A DNA stretch of 64,000 nt from Prochlorococcus marinus XMU1411 (GTDB lineage Bacteria; Cyanobacteriota; Cyanobacteriia; PCC-6307; Cyanobiaceae). Below the pieces are notes generated by a model. It did no database searches. It was given only the letters and a program-made list of their open reading frames with translations, and had not been told where the DNA came from. The position numbers and the translations under genes are program-made. Shown here piece by piece: positions 1 through 64,000 of this stretch; position 1 is the stretch's first letter, and every line of letters starts with the position of its first letter. The DNA lies in contig NZ_JAAORI010000004.1 of assembly GCF_017696075.1 (NCBI RefSeq), positions 186,001 to 250,000 on the forward strand, given 5' to 3'.

Positions 1-1
1 T

Positions 2-1330
2 AAATTATCTTTGGCATTTAAAAAATTCTTTAATGAAAAGATTTCTAATTTTTTATTTCTAATAATAATTTTATTATTATTTGTTCCAAATAATTTTGGT
101 AAATTTTCATCGATATTGATAGTATTTTCAACTGCGATTCTTATCTTTTCAATAAAAAAATCTTCTATTTCATACAAAATACTTACTAATGGAAAATTAC
201 TAAAAATAGGTTTATTGTCATATTCACTTTATCTTTGGCATTGGGGAATTATTGTTTTTAGTCGATGGACAATAGGGATCCATTGGTGGTCAATTCCAAT
301 TCAAATTTCATTTATTTATTTTTTGGCATTACTAACATATCTATTTGTAGAAAGACCTATAAGAAATTTTAGAAATAAAAAAAAATCTACTTATTTTTCT
401 GCTTTTTTAACTCTAATAAGTTTGTATAGTGGCCTCAAGTATTTTTCTTTACAAGAAAATTTTATTTCTAATATTTATCGGCTAAATCCATTATCGGATG
501 AACTCATAAATTCAAAAAAATGGACTTCAACTGAAGTTAGATGTTTAGATCTTAATACATCATTAATTCACAATTATAATTGCAAAAAAGTTGCTATCAA
601 TCCAAAGCTTAAAAACCTTATAATTATTGGTGATTCTCATGGCCAACAAGCCACTTTCATAGTAAATAAATCTTTAACAAAGGGTGAATATAATCATGGT
701 TATATTCAACCGAAAAATTATGGAGATAAAGATTTACCTGGGGTTTTATACGGACTTGGAAATCTTGAAGAAGCAGAATTAATGCAATATATTCTAGATA
801 ATGTAAAAACAGGAGATATTATTGTAATCGCATTTCACAGAGGTAGATTTAATAATTTGGTCGATCATCATATAGATCTCTCAAAAGATAGGAAACTTAC
901 TAAAAGAGGAATTAAATCAGCACATACAATCTTTAAAATAGGTAGAAAAATAAATTCAAAAGGAGGAAAATTGATATTATTTAGAGATACTCCACTTCTT
1001 CCAGAAAATGTTAAAGATGTCTCAATTTGCAATACTTGGAGAAAACTAAATTTAAAAGATTGCGAGATTTCATTAAATCAAGATTTACACACAAGACTCA
1101 TGCAAGACAAAGTCTTTGATCTTGCAATTAAATTATCCAAAGATCAAGGATTTGAAATTTATTCTTGGGACCCAATTTTTCATTTATATGAAGATAAAAA
1201 AGAATTTAAAGATATAGATAAATTTGGTAATTTGTTGATGCAAGATCAAAATCATATTACTAAGTTTACAGGAAATAAATTAAGTAAATTTTTTAAGCAA
1301 TTCTTATATGAAAAAAAGATTATAAATTAA
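2..1330 (+). CDS. Acyltransferase-3 / SGNH-domain surface glycan O-acyltransferase (5' end outside window)
   Basis: The reading frame is open to the left edge, so the gene starts outside the window and the TTG at 11 is only the first internal start-like codon. The visible part, numbered from that TTG, begins with hydrophobic membrane segments (about residues 13-28, 33-48, 66-83, 94-113, 127-143), including the YSLYLWHWG stretch (71-79) and ERPIRNF (114-120) typical of the OafA/YrhL acyltransferase-3 family. It continues into a soluble SGNH-hydrolase-like domain with GDSH at 207-210 (nucleophile Ser) and a C-terminal D-x-x-H pair (D412/H415). Such proteins O-acetylate lipopolysaccharide or capsule sugars. 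The neighbouring exporter and polysaccharide genes support a surface-glycan role; the acceptor sugar is unknown. Confidence 0.85.
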   Translation, partial: KLSLAFKKFFNEKISNFLFLIIILLLFVPNNFGKFSSILIVFSTAILIFSIKKSSISYKILTNGKLLKIGLLSYSLYLWHWGIIVFSRWTIGIHWWSIPIQISFIYFLALLTYLFVERPIRNFRNKKKSTYFSAFLTLISLYSGLKYFSLQENFISNIYRLNPLSDELINSKKWTSTEVRCLDLNTSLIHNYNCKKVAINPKLKNLIIIGDSHGQQATFIVNKSLTKGEYNHGYIQPKNYGDKDLPGVLYGLGNLEEAELMQYILDNVKTGDIIVIAFHRGRFNNLVDHHIDLSKDRKLTKRGIKSAHTIFKIGRKINSKGGKLILFRDTPLLPENVKDVSICNTWRKLNLKDCEISLNQDLHTRLMQDKVFDLAIKLSKDQGFEIYSWDPIFHLYEDKKEFKDIDKFGNLLMQDQNHITKFTGNKLSKFFKQFLYEKKIIN

Positions 1331-1804
1331 TCTTTAGCTTTATTTTTAATTCTAAAAAGAGTTATTTTAAAACTGCATATTTACTCTAGAACTTATTATA
1401 TTATTTATGCCAATTTCAAATTAAAGGTATATAAAATTTATAATTTAAACTTATTTTTTGCCCTTTATTATTTTTAACTTTAATTGATGATATATTCAGA
1501 TAAATAATCTAATAAAAATTTTGTTACCAGAGCAGCTTGGTTATATGGGGTCTCATTTTAAACATGGCAATTTAACCAAAAAAAAGTTTATTAGGGTTCA
1601 TTAATACTACTTAAAACTCTTTAGAAATAAAAGCAAAAAAATATTTACTAATGGAATTATAGATACTTTTCCAAGTTCTCCTCTGATAATAATACTATTA
1701 AGCAATGGATAAACTTTAAGTCAAACACCCCATTAAAACTTAGAGTGTCTAGATTCGTTTCATGGTATAGTGATTCAAAAAAAAAAAAAAAATAATAATA
1801 TATT
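1331..1804. other. AT-rich intergenic gap, possibly with a decayed gene remnant
   Basis: This 474-base stretch has no intact gene or RNA that I recognise. Around 1640-1776 two plus-strand frames each read sensibly for a short distance before hitting stops: one from about 1655 ending in TAA near 1710, the other from 1664 to the TAA at 1793. That pattern could be a decayed gene, but I recognise no family. A long A-run (1777-1792) closes the gap just before the ABC exporter. Confidence 0.4.
1777..1792 (+). repeat. Poly(A) homopolymer of 16 bases upstream of ABC exporter
   Basis: Sixteen consecutive A residues lie 12 bases before the ATG at 1805. The run is outside the coding frame: the frame entering it stops immediately at TAA 1793-1795, so length changes would not fuse it to the exporter. 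Slippage could alter leader spacing or transcript sequence. Confidence 0.7.
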
Positions 1805-3589
1805 ATGATGAGTTCTCTTATTGATAAAAATAATTTAATTTACAATCTATACAAATTAATCACTTTATTAAACAGGAAAAATAAGTTTCGAATTATTTAT
1901 TTATTAATAATTCTCTTTTTAAGTACCATTGCTGAAATGATTTCTCTTTCATTAATAATTCCTTTTTTAGCAGCCTTTAATGATCCTCAATTAATTTGGG
2001 ACAGCCAAATAGCGAGAGAATTTCTTACATTTTTAGGTTTTAATTCATCTGATAATTTGTTATTACCAATCACTATTATTTTTATTTTATCAGTTTTATT
2101 TGCATCAATTCTTAAGTTATTTAATAATTGGTATCGATGTTTATTAATTGCAAAAATTAGTTGTGATATAAGCTTCAAGGCTTTTTCTAAGAGTATTTAT
2201 CAACCTTACTATATTCATTTAAGACGAAATAGTAGTGAATTAATTGGAGCGGTAACTAGCCATATCGGAGGAGCTACGAATGCCTTGGGACAACTACTTT
2301 ATTTAGTAAATTATTCTTTTCTTTCCCTAGGTATTTTTTGCACTTTAATACTTATTCAGTTTAGATTTTCCTTGATAATATCTTTTGTATTTATCTCAAT
2401 ATATTTAGTATTACTGATAATTACACAGCCAATATTGAGAAAAAACAGTCAAAATACGAGGAAATTTTCAGAAAAAAGAGTTCAAATCATTCAAGAGTCA
2501 TTTGGTGCTTTTAGAGATGTAATTATTGACAATAATGAAGATTTTTTTATTAGAAATTATGTAAATTTTGATTACCCAATAAGAAAAATGGAGAGGGAAA
2601 ATGAGTTTCTCTCAATTTATCCAAAATTTATTATTGAAGGTGTGAGTCTTGTGTCTGTAGGATTAATTGCTTTAATTGCAGAAATGGGGAATTATTCATT
2701 AGTAAATATTCTCCCTCTCTTAGGTTTTTTTGGTTTAGCAGCTCAAAAGTTTTTACCAGCACTTCATTATATTTATAGTTCTTTTACATCAATAAAAGCT
2801 AATACTTTTCAGTTAAAAAGTACGTTGGGATTAATATCTCAAGCAGAAAACAAAAATATATTAATTTCTGATAAGGAAATTATAAATTTCCATAAAAATA
2901 TATCATTTAATTCAGTCCATTTTTCTTATGATAATGAAGAAAATTTAATAATTAAAAATTCTTCGTTCGAAATTAATAAAGGCGATAAAGTTGGAATTGT
3001 AGGAAAAACGGGAAGTGGTAAAAGCACACTAATTGACTTATTAATAGGTTTAATTAAACCTACAAGTGGTGAAATTTTTATTGATGATAACAATCTCAAT
3101 AAAAGCAATCAAAAAGTAACAAATAAAAGCTGGATTTCACAAATTGGTCATGTTCCCCAGAGTATTTATTTAGTTGATGATACTATTGCAAAAAATATAG
3201 CATTTGGAATCCCTGAAGAAAAAATTAACTATAAAAGAATAAAGGAGCTTATAAAAATTGTCCTGCTTGATGATTTTATTAAAAATACTAAAATGGGATT
3301 AAAGACTGTTGTGGGAGAAAGAGGAATAATTTTGTCTGGAGGACAAAGACAAAGGATTGGGATCGCAAGAGCACTTTACAAAGAGAATATCAAAATATTG
3401 ATTTTGGATGAGGCAACAAGCGCTTTGGATAACTATACAGAATCGAAGCTAATAGAAAATATTAATTCGATGACAAAAAATTATACTTTGATTATGATCG
3501 CCCATAGATTAACAACTTTAAAAAAGTGTAATAAGATTTTTGAAATTAAAAAAGGTATTATTAAGGAAACTTCTTTGGATAAAGTTTGA
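1805..3589 (+). CDS. ABC transporter, fused permease and ATPase (MsbA/PglK-like lipid-oligosaccharide flippase)
   Basis: The protein has 594 residues, the usual size for a half-transporter. Residues about 30-330 form the exporter membrane domain, with hydrophobic helices near 30-55, 87-105, 165-205 and 280-315. The nucleotide-binding domain carries Walker A GKTGSGKST (400-408), the ABC signature LSGGQ (510-514), Walker B ILILDE (531-536) and the switch histidine in IAHRL (H567). Relatives flip lipid A or undecaprenyl-linked oligosaccharides across the inner membrane. The polysaccharide context, with no Wzx-type flippase visible in this window, suggests it exports a lipid-linked glycan; a lipid or peptide substrate cannot be excluded. 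Two ATGs (1805, 1808) are adjacent, so the start is secure to within one codon. Confidence 0.85.
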   Translation: MMSSLIDKNNLIYNLYKLITLLNRKNKFRIIYLLIILFLSTIAEMISLSLIIPFLAAFNDPQLIWDSQIAREFLTFLGFNSSDNLLLPITIIFILSVLFASILKLFNNWYRCLLIAKISCDISFKAFSKSIYQPYYIHLRRNSSELIGAVTSHIGGATNALGQLLYLVNYSFLSLGIFCTLILIQFRFSLIISFVFISIYLVLLIITQPILRKNSQNTRKFSEKRVQIIQESFGAFRDVIIDNNEDFFIRNYVNFDYPIRKMERENEFLSIYPKFIIEGVSLVSVGLIALIAEMGNYSLVNILPLLGFFGLAAQKFLPALHYIYSSFTSIKANTFQLKSTLGLISQAENKNILISDKEIINFHKNISFNSVHFSYDNEENLIIKNSSFEINKGDKVGIVGKTGSGKSTLIDLLIGLIKPTSGEIFIDDNNLNKSNQKVTNKSWISQIGHVPQSIYLVDDTIAKNIAFGIPEEKINYKRIKELIKIVLLDDFIKNTKMGLKTVVGERGIILSGGQRQRIGIARALYKENIKILILDEATSALDNYTESKLIENINSMTKNYTLIMIAHRLTTLKKCNKIFEIKKGIIKETSLDKV

Positions 3590-3743
3590 CCAAAAATTAA
3601 TTTAAATAAGTAATTAATAAAAAATATTTTCTTTAAGATTTTTTTTATTTTTAAAACTCCTTATTTATCAATAATTATGGAAAACATGACAATATAGTCT
3701 TAACTAAGGAAATGTTCTTTAAATTTAATTAAAGCTTAAAAAT

Positions 3744-4589
3744 TTAGATTTTTTCTGGTTTATCTGCAGTTACAGTTATTGATAATCCTAATATTGATTC
3801 AAGTTTTTTAACTAATAATCTTGGATATAAAAATTGTATTAAATTATATAATAAATTCTTTTGATATTTTTTTGATCTTGGCATAAGCAAAAGATCTCCA
3901 GAGCTAGCAAATTTTTTTAAAATCAATTTTTGAAGTCCAAAACCTTTTAGAATTTTTAATAATTCTTTTTTTGAGTAACATTTTGTGCCAGGAGATTCTA
4001 AATATTTAAATATAATTTCTTCTTGTGATAGAAAAGGCTTTCCTTTTGCTAGTCCATAAAGCATCCAAAGCATAATTCCGGTTGCACTAAAATCAGAATA
4101 TACCATTATTTTAAGTTTACCTCCAGGCTTTAAAACTCTATATGCTTCAGCGATACAACTCATAGTATTTTTTGCATGATGGAGTACTCCATGGCTATAA
4201 ATCATATCAAATGTATTATCTTGAAATGGTAGTTTTTCCGCGTTAGCTTTCTCTAGATATTCCAGTTTATATTTTTTGTTTTTAAATGAATTAAGAATAT
4301 TATCATGAGTTTTTTGGATAGCTGAATCTGTAGCGTCTATTCCAAAGCAAATTGCATCTCTTCTTAAGAACTCAACAAAATCAGTTCCTGCTCCTACTCC
4401 AATTTCTAATATTTTCTTATTTGTAAAATCTTCACAATCTCCGAAAGCAAATTCTCTAATATAAGGCTCAGCTTTATATCTTTTATATGCAATTTCTTGA
4501 AAATATTTATTCTTATCTTTTTTGTTTGAAAAACGAGTCCCACATACTTCTTCTTCCCAATAATTAGTTACATCTTTTTGCTTAACCAT
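3744..4589 (-). CDS. Class I SAM-dependent methyltransferase
   Basis: This 281-residue protein has a Methyltransf_11/UbiE-like core. Motif I is KILEIGVGAGTD (59-70), the glycine-rich SAM-binding loop. The post-I acidic region follows, then a motif II-like stretch with SHGVLHH and, downstream, the VLKPGGKLKI strand. No membrane segments or signal peptide are seen. It lies between a lipid-oligosaccharide-type exporter and an amidotransferase, so methylation of a surface sugar or lipid-linked glycan is a reasonable guess, but nothing in the sequence fixes the acceptor. The gene is isolated on its strand, with promoters likely in the AT-rich 4590-4870 gap. Confidence 0.8.
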   Translation of the reverse strand: MVKQKDVTNYWEEEVCGTRFSNKKDKNKYFQEIAYKRYKAEPYIREFAFGDCEDFTNKKILEIGVGAGTDFVEFLRRDAICFGIDATDSAIQKTHDNILNSFKNKKYKLEYLEKANAEKLPFQDNTFDMIYSHGVLHHAKNTMSCIAEAYRVLKPGGKLKIMVYSDFSATGIMLWMLYGLAKGKPFLSQEEIIFKYLESPGTKCYSKKELLKILKGFGLQKLILKKFASSGDLLLMPRSKKYQKNLLYNLIQFLYPRLLVKKLESILGLSITVTADKPEKI

Positions 4590-4870
4590 TTTAATTATCT
4601 CGATAAGTTCGTTAAATTTTAATTTTTTAATCTTCCGAATAAGAAATATTAAATATTCTGGAAGAACACTAAATTTAATATATATATAATTGAATGTAGT
4701 AAAGGTATTTATATATAATTTTTAAAATAAGCTAATCTTAAAAATATAAAGATTAATTTTTATAATGTAATTTGATGTATATTTATTAGATATATCTTCA
4801 ATAAATGTCTCTATTTGAGATTTATTGTTTCTTTATATTTCTCAAAATTAAACTCAGTAATTTTATAAAT

Positions 4871-6832
4871 ATGTGTGGAATTTCTGGTTACTATCTAGAA
4901 AAAAATTCTTTAATTAAATTAAATTCTGAATTAAATTACTCTTTAGATCTAATATCCCATAGAGGACCAGACGACAGAGGAACTTATATTTCCAGTAATG
5001 AGAAAATTGGATTAGCTCATAGCAGGCTTTCAATAATTGATGTTTCCGAAAATGGACATCAACCTATGCATAGTGAAGATAATAGATTAACTATTATCTT
5101 CAATGGAGAAATTTATAACTATAAAGAATTAAGGGATTTTTTGTATAAAAATGGTTACGAAAAATGGGACGGAGATTCTGATACCGAAGTAATATTAAAG
5201 CTTTTTCTTTACTCACTAAAAAATGGAATGGAGATAGAAAAAATCTTATTGCGTTTAAAGGGGATATTTTCTATTGCATTATGGGATTCATTAGAAAAAG
5301 AATTATTTTTGATTAGAGATGCTTTAGGTATAAAGCCCTTATACTTTAGTGAAACGGATTTGGGAATATTTTTTGCAAGCGAAATAAAAGGAATGATTCC
5401 TTTTCTGAATAAAATATCCTCCCCAAAAAATAATTTATCTGAAAGTTATCTTGATGCCGAAAATTTAAATAGATATCTTACATTTCTTTGGTGCCCTGGG
5501 TCGGGAACTCCTTCTAAAAGATTTAAAAAAGTTGGGCCAGGAGAATATCTCAAAATTAAATATGGCAAAATAATTAAAAAAGTTAAATGGTATTTTTTAG
5601 CTACATCAAATTCAAAAACTAAAAAATTAAATAAATTTGATTCTATAAATGGTACGTATGAAAATCTCAAAAAAGCAGTTGATAGGCAATTAATATCTGA
5701 TGTTCCTATAGGAGCATTCCTTTCAGGTGGAATTGACTCTAGTAGTGTTGTAGCTATTGCCAGTCAAACAATACCAAAAATAAATTGCTTCACAATTAAA
5801 ATAAATGGACAATCTGAAGAAGGTTTTGTAGATGATCTGCCTTACGCAAAAAAAGTAGCGCATCACTTGAATGTACCTCTAGATATTGTTGAAGTTGAGT
5901 CTTCAGTTTTGGCAGCAGGTATAGAAGAAATGGTTTGGCAACTAGATGAACCGTTAGCAGACGTAGCACCTTTAAATGTTCTACTAATTTCTAGATTAGC
6001 TAGAAATAAAGGCATAAAAGTTTTACTTTCAGGTTCAGGAGGAGATGATGTTTTCTCTGGTTATAGTAGACACCTTTCTTTAAAGATTGATAAATATTGG
6101 ACTTGGCTTCCAAAAAATTTACTTCTAAATTTGGAAAAAATGACTTCAAATATCCCCACAGAAAGGTCAGTTTTTAGAAGATTAAGAAAAGTATTTTCAG
6201 GTGCCTCTCTTAATCAAGATGAAAGAATAATAAACTATTTTAAGTGGATTGATAATAGAACTCTTGATGACCTCTATACAGATAATTTTCTTCAACAACT
6301 TAAAGATGTAAATGTTGAGTTGCCAATTATGAATTTTCTTGATGAATTACCTGATGGCCTATCCCCTTTAGAAAAAATGCTTGCTGTTGAGCAAAAATTT
6401 TTTCTTACCGATCATAATCTTATTTATACTGATAAAATGTCTATGAGAGAGGGTGTAGAAGTCAGAGTTCCGTTCCTTGACACTGAATTATTAGAATTTG
6501 CAAGTAAGATTTCAGATAAATATAAAGTTAAGGGTTTAGATTGTAAATGGGTTTTAAAAAAAGCAATGGAACCTTATTTGCCTAAAGATATTATTTACAG
6601 ACCCAAGAGTGGATTTGGGGGTCCATTGAGACATTGGCTTCGTTTTGAATTATATGAATGGCTGAATGATATCCTTTCTGAAGAAAGATTAAAAAATAGG
6701 GGTATATTTAATCATTTAAAGGTGAAGCGTTTAATTGAACAAAATAGTGAAGGTTCTATCGATGCAAGTTATATTTTATTATCAATAGCATGTATTGAAA
6801 TCTGGTTTAGGCATTTTCATGATAATAAATAA
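4871..6832 (+). CDS. asnB: Asparagine synthetase (glutamine-hydrolysing) / AsnB-type amidotransferase
   Basis: I place the start at the ATG at 4871 rather than 4805 because class II glutamine amidotransferases need Cys at position 2, and this ATG gives MCGISGYY. The N-terminal glutaminase (1 to about 210) releases ammonia from glutamine. The C-terminal synthetase domain carries the ATP pyrophosphatase loop SGGIDSS (285-291) and the downstream LSGSGGDDVF motif. At 653 residues it belongs to the long AsnB form common in polysaccharide clusters. It may make asparagine from aspartate, or amidate a sugar carboxylate of the surface glycan; context favours the latter role but does not prove it. It is flanked by a methyltransferase and a polysaccharide export pair. 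Confidence 0.85.
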   Translation: MCGISGYYLEKNSLIKLNSELNYSLDLISHRGPDDRGTYISSNEKIGLAHSRLSIIDVSENGHQPMHSEDNRLTIIFNGEIYNYKELRDFLYKNGYEKWDGDSDTEVILKLFLYSLKNGMEIEKILLRLKGIFSIALWDSLEKELFLIRDALGIKPLYFSETDLGIFFASEIKGMIPFLNKISSPKNNLSESYLDAENLNRYLTFLWCPGSGTPSKRFKKVGPGEYLKIKYGKIIKKVKWYFLATSNSKTKKLNKFDSINGTYENLKKAVDRQLISDVPIGAFLSGGIDSSSVVAIASQTIPKINCFTIKINGQSEEGFVDDLPYAKKVAHHLNVPLDIVEVESSVLAAGIEEMVWQLDEPLADVAPLNVLLISRLARNKGIKVLLSGSGGDDVFSGYSRHLSLKIDKYWTWLPKNLLLNLEKMTSNIPTERSVFRRLRKVFSGASLNQDERIINYFKWIDNRTLDDLYTDNFLQQLKDVNVELPIMNFLDELPDGLSPLEKMLAVEQKFFLTDHNLIYTDKMSMREGVEVRVPFLDTELLEFASKISDKYKVKGLDCKWVLKKAMEPYLPKDIIYRPKSGFGGPLRHWLRFELYEWLNDILSEERLKNRGIFNHLKVKRLIEQNSEGSIDASYILLSIACIEIWFRHFHDNK

Positions 6833-6877
6833 GTAATTTATAAAGTACTAAATTATTTTTACTATAAGGAACATATA

Positions 6878-8038
6878 TTAATTAAATGCGCTATCAAAAA
6901 ATAGATAAGTTGAAACTATTCCAGTAAATGGACTTGTAACCTCACTGAGAACCTCAGTAGCAACATTGAAAGTACTTTTACCTACATATATGATATCTCC
7001 ATTTCTTAAATAGGGATTTTTTTTAGATCCAGGTTTTGAATTTCTAGAATATCTTATTTTTCTTCTTATTATATTTCCATCATTATCGTATCTTATAAAT
7101 TGAATAGGTCCTTTCAATACTTTAGGACCACCTGCAACATCAATGGCATCAATCATAGTTCCCGTTTTTGCGAGGTTAACTGGTCCTGAATTATCTACTC
7201 TTCCACTAACATAAACTGTTATAAATTTTGGATTAATATTAGATTTTATAATCTTTGAGATTTGTCCTATGGCCTTTTCTTTTCCTTTTTTTACTTTAAT
7301 CATATCTCCGTCCAGTATACGGATATTTTGAGAAGAATCCTCTAATTCTAAAACTTTTAAAAGATCTATTTTTGTCTTTATTTTGCCCCCGCCATTAGAT
7401 ATTGGATTTTTTCTAATAACTTCTATATTTCTAATATCTGCATTTATGGTTACTCCACCACTTTTCCTTAGGGCATCAAATAATTTCGGAAAAATAACTT
7501 GTTTTTGTTCATCAAATTGAAAACCAACGATATCTTCATCAAAAGAACTTAGATTGTCAACTTGAACCATCCCAGTCAAAACATGACTTCCTGGATTTTC
7601 AACTTCTCCATCTATATAAATAGTTATTGGACGATATTTTTGAACTTCTATATTAATATTTGGATTTAATACAAATTTTTCATATTCTACTTGTAAAATA
7701 TTTTTTAACTCTTGAATAGTTAAACCCGATACATAAATTTTATTTAGCCTTTTTAAAGTAATCATACCTTGCCCATCAACTAATAAATTTTCTCTAAATT
7801 GTTCTTTATCTTCTGGATCATCAGTAAAAGTAAAAGATAAGACATCACCTGGACCAATTATGTAAAAAGAATCTTTATCTTTTTTTCTTAAATATTCACT
7901 GCTTGGAGAAGAAGTATTATTTGATGCATACAATTTCTTAAAAGATTCAAAAAATCCAAATAGTAAGAAAATAAATATAAATCCAGATAACATCAATTTT
8001 CTTGATTTAATGTTTATTTTGTATTTAGTATTATTCAT
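6878..8038 (-). CDS. Polysaccharide export protein, Wza/Poly_export family with SLBB domains
   Basis: The 386-residue protein has an N-terminal hydrophobic export segment (about residues 15-35). A Poly_export domain follows, including YIIGPGDVLSFTF and a conserved pattern of repeated beta strands. Two SLBB-type segments come after it, recognisable by VYVSGRVDNSGPV and IYIDGEVENPGSHV. These proteins form the outer-membrane channel through which capsule or exopolysaccharide leaves. No clear lipobox cysteine is seen, unlike E. coli Wza, so anchoring may differ. It lies 25 bases downstream of the chain-length determinant on the same strand, forming a wzz-wza export pair. Confidence 0.85.
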   Translation of the reverse strand: MNNTKYKINIKSRKLMLSGFIFIFLLFGFFESFKKLYASNNTSSPSSEYLRKKDKDSFYIIGPGDVLSFTFTDDPEDKEQFRENLLVDGQGMITLKRLNKIYVSGLTIQELKNILQVEYEKFVLNPNINIEVQKYRPITIYIDGEVENPGSHVLTGMVQVDNLSSFDEDIVGFQFDEQKQVIFPKLFDALRKSGGVTINADIRNIEVIRKNPISNGGGKIKTKIDLLKVLELEDSSQNIRILDGDMIKVKKGKEKAIGQISKIIKSNINPKFITVYVSGRVDNSGPVNLAKTGTMIDAIDVAGGPKVLKGPIQFIRYDNDGNIIRRKIRYSRNSKPGSKKNPYLRNGDIIYVGKSTFNVATEVLSEVTSPFTGIVSTYLFFDSAFN

Positions 8039-8063
8039 AATTTATTTATGCAATGGTAAATAA

Positions 8064-9722
8064 TTAATCAATCGTGAGGTAACTAATATTCAAGTCAGGT
8101 ATCGAATTTAAACGATCAGTTAGCTTTTGAAATTCACTTTTTTTAACAACTCCCAAATAAACTAAACAAATTATTTGTTTATATTTTAATAAATCACTTA
8201 TGTTCGAGGTTATGAGAAAATTATTTTCCCCCAAAAGATCTTCCAAAATTTCATTTATGTAAGATATCTCAAAATCTTCTTTTGCCCCAAATTGGTAAAA
8301 TACAGTTTTACTTTTTGAGTCCAAATTCATAGATTTTATCAAAATCGAAATAATATCTTTCCATTCGGAAGTTTGATTACTCTGAAGATGATCAATTGTT
8401 TTATTTCGTATAATTGTGGAAAGCTCATATTTTGAACTAAGAATATTTCTTAATTTTTCAAAAATATAGGATATCAGTGAAGCGAATATCAAACTAAATA
8501 AAAATGTAGTTATAACCATTCTTTTTTTTAAGGGTGCCACTGCATAAGGTAAAATTGTTGGTTTTGTTATAATCTGAGCCTCATTTAAATCATTCGACTT
8601 CTCTAAAGATAATTGAATGTAGTTCTGTTCCATTGCATCAAGAGTTGTTTTACTTTTCAAAGCAATTCTTAGTAAATTTCCAAATTTATTTAATTTATCT
8701 TGTGAGCGATTTAATGATTCTACCTTTGCTGTTAATAAATTCTTCTCTGCCAATAAATAAGAAAATAATTTTGATCTAATCTCTTTCCTTAAGTTGGATC
8801 TTTGAGCAATTAAAGTTTGAATAGAGATATCTTCATCTTTAAATATCTTTCTTAAATTAGATAATTTAATTTCATTATCTAAGTAGGTTCTATATTCAGG
8901 GATTCTTTCTTCTTTATTATCCACTAAAGAGGTCTTAGCAAAAACTTCATCTGAATCAATAGGTATTTTTTTTAGTTGTTCTATAGTCAATTCAATTTCC
9001 TTCAATCTGTTGAAGGAATCTATTTGAGCTGCCATAAATTGATCTGCTCTCGTAGCAGTAAGATCATTTAGTACGGTTGGAACAAACATTGACTGCTGGT
9101 TAGCATATGCAAGCAATTCTGCATAATCCTTATTAGATTTGTCTTCATATTTTTTAATTTGCAGTTCAAGAAAATCCATGCTTTTTGCAATATCTCTTTT
9201 CCTTTTGTCTTTTCTGTAAATTTCATAAGATCTTGAGATATCTTCTAAAACTTTTTTTAGAAGTATTTTATCTTGATCTTTATAAACAACCTTAACTACA
9301 TTTGTTTCTTCAATTATTTCTATATCTAAAGATTTTGTCCATTTTTTAAATGTCAGAGATTTGTCATTTCTTTGTTTTTTTACATTTTGATAAATGTCCA
9401 TAAGTACGAAAGGACTCTTTAAAACGTTTATTTGTGTATTTAATCTACTGGCTGATCCTATATTAAAAATAGAAAAGTCTAAATTACCAAGTGCACCGCC
9501 TGCAGATCTCTGACCTTCCTCATCATAAACAATTTGAAATTCCCCCTCCCAAAGTTTTGGTGTATTAATTGCAACTATTGCAGATATAAAGCTACTAAGT
9601 AGTGCAAATGAAAGAATAAATATTTTATTTCTAATAATTTTTTCAATTATTGGCCGAATTTCTATATCATCATTTTTTACTGATTTATCAATAGAATTTA
9701 TGATTGATTTTTTTTCTGTCAC
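8064..9722 (-). CDS. Wzz/Wzc-type polysaccharide co-polymerase (chain-length determinant), kinase-like tail degenerate
   Basis: This 552-residue inner-membrane protein has the PCP layout: TM1 at about 34-52, a long periplasmic part rich in coiled-coil sequence (about 160-390), and TM2 at about 402-421. It sets polysaccharide chain length and couples polymerisation to the Wza channel. The roughly 130-residue cytoplasmic tail is the right place for a Wzc tyrosine autokinase. Its end (about 535-552) resembles the last strands of BY-kinases, but no Walker A (GxxxxGKT/S), no Walker B aspartates and no tyrosine cluster are visible. It is therefore likely kinase-dead or a PCP with a relic domain. 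It sits 74 bases downstream of lexA on the same strand. Confidence 0.8.
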   Translation of the reverse strand: MTEKKSIINSIDKSVKNDDIEIRPIIEKIIRNKIFILSFALLSSFISAIVAINTPKLWEGEFQIVYDEEGQRSAGGALGNLDFSIFNIGSASRLNTQINVLKSPFVLMDIYQNVKKQRNDKSLTFKKWTKSLDIEIIEETNVVKVVYKDQDKILLKKVLEDISRSYEIYRKDKRKRDIAKSMDFLELQIKKYEDKSNKDYAELLAYANQQSMFVPTVLNDLTATRADQFMAAQIDSFNRLKEIELTIEQLKKIPIDSDEVFAKTSLVDNKEERIPEYRTYLDNEIKLSNLRKIFKDEDISIQTLIAQRSNLRKEIRSKLFSYLLAEKNLLTAKVESLNRSQDKLNKFGNLLRIALKSKTTLDAMEQNYIQLSLEKSNDLNEAQIITKPTILPYAVAPLKKRMVITTFLFSLIFASLISYIFEKLRNILSSKYELSTIIRNKTIDHLQSNQTSEWKDIISILIKSMNLDSKSKTVFYQFGAKEDFEISYINEILEDLLGENNFLITSNISDLLKYKQIICLVYLGVVKKSEFQKLTDRLNSIPDLNISYLTID

Positions 9723-9796
9723 TATTTCTGTTTCATATAGATCAATTTTATTAAATACAGTTTAGCAATTATCCTAAATTACAAAAATTATTAACA

Positions 9797-10417
9797 TTAG
9801 TAATGCTTCCTCCAAACAGCTAAAAGTCTTCCTTGAAAGACAACTTCTGAAGGGTTTAATTCTATAGGCTCATAATTCGGATTAGCCGCTTCTAAAAAGA
9901 TTTTCTCTCCTCGTTTAAAAAAATATTTTAAAGTCGTTCCTAATCCTGGAACAAGAGCGCTAACAATCATTCCATTTCTTAAAGAATATCTATCTTTTAT
10001 CGGTTCCATCAAAACCATATCCCCATCAGCGATGCATGCGTTTATCATTGAATCTCCATTAACAGTAAGAGCAAAAACATCCTTTTTTTTCAATACTTCA
10101 GATATATCTAAATTTTCTTGAATATCAGAATAAGTTTCAACTAATCCGCCAGCTGCAACTGATCCTAGAATAGGAATCCCCGTAACTAAATCATCAACAA
10201 TTTGTAAGGTTCTTGCTTTCCCTTCTTGCCATGATATGTAGCCCTTTTCTTGAAGATGTTTTAATCGACTTTGAATAGGAGCTGGAGACTTAAGTCCCAT
10301 AGCATCCATCATTTGCCTTATGGAGGGGCTATGTTGAAACTTTTTTAAATATTCTTTTATCCATAAATAAAGCTCATTTTGAGCATCGGTAAGAGTTTCT
10401 TCAGCAGAGTAGGCCAC
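9797..10417 (-). CDS. lexA: LexA repressor (SOS regulator, S24 autopeptidase)
   Basis: This 206-residue protein has a winged-helix DNA-binding domain (about 10-70), a hinge and a S24 peptidase domain. The self-cleavage bond Ala89-Gly90 lies in SVAAGGL. The catalytic Ser123 (NGDSMINA) and Lys164 (GTTLKYF) are both present, so RecA-stimulated autocleavage should be possible. The start is a GTG at 10417, placing a LexA-box-like sequence about 20 bases upstream (10436-10449) and suggesting autoregulation. The gene is downstream of argF by 58 bases and upstream of the polysaccharide export pair. Confidence 0.93.
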   Translation of the reverse strand: MAYSAEETLTDAQNELYLWIKEYLKKFQHSPSIRQMMDAMGLKSPAPIQSRLKHLQEKGYISWQEGKARTLQIVDDLVTGIPILGSVAAGGLVETYSDIQENLDISEVLKKKDVFALTVNGDSMINACIADGDMVLMEPIKDRYSLRNGMIVSALVPGLGTTLKYFFKRGEKIFLEAANPNYEPIELNPSEVVFQGRLLAVWRKHY

Positions 10418-10435
10418 AACAACAAAATACGTACT

Positions 10436-10449
10436 AATACATTTGTACC
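10436..10449 (-). promoter_or_regulatory. Candidate LexA box upstream of lexA
   Basis: The sequence AATACATTTGTACC matches the cyanobacterial LexA-box consensus RGTAC-NNN-D-GTWC-B with one mismatch (A for the first G). It ends 18 bases before the lexA GTG. A second GTAC at 10431-10434 makes a wider imperfect palindrome. The consensus comes from recall of published cyanobacterial LexA sites; binding here is inferred. Confidence 0.45.
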
Positions 10450-10475
10450 CTTTGATGAAGATTGCTGCAAGTATT

Positions 10476-11399
10476 TTATTGAAGAAGGCAAGCTAAAAGA
10501 GCTTGTTGGACATGCATTCTATTTTCAGCTTGTTGAAAAATTCTACTTTTTTCGCTTTCTATTACTTCATCAGTAATCTCTTTATCTCTGTAAGCTGGAA
10601 GACAATGTAAAACAATCGCATCTTCTCTTGCTTTATTTAATAATTTTTTATTGATAGTAAATCCATTAAAGTTAGAATCTTTTTTACCTTTGTTATTTTC
10701 TTCGCCCATAGAGGACCAAACATCTGTGTATAAAACGTTAGCGCCTGAAACAGCAAATTCTATATCATTAGTTATTTTTAAAATATTTTTATCATTAATT
10801 TTTTTTGCCTTTTGAATTATTGAATTTTTTGGCTCATAACCTTTTGGGCAAGCCACTCTAACTTCTACGCCCAACATGGATCCACATAGTATTAGAGAAT
10901 TTGCGACATTATTACCATCGCCCACAAATGTGATTACTACATCCTTAAAATCACCAAATTCTTCTTTAACTGTAAGAAAATCTGCTAAAGCTTGACATGG
11001 ATGCTCAATATCTGTGAGTGCATTAATAACTGGTTTTGTAGACCATTTTGCATAATCTTCTAAATCTGATTGTTTAAATGTTCTTATGGCCAATACATCA
11101 CAATAACTACTTAAAACCCTTGCTGTATCTTTTATTAATTCTCCTCTTCCTATTTGAGAAGTATTAGGGTTTAAATCTATAGTAGTGCCTCCAAGTCTCG
11201 ACATCGCAACTTGAAAACTTACTCTAGTACGGGTTGAGGATTTATCAAAAATTAGACCTAAAACTTTATCCTTAATTTCAAAATTAAGTTCTTTTTTTTT
11301 AAATTTTTTTGCAAGATCCAAAATATAGACTAATTCATCAATTGAAATATCTGAAATTGATAAAAAGTTTTTGCTAAGGAGCTTATATGGTTTTAACAT
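10476..11399 (-). CDS. argF: Ornithine carbamoyltransferase (arginine biosynthesis)
   Basis: The enzyme makes citrulline from ornithine and carbamoyl phosphate. The 307 residues match the family length. The carbamoyl-phosphate loop STRTR lies at about 55-59, followed by HPCQALAD in the middle. The ornithine-site cysteine motif HCLPA is near residue 270. The ATG at 11399 is preferred over the TTG one codon upstream. The gene lies between ftsH (26-base gap) and lexA on the same strand and may be co-transcribed with both. argD, another arginine gene, is far away at 62550. Confidence 0.95.
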   Translation of the reverse strand: MLKPYKLLSKNFLSISDISIDELVYILDLAKKFKKKELNFEIKDKVLGLIFDKSSTRTRVSFQVAMSRLGGTTIDLNPNTSQIGRGELIKDTARVLSSYCDVLAIRTFKQSDLEDYAKWSTKPVINALTDIEHPCQALADFLTVKEEFGDFKDVVITFVGDGNNVANSLILCGSMLGVEVRVACPKGYEPKNSIIQKAKKINDKNILKITNDIEFAVSGANVLYTDVWSSMGEENNKGKKDSNFNGFTINKKLLNKAREDAIVLHCLPAYRDKEITDEVIESEKSRIFQQAENRMHVQQALLACLLQ

Positions 11400-11425
11400 C
11401 AATCTTTTATAAAACCTAAAATCTA

Positions 11426-13288
11426 CTAAGCTGGCATTTTACTTTCAGAAAGAAGATTTTTAAGATCTTCACCCTCAATAACTTCCTCTTTGAGTATTTT
11501 TTGGGAAATTGATTCAAGCAAAGGTAAATTATTTCTCAAAATTTTCAATGCCGTCTCATGAGCATCATCAACTAGATCTCTAACTTCCTTATCAATAGCT
11601 TGTGCAGTAGCATCACTAACTGATCTTCTTGGATTATTCCCATTACCCAAGAATTGACCTCCACCTTGCTTATCGTAAGCCAAAGGGCCAAGAATATCAC
11701 TCATACCAAAAGTACCTACCATTTGTTCCGCTATATCAGTTGCTCTTTGGAGGTCGTTTGAAGCTCCAGTTGTAATTTTACCAAAAACAACTTCTTCAGC
11801 TGATCTCCCACCTAGTAAAGTAGCTATTTGCCCTTTCAATTCGTCTTTAGAATTAAGGAATCTTTCTTCCGTTGGAAGTTGCAATGTATATCCTAGCGCG
11901 CTCATACCTCTCGGGACGATTGATATTTTAGCAACCTTCGATCCTCCTGGCATAAGATGCCCAACGATAGCATGCCCAACTTCGTGATAAGCAACCACTT
12001 TTTTCTCATCATCCTGAAGGACTCTACTTTTCTTCTCTAAACCTGCAACAACCCTTTCGATCGCCTCACTTAAGTCTTGTTGTTCAACACTTTTTCTTTT
12101 GGCTCTCGCTGCAAGCAAGGCTGCTTCATTAACCATGTTTGCTAGATCTGCACCAGCAAAACCACTTGTGGCTTGGGCTATGGAATCCAAATCAATTGAA
12201 TCTGATAGCTTAACTTTTTTAGTATAAATTTCTAGTATTGTTTTTCTACCAGATAAGTCAGGCCTATCAACTAAAACTTGTCTATCAAATCTTCCAGGCC
12301 TTAATAAGGCTGCATCAAGAACCTCTGGTTGGTTGGTTGCAGCAAGGACTATAACTGGCTTATCAGTAGAAGCAAAACCATCCATTTCTGTAAGAAGCTG
12401 GTTTAATGTTTGTTCTCTTTCATCATTACCCCCAACAACTCCCATTGAACCAGAGCGACTCTTACCAATAGCGTCTAATTCGTCAATAAATATTATACAA
12501 GGTGCTTTCTTTTTGGCTTGTTCAAACAAGTCTCTTACTCTCGCAGCACCAGCGCCAACAAAAAGTTCTACAAATTCAGATCCTGAGATGATAAAAAATG
12601 GAACTTCTGCCTCTCCAGCAACTGCTTTGGAAAGGAGGGTTTTACCTGTTCCAGGTGGTCCAACAAGAAGTACCCCTTTAGGAATCCTTGCACCTATATC
12701 TGTGTACCTTTCTGGTTTTTTTAAGAAATCAACAATCTCAGTTAACTCATCTTTTGCCTCATCAACTCCTGCCACATCTTCGAAAGTTACTTTGGATTCA
12801 TCATCTGGCACATAGACTTTTGCTTTACTTTTAGTAAAACTTAAAGCTCCTTGAGCTCCACCACCTCCCATACTTCGTCTTGCAAAGAATTGCAAAACAA
12901 GAATAAAAATCAAGGGAGGCACTACCCAGCTGAGGATTGTTGAAAAGAAATTAGGCTTCTTTGGAGGAGCTGCTGCAAATTCGACACCTTTACTTTCTAA
13001 TCTTTGGGGAAGGTCCATATCAAAGATTGGAGTCGTAGCCAACACTGACGGTGCCCCTTCTTCAGCTCCATTTAATTCATATCTAATTTGTTCTTGAGTT
13101 ATATACGCTCTTTTTACTTCGCCATCATTTACTTGATCAATAAAGAGTGAATAAGGTACTCTAGGAATCTGCATATTTTGATTTGGGAAAAGGCTACTGA
13201 ATAAAAGCAAAGCTCCCACACCAATTAAAATAATATTTACAATTCCGAATCTTTTATTAGGTTGGTTATCGTCTTGTCTTATAGGCAT
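11426..13288 (-). CDS. ftsH: ATP-dependent zinc metalloprotease FtsH
   Basis: This is a membrane-anchored AAA protease that degrades damaged membrane proteins; in cyanobacteria FtsH complexes remove photodamaged PSII D1. The N-terminus has TM1 (about 15-35) and TM2 (about 115-135) flanking a lumenal or periplasmic domain. The AAA module carries Walker A GPPGTGKT and Walker B IIFIDELDAIG. The M41 zinc site is HEVGH. I choose the ATG at 13288 over the TTG at 13300 because a TATAAT element at 13311-13316 would leave almost no leader for the TTG. One of several FtsH paralogues is expected; the sequence alone does not tell me which. Confidence 0.95.
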   Translation of the reverse strand: MPIRQDDNQPNKRFGIVNIILIGVGALLLFSSLFPNQNMQIPRVPYSLFIDQVNDGEVKRAYITQEQIRYELNGAEEGAPSVLATTPIFDMDLPQRLESKGVEFAAAPPKKPNFFSTILSWVVPPLIFILVLQFFARRSMGGGGAQGALSFTKSKAKVYVPDDESKVTFEDVAGVDEAKDELTEIVDFLKKPERYTDIGARIPKGVLLVGPPGTGKTLLSKAVAGEAEVPFFIISGSEFVELFVGAGAARVRDLFEQAKKKAPCIIFIDELDAIGKSRSGSMGVVGGNDEREQTLNQLLTEMDGFASTDKPVIVLAATNQPEVLDAALLRPGRFDRQVLVDRPDLSGRKTILEIYTKKVKLSDSIDLDSIAQATSGFAGADLANMVNEAALLAARAKRKSVEQQDLSEAIERVVAGLEKKSRVLQDDEKKVVAYHEVGHAIVGHLMPGGSKVAKISIVPRGMSALGYTLQLPTEERFLNSKDELKGQIATLLGGRSAEEVVFGKITTGASNDLQRATDIAEQMVGTFGMSDILGPLAYDKQGGGQFLGNGNNPRRSVSDATAQAIDKEVRDLVDDAHETALKILRNNLPLLESISQKILKEEVIEGEDLKNLLSESKMPA

Positions 13289-13310
13289 AATTAGTTGCAA
13301 CTTTGAATAT

Positions 13311-13316
13311 ATTATA
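13311..13316 (-). promoter_or_regulatory. Putative -10 element of ftsH
   Basis: A perfect TATAAT on the minus strand lies 23 bases before the ftsH ATG at 13288. No convincing -35 was seen. In such an AT-rich genome chance matches are common, so this is tentative. Confidence 0.4.
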
Positions 13317-13404
13317 AACTAAACCAACAACTTCCGTATCCGTATTTTTTTTATTGGGTAAGAACCGAACGGAACTTTAACTCATTAATTCATAAGTTAA
13401 ATTT

Positions 13405-14502
13405 TTAGAGTAATTTTAAAAAATTTTTTACACAAATATCACTTCCTACCAAATTTACTTGAGAGTGGTTTAAATTAATTACTTCATCCATCTCTTGGAA
13501 CTCAAAATCTCCAAAAGGATTCATACAATTTTCTCCACCTAAAATCTTTGGGGCAATAAAAGTAATTATTTCCTGAATACAACCAGATTTAAGCGCCGAA
13601 GTAGCTAATTTAGGACCACATTCCCATAGAACCTTATTACATCCTCTTTTAGCGAGTAATTGAGAAATCAACTTTGGATTATCAGAAGATAACTTTTCAA
13701 CTTCAACTTGTTCAGGGATTCTTGTTAAGAGCTTTTCATTTGCTGTAGAAGAATCATAAACAACAATAGTTTTTGCTGTCTTACAATCCCACATATTAGC
13801 TTTTTCCGGAAGGTCTAATGTTTTTGTGAAAACTACTCTAATAGGCTCTGGAGCTTTGAGACCTCTTGTATTCAAAAGTGGGTTATCTTTTCTTAAGGTA
13901 TTACCACCAATAATTATTGCATCAAATTCAGATCTATAAGAATGTACTAATGATCTTGACTTTTTATTAGTAATCCATTTACTCTTACCATTTTTCAAGG
14001 CTATCCTTCCATCAATACTCATTGCCCATTTGAGTACACCATATGCATTATTAGTTGTATTTCTATAAATAAAAGATTTATTTAATTCTAGGGATTCTTT
14101 TTTGCAAAGACCTAAATGTACTTTAACTCCAGCCTCCTTAAGCATTTTTATCCCCTTTCCAGAAACTCTTTTGTCAGGATCTTCACTGGATATGTATATA
14201 TCTTTTATCCCTGAGGAAATGACTTTATCTACACATGGTGGTGTCTTGCCTTGATGACAACAAGGCTCGAGATTAACATACATCGAACCGCCTTTAGCAT
14301 CTTTTTTTAAATTATTAAAGGCCATTGCCTCTGCATGGGGTTCTCCCGCTTTGTGATGAAACCCCTCAGAAATAAGATTTCTATTTTTATCAAGTATTAC
14401 TGCTCCCACCATTGGATTTGGGCTTGTTTTACCTTTGCCTAATGAAGCTAAATAAATAGCTCTTTTCATCCATTTTGTATGGCTTACATCTTCTTCAAAC
14501 AT
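13405..14502 (-). CDS. ribD: Bifunctional riboflavin biosynthesis deaminase/reductase RibD
   Basis: The N-terminal cytidine-deaminase-like domain (about 1-150) deaminates the pyrimidine intermediate. It shows the zinc ligands and catalytic Glu in HAEAMA and PCCHQGKTPPC. The C-terminal domain (about 155-365) is the NADPH-dependent ribosyl reductase, starting with LKWAMSIDGRIAL and including the IIGGNTLRKDNPLLN segment. The length of 365 residues is standard. It sits 104 bases downstream of ftsH's start region and 15 bases after the DUF3122 gene on the same strand. ribF, later in flavin metabolism, is at 20058. Confidence 0.94.
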   Translation of the reverse strand: MFEEDVSHTKWMKRAIYLASLGKGKTSPNPMVGAVILDKNRNLISEGFHHKAGEPHAEAMAFNNLKKDAKGGSMYVNLEPCCHQGKTPPCVDKVISSGIKDIYISSEDPDKRVSGKGIKMLKEAGVKVHLGLCKKESLELNKSFIYRNTTNNAYGVLKWAMSIDGRIALKNGKSKWITNKKSRSLVHSYRSEFDAIIIGGNTLRKDNPLLNTRGLKAPEPIRVVFTKTLDLPEKANMWDCKTAKTIVVYDSSTANEKLLTRIPEQVEVEKLSSDNPKLISQLLAKRGCNKVLWECGPKLATSALKSGCIQEIITFIAPKILGGENCMNPFGDFEFQEMDEVINLNHSQVNLVGSDICVKNFLKLL

Positions 14503-14517
14503 CTGATCAATTAAAAA

Positions 14518-15018
14518 TCAATTAAGTGATCTCCATTCTTTAACAACGAACGGAGGAACTGGCAAATCTGAAAAGACACCAGATAAAGATAATCTCAATG
14601 GTCTGTTTTTATCAATATTTTGAATCAGTGAATCTAGATCAAATTCTGCAGCAGCTTGCCTAACGTCATTTGATAATTCTACGTTAAGTAATGTTTTATC
14701 ATCTAATAACCACTGTTTTCTACCAGATTCAACCCTTAATCCAGTGGGATGATCAATCCTTAGATTCCCAGGATAACCTATGACCCTTAAGATTAATTTA
14801 TCTTCGTAAAGAGGAGATTTATAAGCCACTAACTGCCATGTTTCAAAATCCAAGTCTCTTAAAAACTCACTACTAGCATTTATTAATTCCCCATTAATTT
14901 CCGTTTCTGCAACCTCGGCATAAACATTTAATGGGTTCAAAATAAAGCAAAGTAATAATAATAAAGGGAATATCCCTTTTGAAAAAATGTTGTTATTTGA
15001 TTTTGTAATTTTCTTCAT
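14518..15018 (-). CDS. DUF3122 family cyanobacterial secreted protein
   Basis: This 166-residue protein begins with a signal peptide (about 1-35; hydrophobic core IFPLLLLLCFILNPLNVY followed by an AEVA cleavage-like site). The mature region contains the WQLVAYKSP and LRVIGYPG segments that I associate with the cyanobacterial DUF3122 family. Its function is unknown; export to the periplasm or lumen is inferred from the signal peptide. Its 5' end overlaps the 3' end of the upstream small gene by 26 bases, and ribD follows 15 bases later, suggesting one transcript. Confidence 0.8.
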   Translation of the reverse strand: MKKITKSNNNIFSKGIFPLLLLLCFILNPLNVYAEVAETEINGELINASSEFLRDLDFETWQLVAYKSPLYEDKLILRVIGYPGNLRIDHPTGLRVESGRKQWLLDDKTLLNVELSNDVRQAAAEFDLDSLIQNIDKNRPLRLSLSGVFSDLPVPPFVVKEWRSLN

Positions 15019-15244
15019 TTTCAGAATCCATCAGAGCGTCTAGAGTTACTGCAGTTCTAACAATAGCTTGGTATCTTTTGATTATTTTACGATTTTTTTC
15101 TATAACTCGAGATAAATTCAAAGTGTCTTTTTCAGAATAGCTAGATGTTAAACCACTAGAGTCTTCTTCAATAAACTTGAATTCATTATCTTTATTAATT
15201 AGAGTTAACAATAAATCATGTAATCTCTTTCTCCTTTCAGACAA
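14993..15244 (-). CDS. Small conserved cyanobacterial hypothetical protein (83 aa)
   Basis: The predicted soluble, charged, helix-rich protein of 83 residues has no recognised motif. The first codon is TTG at 15244, with an in-frame stop directly upstream, so initiation further upstream is excluded. An AAAGGAG-like sequence lies just inside the gene, so a slightly later start is possible. It overlaps the DUF3122 gene by 26 bases and is divergent from cobL. Function unknown. Confidence 0.7.
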   Translation of the reverse strand: MSERRKRLHDLLLTLINKDNEFKFIEEDSSGLTSSYSEKDTLNLSRVIEKNRKIIKRYQAIVRTAVTLDALMDSENEENYKIK

Positions 15245-15327
15245 TTAATTTATCATGATAACTTTAGTAATAATAGGACAGTTTATTAGAACATTCAAAT
15301 AATTTTGATTATTCCATTTAAATATTT

Positions 15328-16605
15328 ATGACAGATATAAATAGAAAAATACATGTATTAGGAATTAATTCTTTTAAACTTGAAGATTTACCTCTTAGAT
15401 TGCAAAACTTATTTATAGAAACAGTTAATATCGCAGTTCCAAATTCATATTTTGAAGAAATTAAATCATGGAATGACAAAACTTTAAAAAGAAAGAAATC
15501 ATTTTTTGCAAGCCACAGCAATAATGAACTAATTGACTGGCTTAAATCTCAAAAAAATGATGTTATTTTAATTTCAAGAGGAGATCCTCTTTGGTTTGGA
15601 ATTGGGAGAATTCTCTTAGAAAATTTTTCAAAAGATGAATTAAGCTTTTACCCTTCAAATACTTGCATTCAATTAGCATTTAGTAAGTTAAAGATTCCAT
15701 GGCAGGAGAGTATTAACGTAAGTATTCATGGAAGAGATTCAACTAAATTAATTGAAGCTCTTAAAACTAAGCCTTCAAATTTGGCCATCATCACAGACTC
15801 AAAAAACGATAGTTTAGAAATAATCAAAAAAAACCTATCAGAATTAAATCTGATTGACTTTTATGATTTTTGGCTTTGTGAAGAGATAGGTTTCAAAAAT
15901 GAAAAAATAAGTAAATTAAATCTAAAAGAAACATTACCCTCTCATGTATCAAGTTTAAACATAGCTGTTCTTACAAAAAAAAAGGAAAATTATTTAGATA
16001 ATAATCTTCCTCTTTTCGGCATAAGTGATAATATTTTTAAAACTTTTGAAGATAGACCAAATCTATTAACCAAAAGAGAGGTTCGTATCCAAATCTTGGC
16101 AGATCTAGAGCTCCCAAAAAATGGTGTAATTTGGGATATAGGTGCAGGTTGTGGATCAATTGGTTTAGAAGCACTAAAGATAAGACCTAATTTAGATTTA
16201 TTTTGTATCGACAAAAGAGTAGGCTCAAAAGCATTAATTATGGAAAACTCAAAAAGATTGGGAGTCGAACCAAAATTAATTTTCGAAGAGGACGTAAATA
16301 ATATTATTAACTCAAAAATTTTAAGTTTTTCTAAAAAACCTAATAGATTGGTAATTGGAGGATGTGATAAAAAAACTAAACTTCAGATCATTAATTTAGC
16401 TCAAGATATGAGTATTGGAGATATTATTGTTATTCCAATAATAGATATTCAAACTATTGATGCATTAAAAGAAAGACTAGAAGATAAAAGCTTCCAAACA
16501 AAGTTAAATTTGATTCAGACTTACAAAAGTTTGAGTATAGCTGAGGGAACAAGATTGGAACCAAATAATCCTGTTTTTTTACTAACAGGGAAAAAGGTAA
16601 ATTAA
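15328..16605 (+). CDS. cobL: Precorrin-6Y C5,15-methyltransferase (decarboxylating) CobL (CbiE-CbiT fusion)
   Basis: This cobalamin-pathway enzyme methylates the corrin ring at C5 and C15 and decarboxylates the acetate side chain. The N-terminal CbiE-like tetrapyrrole methylase domain (about 1-210) contains SRGDPLWFGIGR. The C-terminal CbiT class I methyltransferase (about 230-425) contains the SAM loop WDIGAGCGSIGLEA. The fused length of 425 residues is typical. It is divergent from the 83-aa gene (83-base spacer) and convergent with nadK, whose stop is 7 bases away. Picocyanobacteria use the pathway to make pseudocobalamin. Confidence 0.92.
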   Translation: MTDINRKIHVLGINSFKLEDLPLRLQNLFIETVNIAVPNSYFEEIKSWNDKTLKRKKSFFASHSNNELIDWLKSQKNDVILISRGDPLWFGIGRILLENFSKDELSFYPSNTCIQLAFSKLKIPWQESINVSIHGRDSTKLIEALKTKPSNLAIITDSKNDSLEIIKKNLSELNLIDFYDFWLCEEIGFKNEKISKLNLKETLPSHVSSLNIAVLTKKKENYLDNNLPLFGISDNIFKTFEDRPNLLTKREVRIQILADLELPKNGVIWDIGAGCGSIGLEALKIRPNLDLFCIDKRVGSKALIMENSKRLGVEPKLIFEEDVNNIINSKILSFSKKPNRLVIGGCDKKTKLQIINLAQDMSIGDIIVIPIIDIQTIDALKERLEDKSFQTKLNLIQTYKSLSIAEGTRLEPNNPVFLLTGKKVN

Positions 16606-16612
16606 AAAATCT

Positions 16613-17521
16613 TTATTTATTTGGTTTAGCTACATGGGGTAGACCCCAACCTAGTTTATTTCTTAAAACCTGGAAAAATTCATGGTCTTCAAGTCTAATG
16701 AACTTCACCGAATGTTTACTTTTTCTTATTAAAACTCTATCCTCAGGCCAAACATAACAACCAGCATTTCCATCAACAACCATTACTAATCTCTCAGGAG
16801 TTGCTGGGAAAACAGTTACTGGCTCTGAATCATTAAAAACTAGTGCTCTCGATGCTAACGAATGTGGAGCAATTGGAGTTAGTTGAACAACTGGGCAATC
16901 AGGCGTAATGACTGGCCCTCCAGCACTAAGTGAATATGCTGTGGAGCCAGTTGGAGTAGATAAAATTACTCCATCAGCTGAAATATCAACAGGGGCATGT
17001 CTTCCTATTGAAATCTCAAAATGACACATACTTGTTAGTGGTTCTCTATGGAGAGCCATCTCATTCAAACAGAGAGACTCCCATCTCCTCTGATCATTTC
17101 TCATTACGCTTACAATAAAACATGTTCTTTCTTCAATATCCCAATTTCTAGAAATAAGTTTATCAATAGCTTGATTTAAATTTGATAAATAAGCTTCTGC
17201 AAGAAATCCTAGATGACCAGTATTTATGGTAAGGATAGGAATTTTTGCTGGTGCCGTTTGCCTAGCCGCTGAAAGCACAGTTCCATCCCCACCAAGAACA
17301 ATTGCAAATTCCATTGATGAATCAAAACCATCTGGGACACAATTCGAATATCCCAAAGGTCGCACGTGTTGATCAGGATTAGCAAATCCAACCATCCCGC
17401 CAGAACTACTAACTCTTACAACTTCATAATTAGATTTTTTCAATTTTTCCTGAACAGAACTTGCAGTTTGTACGGCCAGTTCTTTACCATCATTAACTAT
17501 TAGTCCCGCTTTACGTACCAA
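16613..17521 (-). CDS. nadK: NAD kinase
   Basis: The enzyme phosphorylates NAD to NADP. It has the hallmark GGDGT motif ([11 protein letters not shown]) in the N-terminal half and the glycine/serine-rich substrate segment [15 protein letters not shown] in the C-terminal half. At 302 residues it has family-typical length. The start is a TTG at 17521, with no ATG nearby before the conserved region. It lies downstream of pheS on the same strand (69-base gap) and is convergent with cobL. Cyanobacteria often carry two NAD kinases; which one this is cannot be read here. Confidence 0.94.
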
Positions 17522-17590
17522 TCAAAAAATTAAAGCTAGAACCATATTAAACTAATTTGCTAGACAATACTAATAAAAAACTTAATTCCA

Positions 17591-18598
17591 CTAGAACTGC
17601 TCTAGAAATCTAAGATCATTTGTATAGAATTTTCTGATATCGTCAATTTGATGCCTTACCATACAAAATCTTTCAACTCCTAATCCAGCTGCGAATCCAG
17701 TCCATTTCTCAGAATCTATTCCTAATTTTTCTAAGACTTTAGGATCTACCATTCCGCATCCCATTACTTCTAACCATTTACCTTTCCATTGAACGTCTAC
17801 TTCTGCAGAAGGTTCAGTAAATGGGAAATAACTAGCTCTGAACCTTACAGGAATATCTCCAAAAAAAGTTTTTAAAAAAGTAAGAACCGTTCCTCTTAAG
17901 TGACTAAAATTAATATCTTGATCAATACATAAAACCTCAACCTGATTAAATACAGGAGAGTGAGTAGCATCAACAGCATCTCTCCTATAAACTCTCCCAG
18001 GCGCAATAATTCTTACTGGGGGAGGATTATTTTCCAAGTATCTTATTTGCACTGGAGAAGTATGGGTCCTCAAAAGTCGATTTTCATCAAGATAGAAAGT
18101 ATCTTGCATATCTCTTGCAGGATGATTTTTGGGTATATTAAGAGACTCAAAATTATAAAAATCACTTTCTATTTCAGGACCACTTTCAACTGAATATCCT
18201 AAACCACAAAATATATCAATGATTTCATCTTGGGTTGATATTAAAGGATGTTTATTTCCATTAGGGGTTCCAATTGAAGGAACAGTAACATCAATGTTTT
18301 CGTTTTTAATCTTTTGATCTAGGGCTTCACTATTTAGTTGATTTTTTCTTTGGTTAATTAATTCCTGCAAATTTATTTTTATTAAATTTGCCTTCTGGCC
18401 AACAATTGGTCTATCAGCAGCAGATAATTGACTCATTGTTTTTAGAATAATTGACAAATTACCTTTTTTTCCTAGAAGGGAAACTCTCAATTGATCTAGT
18501 TCTTGATGAGTATTAGCATTATTTATATTATTTTTTGCTGTTAGAGAAAGATTATTTAATTTTTCCTCAATTTGACTTAATGATTCAATTTGACTCAC
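17591..18598 (-). CDS. pheS: Phenylalanine-tRNA ligase alpha subunit
   Basis: The alpha chain of the (alpha-beta)2 enzyme charges tRNA-Phe. The N-terminal coiled coil (about 1-90) binds tRNA. The class II catalytic core has motif 2 at [20 protein letters not shown], and motif 3 near the C-terminus in [16 protein letters not shown]. The length of 335 residues is normal. Translation starts at GTG 18598, 68 bases from the divergent surE start. pheT is not in the window, which is common in cyanobacteria. Confidence 0.96.
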
Positions 18599-18666
18599 TG
18601 ATATAGTAAAAATAAGTATTATTTTATCTTACTTAAACATCGTCCATAAATAAAATCAATTGATTA

Positions 18667-19476
18667 ATGAAATCGCTAAATATATTAATTAGTAATGATG
18701 ATGGGGTTTTTGCAGAGGGGATAAGAGCTTTAGCAAAATCAGCACAAAAAAGAGGACATAACATAACAGTTGTATGTCCCGACCAAGAAAGATCAGCGAC
18801 TGGTCATGGTCTTACTCTGCAGGCTCCTCTTAGAGTGGAAAGAGCGGACGAATTATTTGGGGAAGGCATTAAAGCTTGGGGATGTTCTGGAACGCCCGCT
18901 GACTGTGTTAAATTAGCACTTTCTGAATTATTGGAGAATAAACCAGATCTAGTCCTCTCTGGAATAAATCACGGTCCAAATTTAGGGACAGATATTTTTT
19001 GTTCAGGCACAGTTGCTGCAGCAATGGAAGGCACTTTAGAAAATGTTCCCTCCATGGCAATAAGTGTTGCAAGTTTTAAGTGGAAGAATTTTGAATTTGC
19101 TGGAGAAATTGCTATTAATATTGCCGAACAAGCAATTATGGATAATTGGCCTCCTTCACTTCTTTTAAATCTGAATATCCCGCCCTGCGAGAAAAATAAA
19201 ATAAAAGAATTATCCTGGACAAGATTATCAATTAGAAAATATAAAAATCAATTTTCTAAACGAGAGGATCCAAGGGGTGATGATTATTATTGGCTAGCCG
19301 GTGAAGTTGTTTTGGATCTTAAATCAAAAGGTTATGGTCCAAAGAATTGGCCAAGTGACGTATCTCAAATACAAGCAAATAAAATATCTCTTACGCCTGT
19401 TGAACCAGACTTATTTTGGAGGGGTGGTTTAGAGTTATTACCTAAAATCAATAATTCATTTGTAAATCCTTCTTAA
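18667..19476 (+). CDS. surE: 5'/3'-nucleotidase SurE
   Basis: SurE is a metal-dependent nucleoside monophosphatase linked to stationary-phase survival. The N-terminal [12 protein letters not shown] holds the metal-binding Asp pair (NDDG at residues 10-13). The downstream [19 protein letters not shown] is the second active-site segment. Length (269) and order match the family. Its last 21 bases overlap the 3' end of the convergent DUF3611 gene, so the two transcripts are partly antisense. Confidence 0.95.
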
Positions 19477-19989
19477 AAGCCATAAAGAAAAGCAAAGTCC
19501 AAAAAAGTGGGCAGCAATAACTTGGGTATTACTTAGCACTGATAAAATCTCAAGCCCAGTAATTGGAATATCTGATGTCGCTGTTATTAATTGTCCAGTA
19601 GTTTGAGAGGATGCCTGTATAAATAGAGCGCCCATAAGAGCTTGATATCCAATTAATCCAAAGAGAACCCCTAACAAATCAACTACAAGGCCTCTTTTTA
19701 TTAATTTACTTGTTTGTCCTCTTGATGGTCTTGCGTTACTCGCTATTGATCTACCAGTTTTAACTATTAACCAACCTTGCCAAAGACTAAATAGTAGTAA
19801 AATCAAAGATATCGTTGTAAGTGATAGTCCAGGAGTTAAGCCCAGCTGCCCTTCGCTATTATTTACAACATTTGAAAAAAGTAAAACAGCTGCAACAACA
19901 ACACCTAAAATGGATTGAACCCAAAAGCGTATCCATCCAACTCGCCGCATTCCAAATGAAAGCGACTGAAAATCGATTTTGTCAGACAT
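19456..19989 (-). CDS. DUF3611 family membrane protein
   Basis: The 177-residue protein has four hydrophobic helices (about 22-42, 55-75, 105-127, 150-172). It opens with [17 protein letters not shown], a pattern I associate with the cyanobacterial and plastid DUF3611 family. Function is unknown; the layout suggests a thylakoid or plasma membrane protein. It converges on surE with a 21-base overlap and is divergent from ribF across 68 bases. Confidence 0.8.
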
Positions 19990-20057
19990 TCATTTGATTG
20001 AATAAATTATAATCTATTCAAATTTGCCATCAAAATCATAAAATTGCACGTAATCTT

Positions 20058-20981
20058 TTGATCTCTTTAATATCGCCATCTGAAATTAACAATCCGACTT
20101 CAATAGCTATTGGAAGTTTTGATGGCCTACATGCTGGCCACAGAAAATTAATAGAAAGTGTTGTTGAAGAAAATAAATACACCCCAACAATTGCAAGCTT
20201 CTGGCCCCATCCAAGAGAAGTCCTATACAAAGAGACTCGCCTTAGACTTGACCTCCCAGATGAAAAGCTACCTGTTCTTGAAGATTTAGGAATTGAACAA
20301 TTAGTACTTATTCCTTTTGACAAGAGACTATCTACCTTAAGTGCAGATAGTTTTGTAAGAGATATTTTGATAAATCAATTACAAGCAAAAAATATTTGTG
20401 TAGGTGCTAATTTTAAATTTGGATTTAGAAGAAGTGGGAATATAAATACAATAAAAAATATCATTAAAGATAGTGATATTAAACTGAAAATCACTCCAAT
20501 TTTAGAAGACAAAGAAGGGAGAATAAGCAGTAGCAGAATAAGAGATTTACTACAGAATAGTGATCTAAAAAATGCTTTCAAAATTCTTAAAAGGCCCTAT
20601 TGTTTTAATGGAAAGGTTGTTAAAGGCAAAGGGATTGGTAAAAGTATAGGATGGCCAACCGCAAATCTTGAAATAGACGGAAGAAAATTTTTGCCTGGAG
20701 AAGGAGTATACGCTGCCTGGACCACTATAGAAAACTCAAACAAAAAAATTGCATCTATTATGAATCTTGGCTCTCAACCAACAATAAATCCACTTTTGCC
20801 ATCTGCAGTTGAAGTTCATCTTATTAATAATGAGATCAATCTTTATGGTTTAAATTTATCAGTAGAACCAGTTGAAAAGCTGAGATCTCAAATCCAGTTC
20901 GATAATGTAGATCAACTCTCTAAGCAAATCAAGAAAGATAGAGATGATGCCTTGAAAATTTTTAAAAACCATAAAAAATAA
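20058..20981 (+). CDS. ribF: Bifunctional riboflavin kinase / FAD synthetase RibF
   Basis: This enzyme converts riboflavin to FMN and then FAD. The N-terminal FAD synthetase nucleotidyltransferase (about 1-170) has SFDGLHAGHRKLI, a variant of the GxFDGxHxGH motif, and ISSSRIRDLL. The C-terminal flavokinase (about 180-305) has GKSIGWPTANLEI and the NLGSQPTI segment. Translation starts from TTG 20058; no ATG precedes the conserved region. thiE follows after 7 bases, indicating a ribF-thiE-thiS operon. Confidence 0.94.
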   Translation: MISLISPSEINNPTSIAIGSFDGLHAGHRKLIESVVEENKYTPTIASFWPHPREVLYKETRLRLDLPDEKLPVLEDLGIEQLVLIPFDKRLSTLSADSFVRDILINQLQAKNICVGANFKFGFRRSGNINTIKNIIKDSDIKLKITPILEDKEGRISSSRIRDLLQNSDLKNAFKILKRPYCFNGKVVKGKGIGKSIGWPTANLEIDGRKFLPGEGVYAAWTTIENSNKKIASIMNLGSQPTINPLLPSAVEVHLINNEINLYGLNLSVEPVEKLRSQIQFDNVDQLSKQIKKDRDDALKIFKNHKK

Positions 20982-20988
20982 ATTACAA

Positions 20989-22044
20989 ATGCAAAATTCT
21001 AATTGGGTACATGCTGAAGATCTAAGAATATTTCAGATAATTGATGCAAATTTAGATAGAGCAAGAGAAGGACTTAGAGTAATTGAGGACTGGTCTAGAT
21101 TTGGTCTAGGCGATGAAAAATATGTTAAAAGGATAAAAAATTTTAGACAAATTTTAGGGAAAAATCATTTAGAAATTTATAAAAAATCTAGGAACTCCAT
21201 TGATGACAAATGCAAAGGGTTAACTCATAAAGAGCAAATCAATAGAAAAACCCCCCAGCAAATCATAAGTTCCAATGCAGGCAGAGTTCAAGAGGCCTTA
21301 AGAGTAATAGAAGAATTCTCAAGAGTCCATAATAATAATCTTTCAAAAATCGCTTCAGAAATTAGATATGAAATTTATACTTTAGAAATTGAGTTATTAA
21401 GTCTAAGTAAATGCAAGAACTACAAGAAAATATTAAAAGAAAATAATTTATATGTCATAACAGATCAAAAGGAAAATTTATTAGAAATAGTAGAGCATCT
21501 ATTAATTGCGGGTGTAAAAATTATTCAACATAGATTTAAAAAAGGCACTGATAAAGATCACCTCAAAGAAGCAATTCAAATTAAAAATCTATGTAAAAGA
21601 TATAATTCATTGTTCATTATTAACGATAGAGTTGATATTGCTCTAGCATCAGATGCTGATGGTATTCATCTTGGACAAGATGATTTGGATTTAAACAACG
21701 CAAGAAAATTATTAGGGTATTCAAAAATAATTGGTATAAGCGCAAATAATAAAATTGATATTTCTAATGCTATTAATAATGGTTGTGATTACATAGGAAT
21801 AGGACCAGTTTTTGATACTTCAACAAAAAAGGGCAAAAAACCTTTAGGTATTGACAAGATAAAAACATTAACAAAAGATTTAAATATTCCTTGGTTTGCA
21901 ATCGGAGGAATTACAACAAAAAAAATTTCAATTCTAAAAAGCCATGGTTTTAAAAAAGTTGCTTTAGTTTCACAATTAATGAATTCTAAAGATCCTAAAA
22001 GAGACGCTATGATTATTTTAAAAGAATTGGTTCATGAAAATTAA
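20989..22044 (+). CDS. thiE: Thiamine-phosphate synthase with N-terminal ThiD2 domain
   Basis: The C-terminal TIM barrel (about 145-351) joins the pyrimidine and thiazole phosphates into thiamine phosphate. It carries QHRFKKG, the metal-site Asp in INDRVDIALASDADGIHLGQ, and the phosphate segment GIGPVFDTSTK. The N-terminal 140 residues (IDANLDRAREGLRVIEDWSRF) form the extra domain called ThiD2 in cyanobacterial ThiE proteins. The length of 351 matches this fused form. The stop overlaps the thiS start by 11 bases, so translation is probably coupled. Confidence 0.93.
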   Translation: MQNSNWVHAEDLRIFQIIDANLDRAREGLRVIEDWSRFGLGDEKYVKRIKNFRQILGKNHLEIYKKSRNSIDDKCKGLTHKEQINRKTPQQIISSNAGRVQEALRVIEEFSRVHNNNLSKIASEIRYEIYTLEIELLSLSKCKNYKKILKENNLYVITDQKENLLEIVEHLLIAGVKIIQHRFKKGTDKDHLKEAIQIKNLCKRYNSLFIINDRVDIALASDADGIHLGQDDLDLNNARKLLGYSKIIGISANNKIDISNAINNGCDYIGIGPVFDTSTKKGKKPLGIDKIKTLTKDLNIPWFAIGGITTKKISILKSHGFKKVALVSQLMNSKDPKRDAMIILKELVHEN

Positions 22045-22243
22045 GGTAAATGGAGAGGAAAAAAAAATAGACCTTGATAAAGAAAATGCTCTACTATCTG
22101 AAGCGTTAAATTCAATGGGATACAAAACTTCCACAATCGTTGTGGAATTAAATAATTTAATTATTAACTCAACAAAATGGGGAAAAGTGAAACTTAAAGA
22201 TGGAGATAATTTAGAAATTGTTTCAATAGTGGGCGGTGGTTAA
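22034..22243 (+). CDS. thiS: Sulfur carrier protein ThiS
   Basis: This ubiquitin-like protein of 69 residues ends in Gly-Gly (IVGGG), the carboxyl terminus that is adenylated and thiocarboxylated to carry sulfur for thiazole formation. The fold-typical start MKIKVNGEE is present. The ATG lies inside the thiE 3' end in another frame, supporting coupled translation. Confidence 0.92.
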   Translation: MKIKVNGEEKKIDLDKENALLSEALNSMGYKTSTIVVELNNLIINSTKWGKVKLKDGDNLEIVSIVGGG

Positions 22244-22354
22244 AAGTTATGATCAACAAATTTTAAAAATCTTCATATTTTTTTAAGTTTAGGCCTGCAA
22301 CAATTACCAGATTTTTTCTTTTTTCGTTTTATATTCTTATTATTTAAAAGATTA

Positions 22355-22522
22355 ATGAAAGAAAAAAACGATAATCATCCAAGATCATTAAAGTGGGAGC
22401 AAAATGGGGAATTAGCTCAAAAAGACTTATCCGAGTTGATAGAAAGATTAAAAAATGTAGAAAGTGAACATACATCTACTGAACTATCGAGGCTAGGGAC
22501 AAAATCAAACAAAAAAAATTAA
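22355..22522 (+). CDS. Small hypothetical protein, 55 aa
   Basis: An ATG-initiated frame encodes a hydrophilic, charged peptide beginning MKEKNDNHPRSLKWEQNGEL. A predicted helix follows (LSELIERLKNVESE). No domain is recognised. It lies 111 bases after thiS on the same strand and before a second tiny frame. It is too short for certainty, but its composition looks protein-like and stops are absent for 55 codons in very AT-rich DNA. Confidence 0.55.
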   Translation: MKEKNDNHPRSLKWEQNGELAQKDLSELIERLKNVESEHTSTELSRLGTKSNKKN

Positions 22523-22589
22523 ATTTGTTACTTTGATCTTGTTTTTATGAAAATTTGTACCAAATTATAATTATCAAATATAAAATTAG

Positions 22590-22721
22590 ATGCCTAAAAG
22601 ATTTCCAGAGTGGGTAAACACAGAAGTAGTAATTAAAGCAATCAAAATGAAAGAAGAAGGAATGCTTTCAAAACAACTTAACTTATGGATAGAAAATCTA
22701 TTAGAAACCGAGAAAAAATAA
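22590..22721 (+). CDS. Small hypothetical protein, 43 aa
   Basis: The ATG at 22590 opens a 43-codon frame encoding MPKRFPEWVNTEVVIKAIKM and then a basic-amphipathic helix containing LNLWIENLLETEKK. It converges on larB, with 9 bases between the two stops. It has no recognised domain. The Trp-rich, helix-forming composition resembles other short conserved picocyanobacterial proteins, but conservation must be tested. Confidence 0.5.
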   Translation: MPKRFPEWVNTEVVIKAIKMKEEGMLSKQLNLWIENLLETEKK

Positions 22722-22730
22722 CCACTTTAT

Positions 22731-23387
22731 TTAGGAAGAACTTTTAATTATTCTTAAAGCAGCTATTGCAGCACCATATCCATTATCTATATTCATAACA
22801 GATATACCTGGTGAGCAACTAGATAACATACTTCTTAGGGCGGTTTCTCCATTTTTGCTAACTCCATAACCAACAGATACGGGTACTGCAATGATAGGTT
22901 GTGGCAACAACCCACCAATCACAGTAGCCAAAGCTCCCTCCATTCCAGCACATACTATTAAAACATCATATTTTTTAATTTCTTCAATTTGATTAAACAA
23001 ACGATGTAGTCCAGCAACACCAACATCTATAAATGACTTACAAACAATTCCATAAATTTCTAAAGTTAATTTTGCTTCAAGAGTAACAGCAAGATCGCTA
23101 GAACCTCCTGATATTATGGCAACTTTTTTATTTGTCGAAATTTTTTTTAAATTTTCGCCAATTATTAAACATTTGGCTTCCTCATTAAATTTTGCATTTT
23201 TGTGAATTCCTAGTAAATGTTTAGCTTTGTGTTTACTAATTCTTGTGATAAAAACCACCTCTTTTTTATTCAAAACTTCTAAGGAAACTCTCTTTAACTG
23301 ATCGATACTTTTATCTGCCCCCCATATGGCCTCAACAAAACCAATCCTTTCTCTTCTTTCAAAGTCAAAATTTATGTCTATATTCAT
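22731..23387 (-). CDS. larB: LarB-type nickel-pincer cofactor biosynthesis protein (PurE-like)
   Basis: LarB carboxylates and hydrolyses nicotinate adenine dinucleotide in the first step towards the Ni-pincer nucleotide of lactate racemase. The C-terminal two thirds have the PurE-like fold signature VAIISGGSSDLAVTLEA, the Cys-containing VCAGMEGALATVIGG and the VPVSVGYGVS loop. Total length is 218 residues. No larC or larE is in this window, so the pathway here is unproven. The gene overlaps the preceding TIGR03792 gene by 4 bases. Confidence 0.83.
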   Translation of the reverse strand: MNIDINFDFERRERIGFVEAIWGADKSIDQLKRVSLEVLNKKEVVFITRISKHKAKHLLGIHKNAKFNEEAKCLIIGENLKKISTNKKVAIISGGSSDLAVTLEAKLTLEIYGIVCKSFIDVGVAGLHRLFNQIEEIKKYDVLIVCAGMEGALATVIGGLLPQPIIAVPVSVGYGVSKNGETALRSMLSSCSPGISVMNIDNGYGAAIAALRIIKSSS

Positions 23388-23830
23388 CCTTGTTTATAAA
23401 GTTCTCCCTCATAAATTAATTGGAAAGGATTCACATCTAAATTCAGAACTCTTTTGACATAATTTTCAAAACCAATTTGGATTTCGTTGACTTCATTACT
23501 AGAAATACTCTTCCATAATTCCTTATTTTTCCAATTAACTAGTATTAGAGCTTCTTCTCTATCCTTATCCCAAAAAATATTTCTACCTAAAAAACCATCT
23601 TGATCAGATAACCAAGGATCCCAAATATTTTTCTCAGCATCAAGCCAAATATCTCTATAAATACTGGGGACTTTAAGTCTTAATTCTTCTATAACAATTC
23701 CACTTTGGTAATTATCCATAGATAGAGAATAAAGTATTTGAGAATTACTTGGGGAAAGAAATACCCATAAAAAAATTAGTAAAAAAGAAATTTTTTTTAT
23801 TTTCTCTTTTATTTTAGAAACTATTTTCAT
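23384..23830 (-). CDS. TIGR03792-family cyanobacterial protein, membrane-anchored
   Basis: An N-terminal hydrophobic segment (about 15-33) looks like a signal peptide or anchor. The rest matches the uncharacterised cyanobacterial TIGR03792 pattern: ELRLKVP, a YRDIWLDAE segment, [10 protein letters not shown] and [15 protein letters not shown], suggestive of a dimeric alpha/beta-barrel (ABM-like) fold. Length is 148. It overlaps ispF at one end and larB at the other by 4 bases each, forming a tight ispF-TIGR03792-larB operon. Function unknown. Confidence 0.75.
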
Positions 23831-24330
23831 TCTTTTTGTTCAAGTAATGCAACTGAATAACAAGAAATTCCTTCCTCTCTCCCCTCGGGGCCTAATTTCT
23901 CATTAGTGGTTGCTTTTATGCCAATAAGGTTATTTTCTATTTGCAAACATTTAGCTATATTCTGCTTCATAAATTCTATGTATGGCATTAGCTTTGGCCT
24001 TTCAGCTACAATAACACTATCAATATTGCTAATTTGCCACCCTTTATTGCTAACTATTTCAGATACTTTAGATAACAACCCTAAACTATCTGCATCCTTC
24101 CATTTTACATTATCCGGCGGAAAATATTTCCCAATATCTCCAAGGGAAAGAGCCCCTAATAAAGCATCCATTATAGAATGAACTAAAACATCAGCATCAC
24201 TATGACCATCAAGACCTAAATTATCAGGATGATTTAAAAATACCCCTCCTAAGATTAAATCCCTATCCTTTGTTAATGTATGAATGTCATATCCATTTCC
24301 TATACGTAACTTGGGTTGAGTTCTTTTCAT
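23827..24330 (-). CDS. ispF: 2-C-methyl-D-erythritol 2,4-cyclodiphosphate synthase
   Basis: This enzyme of the MEP isoprenoid pathway closes the cyclodiphosphate. Metal-binding and active-site segments are [11 protein letters not shown] (Asp and His ligands), the central [19 protein letters not shown], and [16 protein letters not shown] near the end. The length of 167 is typical. It is first in the minus-strand operon and is divergent from the accessory dehydrogenase at 24482 across 151 bases. Confidence 0.96.
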
Positions 24331-24481
24331 TTTCTATATGTTTGAAGTATCGTAAATACATATGCAAGTAACTTACATTTTTAACAAGATTATTTTCCTA
24401 AAAATGATACTTTCACCTACATACCCAAAATTTTACCAATATTAATAACCATTTAAAACATTTTTTAAGTATTAAATTAAA

Positions 24482-25912
24482 ATGAAAAAATCTTTAAGAA
24501 TAAAAATATTTTTACTTTTAGCGAGCATATTAACTGCATCAAGTTATGTTTTTATAAGTGCGAATATAGATAAAGGAGGGGTTTTAAGTTGGGACAACTA
24601 CTTTAGTAATTATCAAAAAGAACTAATTAAGAAATATCTTTTCCCATTTAGATTAATTAAACAACAATCTACCAGATTATTAAAAGAGGAAAAATCAAAG
24701 AATTCAATATTGCAGTACTTATTAGAGTTAGAATTAGATAAAAAAAATAGTGGAACAAGTATTGAAACAGTTGAAAGTTTTAAAAAACTATCAAAAGATA
24801 ATAAGTCTAATTTAAATAATATTCTATTAAAAAAGTATAGATTAACTTCTGGTTTCTATAGAGGTATAAATAACCAATTCCCTGGTAGTGGTTACCATGA
24901 TTTTGATGAAAATGACATGATAATAATTTCTTCTCGAGGGGTATTAGCCTTCAGCAAAGATTTCCCTTCAAGCAAAGTTAGTTTCAAACAAATAAAAAAC
25001 AATATTGATGAATATATAAACATGAATCAATTTAGAAAATCTTATAAATTCTCAATAAAAGATTTATTGATCTTCAATAAAAACATATATATATCTTACA
25101 CAGAAGAAATAAGTCCAGACTGTTGGAATACTAGTGTGATTAATGGAAAAATTAATTATGAAGATATAAACTTTAAAAAATTATTTTCAACAAAAGAATG
25201 TGTTCACTCAATTAATAATTTAGACAATGAATTTGAAGCTCATCAAACTGGCGGAAGGATGATATCTTTCGATGATAGCAGTATTATTTTGTCAATAGGA
25301 GATTATAGAAGTAGGCATCTTGCTCAGAATATAAATAGTATAAATGGGAAACTAATAAAAATTAATCTTAAAAATGGTAATTACAAAATTATTTCTATGG
25401 GGCATAGAAACCCGCAAGGTTTATATTTAGATAAAGAAAATGATTTTTTATTAGCAACCGAGCATGGACCAATGGGTGGTGATGAAATTAATTTGTTAAA
25501 AGATATCAATAAAAACTTAGATAATATTTATAATTTTGGTTGGGCAATATCATCTGCTGGCGAACACTATGGAGGGAAAATAAAGAGAAATAAAAAAAAA
25601 TATGAAAAATATCCATTACACAATTCACATGCTGAATATGGTTTTATTGAACCACTTAAGTCATTTGTTCCATCAATAGGAATTTCCGAAATTGTTAAAA
25701 TTGATAAGAAAAATTATGTAGTAAGTTCTTTAAAAGATAAATCACTTTATTTTTTCAAAATAAAAAATGGGGGCATCAAGAATTTAATTAGATTAGAAAT
25801 TGGAGAAAGGATAAGAGATTTAAAATTTAAAAATAATAATCTCTATATGTTCCTAGAAGATACTGCCTCAATAGGAATTCTAAATATAAATCAAATACTC
25901 TTAACTATATAA
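24482..25912 (+). CDS. Glucose/sorbosone dehydrogenase-like beta-propeller protein (PQQ-dependent family)
   Basis: The 476-residue protein is exported or anchored by an N-terminal hydrophobic helix (about 8-25). The propeller part has the family hallmark GHRNPQGLYLD followed by ATEHGPMGGDEINLL and the NFGWAISSAGEHYG segment, as in soluble quinoprotein glucose dehydrogenase and sorbosone dehydrogenase relatives. It probably oxidises or binds a sugar in the periplasm; whether PQQ is available cannot be judged here. Its last 12 bases overlap the convergent glycosyltransferase gene. The pair sits between ispF and trmD and looks like accessory cargo. Confidence 0.78.
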   Translation: MKKSLRIKIFLLLASILTASSYVFISANIDKGGVLSWDNYFSNYQKELIKKYLFPFRLIKQQSTRLLKEEKSKNSILQYLLELELDKKNSGTSIETVESFKKLSKDNKSNLNNILLKKYRLTSGFYRGINNQFPGSGYHDFDENDMIIISSRGVLAFSKDFPSSKVSFKQIKNNIDEYINMNQFRKSYKFSIKDLLIFNKNIYISYTEEISPDCWNTSVINGKINYEDINFKKLFSTKECVHSINNLDNEFEAHQTGGRMISFDDSSIILSIGDYRSRHLAQNINSINGKLIKINLKNGNYKIISMGHRNPQGLYLDKENDFLLATEHGPMGGDEINLLKDINKNLDNIYNFGWAISSAGEHYGGKIKRNKKKYEKYPLHNSHAEYGFIEPLKSFVPSIGISEIVKIDKKNYVVSSLKDKSLYFFKIKNGGIKNLIRLEIGERIRDLKFKNNNLYMFLEDTASIGILNINQILLTI

Positions 25913-27142
25913 AATATGTTTAGCGTAATCTCTATAAATATCACTAATTAAATATTGATCAAGAAATTTTGACCTTTCTTTTCTTGAAACTTTAATTTCC
26001 TTAGACCTTATTATTGCATCAAAAAAACTTTTAGCACTAAATTGTTTAAATGGTATAGAACCGTTAATTTGACTAATAAATTTATATGAAAATCCTGAAG
26101 CTCCAAATAATATTGGTAAATTAGTCGATGAGTATTCGAATATCTTAGAGGGTATAACGTATTCAATAGATTTAGCATCTGCGAGCTGAAGCATTAAAAT
26201 ATTGGCTTTTTCATAGACTTGAAAAATATTTTCTTTTTTTACAAATCCGTTATATCTAATAACATCATTTATGGTTTGGTTATTTTTATTTAATAAATCT
26301 TTAATTTTATTTAATTCACAACCGGCACCATAAATTTCAAAAATAATATTGTTTTTTTTCATTTTATTTATTGTTTCTTCATCATTACATAAATTAAAAA
26401 TTAATTTATAAAGTTTTTGTCCTTCTCCAAGATTGCCAAGATGAACTACTTTGTAAAACTTGTCATTATTTTTTTCTTTTATACGAATATTCTCAAGTTT
26501 TTTGCGTACTTCAATATCAATTCCATTTGTAAAATTTGTTAATTTAATTCCATATTTTTTTGATATTTGATCTATGTTAGGCAACAATTCTTTAAATCCT
26601 ATGGATATGAGATTAATTGAGTAAGATGATCTCATTGTAAAATTCTCCAACATAGAAAAAATAGAATGAAGAATAATTCTTTTATTATTTCTATAAAAAT
26701 AGAAATAATTATCCACAAAAGTATCTCTTAGATCAAGGAAAAATAATGAATTAGTCATTTTTGATATTAAAGCCCCTAGAAACCCAGTAAACAATTTAGC
26801 GCTAGTAGCAAAAACAATATCTGGTTTTAGGAAAAAAGAAATAATTAAGGCTTGGATAAAGAAAAATGAATATGCCAATAAAATAGATAACTTATTTTGG
26901 CCTAAATAAGGGGTCCAAATTCTTACAATATTTAATCGATTTAAAGATTTTTCTCTCAAAAATAAAATTGATTTTTTAAAAATTTTTTTTTCATAACGAT
27001 TTGGTGAGCTACAAAAAAGCCATATTTGGGAATATTTTTCATTTTTAAGTAATTCATCAATTAAAAATTTACTCCTTGTTGCTCCTGCACTTTGGTCTGG
27101 GAAATAATGATGACTTAAAAAAATAATTTTTTTAAATTTCAT
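25901..27142 (-). CDS. Glycosyltransferase family 4 (WcaI-like)
   Basis: This GT-B fold transferase has 413 residues. The N-terminal FLSHHYFPDQSAGATR is the typical GT4 opening, with an internal hydrophobic membrane-associated stretch (about 80-105). The C-terminal nucleotide-sugar half includes VVHLGNLGEGQ and the acidic EYVIPSKIFEYSSTNLPIL segment. It probably adds a sugar to a lipid-linked glycan. A distant relative lies at 50873, and the opening residues of the two are similar. It is unusually placed inside housekeeping genes, next to the sugar dehydrogenase-like gene. Confidence 0.82.
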   Translation of the reverse strand: MKFKKIIFLSHHYFPDQSAGATRSKFLIDELLKNEKYSQIWLFCSSPNRYEKKIFKKSILFLREKSLNRLNIVRIWTPYLGQNKLSILLAYSFFFIQALIISFFLKPDIVFATSAKLFTGFLGALISKMTNSLFFLDLRDTFVDNYFYFYRNNKRIILHSIFSMLENFTMRSSYSINLISIGFKELLPNIDQISKKYGIKLTNFTNGIDIEVRKKLENIRIKEKNNDKFYKVVHLGNLGEGQKLYKLIFNLCNDEETINKMKKNNIIFEIYGAGCELNKIKDLLNKNNQTINDVIRYNGFVKKENIFQVYEKANILMLQLADAKSIEYVIPSKIFEYSSTNLPILFGASGFSYKFISQINGSIPFKQFSAKSFFDAIIRSKEIKVSRKERSKFLDQYLISDIYRDYAKHILYS

Positions 27143-27304
27143 ACCTTTTACAATCTAAAAATTTATAAACCTATCTTTTGTTTTCGAATAAACTAGTAAT
27201 CATTATAATTTAAAAACGTTTCTTCTTAATCACTTAATTTAGATTAATAGATAAATAATAATATTATTCATTTTGAAGTTTTAGTTGATTGTAATATTGT
27301 AAAT

Positions 27305-28078
27305 TTACCAATTTGGGTAATTTATGTATTCATCTGAATCAAGCAATTTCTTTTTATCGTTTTCAACCTTGCTTATTTCTGAAAAGTTTTTCAAAGATTT
27401 ATTATCTAATAAATCTTTTCTTCTCTTTTTTGTTCTTATAATCATTTGATTTTTTCTCCAAGATCTTATTTCTTGATGGTTACCACTAAGTAAAATATTT
27501 GGTACTTTCATTTCTTTAAAAATTTCAGGCCTAGTATATTGAGGGTATTCCAATATTGATAAATTATGACTCTCATTTACTAATGATTCTGGGTCCCCTA
27601 ATGTACCTGGTAATAACCTTGTCAAACCATTAATAATCGATAGGGCTGGAATTTCCCCTCCAGAAAGCACAAAATCTCCTAAAGAAATCTCTTCATCAGC
27701 TAAACACCTAACTCTTTCATCAAATCCTTCATATTGCCCACAGATAATTATTAATTGATCTAGAGAAGACCATCTTACAAGATCTTGTTGCTTCAAAACC
27801 TTACCCTGTGGAGTCATTAATAAAGTTTTGCTTTTCAGAGATTTATTTATTGAATGATGAGCCTTATAAATTGGTTCTGGTTTTAAAACCATTCCCGCTC
27901 CACCTCCATAAGGCTTATCATCAACCTGCCTGTAAGAGCCCACTCCATAGTCTCTTAAATCATATAAATTCAAATCAATTAAATTCTTATCTAAAGCTCT
28001 TGTTATAACTCCTAAATTATTTATTAATTCGAAAGCTTTTGGAAACAAAGTGATTACATCAAAATTAAAACTGCTCAT
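27305..28078 (-). CDS. trmD: tRNA (guanine-N1)-methyltransferase TrmD
   Basis: TrmD methylates G37 of tRNAs. The SPOUT knot region shows [17 protein letters not shown] near the N-terminus and the SAM-loop segment [21 protein letters not shown]. The 257-residue length is normal. The ATG follows the era stop directly (TAG then ATG), so the two are in one operon and translation is probably coupled. The 3' flank is a 162-base gap before the accessory glycosyltransferase. Confidence 0.96.
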
Positions 28079-28990
28079 CTAAAACTCTTCCTCATAACCA
28101 AACTCAATAAGCCTTGACTCTTTTTTTCTCCAATTAGGAACAACTTTCACAAACAACTCCAAGTGAATTTGACCATCAATTAACTTTGATATATTTGATC
28201 TTGCTGACTGACCAATAATTTTTAACATTGAACCTTTCTTTCCTATAAGAATGCCTTTTTGAGTTGATCTTTCAACGATAATAGTGGCCAAAATAGCTGT
28301 AAAACATTTGCCATTTTTTCTTTTCATTTCTTCTATCTTTTCTATCTTAACTGCAACACTATGAGGCACTTCTTCTCTTGTATTTATTAATACCTGCTCC
28401 CGCACTAAATCAGATAATAAATTATCTAATGGTTGGTCGCATATAGTATCTTCATCATAAAGTTTTGGGCCCTCTGGAAGAAAATTAAGCACCATATCGA
28501 CTAGTTCAGAACATCCTTCTCCTTTGTAAGCACTTACAATTTGAAAATTTCTATTAATTCCAAAAAATCTTCTATATTGATCTAATCGTAAATTTCTAAA
28601 TTCCTTATTAACTAAATCCCACTTATTTAACGCCACAATAAACTCAGTTTTATTTGCGACTAAAAAATTCAATATATATTCATCACCCCTACCAGGTGCC
28701 TCACTTAAATCAATTACAAAAATAACCATATCAACTCCATTAATTGCAGATTTTGCATTTTTTACTAATATCTCTCCAAGGCGATGATGAGGTTTATGAA
28801 CGCCTGGTGTATCAACAAAAATTATTTGCCCATTGTTTGTAGTTAGTATTCCTTTTAATTTATTTCTGGTAGTTTGAGCTATTGGAGAAGTAATTGTTAT
28901 TTTTTCTCCAATCAACTTATTTATTAAAGTAGATTTACCCACATTTGGCCTTCCTAGTAAAGTTACAAACCCAGATCTATAATTGGTCAA
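28079..28990 (-). CDS. era: GTPase Era (16S rRNA maturation)
   Basis: Era is a GTP-binding protein that checks 16S rRNA 3' end processing. G1 is GRPNVGKST, G3 is DTPGVH and G4 is NKWD. The C-terminal KH domain has GILIGKKGSMLK. Length is 303. Translation appears to start from TTG 28990; the 38-base spacer to the divergent gene at 29029 must hold both promoters. trmD follows without a gap. Confidence 0.96.
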   Translation of the reverse strand: MTNYRSGFVTLLGRPNVGKSTLINKLIGEKITITSPIAQTTRNKLKGILTTNNGQIIFVDTPGVHKPHHRLGEILVKNAKSAINGVDMVIFVIDLSEAPGRGDEYILNFLVANKTEFIVALNKWDLVNKEFRNLRLDQYRRFFGINRNFQIVSAYKGEGCSELVDMVLNFLPEGPKLYDEDTICDQPLDNLLSDLVREQVLINTREEVPHSVAVKIEKIEEMKRKNGKCFTAILATIIVERSTQKGILIGKKGSMLKIIGQSARSNISKLIDGQIHLELFVKVVPNWRKKESRLIEFGYEEEF

Positions 28991-29028
28991 AGACTTTTAA
29001 TGTATCAATAATAAAATTCTGATCAAAA

Positions 29029-29556
29029 ATGGAAAAAAAAACCATAAATTTAAAAGAAGCTTCGTTCACGCAAGCAATAAACATATCCGCACAATGGTGT
29101 AAAGAGTGGGGAGAAGAATTACTTAGCGAAGAGGTTTTAGCAGATAGAATTGCAGAACTAATTAAAACAAAAAATGGACTCAGAGGATTTTTTGCATACG
29201 CCTTATCAGATAAAGAATGCTTATTGTTGGATAAACTTCCTTTTTCACTGATTTATAAAATGAACGAAGGTGGTGATGCTGTAACAGACATAGTAGTAAA
29301 AAATTTAATAATGAGTTCCGCTCAAATTATTATTCATCGAAGAGATAATAATCATGAATATGAGATAACATCGCAAAACATTTCAGATAGATGCAAGGCT
29401 ATCTTAAGACTGCTAGAAACTAAGTCAGTTACAAAGTCTGTCAATCAAGTCCTTAGAGAATTAGATAATATGGGCAATAGTTTTGATAATTCAGTAAAAT
29501 ATGATTCAAAGCAAAAGGAATTTATAAAAAAACAAATTCTTGATATCGCCCAATAA
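29029..29556 (+). CDS. Conserved cyanobacterial hypothetical protein (175 aa)
   Basis: This soluble alpha/beta protein has no signal peptide or membrane segment. Segments such as ISAQWCKEWGEELLSEEVLADR and GLRGFFAYALSD look conserved-protein-like, but I assign no family. It is divergent from era across only 38 bases. A strong inverted repeat follows its stop by one base. Function unknown. Confidence 0.75.
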   Translation: MEKKTINLKEASFTQAINISAQWCKEWGEELLSEEVLADRIAELIKTKNGLRGFFAYALSDKECLLLDKLPFSLIYKMNEGGDAVTDIVVKNLIMSSAQIIIHRRDNNHEYEITSQNISDRCKAILRLLETKSVTKSVNQVLRELDNMGNSFDNSVKYDSKQKEFIKKQILDIAQ

Positions 29557-29557
29557 A

Positions 29558-29583
29558 AAAGCGTAGAAATCAATCCACGCTTT
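29558..29583 (-). terminator. Rho-independent terminator between convergent genes
   Basis: AAAGCGT (29558-29564) pairs with ACGCTTT (29577-29583) across a 12-base loop. On the minus strand the stem is followed directly by a run of T residues, which fits termination of the Bax inhibitor-1 gene. It may work less well for the plus-strand gene ending at 29556, where the downstream sequence is only partly T-rich. Confidence 0.7.
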
Positions 29584-29607
29584 GGGTTATTTATTTACGT
29601 AGTATGT

Positions 29608-30345
29608 TTAGTCTCTTCTTCCACCGCCTTGAAGTGCAATCATCAATCTCAATATAAAAACAAAAAGGTTTATATACGTTAAATACATACCTAAAGCCCC
29701 TGCAAGGTATTGATCATCATTATATCTTCTTGGCATTGTATAGAAATCGACGAAAGACATTGCAACAAACAATACTGTTCCAAATCCTGCGATTATCAAT
29801 TCGAGTCCTGAACCTCCAAAAACTCCTGGAGCAAAGAATCCTCCAATTAATTGGACGAACATTGCTATAAGCAGTCCTATTAACCCAAGGCCAACTACCC
29901 CACTTAGTGCTTGACCAACGCTATCACTCATTCTTTGGCCAGTGTAAGAGGCAATAACGAAAGTTATACCTGTAGCTAAAGCAGCTGTTCCGACCGAACC
30001 AATACCAATTGTTCCTATTGCTAGAGCAACTATTCCACTTAAGGTGAATCCAGTTAACAAACTAAAGGCTGTTAATAAAGGCAAAGCCTTAGCATTATTT
30101 GCATTATTTGCAGCACTTGTAGCTATGAAAAATAAAATCAATTCTGCGATTAAAGCAACTATTGATAGAGGCTGGAAAAGCCCTGGATTTGTAGCTATGA
30201 GTGAAATACCTGCTAAAACGCCTAAAGAGGTTAGCACCATACCTCCTCCAACATAGGGCAGAGCTTTTTGGACAACATTAGGTCCAACTATTGAACTAGT
30301 TTGTGCTTCACGAATAGCTTGATTGAAATTACTACTTGCAGGCAT
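29608..30345 (-). CDS. Bax inhibitor-1/YccA family membrane protein
   Basis: The protein is 245 residues with about seven hydrophobic helices filling residues 30-240. The family features seen are the AALATGITFVIASYTGQR region and a C-terminal charged end after LTYINLFVFILRLMIALQG. BI-1/YccA proteins are multi-pass membrane proteins linked to calcium leak or protease modulation; the bacterial role is poorly defined. A stem-loop terminator lies 25 bases after its stop. It is downstream of phoH on the same strand, with a 73-base gap. Confidence 0.88.
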   Translation of the reverse strand: MPASSNFNQAIREAQTSSIVGPNVVQKALPYVGGGMVLTSLGVLAGISLIATNPGLFQPLSIVALIAELILFFIATSAANNANNAKALPLLTAFSLLTGFTLSGIVALAIGTIGIGSVGTAALATGITFVIASYTGQRMSDSVGQALSGVVGLGLIGLLIAMFVQLIGGFFAPGVFGGSGLELIIAGFGTVLFVAMSFVDFYTMPRRYNDDQYLAGALGMYLTYINLFVFILRLMIALQGGGRRD

Positions 30346-30418
30346 TTTTTTTATTAATTATTTATTTATTCTACTTGATTTTTAAAATTTCAGGGTACGG
30401 ATCTCCAGAGTTATAAAG

Positions 30419-31375
30419 TTATTGATAAGCCTCAATAATTTTCTGAACTAAAGGATGACGAACTACATCTTCAATAGTTAAATAACAAAATTTTATACCT
30501 TCAGTTTCAGAAAAGATTCTTGATGCTTCAATAAGGCCGCTTTTCTGATCTTTTTCTAAATCAATTTGCGTAATATCGCCGTTTACAACCATTTTAGATC
30601 TATCACCCAATCTGGTTAAAAACATTCGCATTTGAGAGCAAGTTGTGTTTTGTGCTTCATCCAAGATAATCAAAGAATTATCTAAGGTTCTTCCTCTCAT
30701 AAATGCCAAAGGAGCAACTTCAATAATTCCTTTATCGATTAACGAATTTGTCCTATCAAAACCGAAAATACTATGTAAAGAATCAAATAGGGGTCTTAAA
30801 TATGGATCTACTTTTTGTTGCAAATCACCAGGCAGAAATCCTAAATTTTCTCCAGCTTCTACAGCTGGTCTTGTTAAAACAATTTTTTCAATTTTTTTCT
30901 CGTTCAATAGTCTTGCTGCACAAACAGTTGCTAAAAATGTCTTGCCAGTTCCAGCTGGACCAATTGCGAAGGTGAGATCGAAGTTTTCAATTGATTCAAC
31001 ATATTCTTTTTGCCGTATAGTTCTTGGTCTTAAATATCTTCCTTCTTTGGAACGCGCAAGAACCTTTTTTCCAAGTTCAGCATGTGAAGACGACTCTCCC
31101 ATATTTAGAGAACTTAAAGCCGCTTTAAGATCCACCTCTGGGACTTCTATCCCTTGTTCCCAAATTGGTCTTGTCAGCTCTACTAATGCTGACGCTCTCT
31201 CAATTTTAGATATGACACCGTTCATCTCAAGTTGTAAACCTCTTATAGTTAAAGAAACTCCTGTAAGAGACTCAAACTTTTTTAAAAAAGAATTACCAGG
31301 TCCAGATAATGCTGTAGCAGCATCAGAGCTTGGCAAATCTATTGTGAAGTGACCAGTTTTGGAAACTTCCTTCAT
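30419..31375 (-). CDS. phoH: PhoH-like ATPase
   Basis: The ATP-binding protein of 318 residues has Walker A GPAGTGKT, Walker B LIILDEAQN and the MRMFLTRLG segment diagnostic of the PhoH family. An N-terminal KH-like portion (about 1-120) precedes the ATPase core, as in PhoL/YbeZ. The family is linked to RNA metabolism and, in some bacteria, phosphate stress. It follows rpsP by 36 bases on the same strand, so it may be co-transcribed with ffh-rpsP. Confidence 0.93.
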   Translation of the reverse strand: MKEVSKTGHFTIDLPSSDAATALSGPGNSFLKKFESLTGVSLTIRGLQLEMNGVISKIERASALVELTRPIWEQGIEVPEVDLKAALSSLNMGESSSHAELGKKVLARSKEGRYLRPRTIRQKEYVESIENFDLTFAIGPAGTGKTFLATVCAARLLNEKKIEKIVLTRPAVEAGENLGFLPGDLQQKVDPYLRPLFDSLHSIFGFDRTNSLIDKGIIEVAPLAFMRGRTLDNSLIILDEAQNTTCSQMRMFLTRLGDRSKMVVNGDITQIDLEKDQKSGLIEASRIFSETEGIKFCYLTIEDVVRHPLVQKIIEAYQ

Positions 31376-31411
31376 CTAGTTATTGAATAAGATTTAAAAA
31401 TGATCAAACCA

Positions 31412-31777
31412 CTAGCTTTCAGCTTCATCACTATCGCTTGCAGCTTCACTACTATCATTTCCTTCATCTTTAGTTTTGACTTTAGCTAATTTTTCCTTTT
31501 CAATCTTAGCCTTACCAATAGCGATTGAAGGTCTTTCTTTTTTTTCTAGTAAACCGCCTTTTTCTAATAAAGATCTTACAACATCAGTTGGCTGAGCACC
31601 CTGAGTAAGTCTTGTTCTTAAAGCTTCTGTGTCAAGCCTAGTTTCTTTAGTTCTTGGGTTATAAAAACCTAGTTCTTGTAGAGGTCTACCATCTCTTCTG
31701 GAAGTACTATTGCATGCAACAATTCTGAAACTTGCCTCTTTTTTCTTTCCAAAGCGCTTAAGGCGCAGTTTAATCAT
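31412..31777 (-). CDS. rpsP: 30S ribosomal protein S16
   Basis: The conserved core [20 protein letters not shown] begins the protein. The middle has [13 protein letters not shown] and [10 protein letters not shown]. The roughly 40-residue tail is lysine- and then acid-rich, as in cyanobacterial S16, giving 121 residues in total. It is part of an ffh-rpsP-phoH run on the minus strand. Confidence 0.97.
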
Positions 31778-31831
31778 CTTAAATTAATTCGCTTTAATTA
31801 ATAATATCACTCAAAGGGAAAAATTAAGAAA

Positions 31832-33283
31832 CTATAAATCAGCAAACCCTTTTTTCTTCTTATTATTTTTTTGTTTTTTCATCGGTTTATTACCACTCAT
31901 TCCAGGCATTCCTCCCATTCCTGGCATTCCTCCCATTCCTGGCATTCCTCCCATTCCTGGCATTCCTCCCATTCCTGGCATTCCTCCGTTCGACATTTGT
32001 TTCATAAAGCCTCTCATTCTTTGAAAATCAGCTAAGACTTTATCTACATCTTTTGCTTTATAACCGCTACCTTGAGCGATTCTTTGTCTCCTTGAAGGCT
32101 GAGCAGCAAGAACCTCAGGTTTTTGTTTTTCCTCAAGAGTCATTGAAGAGATCATAGATTCTATTTTCTTAAGTTGATCTTCTCCATCTTTTATCATCCC
32201 ATCATCGATTTTATTCATTCCAGGAATCAATTTAATCAATCCACCAAGAGATCCCATCCTTTTAATTAATCTCATTTGCTTAACAAAATCATTAAAATCA
32301 AAAGTCGCTTCTTGAAGTTTCTTTTGCATCGCTTCTGCATCAGCAAGTTCAACTTCTTTTTGAGCTTTTTCAACAAGTGTCAATACATCACCCATGCCTA
32401 AAATTCTGCTAGCCATTCTCTCTGGATGAAATGGTTGCAGTGCCTCTATTTTTTCACCTACACCTATAAATTTGATTGGTTTACCACTTATTTTTCTTAT
32501 TGATAAAGCAGCACCTCCTCTTGAGTCTCCATCCAACTTAGTTAATATCGCCCCTGAAATTCCTACTTTTTCATGAAATGACTTTGTTAAGTCCGCAGCT
32601 TCTTGCCCAATCATTGAATCAACAACAAGCAAAACTTCATCAGGATTAGAAACTTCTTTTATTCGAACCATTTCACTCATCATGGAATCATCAATTTGTA
32701 GTCTTCCTGCGGTATCAATAATTATCGAATTAAAATCATTTTCACTTGCAAAATTCAATGCTTCCTTTGCTATCTCTTCTGGTTTGCTATTTTTTTGTTT
32801 AGCTGAAAAAACTTCCAAGTCATATTGACTTCCCAATGTTTTAAGCTGCTCTACAGCTGCTGGTCGATAAATATCTGCAGCAACCAAAAGAACTTTTTTT
32901 TCTTTTTCCTTCAAATAAAGTCCTAATTTTCCTGTTGCAGTTGTTTTACCAGCTCCCTGAAGTCCAGCCATCAAAATAACTGTAGGACTATTTTCATTTT
33001 CGTTTAATGGAGAATTTTCATTCCCCATAATGTTAATCAATTCTTTATTTACAACTTCTATAAATTTTTGACCTGGGTTAACACCCCTAACTACTTCTTC
33101 TCCAATAGCTTTATCTTTAACATCTGATATAAACTCTTTTACTACAGACAAACTAACATCTGCATCAAGGAGTGCTCTTTTTACCTCCTTCAAGGCATCG
33201 TTAATGTTATTTTCACTAATTTTTGCTTCGCCTCTTAAACCCTTTATTGCATCTTCAAAGCGTGACGAGAGTTCATCAAACAT
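31832..33283 (-). CDS. ffh: Signal recognition particle protein Ffh (SRP54)
   Basis: The GTPase binds signal sequences and 4.5S RNA and targets membrane proteins with FtsY. The N domain covers residues 1 to about 85. The G domain has GLQGAGKTT, DTAGRLQ and TKLDGDSRGGAALS. The M domain includes the RNA-binding RRQRIAQGSG. The C-terminus ends in a methionine/glycine repeat (GMPGMG units) and a lysine-rich tail. Length is 483. It precedes rpsP by 54 bases. Confidence 0.97.
   Translation of the reverse strand: MFDELSSRFEDAIKGLRGEAKISENNINDALKEVKRALLDADVSLSVVKEFISDVKDKAIGEEVVRGVNPGQKFIEVVNKELINIMGNENSPLNENENSPTVILMAGLQGAGKTTATGKLGLYLKEKEKKVLLVAADIYRPAAVEQLKTLGSQYDLEVFSAKQKNSKPEEIAKEALNFASENDFNSIIIDTAGRLQIDDSMMSEMVRIKEVSNPDEVLLVVDSMIGQEAADLTKSFHEKVGISGAILTKLDGDSRGGAALSIRKISGKPIKFIGVGEKIEALQPFHPERMASRILGMGDVLTLVEKAQKEVELADAEAMQKKLQEATFDFNDFVKQMRLIKRMGSLGGLIKLIPGMNKIDDGMIKDGEDQLKKIESMISSMTLEEKQKPEVLAAQPSRRQRIAQGSGYKAKDVDKVLADFQRMRGFMKQMSNGGMPGMGGMPGMGGMPGMGGMPGMGGMPGMSGNKPMKKQKNNKKKKGFADL
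31905..31987 (-). repeat. 18-bp tandem repeat in the ffh M-domain tail
   Basis: The 18-base unit GGCATTCCTCCCATTCCT (plus-strand reading) occurs four times exactly from 31905 to 31976, followed by a partial copy. It encodes repeats of Gly-Met-Pro-Gly-Met-Gly. Copy number may vary between strains by replication slippage without breaking the frame, because the unit is a multiple of three. Confidence 0.9.
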
Positions 33284-33332
33284 TATTAAAAAATTAATTT
33301 TACTTAATTATAGATGATCTTGAAGTTTGTAA

Positions 33333-35435
33333 TTACAAGCCGCTCACGAAATCAACCAATTTCCATGATTTATTTGAAAAGCCGAAAATATATTTAACTT
33401 TAAGAGGATTCAATGATGTTTCATTGACAAATTCTCCAGAATTTTTGACTATTTTCTCTAGATAATTTAATTCAACTAAAACAACTATCCTAGATGAAGT
33501 TTGCGATTCCAAATCAATCTTAAGTATTTGGGAATTAATTTCTTTATATATACCCTTCTTGATATCGTTCTGCCGTTCTTCTATTGTTCGATCAATCAAA
33601 CCTTTCCTAACAATCTTAGAAAGATTAATTTCACTCTTTCCAGCCAAGTAATTACTTTTACTTATAAGCCATCCATTAATTAAATTCCTAATATCTTTCA
33701 AAGAAGGTGAAGGGGTATAAAGTTCTTTCAATTCATAGGCAATTGAAGTAGATTTCTCAGGAATAGAATTCAATTTGCTTGAAGGATTTTTTTTTATTTT
33801 TTGAATGATATCTTTATCATTAATCTTTTGATTTTTATCTATGACAATTAAAGGTTTTTCAGCAATAGCTTCCTCTTGAATTGATTTTTTGAAATTATTT
33901 CTTAAAAATCCAATACCAATACCAAATGCAAATAAAATCAAAAACGCATAAATATAAGTTAAATAAGGTGACCGATTAAAAATCTCTTTATCTTTCAAAA
34001 ATTCGCCAAAACCAAACTTTAATTCGGCAATTTTTTCAATTAAAAGGTTATAAAACTCTATTGGTTTTTTCTTAAAGTATTCCTCATTGAATTCGTTTTC
34101 TTTGATCTCAACCTTTTCATAATCTTGTTTTATACCACCAGGCCAAGGTAATCTCCTTTCATCGTTATTGCCCAATAAATTATTAAAATCTTCAGTTATT
34201 TTTGTGGAGGATTCACTCTCAATCTGTTGGTTCTGAAGATTTGACCTAATTGCAATTTTATTTGATTTCTTTTCTAATTTCTCAATAAATTCTTGAATTT
34301 CCCTATCTTCAAACCAAGAATCTAAATCTACCTCTTTTGAGTCAATATCTCTATAACCAACTAAAACATCATTTTCTAACCAATTCTTGCAAAAAATACA
34401 CATAGCTTCTAACTTATTGCCTGGATTATTATTCAGCCAATCTTGTAAATTTTCATCAGAACTACTAGAAAACCTTGTGGAGGCTTGATCAATATCTGCT
34501 AACAGCAAGTCTAAACAGCCAAGAAGAGGCATTGAATCAAGACCAGATAAATTTAGTTTCTTTAAAATTTTCCTCGCTTCAAATAATTTCTCCGGCTTTC
34601 TTCTTGAAAACCCAATTGCCGTTAATGATAGAAAAGCTAGAAATCCTGCTTCTAATGATCCTCTTTTTTGTAATTCAAGAAACAACTCTATCTGTTCTTG
34701 CAATGTTAAGTACGGCTTTATTTGTTTAAAAAAAGCTTCAAATTCTTGCTGATTTAGATAATCTCCATATTCAGATTTATTATTACCTTCCAAGCCACCT
34801 CTTTTGATTATTAAATTTTCCAACATACTTAAACCTTTCTTATGAGATTCCTGATCACTTAAATCCCTACTAAGTAAATCAAGAATTCTGTAAGGAAGAA
34901 GAGAGAGCAAATCTTCTTCAAGTTCTTTCCTTCTTTCACTAAGTTTTCCCATCCTTTGAAGAAGTTGTATACCCTCATGTAAAAAATCTGCAGCGTTTGA
35001 ATAGCATCTAACCTGTTGTTCTTGAATTGCAGAATCTCTTGATGTTAGAGCCGCTAATAAAGTTAGATCGGCTTCTCTACTACTTCCTAATGCTGGAGTT
35101 TGTGGAGGCTGCAAAGCTTTTCTAGCAAATTTAAATGCTTCTTTTGGAGAACCTGATTCCCAAAGAAGTATTAATCCTGCCACTTCTCTATTAGTAGAAA
35201 ACTCCAATCCAGAAGCTCCATTGAGTAACAAATTGTCGTACTCTCTTCTGCTTTCTGGATCTGTAAGCAAATCAGCAGTTAGGCGAAGCAACTCAGATCT
35301 TTGGGTTAAAACTTCATAAGTAAAACCTTCATCAGGGGTTTTATCCAAACGTAATTGAAATGCCCTTAATATTTCCTCAGATGTAGCAGAGGGGCTTACG
35401 CCAATTAAACGAAAATGGTCTAAAGGAAGTTCCAA
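33333..35435 (-). CDS. ftn2: ARC6/Ftn2 (ZipN) cell-division protein
   Basis: This FtsZ-ring anchor is found in cyanobacteria and plastids. The N-terminal J-domain-like region (about 1-70; DHFRLIGVSPSATSEEILRAF, DPESRREYDNLL) lacks the strict HPD motif, as in ARC6. A helical middle part is followed by one TM (about 489-511) and a periplasmic C-terminal IMS/DUF4101 domain (about 577-700). Length 700 fits. Translation starts from TTG 35435. It is divergent from pdhA across 148 bases. Confidence 0.9.
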   Translation of the reverse strand: MELPLDHFRLIGVSPSATSEEILRAFQLRLDKTPDEGFTYEVLTQRSELLRLTADLLTDPESRREYDNLLLNGASGLEFSTNREVAGLILLWESGSPKEAFKFARKALQPPQTPALGSSREADLTLLAALTSRDSAIQEQQVRCYSNAADFLHEGIQLLQRMGKLSERRKELEEDLLSLLPYRILDLLSRDLSDQESHKKGLSMLENLIIKRGGLEGNNKSEYGDYLNQQEFEAFFKQIKPYLTLQEQIELFLELQKRGSLEAGFLAFLSLTAIGFSRRKPEKLFEARKILKKLNLSGLDSMPLLGCLDLLLADIDQASTRFSSSSDENLQDWLNNNPGNKLEAMCIFCKNWLENDVLVGYRDIDSKEVDLDSWFEDREIQEFIEKLEKKSNKIAIRSNLQNQQIESESSTKITEDFNNLLGNNDERRLPWPGGIKQDYEKVEIKENEFNEEYFKKKPIEFYNLLIEKIAELKFGFGEFLKDKEIFNRSPYLTYIYAFLILFAFGIGIGFLRNNFKKSIQEEAIAEKPLIVIDKNQKINDKDIIQKIKKNPSSKLNSIPEKSTSIAYELKELYTPSPSLKDIRNLINGWLISKSNYLAGKSEINLSKIVRKGLIDRTIEERQNDIKKGIYKEINSQILKIDLESQTSSRIVVLVELNYLEKIVKNSGEFVNETSLNPLKVKYIFGFSNKSWKLVDFVSGL

Positions 35436-35583
35436 ACAAATATCCTATTGAAAATTCTTAGACAAATTTTATCAAGATAAAAATTTTTTTCATAAGGTCT
35501 TACAGAGTTATTAAAAAAAAACATGAAAATCGCCCTTCGCAGCTTAGAATGTTAACAAATCAAAACTTCATTAAGGTAATTTC

Positions 35584-36621
35584 TTGGAAACACACGTAGA
35601 GAGAATCTCAAATCTTCAAGACATACAAAAAGCCAAATTAGATCGAGAAACCGGATTGTATCTTTTTGAAGACATGACACTTGGTCGAAGATTTGAAGAT
35701 AAGTGTGCAGAAATGTACTACAGGGGGAAAATGTTTGGTTTCGTTCATTTATATAACGGTCAAGAGGCTATTAGCACTGGAGTAATTGGTGCGATGAAAA
35801 GGAAACATGATTGGTTTTGTAGTACCTACCGTGATCATGTCCATGCACTAAGTGCAGGTGTTCCCTCTTTTGAAGTAATGAGCGAGCTTTTTGGTAAAGC
35901 TACAGGTTGTAGTAAAGGCCGAGGAGGATCCATGCATTTATTTTCAAAAGAGCATCACTTATTGGGAGGATATGCATTTATTGGAGAGGGAATTCCAGTT
36001 GCTCTTGGAGCAGCCTTCTCAAGTAAATATAAAAAGGAAGTTGTTGGTAATAAAGATAGTGATGCAGTAACTGCAGCATTCTTTGGAGATGGGACTTGCA
36101 ATAATGGACAATTTTTTGAATGTTTAAATATGGCCCAACTATGGAAATTACCCATAATTTTTGTTGTTGAGAATAATAAATGGGCTATTGGGATGGCTCA
36201 CGACAGAGCAACCAGCAATCCTGAAATCTGGAGAAAAGCTTCTGCTTTTGGGATGCATGGTGAGGAAGTTGATGGGATGGATGTATTAGCAGTGAGAGGA
36301 GCAGCACAAAGAGCGATAAAACGTGCTAGAGCAGGAGAAGGCCCCACTCTTTTAGAGTGCTTAACTTACAGATATAGAGGGCATTCCCTCGCAGATCCTG
36401 ATGAACTAAGATCTGAAAAAGAGAAAGAGTTTTGGGGGAAAAGAGATCCAATCAAAAAATTAGCTAAAGAAATTATTGATGGTAAATTTGCAACGGAAGA
36501 AGAACTAAAAAGTATTGAAAAGAAAATAGATACAGAAATATCAGATTCTGTTAAAAATGCTTTAGAAGCACCTGAGCCGCCTTCACAAGAGTTAACAAAA
36601 TATATCTGGGCCGAAGATTAG
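35584..36621 (+). CDS. pdhA: Pyruvate dehydrogenase E1 component, alpha subunit
   Basis: This thiamine-diphosphate enzyme decarboxylates pyruvate in the PDH complex. The TPP motif begins [12 protein letters not shown] and ends in VENN. The segment [16 protein letters not shown] contains the region that is phosphorylated in eukaryotic homologues. Length is 345. The start is a TTG at 35584, with an AAGG sequence about 9 bases upstream. Its stop lies one base from the stop of the convergent sigma factor gene. The lpdA gene at 58083 encodes a potential E3 partner. Confidence 0.95.
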
Positions 36622-36622
36622 A

Positions 36623-37564
36623 TTAAATACCACTGGGTAGTTTTCTGGTTAAATTTCTTAATTTTCTTAATGCCTTGAGTTCAACCTGCCTAACTCTTTC
36701 CCGAGAAACTTCTAATAATCTTCCAATTTCAGCAAGTGTATGTCTTTCATTGCCATCTAGTCCAAACCTTAATTTAAGAACATGTTGCTCCTGCTCGCTT
36801 AAATGACTTAACCACTTCCCAAGTTGCTCTTGATGCATTTTCTGTTCAACTTGATCTAAGGGTTCTTCATTATTACTATCTGCAATTAAATCACCTAAAA
36901 AGCTCCTGCCGTCATCACCATTAACTGGAGCATCTAAGCTACTTGTGGACAAAGCTTGTCTTAAAACAGAATCTAATTCTTCCACGTCAATATCCATTGC
37001 TTCTGCAATTTCAATTCTGCTTGGCATAGCACCAAGTTTATGTGCTAGTTCCCTACTAACTTTTCTTATAGAAGCCAGTCTCTCGCTTAAATGAACTGGT
37101 AAACGAATCGTGCGTGATTGACAAGCAATTGCTCTTGTCATACTTTGTCGAATCCACCAAAAAGCATAAGTAGAAAATTTGTATCCTCTTGTCGGATCAA
37201 ATTTTTCAACAGCCCTCTCTAAACCAAGAGAGCCTTCCTGAACTAAATCAAGAAGTTCGAGTCCTTTACCTTGGTATTTTTTAGCCACGCTTACAACTAG
37301 TCTTAAATTAGCTTTCATCATTCTCTCTTTAGCTCTTCTCCCGATTTTTATTGTTCTTTTTTCCTGCGTTGTAAATTCTTTATTTTTTTCATTTAATAAA
37401 CCATCTTCTGTAAGTATCATCATTTTCTGGACTTGATTTCCCAATTCAATTTCTTCAGCCGGAGTTAATAAAGGAACTCTACCGATATTTTGCAAATACC
37501 AACTAATTGGATCATTACTCCTTCTTTTTTGTGGTTCTGCTTGAGTTTGTATTGATGAAACCAT
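36623..37564 (-). CDS. Group 2 RNA polymerase sigma-70 family factor
   Basis: The 313-residue factor lacks the long region 1.1 of the principal sigma. Region 1.2 starts at DPISWYLQNIGRVPLLTPAEE. Region 2 includes LRLVVSVAKKYQGKGLELLDLVQEG and FSTYAFWWIRQSMTRA. Region 4.2 has the helix-turn-helix HTLAEIGRLLEVSRERVRQ. Cyanobacterial group 2 factors control light, stress and circadian-timed transcription; which paralogue this is cannot be told. It faces the glycan-island gap upstream. Confidence 0.92.
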   Translation of the reverse strand: MVSSIQTQAEPQKRRSNDPISWYLQNIGRVPLLTPAEEIELGNQVQKMMILTEDGLLNEKNKEFTTQEKRTIKIGRRAKERMMKANLRLVVSVAKKYQGKGLELLDLVQEGSLGLERAVEKFDPTRGYKFSTYAFWWIRQSMTRAIACQSRTIRLPVHLSERLASIRKVSRELAHKLGAMPSRIEIAEAMDIDVEELDSVLRQALSTSSLDAPVNGDDGRSFLGDLIADSNNEEPLDQVEQKMHQEQLGKWLSHLSEQEQHVLKLRFGLDGNERHTLAEIGRLLEVSRERVRQVELKALRKLRNLTRKLPSGI

Positions 37565-38165
37565 TTTTTTGACCCAGTAAAGGTATTAAAACTCTCCTAC
37601 ATTTTTTTGAAAAAGGCCAAATATTTAATGCGCGCTTCAGATTTCATGTAATATTTGTGAATTTATGTGTTTAAAACTATAAATAACTCTCTTAAATTGT
37701 TTCTTTCAAGATATTTGTCTCGTTTTTTTATCTCACATTAATTTTGATAATTTATCTTCAACAGGAGATACATTTGACCCTTCAAATTTTATAGACTAAA
37801 AAAATAATCAGTGTGTATTAAGCAAAAATATCAGTAATTTATATTGCCATGAAAAGTTTAAATTAATAGTTAACCTTCCAGCATAAATTCAAATAAATAG
37901 ATTGCGATTCGACTCAAGCCGTCAGAGAATCTGTTCAAAAGAGTGACTATGCTTCTTAAGATTATTAAATTATTATCTTAGCTCCTTTCAACAAAATAAT
38001 ATTAAATTACCTAGCAGCTTTTACAGGCAATTTATAGTGTTATTAAGATCAATACCAGCTTTAAACCTTAGTAATTCGCTACAGTATAATTTAAAATAAA
38101 TTGCTGTTTTAAAATTATATGTTTAATAAGATGGATTTGTCTCTTACTTTTAAATCCTGATAATT
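37565..38165. other. Island-edge intergenic region of about 600 bp
   Basis: The gap between the divergent sigma factor and glycan operon holds no ORF above about 15 codons and no tRNA that I can fold. A patch around 37902-37960 is less AT-rich than its flanks and could be a leader, an sRNA or a relic. A perfect TATAAT lies at 38085. No integrase or direct repeat was seen. Confidence 0.5.
38085..38090 (+). promoter_or_regulatory. Putative -10 element of the glycan operon
   Basis: A TATAAT lies 75 bases before the first gene of the plus-strand operon (38166). The -35 region is poor. The predicted leader would be about 70 nt. Confidence 0.35.
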
Positions 38166-39308
38166 ATGAATGATTTAAAATACCAAATTTGTAAGAAGAC
38201 TGTAATGGATACTTCAGATCCAGCAACTAAATTTGACTCTAACGGGATATCAAATCATTATTGGGATTTCCATAACATAGTTAAAGCTCATTGGTACAGG
38301 GGTAAAAAAGGTGAGAAACAATTAGAGAAGAAAATTGAAGAAATAAAAGAACGAGGCAAAGGCAAAGAATTTGATTCAATTTTAGGCCTGAGCGGTGGTC
38401 TTGATAGTTCCTATATGCTCCATACAGTAGTAAGCAAGTATAAATTAAGACCTTTAGTATTTCATGTCGATGGAGGTTGGAATACAGAAATAGCTGTTAA
38501 CAACATAAAATCTTTAGTAGAAAATCTCAAGTTAGATCTTTTTACTGAAGTGATTGACTGGAATGAAATGAAGAACTTCCAGCTTGCGATGTTCAAATCA
38601 GGTGTACCTCATTTAGATGTACCTCAAGATATGGCTTTTGTTGGTACCTTGTATAAATTTGCCGAGAAGTACAACGTCAAAACAATATTAAATGGAGGCA
38701 ATATTGCTACTGAATCTGTTCTAAGACCATTTAATCTAATCTATTATGGAGCTGATTTAACTCAAGCAAAAGATATAATTAAAAAATTTGGCAATTTAGA
38801 TATGAAAACTTACCCCTTCACTTCGGTTTTTTATCATAAAGTTTGGTTGAAATATATTAAAAATGTAAACGTATTTAAACCCTTAAATTACATAAATTAT
38901 TTAAAATCAGATGCTATTCGAGAATTAAAAAGTATTTACGGATGGAAACCATATTCTCAAAAACATTTTGAGTCAAGATTTACTAGATTCTATGAGGGGT
39001 ATTGGTTAACCAACAGATTTAATTATGACATGAGAAGAGTAGAATTATCTAGCATGATATTATCTGAACAAATACATCGTTCAGAGGCTATTGAAATACT
39101 GAAGAATCCTCCGTTAGAAAGTAAAGTAGTTGAGGATGAATTTAATTATGTTGCAACTAAACTTGATATTTCAGTAGAAGAATTAGAAAAATATTTTACT
39201 ATGCCAAAAAAATATTATTGGGATTACAAAAATAATAAAAAATTATTAAAACTAGGTGAAAATTTTTTAAAAGTTATTGGCGGAGCAAGAAGAGGAGGAT
39301 CATATTAA
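38166..39308 (+). CDS. N-acetyl sugar amidotransferase (WbpG/LfnA-like)
   Basis: This PP-loop ATP pyrophosphatase has the nucleotide motif LSGGLDSSYM at about residues 76-85. Family members convert an acetamido sugar to an acetamidino sugar, using ammonia supplied by the HisH/HisF-like pair encoded next. The N-terminus has the family zinc-site pattern (MDTSDP, FDSNG), but only Cys9 of the expected C9-x2-C12 and C29-x2-C32 remains: residues 12, 29 and 32 are Thr, Ser and Tyr. Length is 380. It opens a six-gene operon, and the next gene starts 3 bases after its stop. The sugar substrate is inferred from the downstream dehydratase, reductase and epimerase. Confidence 0.83.
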   Translation: MNDLKYQICKKTVMDTSDPATKFDSNGISNHYWDFHNIVKAHWYRGKKGEKQLEKKIEEIKERGKGKEFDSILGLSGGLDSSYMLHTVVSKYKLRPLVFHVDGGWNTEIAVNNIKSLVENLKLDLFTEVIDWNEMKNFQLAMFKSGVPHLDVPQDMAFVGTLYKFAEKYNVKTILNGGNIATESVLRPFNLIYYGADLTQAKDIIKKFGNLDMKTYPFTSVFYHKVWLKYIKNVNVFKPLNYINYLKSDAIRELKSIYGWKPYSQKHFESRFTRFYEGYWLTNRFNYDMRRVELSSMILSEQIHRSEAIEILKNPPLESKVVEDEFNYVATKLDISVEELEKYFTMPKKYYWDYKNNKKLLKLGENFLKVIGGARRGGSY

Positions 39309-39310
39309 GT

Positions 39311-39958
39311 ATGCTTACCATAGTTGATTATGGATTAGGCAATTTAAATGCTTTTGAGAATGTTTATAATCGACTGAAAATAAAATTTAAAATCGCTTCC
39401 AATAAGGAAGATTTACTGAATGCGAGCAAACTAATATTACCTGGAGTTGGTTCATTTGATTACGCTATTGATTTACTAAATACTTCTGGGATAATTAAAA
39501 CCTTAAATGAATTAGTCTTAGTTAAAAACATCCCTGTTCTAGGTGTTTGTGTAGGGATGCAAATTATGTCTAACTATAGTGAGGAAGGCAAGCGTAAGGG
39601 TTTAGGGTGGATAAATGCATCAGTAAAACATTTCCGGAGCAACCCAAATTGGCATCAAAATCAATCAGACAATTATGAAATATCTAATAGGCTGCCTTTA
39701 CCCCATATGGGCTGGAATAAAAATGAAATTATCAATAACTCCCCATTAATTAATGGTTTATCAAGAAATTCTTTCTACTTTCTTCATTCATATTATATGG
39801 ATGTCCCTAATAATAAGAACATAATTGCTTGTTCTGAGTATCCATTTAAATTTACTTCAGTAGTATCACACAAAAATATATATGGAGTACAATTTCACCC
39901 AGAGAAAAGTCATCATTCAGGAGAAAAACTATTAGAAAATTTTGCTAAATTAGTTTAA
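39311..39958 (+). CDS. hisH2: HisH-like glutamine amidotransferase subunit for sugar amidination
   Basis: This class I glutaminase has 215 residues. The nucleophile is in LGVCVGMQIM and the His-Glu pair in GVQFHPEKS, so glutamine hydrolysis should work. The N-terminal VDYGLGNLNAFENV is the HisH opening. Homology is to histidine-pathway HisH, but the location between a sugar amidotransferase and a divergent HisF-like partner argues for ammonia supply to sugar modification. The stop shares one base with the next start (TAATG). Confidence 0.85.
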   Translation: MLTIVDYGLGNLNAFENVYNRLKIKFKIASNKEDLLNASKLILPGVGSFDYAIDLLNTSGIIKTLNELVLVKNIPVLGVCVGMQIMSNYSEEGKRKGLGWINASVKHFRSNPNWHQNQSDNYEISNRLPLPHMGWNKNEIINNSPLINGLSRNSFYFLHSYYMDVPNNKNIIACSEYPFKFTSVVSHKNIYGVQFHPEKSHHSGEKLLENFAKLV

Positions 39959-40728
39959 TGCTTAAGTCTCGAATAATACCTGTCTTATTAATTCATCGTG
40001 GAGGATTATATAAATCTATCAACTTTAAGGATCATAAATATATAGGGGATCCACTAAATGCGGTAAAGATATTTAATGAAATGTACGTTGATGAATTAGT
40101 AATATTAGATATTGATGCTACTAAATTGGAGAAACCTCCAAATTACAAATTAATTCAGAATCTTGCAAAAGAATGCAGGATGCCAATTTGTTACGGCGGA
40201 GGGATAAATAATACTCAACAAGTAGAAAGAATCATCCAATTAGGGGTAGAAAAGGTTGCGATTAGTAATGCTTTAATTAATAACCCTAGACTAATTTGTG
40301 AAGCTAAAGATAAAGTCGGGAGTCAAAGCCTGGTAGCAGTTCTTGATATCAAAAGACATGGTTTATTAAATAAAAAATATTACATATACAAAAACAATGG
40401 TTCAATAAAGACAAACTTAGATATTTTAGAATTCTCGAAAAAACTAGAATCCTATGGTATTGGTGAAATAATATTAAATTCTATCGATAATGATGGTAAA
40501 CAAATAGGATACGATTTCGAAATGAGCGACTCAATCATACCGCATTTAAATATACCAATTACCCTACTTGGTGGGGCAGGTAACTTCTCTCACCTTCATC
40601 AAGCTAACAAAAAATACGGTATTATTGGTCTTGGTGGTGGAAGTATTTTTGTGTTTAAAGGAAAATATAGAGCAGTTTTAATTCAATATCCTAATGAGGA
40701 AGAAAAAGATTTAATATTAACTAATTAA
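39958..40728 (+). CDS. hisF2: HisF-like ammonia-channelling subunit for sugar amidination
   Basis: This is a TIM-barrel protein of 256 residues. Compared with HisF (RIIPCLDV), the start reads RIIPVLLI, so the catalytic Asp11 of true imidazole glycerol-phosphate synthase is replaced by Leu. The second Asp (VAVLDIKR) is kept. The phosphate-binding glycine segments YGGGIN and LGGAGN are present. The lost Asp and the gene neighbours suggest it no longer makes IGP/AICAR and instead passes ammonia from the HisH-like subunit. It overlaps the previous gene by one base. Confidence 0.85.
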   Translation: MLKSRIIPVLLIHRGGLYKSINFKDHKYIGDPLNAVKIFNEMYVDELVILDIDATKLEKPPNYKLIQNLAKECRMPICYGGGINNTQQVERIIQLGVEKVAISNALINNPRLICEAKDKVGSQSLVAVLDIKRHGLLNKKYYIYKNNGSIKTNLDILEFSKKLESYGIGEIILNSIDNDGKQIGYDFEMSDSIIPHLNIPITLLGGAGNFSHLHQANKKYGIIGLGGGSIFVFKGKYRAVLIQYPNEEEKDLILTN

Positions 40729-40771
40729 ATAAATCATCTTAAATTTGATCTACCGAAAATATAAATAAAAA

Positions 40772-41656
40772 ATGTCAATATCTAATAGTATAAAAAAAGA
40801 GGGGAAAACTATATTAGTACTTGGTGCGACAGGAATGTTAGGGAATGTAGTTTTTAGATATTTATCAAGTAAAGAATCATATAAAGTTTATGGTTCAGTT
40901 AGATCGGCCACATCAAAACTATTATTTAAAAAAATTCTTAGAAAAAATTTAATTTCTGATATTCATGTTAATTCTGATAAGAAAATTGCTGATTTATTTT
41001 CATTAGTTAATCCTGATATAGTTATCAATTGTATTGGTGTTATAAAACAATTAGATCACAGTTCTAATGTTCTTGAAGTAGTTCCTATAAACTCATTGTT
41101 ACCCCATAGATTAGCTATCTTATGCAAAAAGAAGTCTATAAGATTAATTCACTTTAGTACTGACTGTGTATTTTCTGGAGAAAAAGGTAATTACATAGAA
41201 TCTGATAATCCTGATCCTAAAGATTTATATGGAAGGAGTAAACTAATTGGAGAAATAGATTATCCTAATTGCCTAACTTTAAGAACATCTATAATTGGGC
41301 CTGAGTTAAACGCTTCAAAAAGTCTTCTTTGTTGGTTTCTTAAAGAAAGTGGAACAATCAAAGGATATGTCAAAGCAATATTTTCTGGTTTACCCACTGT
41401 AGAAATAGCTAGAATCCTTTGTGAATATATAATTGAAAATAACTTATCAGGGATATATCACTTGTCAGGAAATTCAATAGATAAATATAGCCTGCTTAAT
41501 CTCATTGCAAAAACATATAATCACAAAGTCAAGATCGTACCAGATAATAGAATAGTTATTGATCGTTCATTAAATTGTGAGAAATTTAGAAAAATTACTG
41601 GATATGAACCTAAGACATGGGATGATCTTATAGAGTCTATGAGAGAATTTAATTAA
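40772..41656 (+). CDS. SDR-type NDP-sugar reductase (RmlD-like), L-hexosamine pathway
   Basis: The Rossmann protein of 294 residues has the NAD(P) motif GATGMLGNVV at about 19-28. The active-site YxxxK is seen as YGRSKLIGE, and a preceding STDCVFSG carries the Ser/Thr. It resembles dTDP-4-dehydrorhamnose reductase and the reductases WbjC/CapF/FnlB or WbvR. It lacks the C-terminal cupin of CapF. It would reduce the 4-keto-6-deoxy intermediate made by the next gene's product. It starts 43 bases after the HisF-like gene. Confidence 0.8.
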   Translation: MSISNSIKKEGKTILVLGATGMLGNVVFRYLSSKESYKVYGSVRSATSKLLFKKILRKNLISDIHVNSDKKIADLFSLVNPDIVINCIGVIKQLDHSSNVLEVVPINSLLPHRLAILCKKKSIRLIHFSTDCVFSGEKGNYIESDNPDPKDLYGRSKLIGEIDYPNCLTLRTSIIGPELNASKSLLCWFLKESGTIKGYVKAIFSGLPTVEIARILCEYIIENNLSGIYHLSGNSIDKYSLLNLIAKTYNHKVKIVPDNRIVIDRSLNCEKFRKITGYEPKTWDDLIESMREFN

Positions 41657-41659
41657 AAA

Positions 41660-42676
41660 TTGGAAATATTTACTGAAAAAAAATTTTTAATAACTGGTGG
41701 AACAGGTTCATTTGGATCTATAGTAACCAAAGAATTATTAAAATATCCAGTAAAAGAAATTGTAGTTTTCAGTAGAGATGAATTGAAGCAAGAACGTTTA
41801 CGCCTAGCTTTAAAAAATGACAAAATTAAATATTTTATTGGCGATATAAGAGATTACTCATCTATTGACTTAGCAATGAAAAATATAGATTATGTTTTTC
41901 ATGCTGCTGCTTTAAAACAGGTGCCTTCTTGCGAGTTTTTCCCAATGGAAGCAGTAAAAACAAACATAATCGGCACTGAAAATGTTCTAAACGCAGCCTT
42001 ACAAAATAATGTATCAAAAGTTGTTAATTTAAGCACAGATAAAGCAGTTTACCCTATTAATGCGATGGGATTAACAAAAGGAATTATGGAAAAAATAATG
42101 ATGGCTAAAGCAAGAAGCTCTTCTGGAAATTTGCCATTATTTTGTGCAACTCGTTATGGGAATATAATGGCCTCACGAGGTTCAGTAATTCCTCTTTTTG
42201 TGGAATGTATCAAGGCCAAGAAGCCTATCACAATTACTGATCCATCTATGACCAGATTTCTAATGTCATTAGATGATTCTGTTGATTTAGTCTTTGAAGC
42301 TTTCAAAAACGCAAAACAAGGAGATATATATATTCAAAAATCTCCAGCTTCAACTATTGGAGATTTAGCCAAGGCCTTACTAGAGATTTTTGACGTTGAT
42401 TTACCAATCAAGATTATTGGAACTAGACATGGTGAAAAATTATATGAATCATTGCTTTCTAGAGAAGAAATGGCTAAATCAATTGACTTAGGAAAATATT
42501 ACAGAATACCGCTTGATAATAGAGACCTAAACTACGAAAAATATTTTATAAAAGGTCAAGAATCTTTTAGTGTTTCAGAAGATTATACCTCTCATAACAC
42601 TGATAGGCTAAGCATTGAAGAAATTAAAAAAATTTTACTTAATCTAAGTTTCATTCAACAAGAAATTAAATGCTAA
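41660..42676 (+). CDS. UDP-GlcNAc 4,6-dehydratase / 5-epimerase (WbjB/CapE/FnlA-like)
   Basis: This short FlaA1-type SDR has 338 residues. The NAD(P) motif is ITGGTGSFGSIV near residues 11-22. The catalytic segment is STDKAVYPINAMGLTKG, where Met replaces the usual Tyr of YxxxK (MGLTK), as in the PseB/CapE/WbjB group. The family removes water from UDP-GlcNAc and inverts C5 to enter L-series 2,6-dideoxyhexosamines. The TTG start at 41660 is 3 bases after the previous stop. The 3' end overlaps the epimerase by 7 bases. Confidence 0.86.
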   Translation: MEIFTEKKFLITGGTGSFGSIVTKELLKYPVKEIVVFSRDELKQERLRLALKNDKIKYFIGDIRDYSSIDLAMKNIDYVFHAAALKQVPSCEFFPMEAVKTNIIGTENVLNAALQNNVSKVVNLSTDKAVYPINAMGLTKGIMEKIMMAKARSSSGNLPLFCATRYGNIMASRGSVIPLFVECIKAKKPITITDPSMTRFLMSLDDSVDLVFEAFKNAKQGDIYIQKSPASTIGDLAKALLEIFDVDLPIKIIGTRHGEKLYESLLSREEMAKSIDLGKYYRIPLDNRDLNYEKYFIKGQESFSVSEDYTSHNTDRLSIEEIKKILLNLSFIQQEIKC

Positions 42677-43818
42677 AAGTTATAACAGTTGTAGGTACTA
42701 GACCAGAAATTATCAGATTATCTAGAATAATCCCAATTTTGGATAAATATTGCGATCACACTTTAGTGCATACAGGTCAGAATTATGATTACGAATTAAA
42801 TCAGATTTTTTTTGATGAATTGCAAATTAGAAAGCCAGATACATTTTTAAATATAAGTAATAAATCTTTAGGGCAAGCAATAGGAGATTTAATAATAAAA
42901 TCCGAACAACTATTTAAAGATGTAAAACCTAACGCATTATTAGTCCTTGGAGATACAAATAGTTCATTAGTAACAATAATTTCGAAAAGGATGAAGATCC
43001 CTATTTACCATATGGAAGCAGGTAATAGATGTTTTGACTCTAATGTCCCTGAAGAAATAAATAGAAAAATAGTAGATCACTTATCAGATTTTAACTTGGT
43101 TTACACTGAACATGCCCGAAGAAATCTATTAAGGGAAGGGGTTCATCCGAGGTTTATATACTTAACTGGATCTCCAATGAGAGAGATTATAGATTATAAC
43201 CTTCAAAGAATTGTATCCTCAGATATTTTAAATCAACTTGAGCTAAAGGTAGGAGAATACTTTCTTGTGAGCCTACATAGAGAAGAGAATGTTGATAATC
43301 AGAAAACCTTGCAAAAACTTATTATGTTACTTGAAGAAATAGAAAAAATATTTAAATTAAAAATTATAGTTTCAACCCATCCACGAACAAATAAAAGAAT
43401 GGATTCTTTAGGTTTTAATAATAAAAATAAAAATATTCATTTTCTTAAGCCCTTCGGTTACTTTGACTATAGTAATTTGCAATTAAATTCTCAATGCGTT
43501 CTATCAGATAGTGGAACAGTTAGTGAAGAGTCAGCTATCTTAGGTTTTCCTGCAATAACTCTCAGAAATTCTATGGAAAGACCAGAGGCTTTGGATTCGG
43601 GAACTATATCTCTAACTTCATATGATGTTGAAGAGGTTGTTCAAAATATAAAAATTGCTATTCAACATCATTCAGAAAATAAAAAAAGAATAACTACTGT
43701 ACCCCATGAGTATCAAATAAAAAATACTTCCCAAATTGTACTAAAACTTATCCTGGGAACTGCAAAAATAAGCAGCAAATGGTTAAATATTGATGATTTC
43801 AATAGATATGACTTCTAA
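42670..43818 (+). CDS. UDP-N-acetylhexosamine 2-epimerase (WbjD/CapG/FnlC-like)
   Basis: This GT-B-fold 2-epimerase of the WecB family has 382 residues. It opens with KVITVVGTRPEIIRLSRII. The VLGDTNSSLV and HMEAGNRCFD segments are present, as is the UDP-binding SDSGTVSEESAILGFP. In the L-FucNAc and L-QuiNAc pathways this enzyme performs the last step, inverting C2. It overlaps the dehydratase and ends the plus-strand operon; the convergent WbpM-like gene ends 40 bases away. Confidence 0.87.
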   Translation: MLKVITVVGTRPEIIRLSRIIPILDKYCDHTLVHTGQNYDYELNQIFFDELQIRKPDTFLNISNKSLGQAIGDLIIKSEQLFKDVKPNALLVLGDTNSSLVTIISKRMKIPIYHMEAGNRCFDSNVPEEINRKIVDHLSDFNLVYTEHARRNLLREGVHPRFIYLTGSPMREIIDYNLQRIVSSDILNQLELKVGEYFLVSLHREENVDNQKTLQKLIMLLEEIEKIFKLKIIVSTHPRTNKRMDSLGFNNKNKNIHFLKPFGYFDYSNLQLNSQCVLSDSGTVSEESAILGFPAITLRNSMERPEALDSGTISLTSYDVEEVVQNIKIAIQHHSENKKRITTVPHEYQIKNTSQIVLKLILGTAKISSKWLNIDDFNRYDF

Positions 43819-43858
43819 GTTAATTTTTAGTTTTCAAATATAATACTTACAAGGTGCA

Positions 43859-45760
43859 TTAATTATCGATGATATTTACATTTTTCCATTCTTTAACTAA
43901 GTCGGACAGTACTATCAGAGAATTTTCTAAATCCTGTTTCTTTATTGAGTCTTCTAATATATCTAACTTACTAAATAAGAATTCATTTTCTAAATAATAG
44001 TCATTAGCAATAAAAATTAAAGGATTTTCAGTCGAAATAGAATCTCCATTGATTAGCAATTCTTCATACAATTTCTCACCTTTTCTAAGACCAGTGCATA
44101 CTATTTCAATATCACCATTTGGATTATTATTATCCTTTATTTTTAATCCAGCCAATTCAATCATTAATTTAGCTAAATCTTTTATCTTGATTGGATCTCC
44201 CATATCTAATAAAAATATTTCACCTCCATCTTTTGTTAGGGTTGAAGCCTGAAGGACAAGCTCAACAGCCTCAGAGATAGACATGAAATAACGAATTATA
44301 TCTGGATGAGTTAAGGTAATTGGCCCACCTTCAGAGATTTGTTTTTTAAATAAAGGCATTACAGATCCTGACGATCCTAAAACATTACCAAATCTAACCA
44401 TTGAAAATTTTGTATATTTTTTTTCGTCGGATCCTAAATTTTTTAATTTATTTGCGTATCCCTGCACAATAAGTTCAGATAATCTTTTAGATGCACCCAT
44501 TACATTTGTAGGTCTTACTGCTTTATCAGTTGAAACAAAAATAAATTTTCGTACTCTAAAATTTAAACATGCTTCACATAATAATTTTGTAGAAAAGACA
44601 TTGTTAAAAATTCCTTGAAGAGGATTGATCTCTACAAGAGGTACATGTTTATATGCAGCAGCATGAAAAACAATTTTTATTTTATTAAGTAAAAATAATT
44701 TATCCAAAAGAGATTTATCAGTTGCACAACCAAGAATAGAAGAGATTTCAACACTAGTATTAAATTTATTTTTTAACTCTTGATCTATTTCATAAAGACT
44801 TGATTCATTTCTTTCCAAAAGTAATAATTTTTTTGGGGATAATCTTAAAACTTGTCTACAAAGCTCTGAACCAATTGAACCGCCTGCTCCGGTAATTAAA
44901 ACTACAGAATCACGAATATCAGTACCGATAATTTCTTTACTTATTGGGATTAAATCTCTACCTAAAACATCTTCAATTGCAATATTCTTTAATCTGCTAA
45001 TACTATATTTACCGGTTGTTAAATCCTTTATTGAGGGTACAGATAAAACTCTTAAACCTTTATTTTTTAGAAAGTCAATTTTTTCTCTTAAAACAGATTT
45101 ACTTAAAGAGGGAATAGCTATTAATATTTGATCAATATCTACCTTAAAGTTATCTATTTTTGATGGAGGTAAAATATTTTTTCCATTAATCTGTCTTTTC
45201 CAAAGGTGATCTGCATCGTCTAAGAAAAAACAAATTTTATAATTTGGATCCTCACTTAAATAATTTGACAATTTAACACCTGCTCTACCAGCACCGTAGA
45301 TTGCTACATTAGTAACTTTTTTATTTTTTTCGCTATTTATTAACAAATCGCTTATTAAAAACCTACAAGAAAAAGTTAATATACTAATTAAAATGACCAT
45401 CAAAAGCCATACATTAATAGATGGATTTGGGAATCTAAAAATATAATTTAAAGTACAAGTTATTAATATAATAAAAATGTTCCTTTTTACATATGTATAA
45501 GGAGTTCTTCTATTTAAATATCTACTTATACTTTTATATTGTCCTGAGAACAGATAAACAAAAATACCTATAACTGGTAATGTATAAATAATTGCCTTAT
45601 ATTCGATTAACAAATATGTAAAGGATTTAGAATCGCTAATATAAAAACTAAGGCTGAAAATAACTGAGAATACTAATAATATAAAATCTATAAAAACAAT
45701 CAATATCCTTCTTTCTAAAAAACCGATCGAATAAATTCTTTCTAAAGGGTTAATATACAA
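43859..45760 (-). CDS. Membrane-bound nucleotide-sugar 4,6-dehydratase (WbpM/PglF/CapD-like)
   Basis: The 633-residue protein has four N-terminal TM helices (about 19-40, 53-72, 91-108, 115-135). A first Rossmann fold follows (VAIYGAGRAG). The catalytic SDR domain carries TGAGGSIGSE and the STDKAVRPTNVMGASK active-site run. Met replaces Tyr in the YxxxK triad, as in WbpM. The family makes UDP-4-keto-6-deoxy-GlcNAc for QuiNAc, FucNAc or bacillosamine-type sugars. It is convergent with the plus-strand operon. Confidence 0.9.
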   Translation of the reverse strand: MYINPLERIYSIGFLERRILIVFIDFILLVFSVIFSLSFYISDSKSFTYLLIEYKAIIYTLPVIGIFVYLFSGQYKSISRYLNRRTPYTYVKRNIFIILITCTLNYIFRFPNPSINVWLLMVILISILTFSCRFLISDLLINSEKNKKVTNVAIYGAGRAGVKLSNYLSEDPNYKICFFLDDADHLWKRQINGKNILPPSKIDNFKVDIDQILIAIPSLSKSVLREKIDFLKNKGLRVLSVPSIKDLTTGKYSISRLKNIAIEDVLGRDLIPISKEIIGTDIRDSVVLITGAGGSIGSELCRQVLRLSPKKLLLLERNESSLYEIDQELKNKFNTSVEISSILGCATDKSLLDKLFLLNKIKIVFHAAAYKHVPLVEINPLQGIFNNVFSTKLLCEACLNFRVRKFIFVSTDKAVRPTNVMGASKRLSELIVQGYANKLKNLGSDEKKYTKFSMVRFGNVLGSSGSVMPLFKKQISEGGPITLTHPDIIRYFMSISEAVELVLQASTLTKDGGEIFLLDMGDPIKIKDLAKLMIELAGLKIKDNNNPNGDIEIVCTGLRKGEKLYEELLINGDSISTENPLIFIANDYYLENEFLFSKLDILEDSIKKQDLENSLIVLSDLVKEWKNVNIIDN

Positions 45761-45832
45761 AATTCATCGTATTTTTTCGTTATTTTAATATAGATGACGC
45801 GTTAACATGGGATTTTAAACCTTAAAAAATAT

Positions 45833-46504
45833 TCATATTATCATCCTAACAATCTTAAATGCCTCAGCATATTCACATCCATTTTGGCTTCCTCTAAAAC
45901 GTGCAAGTGATTTACAAGCATCAGTAGATCTTGAGTCAACATTAGTTAATTGTGATTTATAAGCAGATAAGGCCTGAATTTTTTTTTCAATATGATCACT
46001 TATGTCTATAAAAACTTCAGGGCAAAATTGAGGTTCGATTCCGGGGACATTCCAATGAGTTTCCGATAAGGTTTCATAGCTAAAAACTAACTTAGGAAAA
46101 TATTCTCCAACTGGTCTACAAGCCACAACAGAAGCATCAAATATAACCCTATGATCAATATGCCTATCAGGATAAGGAATAAAAACAACATCTGATTTAC
46201 TATCAGATATAAAGCTTGCAATCAACTTATTTAGTTCTGAGACTGGTTTTTGATGAACAAACGTAGCAGGTATAGATCCAAATTGATATTCATCTACTCC
46301 CAATAATTTAAATGCTATTTTGGCTTCTTCAACTGTTCTTTCGTAAGATTCCTTAGGATAAAGAGGTGGCAAATGTCCTGATACAACCAATATTCTTACT
46401 TTACATCCGTAATTCGAAAATCTTGCAATCGTCCCACCTAAAGCTATAGTTTCGTCATCTGGGTGTGGCGCTATTACAGAAATTATTGAATTAGAATTTA
46501 TCAC
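45833..46504 (-). CDS. PIG-L/LmbE family zinc deacetylase
   Basis: This is a 223-residue deacetylase-like protein. The zinc and catalytic motif HPDDE is in APHPDDETIALGG near the N-terminus, and the third ligand region is PDRHIDHRV. The family removes acetyl groups from N-acetylglucosaminyl lipids or sugars. It starts with GTG 46504 and overlaps the methyltransferase by 4 bases, implying coupled translation. The exact substrate, probably a GlcNAc-type intermediate of the glycan, is not known. Confidence 0.87.
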   Translation of the reverse strand: MINSNSIISVIAPHPDDETIALGGTIARFSNYGCKVRILVVSGHLPPLYPKESYERTVEEAKIAFKLLGVDEYQFGSIPATFVHQKPVSELNKLIASFISDSKSDVVFIPYPDRHIDHRVIFDASVVACRPVGEYFPKLVFSYETLSETHWNVPGIEPQFCPEVFIDISDHIEKKIQALSAYKSQLTNVDSRSTDACKSLARFRGSQNGCEYAEAFKIVRMII

Positions 46505-47790
46505 AATACTTTCTCCTTGTATTCAGGCAAAGGGACAATACATTTTAATTTCCAATCAACTATTTCTTTTAGCTTCTTAATAATATCATCAGCAAAATTC
46601 CAAGCAAATATTATTATAATGTCTGGCTTTCTAGATTTCAGTTCATCTAAAGAAAAAATAGGAATAGAAGCTCTTGGAGTATATCTTCCTACTTTCAGTA
46701 TATTATCTTCAATTAAGTAAGAAACTTCATTTTTAGTTAGCTTTGATAAGTGAAGTAATAAAGTGACTTTTGTGGGAGCTCCATATCCAGCAATTTCACA
46801 ACCTTCTTTTGAATATAATAAAACTTTTTGATTTAATAATTTCATGGTTTTATCTACATTTCTTCTCCAAGAATTAAGAAAATCACTGTGATAAAGGATT
46901 GATTTATTTTCTAAAGATATAAATTCTAAAGCTTCTTTGGTAATAGAGCCTTTTCCTGTTTTTCTTGTCTCAATACGGAGACTACCCCCTTGCATTTTAT
47001 TTGTAGTGATATTTACAATTTCAAAACCTAACTTAGTTAAGTAATTAACTAATGGGCTGGCATGATGATAATCTAGGTGTTCATGATAAATAGTATCAAA
47101 AAGCTTATTTTCAAGAACATTTCTAAAATATCCTATCTCAAATACAAAACTGGAAGAATCCTTTAATAACTTATAAATGTTCTTAAATACACTATCAATC
47201 TCATCGATATGAGCTAATACATTATGAGATGTAATAAAATCCACCTGTCCATAATTCTTCAGTATTTCATTAGTAACCTCATCAGTAAAGAATGAATTTA
47301 TAGTATTAATATTATTTTTATTAGCTATCTCAGCCGCATAGCTAGCGGGATCAACCCCCAAAACATTACAGCCTAACTTTTTAAAATATTGCAACCCTAA
47401 ACCATCATTAGATCCAACATCTAAGACAAGTGAGTTTTTGCCCAAAGAAAACCTTTTTACAGCCCATTCAGCATATTGCTTAATATGTTCAATAAAAGAG
47501 ATTCCTACACTACTTAAGTAAGTGTAGTTTGTTGCGTATAACTTTTTTGGATTAACTGATGTACTTAATTGAAAATGATTACATCGCGAACACCTTTTAA
47601 TACTTAATGGATAAGCATCGGCACTAGCCGCATCTTCACTATTTTCGAGAAGATTATTGCCTAGAGGTATTAATCCAAAGTCAACAAAATTATCCAAATT
47701 AGTTGAATTGCATAATCTACAATTCTTTATTTCAACAAACTTATCTGCTTCGAGCATACTTTTCAAGAAATTCCTGTATGTTCGAATCAT
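46501..47790 (-). CDS. SAM-dependent sugar C-methyltransferase (Methyltransf_13/14 type)
   Basis: The N-terminal zinc-binding region shows CRLCNST and CSRC cysteines. The class I SAM core has LVLDVGSNDGLGLQYF. The C-terminal Methyltransf_14 domain includes IAGYGAPTKVTLLLH and the final IIIFAWNFAD. The family performs C3-methylation of NDP-4-keto-6-deoxyhexoses (TylCIII-like). Length is 429 from 47790; a Met at 47757 may be the real start because it reduces the overlap with the upstream cupin gene to 17 bases. Confidence 0.85.
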   Translation of the reverse strand: MIRTYRNFLKSMLEADKFVEIKNCRLCNSTNLDNFVDFGLIPLGNNLLENSEDAASADAYPLSIKRCSRCNHFQLSTSVNPKKLYATNYTYLSSVGISFIEHIKQYAEWAVKRFSLGKNSLVLDVGSNDGLGLQYFKKLGCNVLGVDPASYAAEIANKNNINTINSFFTDEVTNEILKNYGQVDFITSHNVLAHIDEIDSVFKNIYKLLKDSSSFVFEIGYFRNVLENKLFDTIYHEHLDYHHASPLVNYLTKLGFEIVNITTNKMQGGSLRIETRKTGKGSITKEALEFISLENKSILYHSDFLNSWRRNVDKTMKLLNQKVLLYSKEGCEIAGYGAPTKVTLLLHLSKLTKNEVSYLIEDNILKVGRYTPRASIPIFSLDELKSRKPDIIIIFAWNFADDIIKKLKEIVDWKLKCIVPLPEYKEKVL

Positions 47791-48178
47791 TTAAAAAACT
47801 TACTCGTGTAGTATCTGCTTCATAAGTTTCCTGATCTCTAGGGAAGCCACTACTTACAACAAGAGATGTAAACTCTGGGAAATAACATCCATGAATTTCA
47901 TTTGCTGGGCTCAAAATTGTATCTCCTTTTAAAACTTTAAAATATCTAACTTCTTTCGAACCTATAGGTTTAAAAAAATAATCAATAGAACCCTCTAATA
48001 CATACATAAAATGAAAATCAACTTTATGAAAATGATTTGATCTTATCGATCCTTTGACACTATCTATAATAGAAACATTCTGTACTGGATAATCAACTAT
48101 TGAAGTTATATTTCCTCTTGCATCACTATCTCGTTCTACACTTTTGAATAACTTTGATTCATTAGGAAGTTCAAGCAC
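47741..48178 (-). CDS. Cupin protein, sugar epimerase/isomerase-like
   Basis: This single-domain cupin has 145 residues. The metal-like first motif is SNHFHKVDFHFMYVLEG and the second GDTILSPANEIHG. The family includes RmlC-like epimerases, FdtA/WxcM-like ketoisomerases and the cupin half of CapF, and sequence alone does not separate them. The GTG start at 48178 and overlap with the methyltransferase gene suggest a shared NDP-sugar pathway in which it supplies or epimerises a 4-keto sugar. Confidence 0.72.
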   Translation of the reverse strand: MLELPNESKLFKSVERDSDARGNITSIVDYPVQNVSIIDSVKGSIRSNHFHKVDFHFMYVLEGSIDYFFKPIGSKEVRYFKVLKGDTILSPANEIHGCYFPEFTSLVVSSGFPRDQETYEADTTRVSFLNDSNIQEFLEKYARSR

Positions 48179-48252
48179 AGTTAATGATTTTTTTTTTAAT
48201 TTTACAGAACTAATCTTTCAAAAAATATAAATGTGTAATCATTTTAATATAG

Positions 48253-49227
48253 TTAATTTGAAGGTAAGTTAACTTGTTTTGATAGTTTTTGCAGAGTTTC
48301 TGTAACTTGTATCATGTTATGGAATCTAGTATTTTGTGTCTTACACCATTGATTTCTTGAGATTAAAAAAATTTTTTTAAAACAATTCTCTTCTATTACA
48401 TTTCTAATTTTAATATTATTATTCATATTAATAGTTAATTCCCTTTTACCCTTTCTTCCATAATAAAAAGGACTTAGTTGAATAAAATTATCATTTTTAT
48501 AAATTATTTTAATGTAATTAGAATAATTGTTACCCAAACCAAACTCACAACTAAAAGAAGTATGATTATCATTTAATTTTTTAGAATAAAAAAAATATTT
48601 ATTTAGATTTTTATCGGTCTCAATTTCAACTTCTCTGAGATCAAAACCTGATTCTGAAAGAAAGTTCAGTGGGTAACAGCCTATATCAGCCAACAATGAG
48701 GAAGATAGAGATTTTTCATTTCTAAAAGTCCCTAAAGGAATACTTGGAATAATAAATTGTGATCTTATTGATTTAATTTTATTAATATCAAATCGTAAAT
48801 TATTAATGAAAATATTCACTATTTTATTTTGCAAATACATCATCATCTCAATTAACAATACTTTTTTTGATTTAGCAATCTGAATTAGGTCTTGTAATTC
48901 AGAAGAATCTATAAAACATGGCTTTTCTACCATTACATCAAATCCAGCTAAGAGAGCAGCCTTAGCTTGAGAATAATGATATTTTGGGGGCGAAGATAAA
49001 ATATATAAACAATTAGACTTATTGTGGGGAAAAGATTCACTAATAGAATAAAAATTATTTTTTATGTTATTTGCATTATTGATTTGCGATGATACCGTTG
49101 AAATTTGGTTTAAATCATAAAGTTCAACAAGAATTGGGAGCAATTTAGTTTTTGCATGATTTCCTAAACCTACCAAGCATACCTTTGGCCATGGCATATT
49201 AACCTTCATGCTTTTTGCCATCTCCAA
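48253..49227 (-). CDS. Gfo/Idh/MocA family NAD(P)-dependent oxidoreductase
   Basis: The Rossmann N-domain contains VCLVGLGNHAKTKLL. The EKPC motif characteristic of the family (VEKPCF) follows at about residue 110. The substrate domain completes 324 residues. In glycan clusters such enzymes oxidise or reduce NDP-sugars, for example at C3. The first ATG (49227) overlaps the upstream WecA-type gene by 29 bases; an ATG at 49197 would sit just past that gene's stop and could be the true start. Confidence 0.8.
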   Translation of the reverse strand: MEMAKSMKVNMPWPKVCLVGLGNHAKTKLLPILVELYDLNQISTVSSQINNANNIKNNFYSISESFPHNKSNCLYILSSPPKYHYSQAKAALLAGFDVMVEKPCFIDSSELQDLIQIAKSKKVLLIEMMMYLQNKIVNIFINNLRFDINKIKSIRSQFIIPSIPLGTFRNEKSLSSSLLADIGCYPLNFLSESGFDLREVEIETDKNLNKYFFYSKKLNDNHTSFSCEFGLGNNYSNYIKIIYKNDNFIQLSPFYYGRKGKRELTINMNNNIKIRNVIEENCFKKIFLISRNQWCKTQNTRFHNMIQVTETLQKLSKQVNLPSN

Positions 49228-50230
49228 AAAAGTATTCTTTCTCTACAAAGAAAAACCTTAAAAGCAAGTAATTTATGGGAGTGATAAAAATAATAGAAAT
49301 ATACATAGCTACGTAATCATTCATAAAATTTCTTAGTAGAGACCTACTTAATAAAACAACAAATAAATTAACTGGGACAGGTAAGAGGTAACTATAGTTT
49401 TGATTACAAATTTCCATTCTTTGATATAAATGAAGGTAATTTCTAATTAATAAATTATGCGAACATTTTATTCTTAAACAAATTACATAAAAAACGTCAA
49501 ATACTGGTAAAGCTATTAACGCAAACAAAGAAAAAAATATTTCAGGAGAAATAACATAAGAGAACATTAAAAGCGTCAAGAATAAAAATGCAAATAAAAA
49601 ACTTCCCGAATCTCCGATATATATACAATTAGGTCTGCAATTTAAAATGGCAAACCCAATTGATATTCCTAATAAACAAGAGCCGATTATATCGAAAGCT
49701 CTTAAATTTTGTTCATTAAATATAATTAGAATTAAGCCCATTAAAAATATTAAAGAAGACATATTTAAATTAGAACCATCGTAAAAATTACTAACATTAA
49801 CTAAAACCAATGAGGAGATCATTAAAATACAAAAAACAATTAGATAAAAAGATGGGAATTTATTTAAGAAGTCCAAACCAATAGGCATATTTATAAGTAG
49901 AGTTATCGTTATTGAAGTTATAACCATTCGAATAAAAGGACTCAATTCAAATAAATCGTCCAAATAATATATTAAGGTCATTAATACAATTACTATTAGG
50001 CTTGGAAGAAAAAGGGAAATATAATTATCAGTTTTATAAGTATAAATAGATATAAAAAATATAATACTTGCAATTGATCCAAAACCTTTTGGTACTCCAT
50101 TTTTCCTAGTAAATTTATGTATTCGTGTATAAGCTAAAGAACATAAGAAGGTAAATAATATATTTAACGGAATAAGTTTAAAAGCCAAGTCCATTAATTT
50201 ATCTTCTACGTTGAATAAAAAGTTGATCAT
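49199..50230 (-). CDS. WecA/MraY-type undecaprenyl-phosphate sugar-1-phosphate transferase
   Basis: The integral membrane enzyme of 343 residues has about ten hydrophobic helices. The catalytic Asp pair is in YYLDDLFEL, with NFYDGSN in the next cytoplasmic loop and IYIGDSGSFLFAFL after that, as in the GT4-like MraY/WecA family. It transfers HexNAc-1-phosphate to undecaprenyl phosphate and so probably initiates the glycan repeat. A Met at 50194 would avoid the 32-base overlap with the upstream gene and is a plausible start. Confidence 0.85.
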   Translation of the reverse strand: MINFLFNVEDKLMDLAFKLIPLNILFTFLCSLAYTRIHKFTRKNGVPKGFGSIASIIFFISIYTYKTDNYISLFLPSLIVIVLMTLIYYLDDLFELSPFIRMVITSITITLLINMPIGLDFLNKFPSFYLIVFCILMISSLVLVNVSNFYDGSNLNMSSLIFLMGLILIIFNEQNLRAFDIIGSCLLGISIGFAILNCRPNCIYIGDSGSFLFAFLFLTLLMFSYVISPEIFFSLFALIALPVFDVFYVICLRIKCSHNLLIRNYLHLYQRMEICNQNYSYLLPVPVNLFVVLLSRSLLRNFMNDYVAMYISIIFITPINYLLLRFFFVEKEYFFGDGKKHEG

Positions 50231-50834
50231 TAGCCAAATTTTTTGTAACTACGCTAGCAGCAGCTATTTTAGAGTTTTTACCTATTTTTATTGGACTGAT
50301 TATCATAGTGCCAGAACCTAACAATACGTTTTCTTCGACAATAGAATTTCGATGAGTATTTCCGTCGTAATTACAAAATACAACTCCAGCTCCAATAATA
50401 ACGTTATCTTTTACATGCACATCACCAAGAAAAGCTTGATGAGAAATTTTTACATTATTACCAATTTTACTTCTTGCCATTTCAACGTGGCTACCAATAA
50501 TACAATCATTCGCAACTATAGAATTATCCCGTAAGAAACAAAAAGGTCCAATAATATTTTTCTTACCAAGAGAACAGTTTCTTATAATAGAGTAGGGTCT
50601 AATATTAGTTTCCTTATTAACAAATACATTTTCAAGAACAGATCCACATTCAATAATCACTCCGTTAAAAATACTTGATTCACCCTGAAAGTATGTATTT
50701 GGAGATAATGTAACCTCACCTAATAATCTAACAACGGCATTATTATGAAGGTAAATTGAGTCTAATTGAAATTTATTTCGAATAGAAATTGAATCATAAA
50801 AAATTTCTTCTCTATCAAAATAAATTGTTTTCAT
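50199..50834 (-). CDS. Left-handed beta-helix (hexapeptide) acyl/nucleotidyl-transferase-like protein
   Basis: I start at the ATG at 50834, giving 211 residues and removing the overlap with the upstream GT. Most of the protein is hexapeptide repeat, for example LHNNAVVRLLGEVTLSPNTYF, NVKISHQAFLGDVHVKDNVI and GAGVVFCNYDG. The C-terminal IKIGKNSKIAAASVVTKN resembles the GlmU acetyltransferase end. It may N-acetylate an amino sugar; the acceptor is unknown. It lies in the minus-strand glycan operon just upstream of the WecA-type gene. Confidence 0.75.
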   Translation of the reverse strand: MKTIYFDREEIFYDSISIRNKFQLDSIYLHNNAVVRLLGEVTLSPNTYFQGESSIFNGVIIECGSVLENVFVNKETNIRPYSIIRNCSLGKKNIIGPFCFLRDNSIVANDCIIGSHVEMARSKIGNNVKISHQAFLGDVHVKDNVIIGAGVVFCNYDGNTHRNSIVEENVLLGSGTMIISPIKIGKNSKIAAASVVTKNLANDQLFIQRRR

Positions 50835-50872
50835 AAAAAATAATATGTGATCACATAATATCCAAAGGTTAT

Positions 50873-52084
50873 TTATTTGCAACGATAGTTCAATATGACA
50901 TCTGACCACTTTTGTAATATTATTTCTGGAGAGAAGTTCTCATTGTAAGCATTTATTGCAGCCTTCTTATAACTTTTTTTCCAAGATTGATCACTATATA
51001 ATTTTTCTATTAAGTTAGCTAGCTTCTTGTGCTCTTTAAGAGAAACGACAAATCCACATTTTTTACTATTAATAATTTTAGCTAAATCACTTTCTTTTTC
51101 TATAAGCGCAATAATAGGAACTCCCTGCTCCAAGTATGTCATTGTTTTACTAGGGTATGCATATTTATACAAATTTTCTGAAAGAGGTACTAAACCAATA
51201 TCAGCTTCCCTAATTAGTTCTTTAGCAGATTGATGATCTATCTGATTTATAAATGTGACGTTAGTATTCAATTTTTTGCTTAATTTAAGAAGTTTACTTT
51301 TTAATATCCCGTCACCAAGCAGGATAAGTTCCACATCTGAACTTTTAATCAAAGAAAAAGCTCTTAAAACATTTTCAAGTCCCTGAAATCTTCCAATATT
51401 TCCAGCATAAATAATCTTAAAAGTACTTGGGTTCAATTTTTTTGAAAGATTATTTTCAGAATTAAAATCTTTAATGGTAAGACTATTAATGATAGTGAAA
51501 TTTAACTTTTTCTTACTACTAAACCTTTTAATTATTGATTGCTTCATAGATTCTGAATGCACAATCACAGGAGAGGCCTGGGAACATGTCCACTTATCTA
51601 ATAAAAACATGGTTTTCACAACAATTGGATTGGATAAAATACCAGTTAAAATTCCAATCTCTGGATTTATATCCATGCAATAGTATATGAATCTTGAACC
51701 TATTATTTTTGATGCTATTGCGGAAAAGAATGCTGTTACAACAGGAGGAGTAGTCGTACAGATGACAATATCATATTTTTTAAATATAGATTTTAAAGTT
51801 ACAACTGCTCCCATAAAAAAAGCATTAAATATTCTTGGCAAACCAGAATAACTCTCTTTTATTAGAGTTAATCTATGAATGTTTAAATTAGTATTTCCGT
51901 CAAAAAGTTTAAGTTTTTCTCTTGAAATTTTAAATTGATATCGCTGAGGATAACTAGTTACAATATCAACCTCATCAATTCTACTTGATAAGAAACGAGC
52001 TAAATTATATAAAATTTCTGAGCATGAAGATTTATCAGGGGAGAAATACCGATGGACAATTAATATTTTTTTTACTTTTCCCAT
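50873..52084 (-). CDS. Glycosyltransferase family 4 (WcaI/WbuB-like)
   Basis: The 403-residue GT-B enzyme opens with ILIVHRYFSPDKSS. Its acceptor half is membrane-associated (hydrophobic near 90-120). The donor half has IIYAGNIGRFQGLENVLRAF, DIGLVPLSEN and the YPSKTMTYLEQGVPIIAL segment. WbuB-type relatives transfer L-FucNAc, which would fit the L-hexosamine genes nearby, but donor specificity is not proven. It is first in the minus-strand glycan operon and divergent from mnmA. Confidence 0.85.
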   Translation of the reverse strand: MGKVKKILIVHRYFSPDKSSCSEILYNLARFLSSRIDEVDIVTSYPQRYQFKISREKLKLFDGNTNLNIHRLTLIKESYSGLPRIFNAFFMGAVVTLKSIFKKYDIVICTTTPPVVTAFFSAIASKIIGSRFIYYCMDINPEIGILTGILSNPIVVKTMFLLDKWTCSQASPVIVHSESMKQSIIKRFSSKKKLNFTIINSLTIKDFNSENNLSKKLNPSTFKIIYAGNIGRFQGLENVLRAFSLIKSSDVELILLGDGILKSKLLKLSKKLNTNVTFINQIDHQSAKELIREADIGLVPLSENLYKYAYPSKTMTYLEQGVPIIALIEKESDLAKIINSKKCGFVVSLKEHKKLANLIEKLYSDQSWKKSYKKAAINAYNENFSPEIILQKWSDVILNYRCK

Positions 52085-52243
52085 TTAACTTTAAATATTC
52101 TGTAGTGATTAATAAAAATGAAAGATGATTCTTTAACTTTATAAAAATATCTCTTATTTATTTAATATTCTAATTGTTGGACATCCAAAATCATTCATAA
52201 TTAGTACAAAGCAATTGAAGTACTGTTCAAAAATTAAACTTCC

Positions 52244-53401
52244 ATGTTAAAGACACAAAAGAAAAAAAATTTAGAGAACTTTTTTTCTTCTAATAATAAA
52301 ACTAAAAAGAAGAAAAATATTATTGTAGGTCTTTCTGGTGGTGTAGATAGTTCCCTTTCAGCTGCTCTTCTTGTAGAAGGGGGCTGGAATGTTGAGGGAC
52401 TAACTCTTTGGCTAATGAAAGGACAAGGCTCCTGTTGTTCTGAAGGATTAGTAGATGCTGCTGGTCTTTGTGAAGATTTGGGAATTAATCATAAAATAAT
52501 AGACTCAAGAGAAATTTTCGAAAGAGAGGTAATCAAAAAAACTACTGAAAGCTATGAGAAAGGATTCACTCCACTTCCATGTTCGATGTGTAACAAGAAT
52601 GTGAAGTTTGAAGAGATGCTTAATTACGCAATAAGCAAAAAAGACTTTACTCATATTGCGACCGGACATTACGCAAGGATAAAAAAATCATCTTATGCTG
52701 AAAATCTTGATTGCAAAAGCTTTGTATTTAAAGACATCCTTCTTCTCAGAGGTGCTGACGAAAACAAAGACCAAAGTTATTTTCTTTATTCTCTTTCTCA
52801 AGAAGTACTAAACAGATTAGAATTTCCTCTTGGGGAAATGAAAAAAGAAGAAACAAGAAGGGAAGCCCTCAGATTAGGCCTTAGAACTGCTCAAAAACCA
52901 GAAAGTCAAGATTTATGTTTAGTGGAGCATTATGGATCAATGCAAAATTTTATCGATAAACATATTGAACCCAAAGAAGGAGAAATTATTCATGTAAATG
53001 GTAAAGTCCTTGGAAATCACAATGGAATACAGCACTTTACGGTAGGCCAAAGAAAAGGTTTAGGCATTGCTTGGCCTGAACCACTATATGTAAAAAGTTT
53101 AGACAGGGTGAAAAACATAGTTTATGTAGCAGATAAAAGTGATCTATTTAATAGAGAAGCAATAATTAGTAAGGTTAACTGGGTTTCAATCGAAGAACCT
53201 AAGCAAGAGATAGAAGTAGAAGCTCAAATCAGATATAGAAGTCATCCAGTAAAAGCAACTTTAATTCCTTTAAAAAATTCAGATAATCCAACTAAAACAT
53301 TTAAATTAATTTTTGAAGAAAGTCAAAGTTCGGTAACGCCTGGACAAGCTGCAGTTTTTTATAAAGGAGAAATTTTATTAGGTGGTGGATTAATTAATTA
53401 A
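52244..53401 (+). CDS. mnmA: tRNA-specific 2-thiouridylase MnmA
   Basis: MnmA thiolates U34 of Lys, Glu and Gln tRNAs. The PP-loop is [15 protein letters not shown] near residues 29-43. The first catalytic Cys is in [11 protein letters not shown] and the second in [23 protein letters not shown] is a family signature. Length 385 includes a lysine-rich N-terminal extension of about 25 residues; a later start is possible. The stop overlaps the convergent lnt stop by 4 bases. It marks the downstream edge of the glycan island. Confidence 0.95.
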
Positions 53402-54885
53402 TTAATTTTCCAAAAGATATTTAATCCCATAAACAATATAAACAAAAACAAAATAGGTTTATCTCCAAATTTTGTATAGAAAGTCTCTTCGGATGAAAAA
53501 TTAGGGAAAACTAATTCATTTTGCTCAACATTTAAATCTAGCATTTGAATTATTTTTCCATCATCCTGAACTAAACCCGAAGGGCCTGTGTTTGATACAA
53601 GTAAATTATCTTTCTTATTTTCAATACTTCTTAATCTAGCCAAAGAAAGGAATTGATAATACAGCTTAGTTGGATAGGGATCTAAATTTGCTGCAGTTAT
53701 TATAAGTTTTGCACCGCTATTAATAGCCTTTCTTATTTTCAATCCATCACTAATTTCGTAACAAATCGCTACTGCTAACGGCGGTGTAAATTTAGGATCA
53801 AAAAATCTTGACTCAGAACCTGGTTGAATTCCTCCTACTGCAGATAATCCTTTTGAAAAGCTATCTAGGAATCTAGGCATTTTTTCACCTAATGGAACAA
53901 GTCTATTTTTATCTACAAAAGAGGTAAAAGATTTATCTCCAACTTGAAATCCGAGTAAAGAACTTCTCAACCCATTGTTGGAATTTCTGAAACCTCCTGC
54001 CAAGGTATTAATCTTAATGCCTTTAGATAAATAAAAATTATTAGATAGAGTTCCTTCAGGAGCAACAAGAAGTTTTGCTTGATTGGCTAAAGCATATTCT
54101 TGAGCGATAGATTGTTTTTCTTTAATAAACTCATCATCTATTTTTAATTTTTCTCTTGTTGGGATATTTGTTTGCCAAATAGCCACAGGAAATTCAGGAT
54201 TTCTCTTTATGGGATTTGTAAGACCCCCAAATAAATGTAAGAAAATAATTATCAAAAGTCCAGAAATAAATATTTTTTTAAAATGAAGTTTTCTTATCCA
54301 TCTACCGTGAATAAAAAAAATCCAAAATCCAATCAATATTTGTAATACGCATAAACCACTTGCACCAATCCATCTTGCCAAACCAGCAAGATAAATATCA
54401 CCCGGGACTAGACTTTCACCTAAACCTATCCAGAAAAAAGGTGTTTGAGAAAGTATCAATTCACCAATCCCCCAAGTCAAAGATAAAAAAAATACTTTTA
54501 AGGTTAAAGGCATAATTTTCATTTTAAAAATATCCTCTTTCCAGAGAATCATTTCAACTAACAGCCCCCATAAATAAACTAATAACCCGCCGCAAAAAGC
54601 ACAAAATAACAATACTGAAATAGCAATTATTAAACTTGCAAACCATGAAAAGCCTAGCCATGTCAATGGATGAAGATCATATAACCATGAATGACTTATC
54701 AAAACAAAGAAAAAACCCCACCAAAAGTTTGCTATTTTCCTTTCACTTCCCTCCCATAAAATAAATAAAGAAATAGGCATAAAAATCAGCCAAAAGTGAG
54801 TTGAGACTGAAATTCCTCCTAAAATTCCACCTAAACAAGGGTTAAAATATTTTCTTAAACTTTTAATTTGAATCGGGATTAACAA
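53398..54885 (-). CDS. lnt: Apolipoprotein N-acyltransferase
   Basis: Lnt adds the third acyl chain to lipoproteins in the inner membrane. The N-terminal half has six to seven hydrophobic helices (about 10-200). The nitrilase-like domain has the catalytic Glu in VAPEGTL, the Lys in the PLGEKMPRF segment, and the Cys in [11 protein letters not shown] final TM lies at the C-terminus (about 472-490). Length is 495. The start is TTG 54885, with no ATG nearby; the 85-base spacer to the divergent FKBP gene carries its promoter. Confidence 0.93.
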
Positions 54886-54970
54886 TCTAAAATTACGAAA
54901 TTAAATTTATAATCACGCATATATTCTACCTTTATTCTGTAAACTTAGTTTAGTAACTTTCAAAATTTAA

Positions 54971-55543
54971 GTGAGAGAAGTCTTTATTAGTTTTGCAGTT
55001 TTCGTTTTTTGTGTTTCATTAACTATTTTCAGTCAATTTAATTCACCACAAGTTGTTAATGCTGCAGAATCAGAAACTGAGTTAATTCAAAAAACACCTT
55101 TTGCAAAATCATCAAATGTTTCAAATAATAATTTATTTGAGCTAGACCCATCAGATCCAAATCCTATTCTTTTCGCTATGGCAGAAGAAACACAATCAGA
55201 AAGCAATTCAAGGACTACAGAAAGTGGTCTTATAATTTCGGATATCGTAAATGGGGAAGGAGATGAAGCTATTGCTGGACAAACAGTTACTGTGAATTAT
55301 ACAGGAACCCTAGAAGATGGAACACAATTTGATACCAGTATTGGTAGAGCTCCATTCAGCTTTCCCTTAGGTGCTGGACGAGTAATAAAAGGTTGGGACG
55401 AAGGTGTCTCTGGAATGAAAGTTGGAGGTAAAAGAAAATTAACAATACCTCCGGAACTCGGATATGGATCAAGAGGGGCAGGAAACGTTATTCCCGCCAA
55501 TGCAACTTTGATATTTGAAGTTGAATTATTAAAAGTCAATTAA
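54971..55543 (+). CDS. FKBP-type peptidyl-prolyl cis-trans isomerase, exported
   Basis: The GTG start at 54971 precedes a signal-peptide-like sequence ([19 protein letters not shown]). A linker follows, then the FKBP domain from about residue 90 to 190, with [36 protein letters not shown] and [19 protein letters not shown]. These are the usual FK506-pocket and Pro-isomerase residues. It probably folds periplasmic or lumenal proteins. It is upstream of sodN by 78 bases. Confidence 0.92.
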
Positions 55544-55621
55544 ATTAAGTAAGAAAAATATTTAAGACTTTTCAATTTAGTTAATCTCCAAGTAATATAT
55601 ATACATCACCAATTATTTGAA

Positions 55622-56095
55622 ATGTTAAGTAAATTCATCAATTCTTTTCTAGATAAAAAATCCCCAATACCAGTCCATGCTCACTGCGATGGCCCTTGTG
55701 GTGTTTATGATCCAGCATCTACTAGAGTTGCTGCTGAAGCAGTTTTATCAATGACAAAAAAACTTATTGCATTAGAAGCTCCTTCTAGCACTGATTCAGC
55801 AGAGTGGGCCACTTACAGTAATACATTTTCTAGATATGTTGCAGTTAAAGAGGAGCAAGCAAAAGAAACAAAGAAAGAAATTCTAATTTTGTGGACAGAT
55901 TACTTTAAACCAGTTCACCTAGAAACTTATCCAGACTTACATGAAACCATTTGGAAGGCTGCCAAATTATGCAGTGCATGCAAAGTTAATATTGATTTAG
56001 CTCAAGCCGAAGAACTAATGAGTTATGTAGAAAAGATACATAATATTTTCTGGGCTTCAAAAGGAAGAACAGACGCTTTTGTAAAAGCTAGTTAA
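55622..56095 (+). CDS. sodN: Nickel superoxide dismutase precursor
   Basis: This enzyme dismutates superoxide using Ni bound by the N-terminal hook. The hook HCDGPCGVYDPA starts at His21 (His21, Cys22, Cys26), so a 20-residue propeptide must be cut after Ala20. The helical body of the 4-helix bundle completes 157 residues. The maturation protease SodX and a putative Ni permease are adjacent. The use of Ni rather than Fe in SOD is a known picocyanobacterial trait that saves iron. Confidence 0.97.
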   Translation: MLSKFINSFLDKKSPIPVHAHCDGPCGVYDPASTRVAAEAVLSMTKKLIALEAPSSTDSAEWATYSNTFSRYVAVKEEQAKETKKEILILWTDYFKPVHLETYPDLHETIWKAAKLCSACKVNIDLAQAEELMSYVEKIHNIFWASKGRTDAFVKAS

Positions 56096-56101
56096 TTTAG
56101 A

Positions 56102-56497
56102 ATTATTTTCAAAAGTTTTTTTGATTTTATTTTATTTTTTTTAGGCTTAAGAAAAACCGCGATTGTTAGTGGTGAATCGATGTTTCCTAACCTAAAAGAA
56201 GGAGATATTGTATTTTTTAAAAAATATAAAAAGAATAAATCAATACTTAAAAATCGACAAATAGTTATTTTTAATCATCCAATTAAAAATAAAAACCTAA
56301 TAAAAAGGATAAATTCAGTAAATCAAAATAACGTTGAGGTTATTGGCGACAATATTGCATTTAGCGAAGATAGTAATAAATTTGGATTAATCAATAAAGA
56401 AAAAATAATTGGGATTGTCACCTCTAAATTAATTATTCCTAAATTAAATAATTTTTTAATTCAAAAAAACAGAAGCACTTCTTTGAATCCAAAATAA
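56102..56497 (+). CDS. sodX: Nickel-SOD maturation protease SodX (signal-peptidase-like), non-canonical start
   Basis: This serine protease is expected to cut the SodN propeptide. The catalytic Ser is in SGESMFPNL, with the Ser codon at 56177 immediately before the first ATG (56180). Starting at that ATG would therefore lose the active-site Ser. The frame upstream is open back to the sodN TAA (56093-56095) and encodes a hydrophobic anchor (FFDFILFFLGL) but has no ATG, GTG or TTG. I suggest an ATT start (56102 or 56105), or readthrough from sodN. The second half has VEVIGDNIAFSEDS, the signal-peptidase S26 region. The 3' end overlaps sodT by 42 bases. Confidence 0.75.
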   Translation: MIFKSFFDFILFFLGLRKTAIVSGESMFPNLKEGDIVFFKKYKKNKSILKNRQIVIFNHPIKNKNLIKRINSVNQNNVEVIGDNIAFSEDSNKFGLINKEKIIGIVTSKLIIPKLNNFLIQKNRSTSLNPK

Positions 56498-57127
56498 TCC
56501 CAAAGAAAAGGAAAGCCCTCCTGCTAAAGCTATTAATCTTTTAATAAATTTTTGACTTGCTTTAAAGGTGGTAAAAGATATTAAACAAGTAAAAAGATTC
56601 ATACTTATGAGTGAACCAATCAAATATGAAATCAAATATAAGCAAGCGCTTGTTAAAGGTAGTGCTAAAGCAGGAAGAACTGCAAGAAAATGTGAACCTC
56701 CAGCTATACCGTGCAGCAAGCCTAAACCAGTCAAAGCATGTGAGTGCTTATTATTATTTTTTTGTTCCTTAACATGAAAGTGAAAGTGACGATGGGCAAT
56801 TCCATTCTCATGCTTATGGGAATGCGAGTGGATACTTAATTGAAAAGAATTTTTTATAGCAAATACTCCAACAATTAGAAGTGAAATTCCAACTAGGAAT
56901 TCGGCAATACTAGAAAATTTGTTTAATGGCGTAATATCCTTAATAAAAATCGCTAGAAAAGCTAACAAGAGGACTCCTGAAGAATGTCCCAAGCCCCATG
57001 AGAAACTATTTTTAAGAGCTTTTTGGGGATTATTAATAGCTGCTGGTGCCATTGCAATTAGATGATCAGCGCCACTAACTACATGCACAAATCCTGCTAC
57101 TATACCTGTTAAAATTACAGCCTGCAT
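56456..57127 (-). CDS. sodT: Putative nickel permease of the Ni-SOD cluster (HupE/NiCoT-like)
   Basis: The 223-residue protein has about six hydrophobic helices. The N-terminal HVVSGADHLIAMAP is like the metal-binding H-x4-DH motif of nickel/cobalt permeases. A cytoplasmic His-rich loop (SIHSHSHKHE and HRHFHFHV, about 98-118) is another metal feature. The second half has HGIAGGSHFLAVLPALALP. It is convergent with sodX and overlaps it by 42 bases. Nickel import for SodN is inferred from motif and neighbourhood. Confidence 0.83.
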   Translation of the reverse strand: MQAVILTGIVAGFVHVVSGADHLIAMAPAAINNPQKALKNSFSWGLGHSSGVLLLAFLAIFIKDITPLNKFSSIAEFLVGISLLIVGVFAIKNSFQLSIHSHSHKHENGIAHRHFHFHVKEQKNNNKHSHALTGLGLLHGIAGGSHFLAVLPALALPLTSACLYLISYLIGSLISMNLFTCLISFTTFKASQKFIKRLIALAGGLSFSLGLFWIQRSASVFLN

Positions 57128-57182
57128 ATATATTCAGTACAACTCTTTTTATTCAATTTTATAGCACGATTTGAAGTCAATA

Positions 57183-58070
57183 TTAAATTGAGTTAAATAA
57201 TTTCTTGAACGATTGTTCAATATCACTTTCTCTCATAAAAGTTTCACCAATTAATACTCCCTTGATTCCAATAGATCTAAGCGATTCTAAATCTTCGGCA
57301 CAATTAATTCCGGATTCACTTATGGGAATAATATTTTGTTTTAAAAATATATCTGCATACGTATGCATCAATTCTTTTGATGTTTTTAAATCAGTTTTAA
57401 AAGTCTTTAAGTCCCTATTATTTATTCCAATCAAATTAAAAGATTTTAACTTTAGAATCCTTTCTAATTCATTAGAGTTATGGACTTCAACAAGAACACT
57501 CATCTTTAAATTATCAGCTATTTTCTTTAAATAAATTAAATCATCATCACTTAAAATCGCAGCGATTAATAATATTGCATCAGCACCAGATACCCTTGCT
57601 TTATAAATCTGATAAGCAGAAATAATAAAATCTTTGCAGAGTAGAGGCAGATTAGTTGATTTCCTTACAGTTTCGAGAATTTCATAACTACCTTGAAAAA
57701 ACCTTTTATCGGTTAGTACTGAGATACATGATGCACCTAATCCTTCATAACAAATTGCTATATTTTCAGGGTTAAAATCTTTTCTAATAACTCCTTTACT
57801 CGGACTAGCTTTTTTTATTTCAGCAATAACTCCTGGTTTTATTTTTGACTCCAAGATATTTTTGTAAAAATCTTTGGGAGTAGGAAGTTTTTCAATCTTT
57901 TTGATGAGATCTTCTAAAGAGACTATTTTTTTAAAATTCTTAATTTCAATATCCTTGTGCCATACAATTTCTTCCAAAATATTTTTTGCTTGTGCTTCTC
58001 TATGAGGTACAGCATATTCTAAGTTTTCTACCCTTACTGTTGGATTTGGTGGCCTGCGTCTTATCTCCAT
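57183..58070 (-). CDS. trpC: Indole-3-glycerol-phosphate synthase
   Basis: This tryptophan-pathway enzyme is a TIM barrel. The catalytic Lys lies in [14 protein letters not shown]; other barrel residues appear in [23 protein letters not shown] and [12 protein letters not shown]; the phosphate site is SESGI with GVLIGETFM. Length 295 includes the N-terminal extension of about 30 residues typical of cyanobacterial TrpC. It lies 12 bases downstream of lpdA on the same strand. Confidence 0.96.
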
Positions 58071-58082
58071 TAATTTTAGATA

Positions 58083-59522
58083 TTATTTTATTTGAGAAGC
58101 CGCCTGTTTGTATGCGACCTCAACTACCTCACTAAGAGTGGGATGAGTATGAACTTCTTTAGATAATTCAATTACATCCTGGTTCCTTGAAATAGCGTTC
58201 GAAATTTCTTGAATTAAATCAGCTGCATGTAACCCAAAAATATGAGCACCTAATACTTTCCCATTATCTTTATTGAAAATCAACTTTAGCAATCCATCAC
58301 TCTCCAATTCAGCCAATGCTTTTGAATTAGCCTTAAAGAAACTTTTGACGACTCCCAAAGTGAAATTTTCGTTTACAGATATCTCTTTAGCTTCAGCCTC
58401 AGAGAGACCAACTGAACTTATCTCAGGGTGAGTAAAGGTTGCTGCAGGGATACTGTTATAGTTTATTTCGACATTACCGCCGCAAATATTATCAACAGCA
58501 ATAGTACCCTGCGCTGCAGCTGTATGGGCAAGCATAAGTTTGCCTGTTACATCTCCAACAGCCCAAATGTGAGGTATTATTTTATTACCATTCTTAACTC
58601 TCATTTGATCATCTACAGGAATGAAACCTTTTACAGTTTCGATCCCAACTGACTCAAGATTTAGGTTATTACTATTAGGACTTCTGCCAGTTGCAACTAG
58701 TACCGCGTCAACTTCTAAAGTTTCTACAACTTCCTTAGATTTTGCATCTGTCAGTTCTATTTTTACAGGACATCCAGGTGTTATTTTTGTTGCGAAGACA
58801 TTTGATTTTGTGTCTATATCTCTTGCTTGAATAAGATTCTTCTTGGCAATTTTAGTGATGTCTGGATCAAATGTAGGCATAATATTTTCCAAAGCCTCTA
58901 TCATGGTTACCTCACAACCAAGCGCGGTATAAACATCAGCAAATTCTAGTCCTATATATCCGCTTCCAATAATTGCTATCCATCTTGGAAGCCACTCAAG
59001 TTTAACCGCATCATCACTAGTAAATACAGTCCTATTATCCAAAGTTATTCCACGGGGCACAAAAGGAGAAGAACCAGTTGCTATGACGATATTCTTAGAT
59101 GTAAAAATTTTATCAATTCCGTTTTTATCTCTTACACCTACTTTTTGATTTCCTGCAATTCTGCCAATGCCCAAAATAATTTCAACTCCACTCCTTTTAA
59201 GAGTTTTTGTTAAATTTTCTCTAACATTTAAAACTAAATTATTTGCATGATCTGCAATTTTTGATCTCTCGAACCTTACTGGGGAAGCATGAATACCAAA
59301 TTTAGCTAAATGTTCATAATCAGCTATTTCTCTAACTTTTCCACTTGCAGCCAAAAGAGCCTTAGATGGGACACAACCCTTGTTAACACAAGTACCTCCC
59401 ATATCAGAAGATTCTACTATTGCGACTTTCAGTCCCTTGCCAGCAGCATGTTTAGCGGCATCAAAACCTCCATATCCTGCTCCTATTACGATTAAATCGA
59501 AATCAAAACTTGAATCAGTCAC
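58083..59522 (-). CDS. lpdA: Dihydrolipoamide dehydrogenase (E3)
   Basis: This flavoprotein reoxidises lipoamide with NAD. FAD-binding IVIGAGYGGFDAA is at the N-terminus. The redox disulfide is in GGTCVNKGCVPSKAL, the NAD motif IIGSGYIGLEFA is central, and the C-terminal HTHPTLSEVVEVA carries the catalytic His-Glu pair. Length is 479. The start is GTG 59522, overlapping the SpoU gene stop by 8 bases. It would serve pyruvate dehydrogenase (pdhA at 35584) and possibly glycine cleavage. Confidence 0.95.
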   Translation of the reverse strand: MTDSSFDFDLIVIGAGYGGFDAAKHAAGKGLKVAIVESSDMGGTCVNKGCVPSKALLAASGKVREIADYEHLAKFGIHASPVRFERSKIADHANNLVLNVRENLTKTLKRSGVEIILGIGRIAGNQKVGVRDKNGIDKIFTSKNIVIATGSSPFVPRGITLDNRTVFTSDDAVKLEWLPRWIAIIGSGYIGLEFADVYTALGCEVTMIEALENIMPTFDPDITKIAKKNLIQARDIDTKSNVFATKITPGCPVKIELTDAKSKEVVETLEVDAVLVATGRSPNSNNLNLESVGIETVKGFIPVDDQMRVKNGNKIIPHIWAVGDVTGKLMLAHTAAAQGTIAVDNICGGNVEINYNSIPAATFTHPEISSVGLSEAEAKEISVNENFTLGVVKSFFKANSKALAELESDGLLKLIFNKDNGKVLGAHIFGLHAADLIQEISNAISRNQDVIELSKEVHTHPTLSEVVEVAYKQAASQIK

Positions 59523-60354
59523 TTTTTATTTTTTTATTAGATGTGAATGCGACTCTTTTTCGTTCTAGTAATAACGGAACTGCAACACAAGCCACATTCA
59601 ATGATTCTACAAGCTCACTATGCGGAATTGTAATTGTTTCATTAAAAGCTTCTTGAATTTTTTTATGAATGCCTTGACCTTCATTACCCAAAATCAAAGC
59701 AGTAGACTTAGTCCAATCAATTTCCCAGTATGGTTTTGAATGTTTTTTTGAGCTTTTATTAAAGCTACTAGTGGAAAAAATCTTAAATCCTTCATTTGAT
59801 AATTCAGATAAAGACTTTAATAAAGAATTTATTATTTCTTCTTCAGTACCCTCATATCTTTGAAATGGGAGATTAAAGACCGCGCCAGTTGATGCTCTTA
59901 ATACTTTTTGGCTTAATGGGTGCGCACCTCCAGCTAAAAAAATTGCATCAACACCAGCAGCTAAAGCAGTTCTAAAAAGATTACCCATATTCCCGGGATC
60001 TTGAATCCTATCTAGAACAAGAACAAAATCATCTTTACTATTGAATTCATAATTAGGTATCGATGAAATTTCTACTAATGCTGCGATGCCATCTGGATTA
60101 ACTGTTGAAATTGCTGAAGCTAAAACCTCTTCTGAGACCAAAGTTAATAATGATTCATCAAACTTTTTGCTAAGAATTGGGTTCTTTTTTAGCCATTTTT
60201 CAGTAACTAAAATTTTGGAGGGAGAATTTCCAGACCTCAGCAATTCCTCAATAAGATGAGTACCCTCTATACAAAAATAATCTTTATCTTTGCGAGAGGA
60301 TCCTCTTTTAAAAGATCTAAATCTTTTAACTAGATTATTGTTTTTACTAGTTAT
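59515..60354 (-). CDS. SpoU/TrmH family 2'-O-methyltransferase, non-canonical start
   Basis: The family core is present: LDRIQDPGNMGNLFRTA, ALILGNEGQGIHKKI and the final ESLNVACVAVPLLLERKR. The first TTG (60243) would delete conserved N-terminal substrate-binding sequence; the frame continues upstream with SSRKDKDYFCIEGTHLIEEL and ITSKNNNLVKRFRSF, a typical SpoU N-terminus. No ATG, GTG or TTG occurs in the frame before the TAA at 60409-60411. I mark an ATA at 60354 as a provisional start, because the family often opens with M-ITS. It methylates a ribose in rRNA or tRNA; the target is not known. Confidence 0.78.
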   Translation of the reverse strand: MTSKNNNLVKRFRSFKRGSSRKDKDYFCIEGTHLIEELLRSGNSPSKILVTEKWLKKNPILSKKFDESLLTLVSEEVLASAISTVNPDGIAALVEISSIPNYEFNSKDDFVLVLDRIQDPGNMGNLFRTALAAGVDAIFLAGGAHPLSQKVLRASTGAVFNLPFQRYEGTEEEIINSLLKSLSELSNEGFKIFSTSSFNKSSKKHSKPYWEIDWTKSTALILGNEGQGIHKKIQEAFNETITIPHSELVESLNVACVAVPLLLERKRVAFTSNKKIKSD

Positions 60355-60400
60355 TTTTAAAAAAGTATTTTCTATGAGTAATTTGAAAAATTCGTTATCA

Positions 60401-60406
60401 ATTATA
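60401..60406 (-). promoter_or_regulatory. Putative -10 element of the SpoU methyltransferase gene
   Basis: A TATAAT on the minus strand lies at 60406-60401. If used, transcription would begin near 60395, making the upstream ATT at 60402 an impossible start and favouring a start inside 60354-60390. Support is sequence match only. Confidence 0.35.
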
Positions 60407-60565
60407 TTTTAATTACATAAATATTTTGATTAATTATTTATTAAATTTTTATTTCCCAAGAGATCAAAAAAATACATTTTCACTTTTAATTAATATTCAA
60501 GACGTTACATAGGGTGGACTTACTAATTTTCGTTTGTCATCATGAATCTAATAAATTAAGTCTTA

Positions 60566-61936
60566 ATGATTTGCGTAAGCAAAAAGACGTCATATCTTAA
60601 ATCACAAAATTTAAAGATTTTTGGCCAAGGCAAATTAAATGGAATCGTTGAAATAAGTGGTGCGAAGAATTCGGCCTTAGTTTTGCTTGCCGCATCATTA
60701 CTAACTAATGAAAGAATAGTTCTTCAGAATGTTCCTCGCCTTACTGATATTGAAAAAATGGCTAATATTCTTAGAAATTTAGGGGTTAAAATAATAGAAA
60801 AAAACAATAAATTAGAGATAGATTCACAAAATATTTCTATTAAAGAACTTCCATATGAACTTGTTAATGGACTAAGAGCAAGTTTCTTTTGTATCGGTCC
60901 ACTATTAAGTAAATTTGGAGAGGCTAAAGTCCCTTTACCTGGAGGGTGCAATATTGGTTCAAGGCCAATAGATGAGCACATTAACGGGCTTAAAGCACTA
61001 GGAGCGGAAATTCTTATTGAAGAAGAAATTGTCAAAGCAAATATAAAAGGAGATAAAAGCAGATTAATTGGTACCGATATCAAATTAAAGTGCCCAAGCG
61101 TAGGAGCTACTGAAACTTTAATAATGGCCGCATCACTAGCGGAGGGAAGAACTACGATTGAGAATGCTGCAAGAGAACCTGAAATTCAGGATTTATGCCA
61201 AATGCTAAATAAAATGGGGGCAAAAATTTACGACTCTGGCAAAGAAAAAATAATTATTGATGGTGTTAATAAGCTGTGTGGTTGTACTCATAAAGTAATT
61301 CCAGATCGAATAGAAGCTGGCACTTTTTTAATAGCTGCTGCGGCGACTTCCTCTTCGATAACAATTGCTCCTGTAATTCCTAATCATCTTGAAGCTGTCA
61401 CGAATAAGCTTCAAGAGAGTGGAAGTAAAATTACTATTAAAGGTAATTCAATTACAATCAAGGGTAATAAGATCGAAGGGGTAGATATTGAAACAGCTCC
61501 TTTCCCAGGATTTCCAACTGATTTGCAAGCACCATTTACAACTTTAATGGCAATCGCAAATGGTGAATCAAAGATAACTGAAACAATTTTCGAAAACAGA
61601 ATGAACCATGTTCATTTACTTAACAAAATGGGGGCAAATATAAAATTAAATAAAAATATAGCTTATATCAAAGGTGTTAACAAAATTAAGGGGATGGATC
61701 TAATTGGATCTGATTTGAGGTCTTCAGCTGCATTAATAATTGCTGGGATCATAGCTGAAGGTAATAGTAGGATTTATGGTTTAGAGCATTTGGATAGAGG
61801 TTATGAAAATTTTGAATCAAAACTAAAAATATTGGGTATCAAAATAACCAGAGAGTTTAGCAAAAAAACATTAACAAATAAGGAATTTAAGACCAGTTCA
61901 GACCCTGCAGATATTCCTCGATATAAAGCTGCTTAA
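60566..61936 (+). CDS. murA: UDP-N-acetylglucosamine 1-carboxyvinyltransferase MurA
   Basis: This enzyme performs the first committed step of peptidoglycan synthesis, adding enolpyruvate to UDP-GlcNAc. The N-terminal SGAKNSALVLLAASLL contains the catalytic Lys. The loop LPGGCNIGSRPIDEH carries the reactive Cys that reacts with PEP and fosfomycin. The later RAGTFLIAAAA is given here as EAGTFLIAAAA. Length 456 is slightly longer than usual because of about 15 N-terminal residues. No terminator is obvious downstream. Confidence 0.96.
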   Translation: MICVSKKTSYLKSQNLKIFGQGKLNGIVEISGAKNSALVLLAASLLTNERIVLQNVPRLTDIEKMANILRNLGVKIIEKNNKLEIDSQNISIKELPYELVNGLRASFFCIGPLLSKFGEAKVPLPGGCNIGSRPIDEHINGLKALGAEILIEEEIVKANIKGDKSRLIGTDIKLKCPSVGATETLIMAASLAEGRTTIENAAREPEIQDLCQMLNKMGAKIYDSGKEKIIIDGVNKLCGCTHKVIPDRIEAGTFLIAAAATSSSITIAPVIPNHLEAVTNKLQESGSKITIKGNSITIKGNKIEGVDIETAPFPGFPTDLQAPFTTLMAIANGESKITETIFENRMNHVHLLNKMGANIKLNKNIAYIKGVNKIKGMDLIGSDLRSSAALIIAGIIAEGNSRIYGLEHLDRGYENFESKLKILGIKITREFSKKTLTNKEFKTSSDPADIPRYKAA

Positions 61937-61966
61937 AATGCTAAAAGCATAAGAGTTATTAAATAT

Positions 61967-62077
61967 TTAAACATAAGCAATATTGATAAGTGAAATACAA
62001 CCTAAAAATATGATGAACAACACTAAGAAGCGACTAGACCAAATTTTATTTAAACCACTAATTTTGAGATCATTCAT
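61967..62077 (-). CDS. Membrane micro-protein, 36 aa
   Basis: The frame starts at ATG 62077 inside the stop region of the preceding micro-ORF (ATGA overlap). It reads MNDLKISGLNKIWSS followed by one hydrophobic helix (FLVLFIIFLGCISLINIAY) to its end. It is likely a single-span protein. No family is recognised; small subunits of thylakoid complexes have this size and shape, but I see no diagnostic motif. Confidence 0.55.
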   Translation of the reverse strand: MNDLKISGLNKIWSSRFLVLFIIFLGCISLINIAYV

Positions 62078-62181
62078 GCCCATGTTCCGCCATTAGATCC
62101 AAATGCTGTCAAAATAGTGACTACAATGAAAAGATAGGGAACGAATTGTAAAGATAATTTTTTTGCTTTAACTTTGGACAT
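62074..62181 (-). CDS. Membrane micro-protein, 35 aa
   Basis: The ATG at 62181 opens a basic N-terminus (MSKVKAKKLSL) followed by one hydrophobic helix (FVPYLFIVVTILTAFG) and the polar tail SNGGTWA. It ends in a TGA that overlaps the next ATG, a classic coupling arrangement. The basic-inside layout suggests a single-span membrane protein. Function is not recognised. Confidence 0.55.
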   Translation of the reverse strand: MSKVKAKKLSLQFVPYLFIVVTILTAFGSNGGTWA

Positions 62182-62462
62182 TTTGTTTTTTCTTTTAAAT
62201 ATAACATAATATTACTGAATATGAAGATTTGTCCTCAAATATAAGTTTTTAAATGGACATTTGCTACAAAGTTGTTTCATATATGTAAATAGTAAAATTT
62301 AATCTTATTTATTGCCCGCAAATTCAATAAATATAATTCTATGTTTTTAACGAAAAGATTATCTATTAACAAACGTCATCTTGAGCACTGTTCCTTGACC
62401 AAAACAATAGTCAATAATTTGATTTTTGTTATAATAAAAAAGTTCATTTTTGCAAAAGCCTT

Positions 62463-62544
62463 GGGAGCGTGGTGGAATTGGTAGACGCACCGCACTCAAA
62501 ATGCGGCACCTTCGGGTATGTCGGTTCAAGTCCGACCGCTCCCA
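62463..62544 (+). tRNA. tRNA-Leu(CAA)
   Basis: An 82-nt cloverleaf with acceptor stem GGGAGCG/CGCTCCC and discriminator A. The D arm is GTGGAATTGGTAGAC. The anticodon stem CCGCA/TGCGG encloses the loop CTCAAAA, giving anticodon CAA (reads UUG). A class II long variable arm follows, and the T arm contains GGTTCAAGTCC. No CCA is encoded. argD begins 5 bases after the tRNA. Confidence 0.96.
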
Positions 62545-62549
62545 CTTTG

Positions 62550-63725
62550 ATGAATACTTATAGTAGATTCGATATATCTTTCAAAAAAGGAAAAGGTTGT
62601 TGGCTATGGGACAAAACAGGTAAAAAGTATCTTGATGCAGTCGCTGGCATAGCAACTTGTAGTCTTGGACATAGCGACAGAGTTTTAAGAAGAAGGTTAT
62701 CAACTCAACTAAGAAAAATTCAGCACATTTCCAATCTCTACAACATTGAAGAACAAGAACAATTAAGCAGAACTTTAACGAATATGAGTTGTGCCAAAAG
62801 TGTCTTCTTCTGCAATAGTGGTGCGGAAGCAAATGAATCAGCAATTAAATTAATTAAAAAATATGGTAATACAACAAATAAAGGTAAAGAATCAATTATT
62901 CTCGCAGCAGAATCCAGCTTTCATGGAAGGACGCTGGCAGCATTGAGTGCCACTGGACAGCCCAAATATCAAAAAGGCTTCGAACCATTGATTCAAGGGT
63001 TCAAATTTTTTAAATTTAACAATTTTGATTCGGTAAAAAAATTATTTGAAGAGTGTGAAAATAATAACCAAAAAATTTCAGGAGTTTTAGTTGAACCAAT
63101 ACAAGGAGAAGGTGGCGTAATTCCTGGAAGTAAATTATTTTTTAAAAACCTTAGAGATATATGTGATAAATATAATTCTCTTCTGATTTTAGATGAGGTT
63201 CAAAGTGGAGTAGGTCGAACTGGGAAAATGTGGGGTTATGAGAATTTAGGAATTGAACCTGATGGATTCACCCTTGCTAAAGGATTAGGAGGAGGTCATC
63301 CAATTGGAGCATTATTAGTCAAAGAAAAAGCCAACATTTTTTATCCAGGAGATCATGCAAGCACATTTGGAGGGAACCCATTCGCTTGTAAAGCTGCCCT
63401 AACTGTATTAGAAGAAATAAATAGAAGAAATCTTATCAATAATGTTTATCTAAGAGGGGAACAATTAAGTGCTGGATTTGAAGAATTGTCAAAAAAATTT
63501 CCAAATATTATTAGCGGGAAAAGAGGTTTGGGTTTAATACAAGGTCTTATAATCAATGAAGATTATGCTGATGCAAAAAACATTACATTAAAAGCTTTTG
63601 ATAAAGGGTTACTGGTAGTTCCGGCAGGAGGAAACGTTGTAAGGATTGTTCCACCATTAGTTATATCTCGAAGAGAAATTAATATTCTTTTAGATAAGCT
63701 AAATTTAATTTTTGGAGAGTTATAG
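62550..63725 (+). CDS. argD: Acetylornithine aminotransferase
   Basis: I start at the ATG at 62550 (MNTYSRFDIS); an earlier in-frame GTG at 62469 lies inside the tRNA and must be spurious. This PLP class III transaminase works in arginine synthesis. It has the PLP phosphate segment NSGAEANESAIKL, the Asp in LILDEVQSGVGRTG, the PLP Lys in FTLAKGLGGGHPIGA, and the C-terminal PPLVISRREI. Length is 391. It lies only 5 bases from tRNA-Leu, so the two may be cotranscribed. Confidence 0.95.
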   Translation: MNTYSRFDISFKKGKGCWLWDKTGKKYLDAVAGIATCSLGHSDRVLRRRLSTQLRKIQHISNLYNIEEQEQLSRTLTNMSCAKSVFFCNSGAEANESAIKLIKKYGNTTNKGKESIILAAESSFHGRTLAALSATGQPKYQKGFEPLIQGFKFFKFNNFDSVKKLFEECENNNQKISGVLVEPIQGEGGVIPGSKLFFKNLRDICDKYNSLLILDEVQSGVGRTGKMWGYENLGIEPDGFTLAKGLGGGHPIGALLVKEKANIFYPGDHASTFGGNPFACKAALTVLEEINRRNLINNVYLRGEQLSAGFEELSKKFPNIISGKRGLGLIQGLIINEDYADAKNITLKAFDKGLLVVPAGGNVVRIVPPLVISRREINILLDKLNLIFGEL

Positions 63726-63736
63726 AAATTTAAATT

Positions 63737-64000
63737 TTGAAAAAAGCAAATTTAAAAACTTTTGAATTATTATCACCTAAACATGAAAGGGAAAATATCA
63801 AGTTAGGTTTATCAAGAATTAAAAAAGCACTTCAAGAACTTGGTAATCCTTGCGCAAATATTCCAGCGATACAAATTATTGGAACCAATGGGAAAGGATC
63901 AATTGCGGCATATTTAGAAAGTATACTTTTTGAAGCTAAAAGGAATTTTGGAGTTACGACATCTCCTCATCTTTTGGATGTATGCGAGAGGATTAGAGTT
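63737..64000 (+). CDS. folC: Folylpolyglutamate synthase / dihydrofolate synthase FolC (3' end outside window)
   Basis: The frame begins at TTG 63737, 11 bases after argD, and is open to the window edge. The ATP-binding loop GTNGKGSIAAYLES, near residue 52, identifies the Mur-ligase-like FolC family, followed by TTSPHLLDVCERIRV. The missing part is about 300 residues. The enzyme adds glutamates to folate. The start could also be a later codon, but the in-frame sequence reads like a normal FolC N-terminus from the TTG. Confidence 0.88.
   Translation, partial: MKKANLKTFELLSPKHERENIKLGLSRIKKALQELGNPCANIPAIQIIGTNGKGSIAAYLESILFEAKRNFGVTTSPHLLDVCERIRV

Follow-up and report, generated by a model that had tools for sequence, protein, structure and literature searches.

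A six-gene cassette of Prochlorococcus marinus XMU1411 is predicted to lead to 2-acetamidino-2,6-dideoxy-L-glucose (L-QuiNAm), in nucleotide-linked or lipid-linked form, by means of an N-acetyl sugar amidotransferase (NASAT) that has lost the zinc site of its family and probably remains active; the genes would have arrived on a genomic island, with destruction of the nnr gene. Taken as a whole, this is the explanation that we favour, with reasonable rather than high confidence. Coordinates are positions in the window, i.e., the whole analysed stretch of 64,000 nt from contig NZ_JAAORI010000004.1 (186,001 to 250,000). A previous sequence-only reading had proposed a picocyanobacterial host and an uninterrupted six-gene run for an acetamidino-2,6-dideoxy-L-hexose; indeed, the Ffh of this genome shares 97% identity with its counterpart in the uncultured Prochlorococcus AG-422-I06, and the region 38166-43818 contains six intact ORFs, all on the plus strand and tightly packed (successive spacings of 2, -1, 43, 3 and -7 bases), whose NCBIfam scores and gene content agree with a complete predicted pathway:

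38166..39308, plus strand, NASAT/WbuX-like N-acetyl sugar amidotransferase, 380 aa (TIGR03573, 257.9 bits, above the cut-off of 203.2)
39311..39958, plus strand, HisH-like glutaminase (TIGR01855, 205.7 bits, above 105.4)
39958..40728, plus strand, HisF2/AglZ-type ammonia-channel partner (NF038364, AglZ/HisF2, 334.9 bits, above 310)
40772..41656, plus strand, RmlD-like SDR reductase of the WbvR/QnlA/Mg535 type, predicted C3-epimerase/C4-reductase (homology; TIGR01214 81.7 bits only, under 224.05)
41660..42676, plus strand, FnlA/WbvB/CapE-like UDP-GlcNAc 4,6-dehydratase/5-epimerase (tree; CapE 3vvb, E 1.9e-133; TIGR04130, 479.4 bits, under the equivalog cut-off of 730)
42670..43818, plus strand, non-hydrolysing, WecB-type UDP-HexNAc 2-epimerase, FnlC/WbvD-like (TIGR00236, 261.5 bits, above 210.15)

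The same six kinds of genes recur in the same order in three of 80 related loci, all from named genomes (L100, L104 and L126, all Pseudomonadota; in L100 a glycosyltransferase sits between HisF and the reductase), and a form of the cassette with WbjC is found in 15 of the 80; thus, the arrangement is not due to chance. Among the key residues examined in four of the proteins (NASAT, HisH, HisF2 and the reductase), the zinc cysteines of NASAT and HisF Asp11 are the sole ones not conserved. HisH retains C80/H196/E198, a triad present in all 81 aligned rows, while in HisF2 Asp11 of HisF is replaced by Leu and Asp130 is kept; across 80 aligned rows, site 11 is Leu in 79 and Met in one, and Asp130 is invariant. 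HisA/HisF-family genes are located on another contig, and one of them has the CLDV motif of a true HisF.

The product is likely L-QuiNAm rather than L-FucNAm, since the cassette has an RmlD-like reductase of the WbvR/QnlA type in place of a WbjC/FnlB one. Accordingly, the amidino deoxyhexosamine of the sequence-only reading stands, whereas its assignment to L-FucNAm and an LfnA-type enzyme has become the less likely one. The window reductase is 48% identical to that of E. coli O163 and 44% to that of E. coli O3, where an FnlA-like gene is likewise paired with an RmlD-like reductase. C132 is found in 15 of 16 aligned rows and YxxxK (Y153xxxK157) in all 16, the reductase of L168 being remote (32%) and devoid of the conserved cysteine; C132 may correspond to the cysteine meant in the pertinent section of PMC9614988. 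A search of the genome with the WbjC profile NF047837 revealed none elsewhere (top score 27.9 bits, cut-off 500, the best match being the FnlA-like gene itself), with none of 14 control genomes above the cut-off, i.e., no positive control. By these features, the cassette would fall outside the FnlABC/WbjBCD systems, with no WbjC/FnlB-type reductase found and an FnlA-like protein under the TIGR04130 cut-off, and within the WbvB/R/D, FnlA/QnlA/QnlB and Mg534-536 group, having an RmlD-like reductase with both the conserved cysteine and YxxxK.

The stereochemistry of the RmlD-like reductase, and with it a manno/gluco product, is predicted from homology, and the sequence gives no certain reading of it; the enzyme might stand in for WbjC, with the same outcome at C-3 and C-4, giving L-PneNAc and then, through the 2-epimerase, L-FucNAc, so that the final product would be L-FucNAm. 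This is considered unlikely: the rest of the cassette fits the E. coli O145 order, and WbjC accompanies NASATs of the zinc-less clade described below in four of ten loci (L103, L105, L106, L178), but the reductase resembles those of O3 and O163 and scores as RmlD-like and not as WbjC, and none of the 80 loci contains both reductase types at >150 bits. Moreover, the FnlA tree places the window among 22 rows (16 distinct loci) that form a supported set (98/95); an RmlD-like reductase was counted in 18 of them (L168 included), and none of the 17 WbjC-type rows is among them. The tree is not a clean marker, as the FnlA proteins of E. coli O163 and O3 lie outside the supported set despite their RmlD-like reductases. 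We found no description of L-QuiNAm, the preferred product and putatively a cationic surface sugar.

The amidotransferase goes with the sugar NASATs, and not with non-sugar PP-loop enzymes, by TIGR03573 score, grouping and fold (a grouping with the latter would, according to the sequence-only reading, have refuted its proposal), and its PP-loop (SGGXDS motif) is present as SGGLDSS at residue 76. The tetracysteine zinc motif CXXCXn[GN]XCXXC is a mark of the NASAT family, and in LpNASAT (8WEX) zinc is bound through the four cysteines (PMC10607449); in the window protein, the corresponding positions read C9, T12, S29 and Y32, with one of four cysteines retained. For this reason, it was filed as a divergent branch that would work like a NASAT, and not as a typical member. 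Its predicted model has a pLDDT of 92.4, the N-terminal segment being also of high confidence, and the best PDB match is 8WEX (Foldseek E 1.3e-14, Z 25.9 over 314 residues; next best 12.4), which has the PP-loop and overall fold in common with it, but four zinc cysteines instead of one and 17% identity across the aligned part. An alignment of 47 proteins shows the PP-loop and 76 invariant columns throughout, the other proteins being 54-61% identical to the window NASAT. Ten zinc-less NASATs form one group; they come from Prochlorococcus, Proteobacteria, Bacteroidota, Verrucomicrobiota and an archaeal bin, and all ten loci contain HisH, HisF and an FnlA-like gene; the latter neighbour is not specific to this branch, since it is found also in 16 of 86 four-cysteine NASAT rows.

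The branch, having lost the tetracysteine site, probably retains activity. With three of four zinc cysteines missing, activity may have been lost or the reaction altered, and the island would then produce plain L-QuiNAc. An RmlD-like reductase does occur in three other genomes of the genus (G655, G706 and G714), and within 6 kb of G706 and 19 kb of G714 the FnlA-like gene adjoins the reductase, an FnlC-like gene is included and no NASAT gene was detected; however, the PP-loop and the invariant columns, the confidently modelled N-terminal segment and a clade that keeps its partner genes across several phyla, which is hard to explain if the genes were inactive, make a plain L-QuiNAc product quite improbable. 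An active zinc-less branch would be an example, accessible to testing, of enzymes that can dispense with the zinc site, a family mark according to PMC10607449.

In the proposed L-QuiNAm pathway, the FnlA-like enzyme would dehydrate UDP-GlcNAc and invert C-5; the RmlD-like enzyme would then invert C-3, perhaps through Cys132, and reduce C-4 to give UDP-L-RhaNAc, and the 2-epimerase would convert this to UDP-L-QuiNAc. HisH would release ammonia from glutamine, HisF2, which has lost the cyclase acid and kept the barrel, would conduct it, and the ATP-using NASAT would replace the acetamido oxygen with NH, leading to a cationic amidine.

The cassette is contained in an island with a GC content of 28.7%, vs 33.7% and about 32.4% for the adjoining 10 kb on either side:

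38009..52171, no strand assigned, island of ~14.2 kb inserted within nnr, 14 ORFs in two convergent runs (GC, flank comparison)
37709..38030, minus strand, decayed 3' nnr remnant, pieces of residues 424-462 (tblastn E only 0.077) and 509-533 (E 2e-4; alignment)
52172..52234, minus strand, 5' nnr remnant, residues 1-21 (tblastn E 6e-5; blastn boundary)
43859..45760, minus strand, PglF/WbpM-like 4,6-dehydratase (PF02719)
45833..46504, minus strand, PIG-L deacetylase (PF02585)
46501..47790, minus strand, sugar C-methyltransferase (PF08484, PF13489, PF08421)
47741..48178, minus strand, small cupin-like protein (PF14667 and PF00190, both under cut-off)
48253..49227, minus strand, Gfo/Idh/MocA oxidoreductase (PF01408)
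49199..50230, minus strand, WecA-like polyprenyl-phosphate sugar-phosphate transferase (PF00953)
50199..50909, minus strand, hexapeptide acyltransferase (PF00132)
50873..52084, minus strand, WcaI/WbuB-like glycosyltransferase (PRK10307, 100.6 bits, under the cut-off of 276)

The last of these shows 26% identity over 166-168 aa with the glycosyltransferase encoded next to wecB in the O145 and O163 clusters of E. coli, and is a candidate L-QuiNAm transferase; together with the WecA-like initiator, it would have arrived with the cassette on this polysaccharide island, at the expense of nnr. The minus-strand run, the second operon of the island, encodes a separate, PglF-like 4,6-dehydratase, and other NASATs amidate other sugars, such as WbpG on the route to D-ManNAc3NAmA (PMC10607449); the amidotransferase could therefore act on a sugar of the minus-strand operon and not on an L-hexosamine. 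Such a substrate seems very unlikely, as NASAT, HisH and HisF2 are co-linear with the FnlA-like, reductase and epimerase genes on one strand, and the FnlA-like gene is constant in the zinc-less clade.

In all 61 measurable same-genus genomes, of 80 sampled, the nnr interval is 1749-1759 bp long and includes the nnr kinase domain (PF01256), whereas here it is 14.7 kb: the island has taken the place of the greater part of nnr, a housekeeping gene for NAD(P)HX repair in the relatives. Neither the island position with the nnr replacement nor the loss of the NASAT zinc site had been noted in the sequence-only reading. The site offers a clean before/after comparison between one genome with a ~14-kb glycan island and relatives with an unbroken interval. 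More tentatively, and somewhat short of an even chance, a zinc-independent NASAT branch may in Prochlorococcus make L-QuiNAm from an island gained at the cost of the repair gene; if true, metabolite repair was directly traded for a new surface. The proposed pathway leads one to expect a particular charged sugar on one of the most abundant cells of the ocean; this sugar, if located at the surface, may confer positive charge on the cell and could influence phages or grazers. Surface glycans are thought to be important for phage attachment. A Campylobacter phage protein binds acetamidino-modified pseudaminic acid, according to the relevant part of PMC4690887.

As regards known systems, the replacement flexible genomic islands, as outlined in part of PMC4033161, are surface-glycan clusters that differ between close genomes, like the one in the window; unlike such islands, this site shows no alternative surface cluster: in each of the 61 relatives measured it lacks an island and holds the nnr PF01256 domain. 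WbuX of E. coli O145 is credited with L-FucNAm (PMC10607449). The O145 cluster (wbuX-hisH-hisF2-fnlA-wbjC-fnlC) shares five of the six kinds of genes with the window cassette, in almost the same order, but wbjC follows fnlA, whereas the window has an RmlD-like reductase before FnlA; the two NASATs are 44% identical, that of O145 having four zinc cysteines and that of the window one. WbvB/R/D of V. cholerae O37 constitute a UDP-L-QuiNAc pathway. Further precedents, in the pertinent sections of the two papers, are Megavirus Mg534/535/536 for L-RhaNAc and L-QuiNAc (PMC9614988) and Plesiomonas O33, whose FnlA/QnlA/QnlB are read as L-QuiNAc and where E. coli FnlA/QnlA/QnlB are cited (PMC6467956). 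Unlike the window, these sections and the E. coli O163 stretch revealed no amidotransferase-HisH-HisF set; as far as those sections describe it, the UDP-L-QuiNAc pathway shares with the window the FnlA-like dehydratase, the RmlD-like reductase with its conserved cysteine and the 2-epimerase.

The cassette lies in an island of about 14.2 kb, with the following arrangement:

37709-38030, left remnant of the interrupted gene, presumably nnr
38009-52171, island made of two convergent gene runs
38166-43818, plus strand, six-gene cassette: N-acetyl sugar amidotransferase (NASAT, WbuX type), HisH, HisF2, RmlD-like reductase, FnlA-like 4,6-dehydratase/5-epimerase and FnlC-like 2-epimerase
52172-52234, right remnant of the interrupted gene

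The six ORFs of the cassette are all intact and, according to family profile matches, each belongs to the family named by the sequence-only reading; the successive ORFs are spaced by 2, -1, 43, 3 and -7 bases. The attribution of the DNA to a picocyanobacterium was also borne out, the Ffh protein being 97% identical to that of uncultured Prochlorococcus AG-422-I06; the host genome measures 1.67 Mb in six contigs. Scans for promoters and terminators told little, returning 46 promoter-like sites versus 39.4 expected and no terminator versus 2.1 expected, and Rfam at gathering scores found nothing but one tRNA in the whole window.

The possibility that the first gene product is a non-sugar PP-loop enzyme was rejected on the basis of the NASAT family score and of structural comparison: the predicted model (pLDDT 92.4) has its best Foldseek match in 8WEX, the PDB entry of LpNASAT, with Z 25.9 (314 residues aligned, rmsd 3.1) against Z 12.4 for the second-best entry. 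A single-sequence search of the PDB with the window NASAT gave no real match; a profile search retrieved 8WEX at E 1.2e-7. A zinc-binding tetracysteine motif is described as characteristic of NASATs (PMC10607449). At these positions the window protein carries C9, T12, S29 and Y32, and its PP-loop is intact; since the high-confidence model matches 8WEX best, the predicted fold holds up without the zinc site.

All four zinc cysteines are present in 86 of 100 NASAT rows and fewer in 14; of the original 107 rows, 7 in which the motif does not begin with Cys had been set apart as AsnB-like. Ten of the 14 altered proteins, including the window one, form a single group in the tree (SH-aLRT 99), which persists (SH-aLRT 96) after removal of the first 45 alignment positions of the window protein, in a tree of 83 rows having at least 50% identity to it. 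These zinc-less proteins come from Prochlorococcus (two), Gammaproteobacteria including Sedimenticola (three), SAR116, Betaproteobacteria, Cytophagales, Opitutaceae and Nitrosotalea (an archaeal bin); C9 is invariant among them and Cys is retained at position 29 in six. A FnlA-like gene is found at all ten zinc-less loci; of the 86 four-cysteine rows, 16 have one as well. The full cassettes with the reductase type of the window (form B) all pair it with a zinc-less NASAT (4/4), but little weight is put on this association, given that three of these four proteins branch close together in the tree.

Outside this group, NASATs that lost one to three zinc cysteines are coded at the related loci L070:8939-10105, L122:7977-9122, L107:7977-9122 and L109:7974-9122, which suggests repeated, separate losses. 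Among cyanobacterial neighbourhoods the motif is kept in 39 of 40 NASAT-type ORFs, L070 being the exception, with 8 further ORFs taken as AsnB for their far downstream PP-loop. Selection of the 80 loci from named genomes relied on peptides taken from the window protein, and because one of these peptides overlaps the zinc region, the altered share among the loci (12/80) is inflated; 46 of the loci, plus the window, entered the NASAT alignment A1. One locus of Prochlorococcus AG-422-I06 codes for a zinc-less NASAT 61% identical to that of the window, together with HisH and HisF; its FnlC- and FnlA-like genes lie on the other strand, at the very end of the contig, so that a neighbouring reductase could be missing by truncation.

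As for the amidation partners, the HisH catalytic triad is kept in all 81 aligned rows, and in HisF2 Asp130 is kept in 80 of 80 rows and the Asp of site 11 is lost, being replaced by Leu in 79 and by Met in one. The loss of Asp11 with retention of Asp130 fits a putative ammonia conduit without cyclase work. The two proteins were also considered as housekeeping histidine enzymes, which was rejected, since another contig carries two strong HisA/HisF-family genes, one of them with the CLDV motif, including Asp11, that HisF2 does not have.

The island breaks a gene that is whole in relatives. Sigma-factor and mnmA genes share one contig in 61 of 80 other genomes of the genus sampled, and the interval between them is 1749-1759 bp in all 61, versus 14,679 bp in the window genome. 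A PF01256 (Carb_kinase) match falls inside the interval in 61 of 61, within a 533-aa ORF in one relative examined; from this domain we presume the gene to be nnr, for NAD(P)HX epimerase/dehydratase. Homology to relatives ends near 38,008 (38,001-38,026 in seven of them) and resumes at 52,172, and pieces of the gene remain at both edges; the left one is decayed, with 64-67% identity to four relatives, as compared with 88% identity between two relatives over the same stretch. PF01256 was not found elsewhere in the window genome, which is given as 100% complete in six contigs whose gaps could hide a copy; it is present in 14 of 14 control genomes, in 69 of 81 genomes of the genus and in 23 of the 24 with a completeness of 90% or more, the window genome being the sole exception. 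The GC content is 28.7% in the island versus 33.7% and about 32.4% in the 10-kb flanks. The island is not framed by any long repeat, the repeats detected being either short or imperfect. None of its 14 ORFs of at least 100 aa looks like an integrase.

The minus-strand half of the island codes for a PglF-like dehydratase, a PIG-L deacetylase, a C-methyltransferase, a cupin-like protein, a MocA oxidoreductase, a WecA-like initiator, a hexapeptide transferase and a WcaI-like glycosyltransferase. The latter has 26% identity over 166-168 residues to the transferases that E. coli O145 and O163 carry beside wecB, and this similarity makes it the candidate transferase of the L-sugar. In Plesiomonas shigelloides O51 there is a precedent for the attachment of an acetamidino L-sugar to D-QuiNAc (PMC3210612). 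A second glycan region, at 1-9722 of the window, includes an SGNH/acyltransferase-like protein, a PglK/MsbA-like ABC transporter (below cut-offs), an AsnB-like amidotransferase, a Wza-like export protein and, by appearance and with no family match, a putative chain-length regulator.

Of 300 genomes of the family, 39 have a match above the cut-off of TIGR03573, the NASAT profile, and the window reductase type occurs in 6 of 400 (E at most 1e-20) and, across the phylum, in 7 of 386 (E at most 1e-25), each count including the window genome. Three further genomes of the genus (G655, G706 and G714) have the RmlD-like reductase: it stands alone in the 4.5-kb stretch of G655, and it adjoins a FnlA-like gene, with a FnlC-like gene also present and no NASAT by BLAST, in those of G706 (6 kb) and G714 (19 kb). 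Viral contigs of IMG/VR code for NASAT-like proteins 29-37% identical to that of the window; in the best 80 of 179 confirmed stretches, 78 keep the tetracysteine motif, and neither HisH nor HisF was detected in any of the 80 within a flank of up to 3 kb, as expected of stand-alone homologues. The window NASAT had no match in an annotated phage collection.

The identity of the sugar depends largely on the reductase. The related loci show two cassette forms: form A, with the order NASAT-HisH-HisF-FnlA-WbjC-FnlC, and form B, that of the window, having an RmlD-like reductase upstream of FnlA in place of WbjC. At bit scores above 150, among the 80 loci from named genomes, WbjC is found in 15, the RmlD-like reductase together with the other five gene kinds in 3 (L100, L104 and L126) and both reductases in none. 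A search of the rest of the genome with NF047837 turned up no WbjC-type gene, but no control genome exceeded the cut-off in that search either. In the tree of FnlA-like proteins, from which the repeats L191 and L089 were left out, the window protein belongs to a set with support 98/95 that comprises 22 rows, 6 of them second copies of the same locus, and none of the 17 WbjC-type rows; 18 rows were counted with an RmlD-like reductase and 4 without an assigned one, two of the latter being the G706 locus, cut by the contig end, which does have the reductase. The cysteine that epimerises C3 in GDP-fucose synthase is reported as conserved in Megavirus Mg535 (PMC9614988); 15 of 16 aligned RmlD-like proteins have Cys at window residue 132, which we infer to be the same cysteine.

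L-FucNAm as first choice was thus set aside, the reductase being RmlD-like and not of WbjC type; this type, the precedents of Mg534-536 and QnlA, the failure to find WbjC and the placement of the FnlA protein together favour L-QuiNAm as the probable product. No description of L-QuiNAm was met among the matches listed from the literature searched, in which carbohydrate journals are thinly covered, one L-glucose match being a different sugar and the papers that mention QuiNAm seeming, to judge by their titles, to have no bearing on it. E. coli O145, where WbuX is described as involved in making L-FucNAm (PMC10607449), is an annotated example of form A, from which the window differs by its form B reductase. 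The latter shares 48% identity with its counterpart in E. coli O163, where a 2-epimerase is present, and 44% with the one in E. coli O3, without a 2-epimerase in the stretch shown; the FnlA proteins of both fall outside the set of the window. E. coli O3 contains L-RhaNAc. UDP-L-RhaNAc is made in Megavirus by Mg534 and Mg535, a FnlA-like/RmlD-like pair, with Mg536 assigned to the 2-epimerisation to L-QuiNAc (PMC9614988), and in Plesiomonas O33 the FnlA/QnlA/QnlB set, in which QnlA is the reductase and QnlB the 2-epimerase, is likewise read as leading to L-QuiNAc (PMC6467956).
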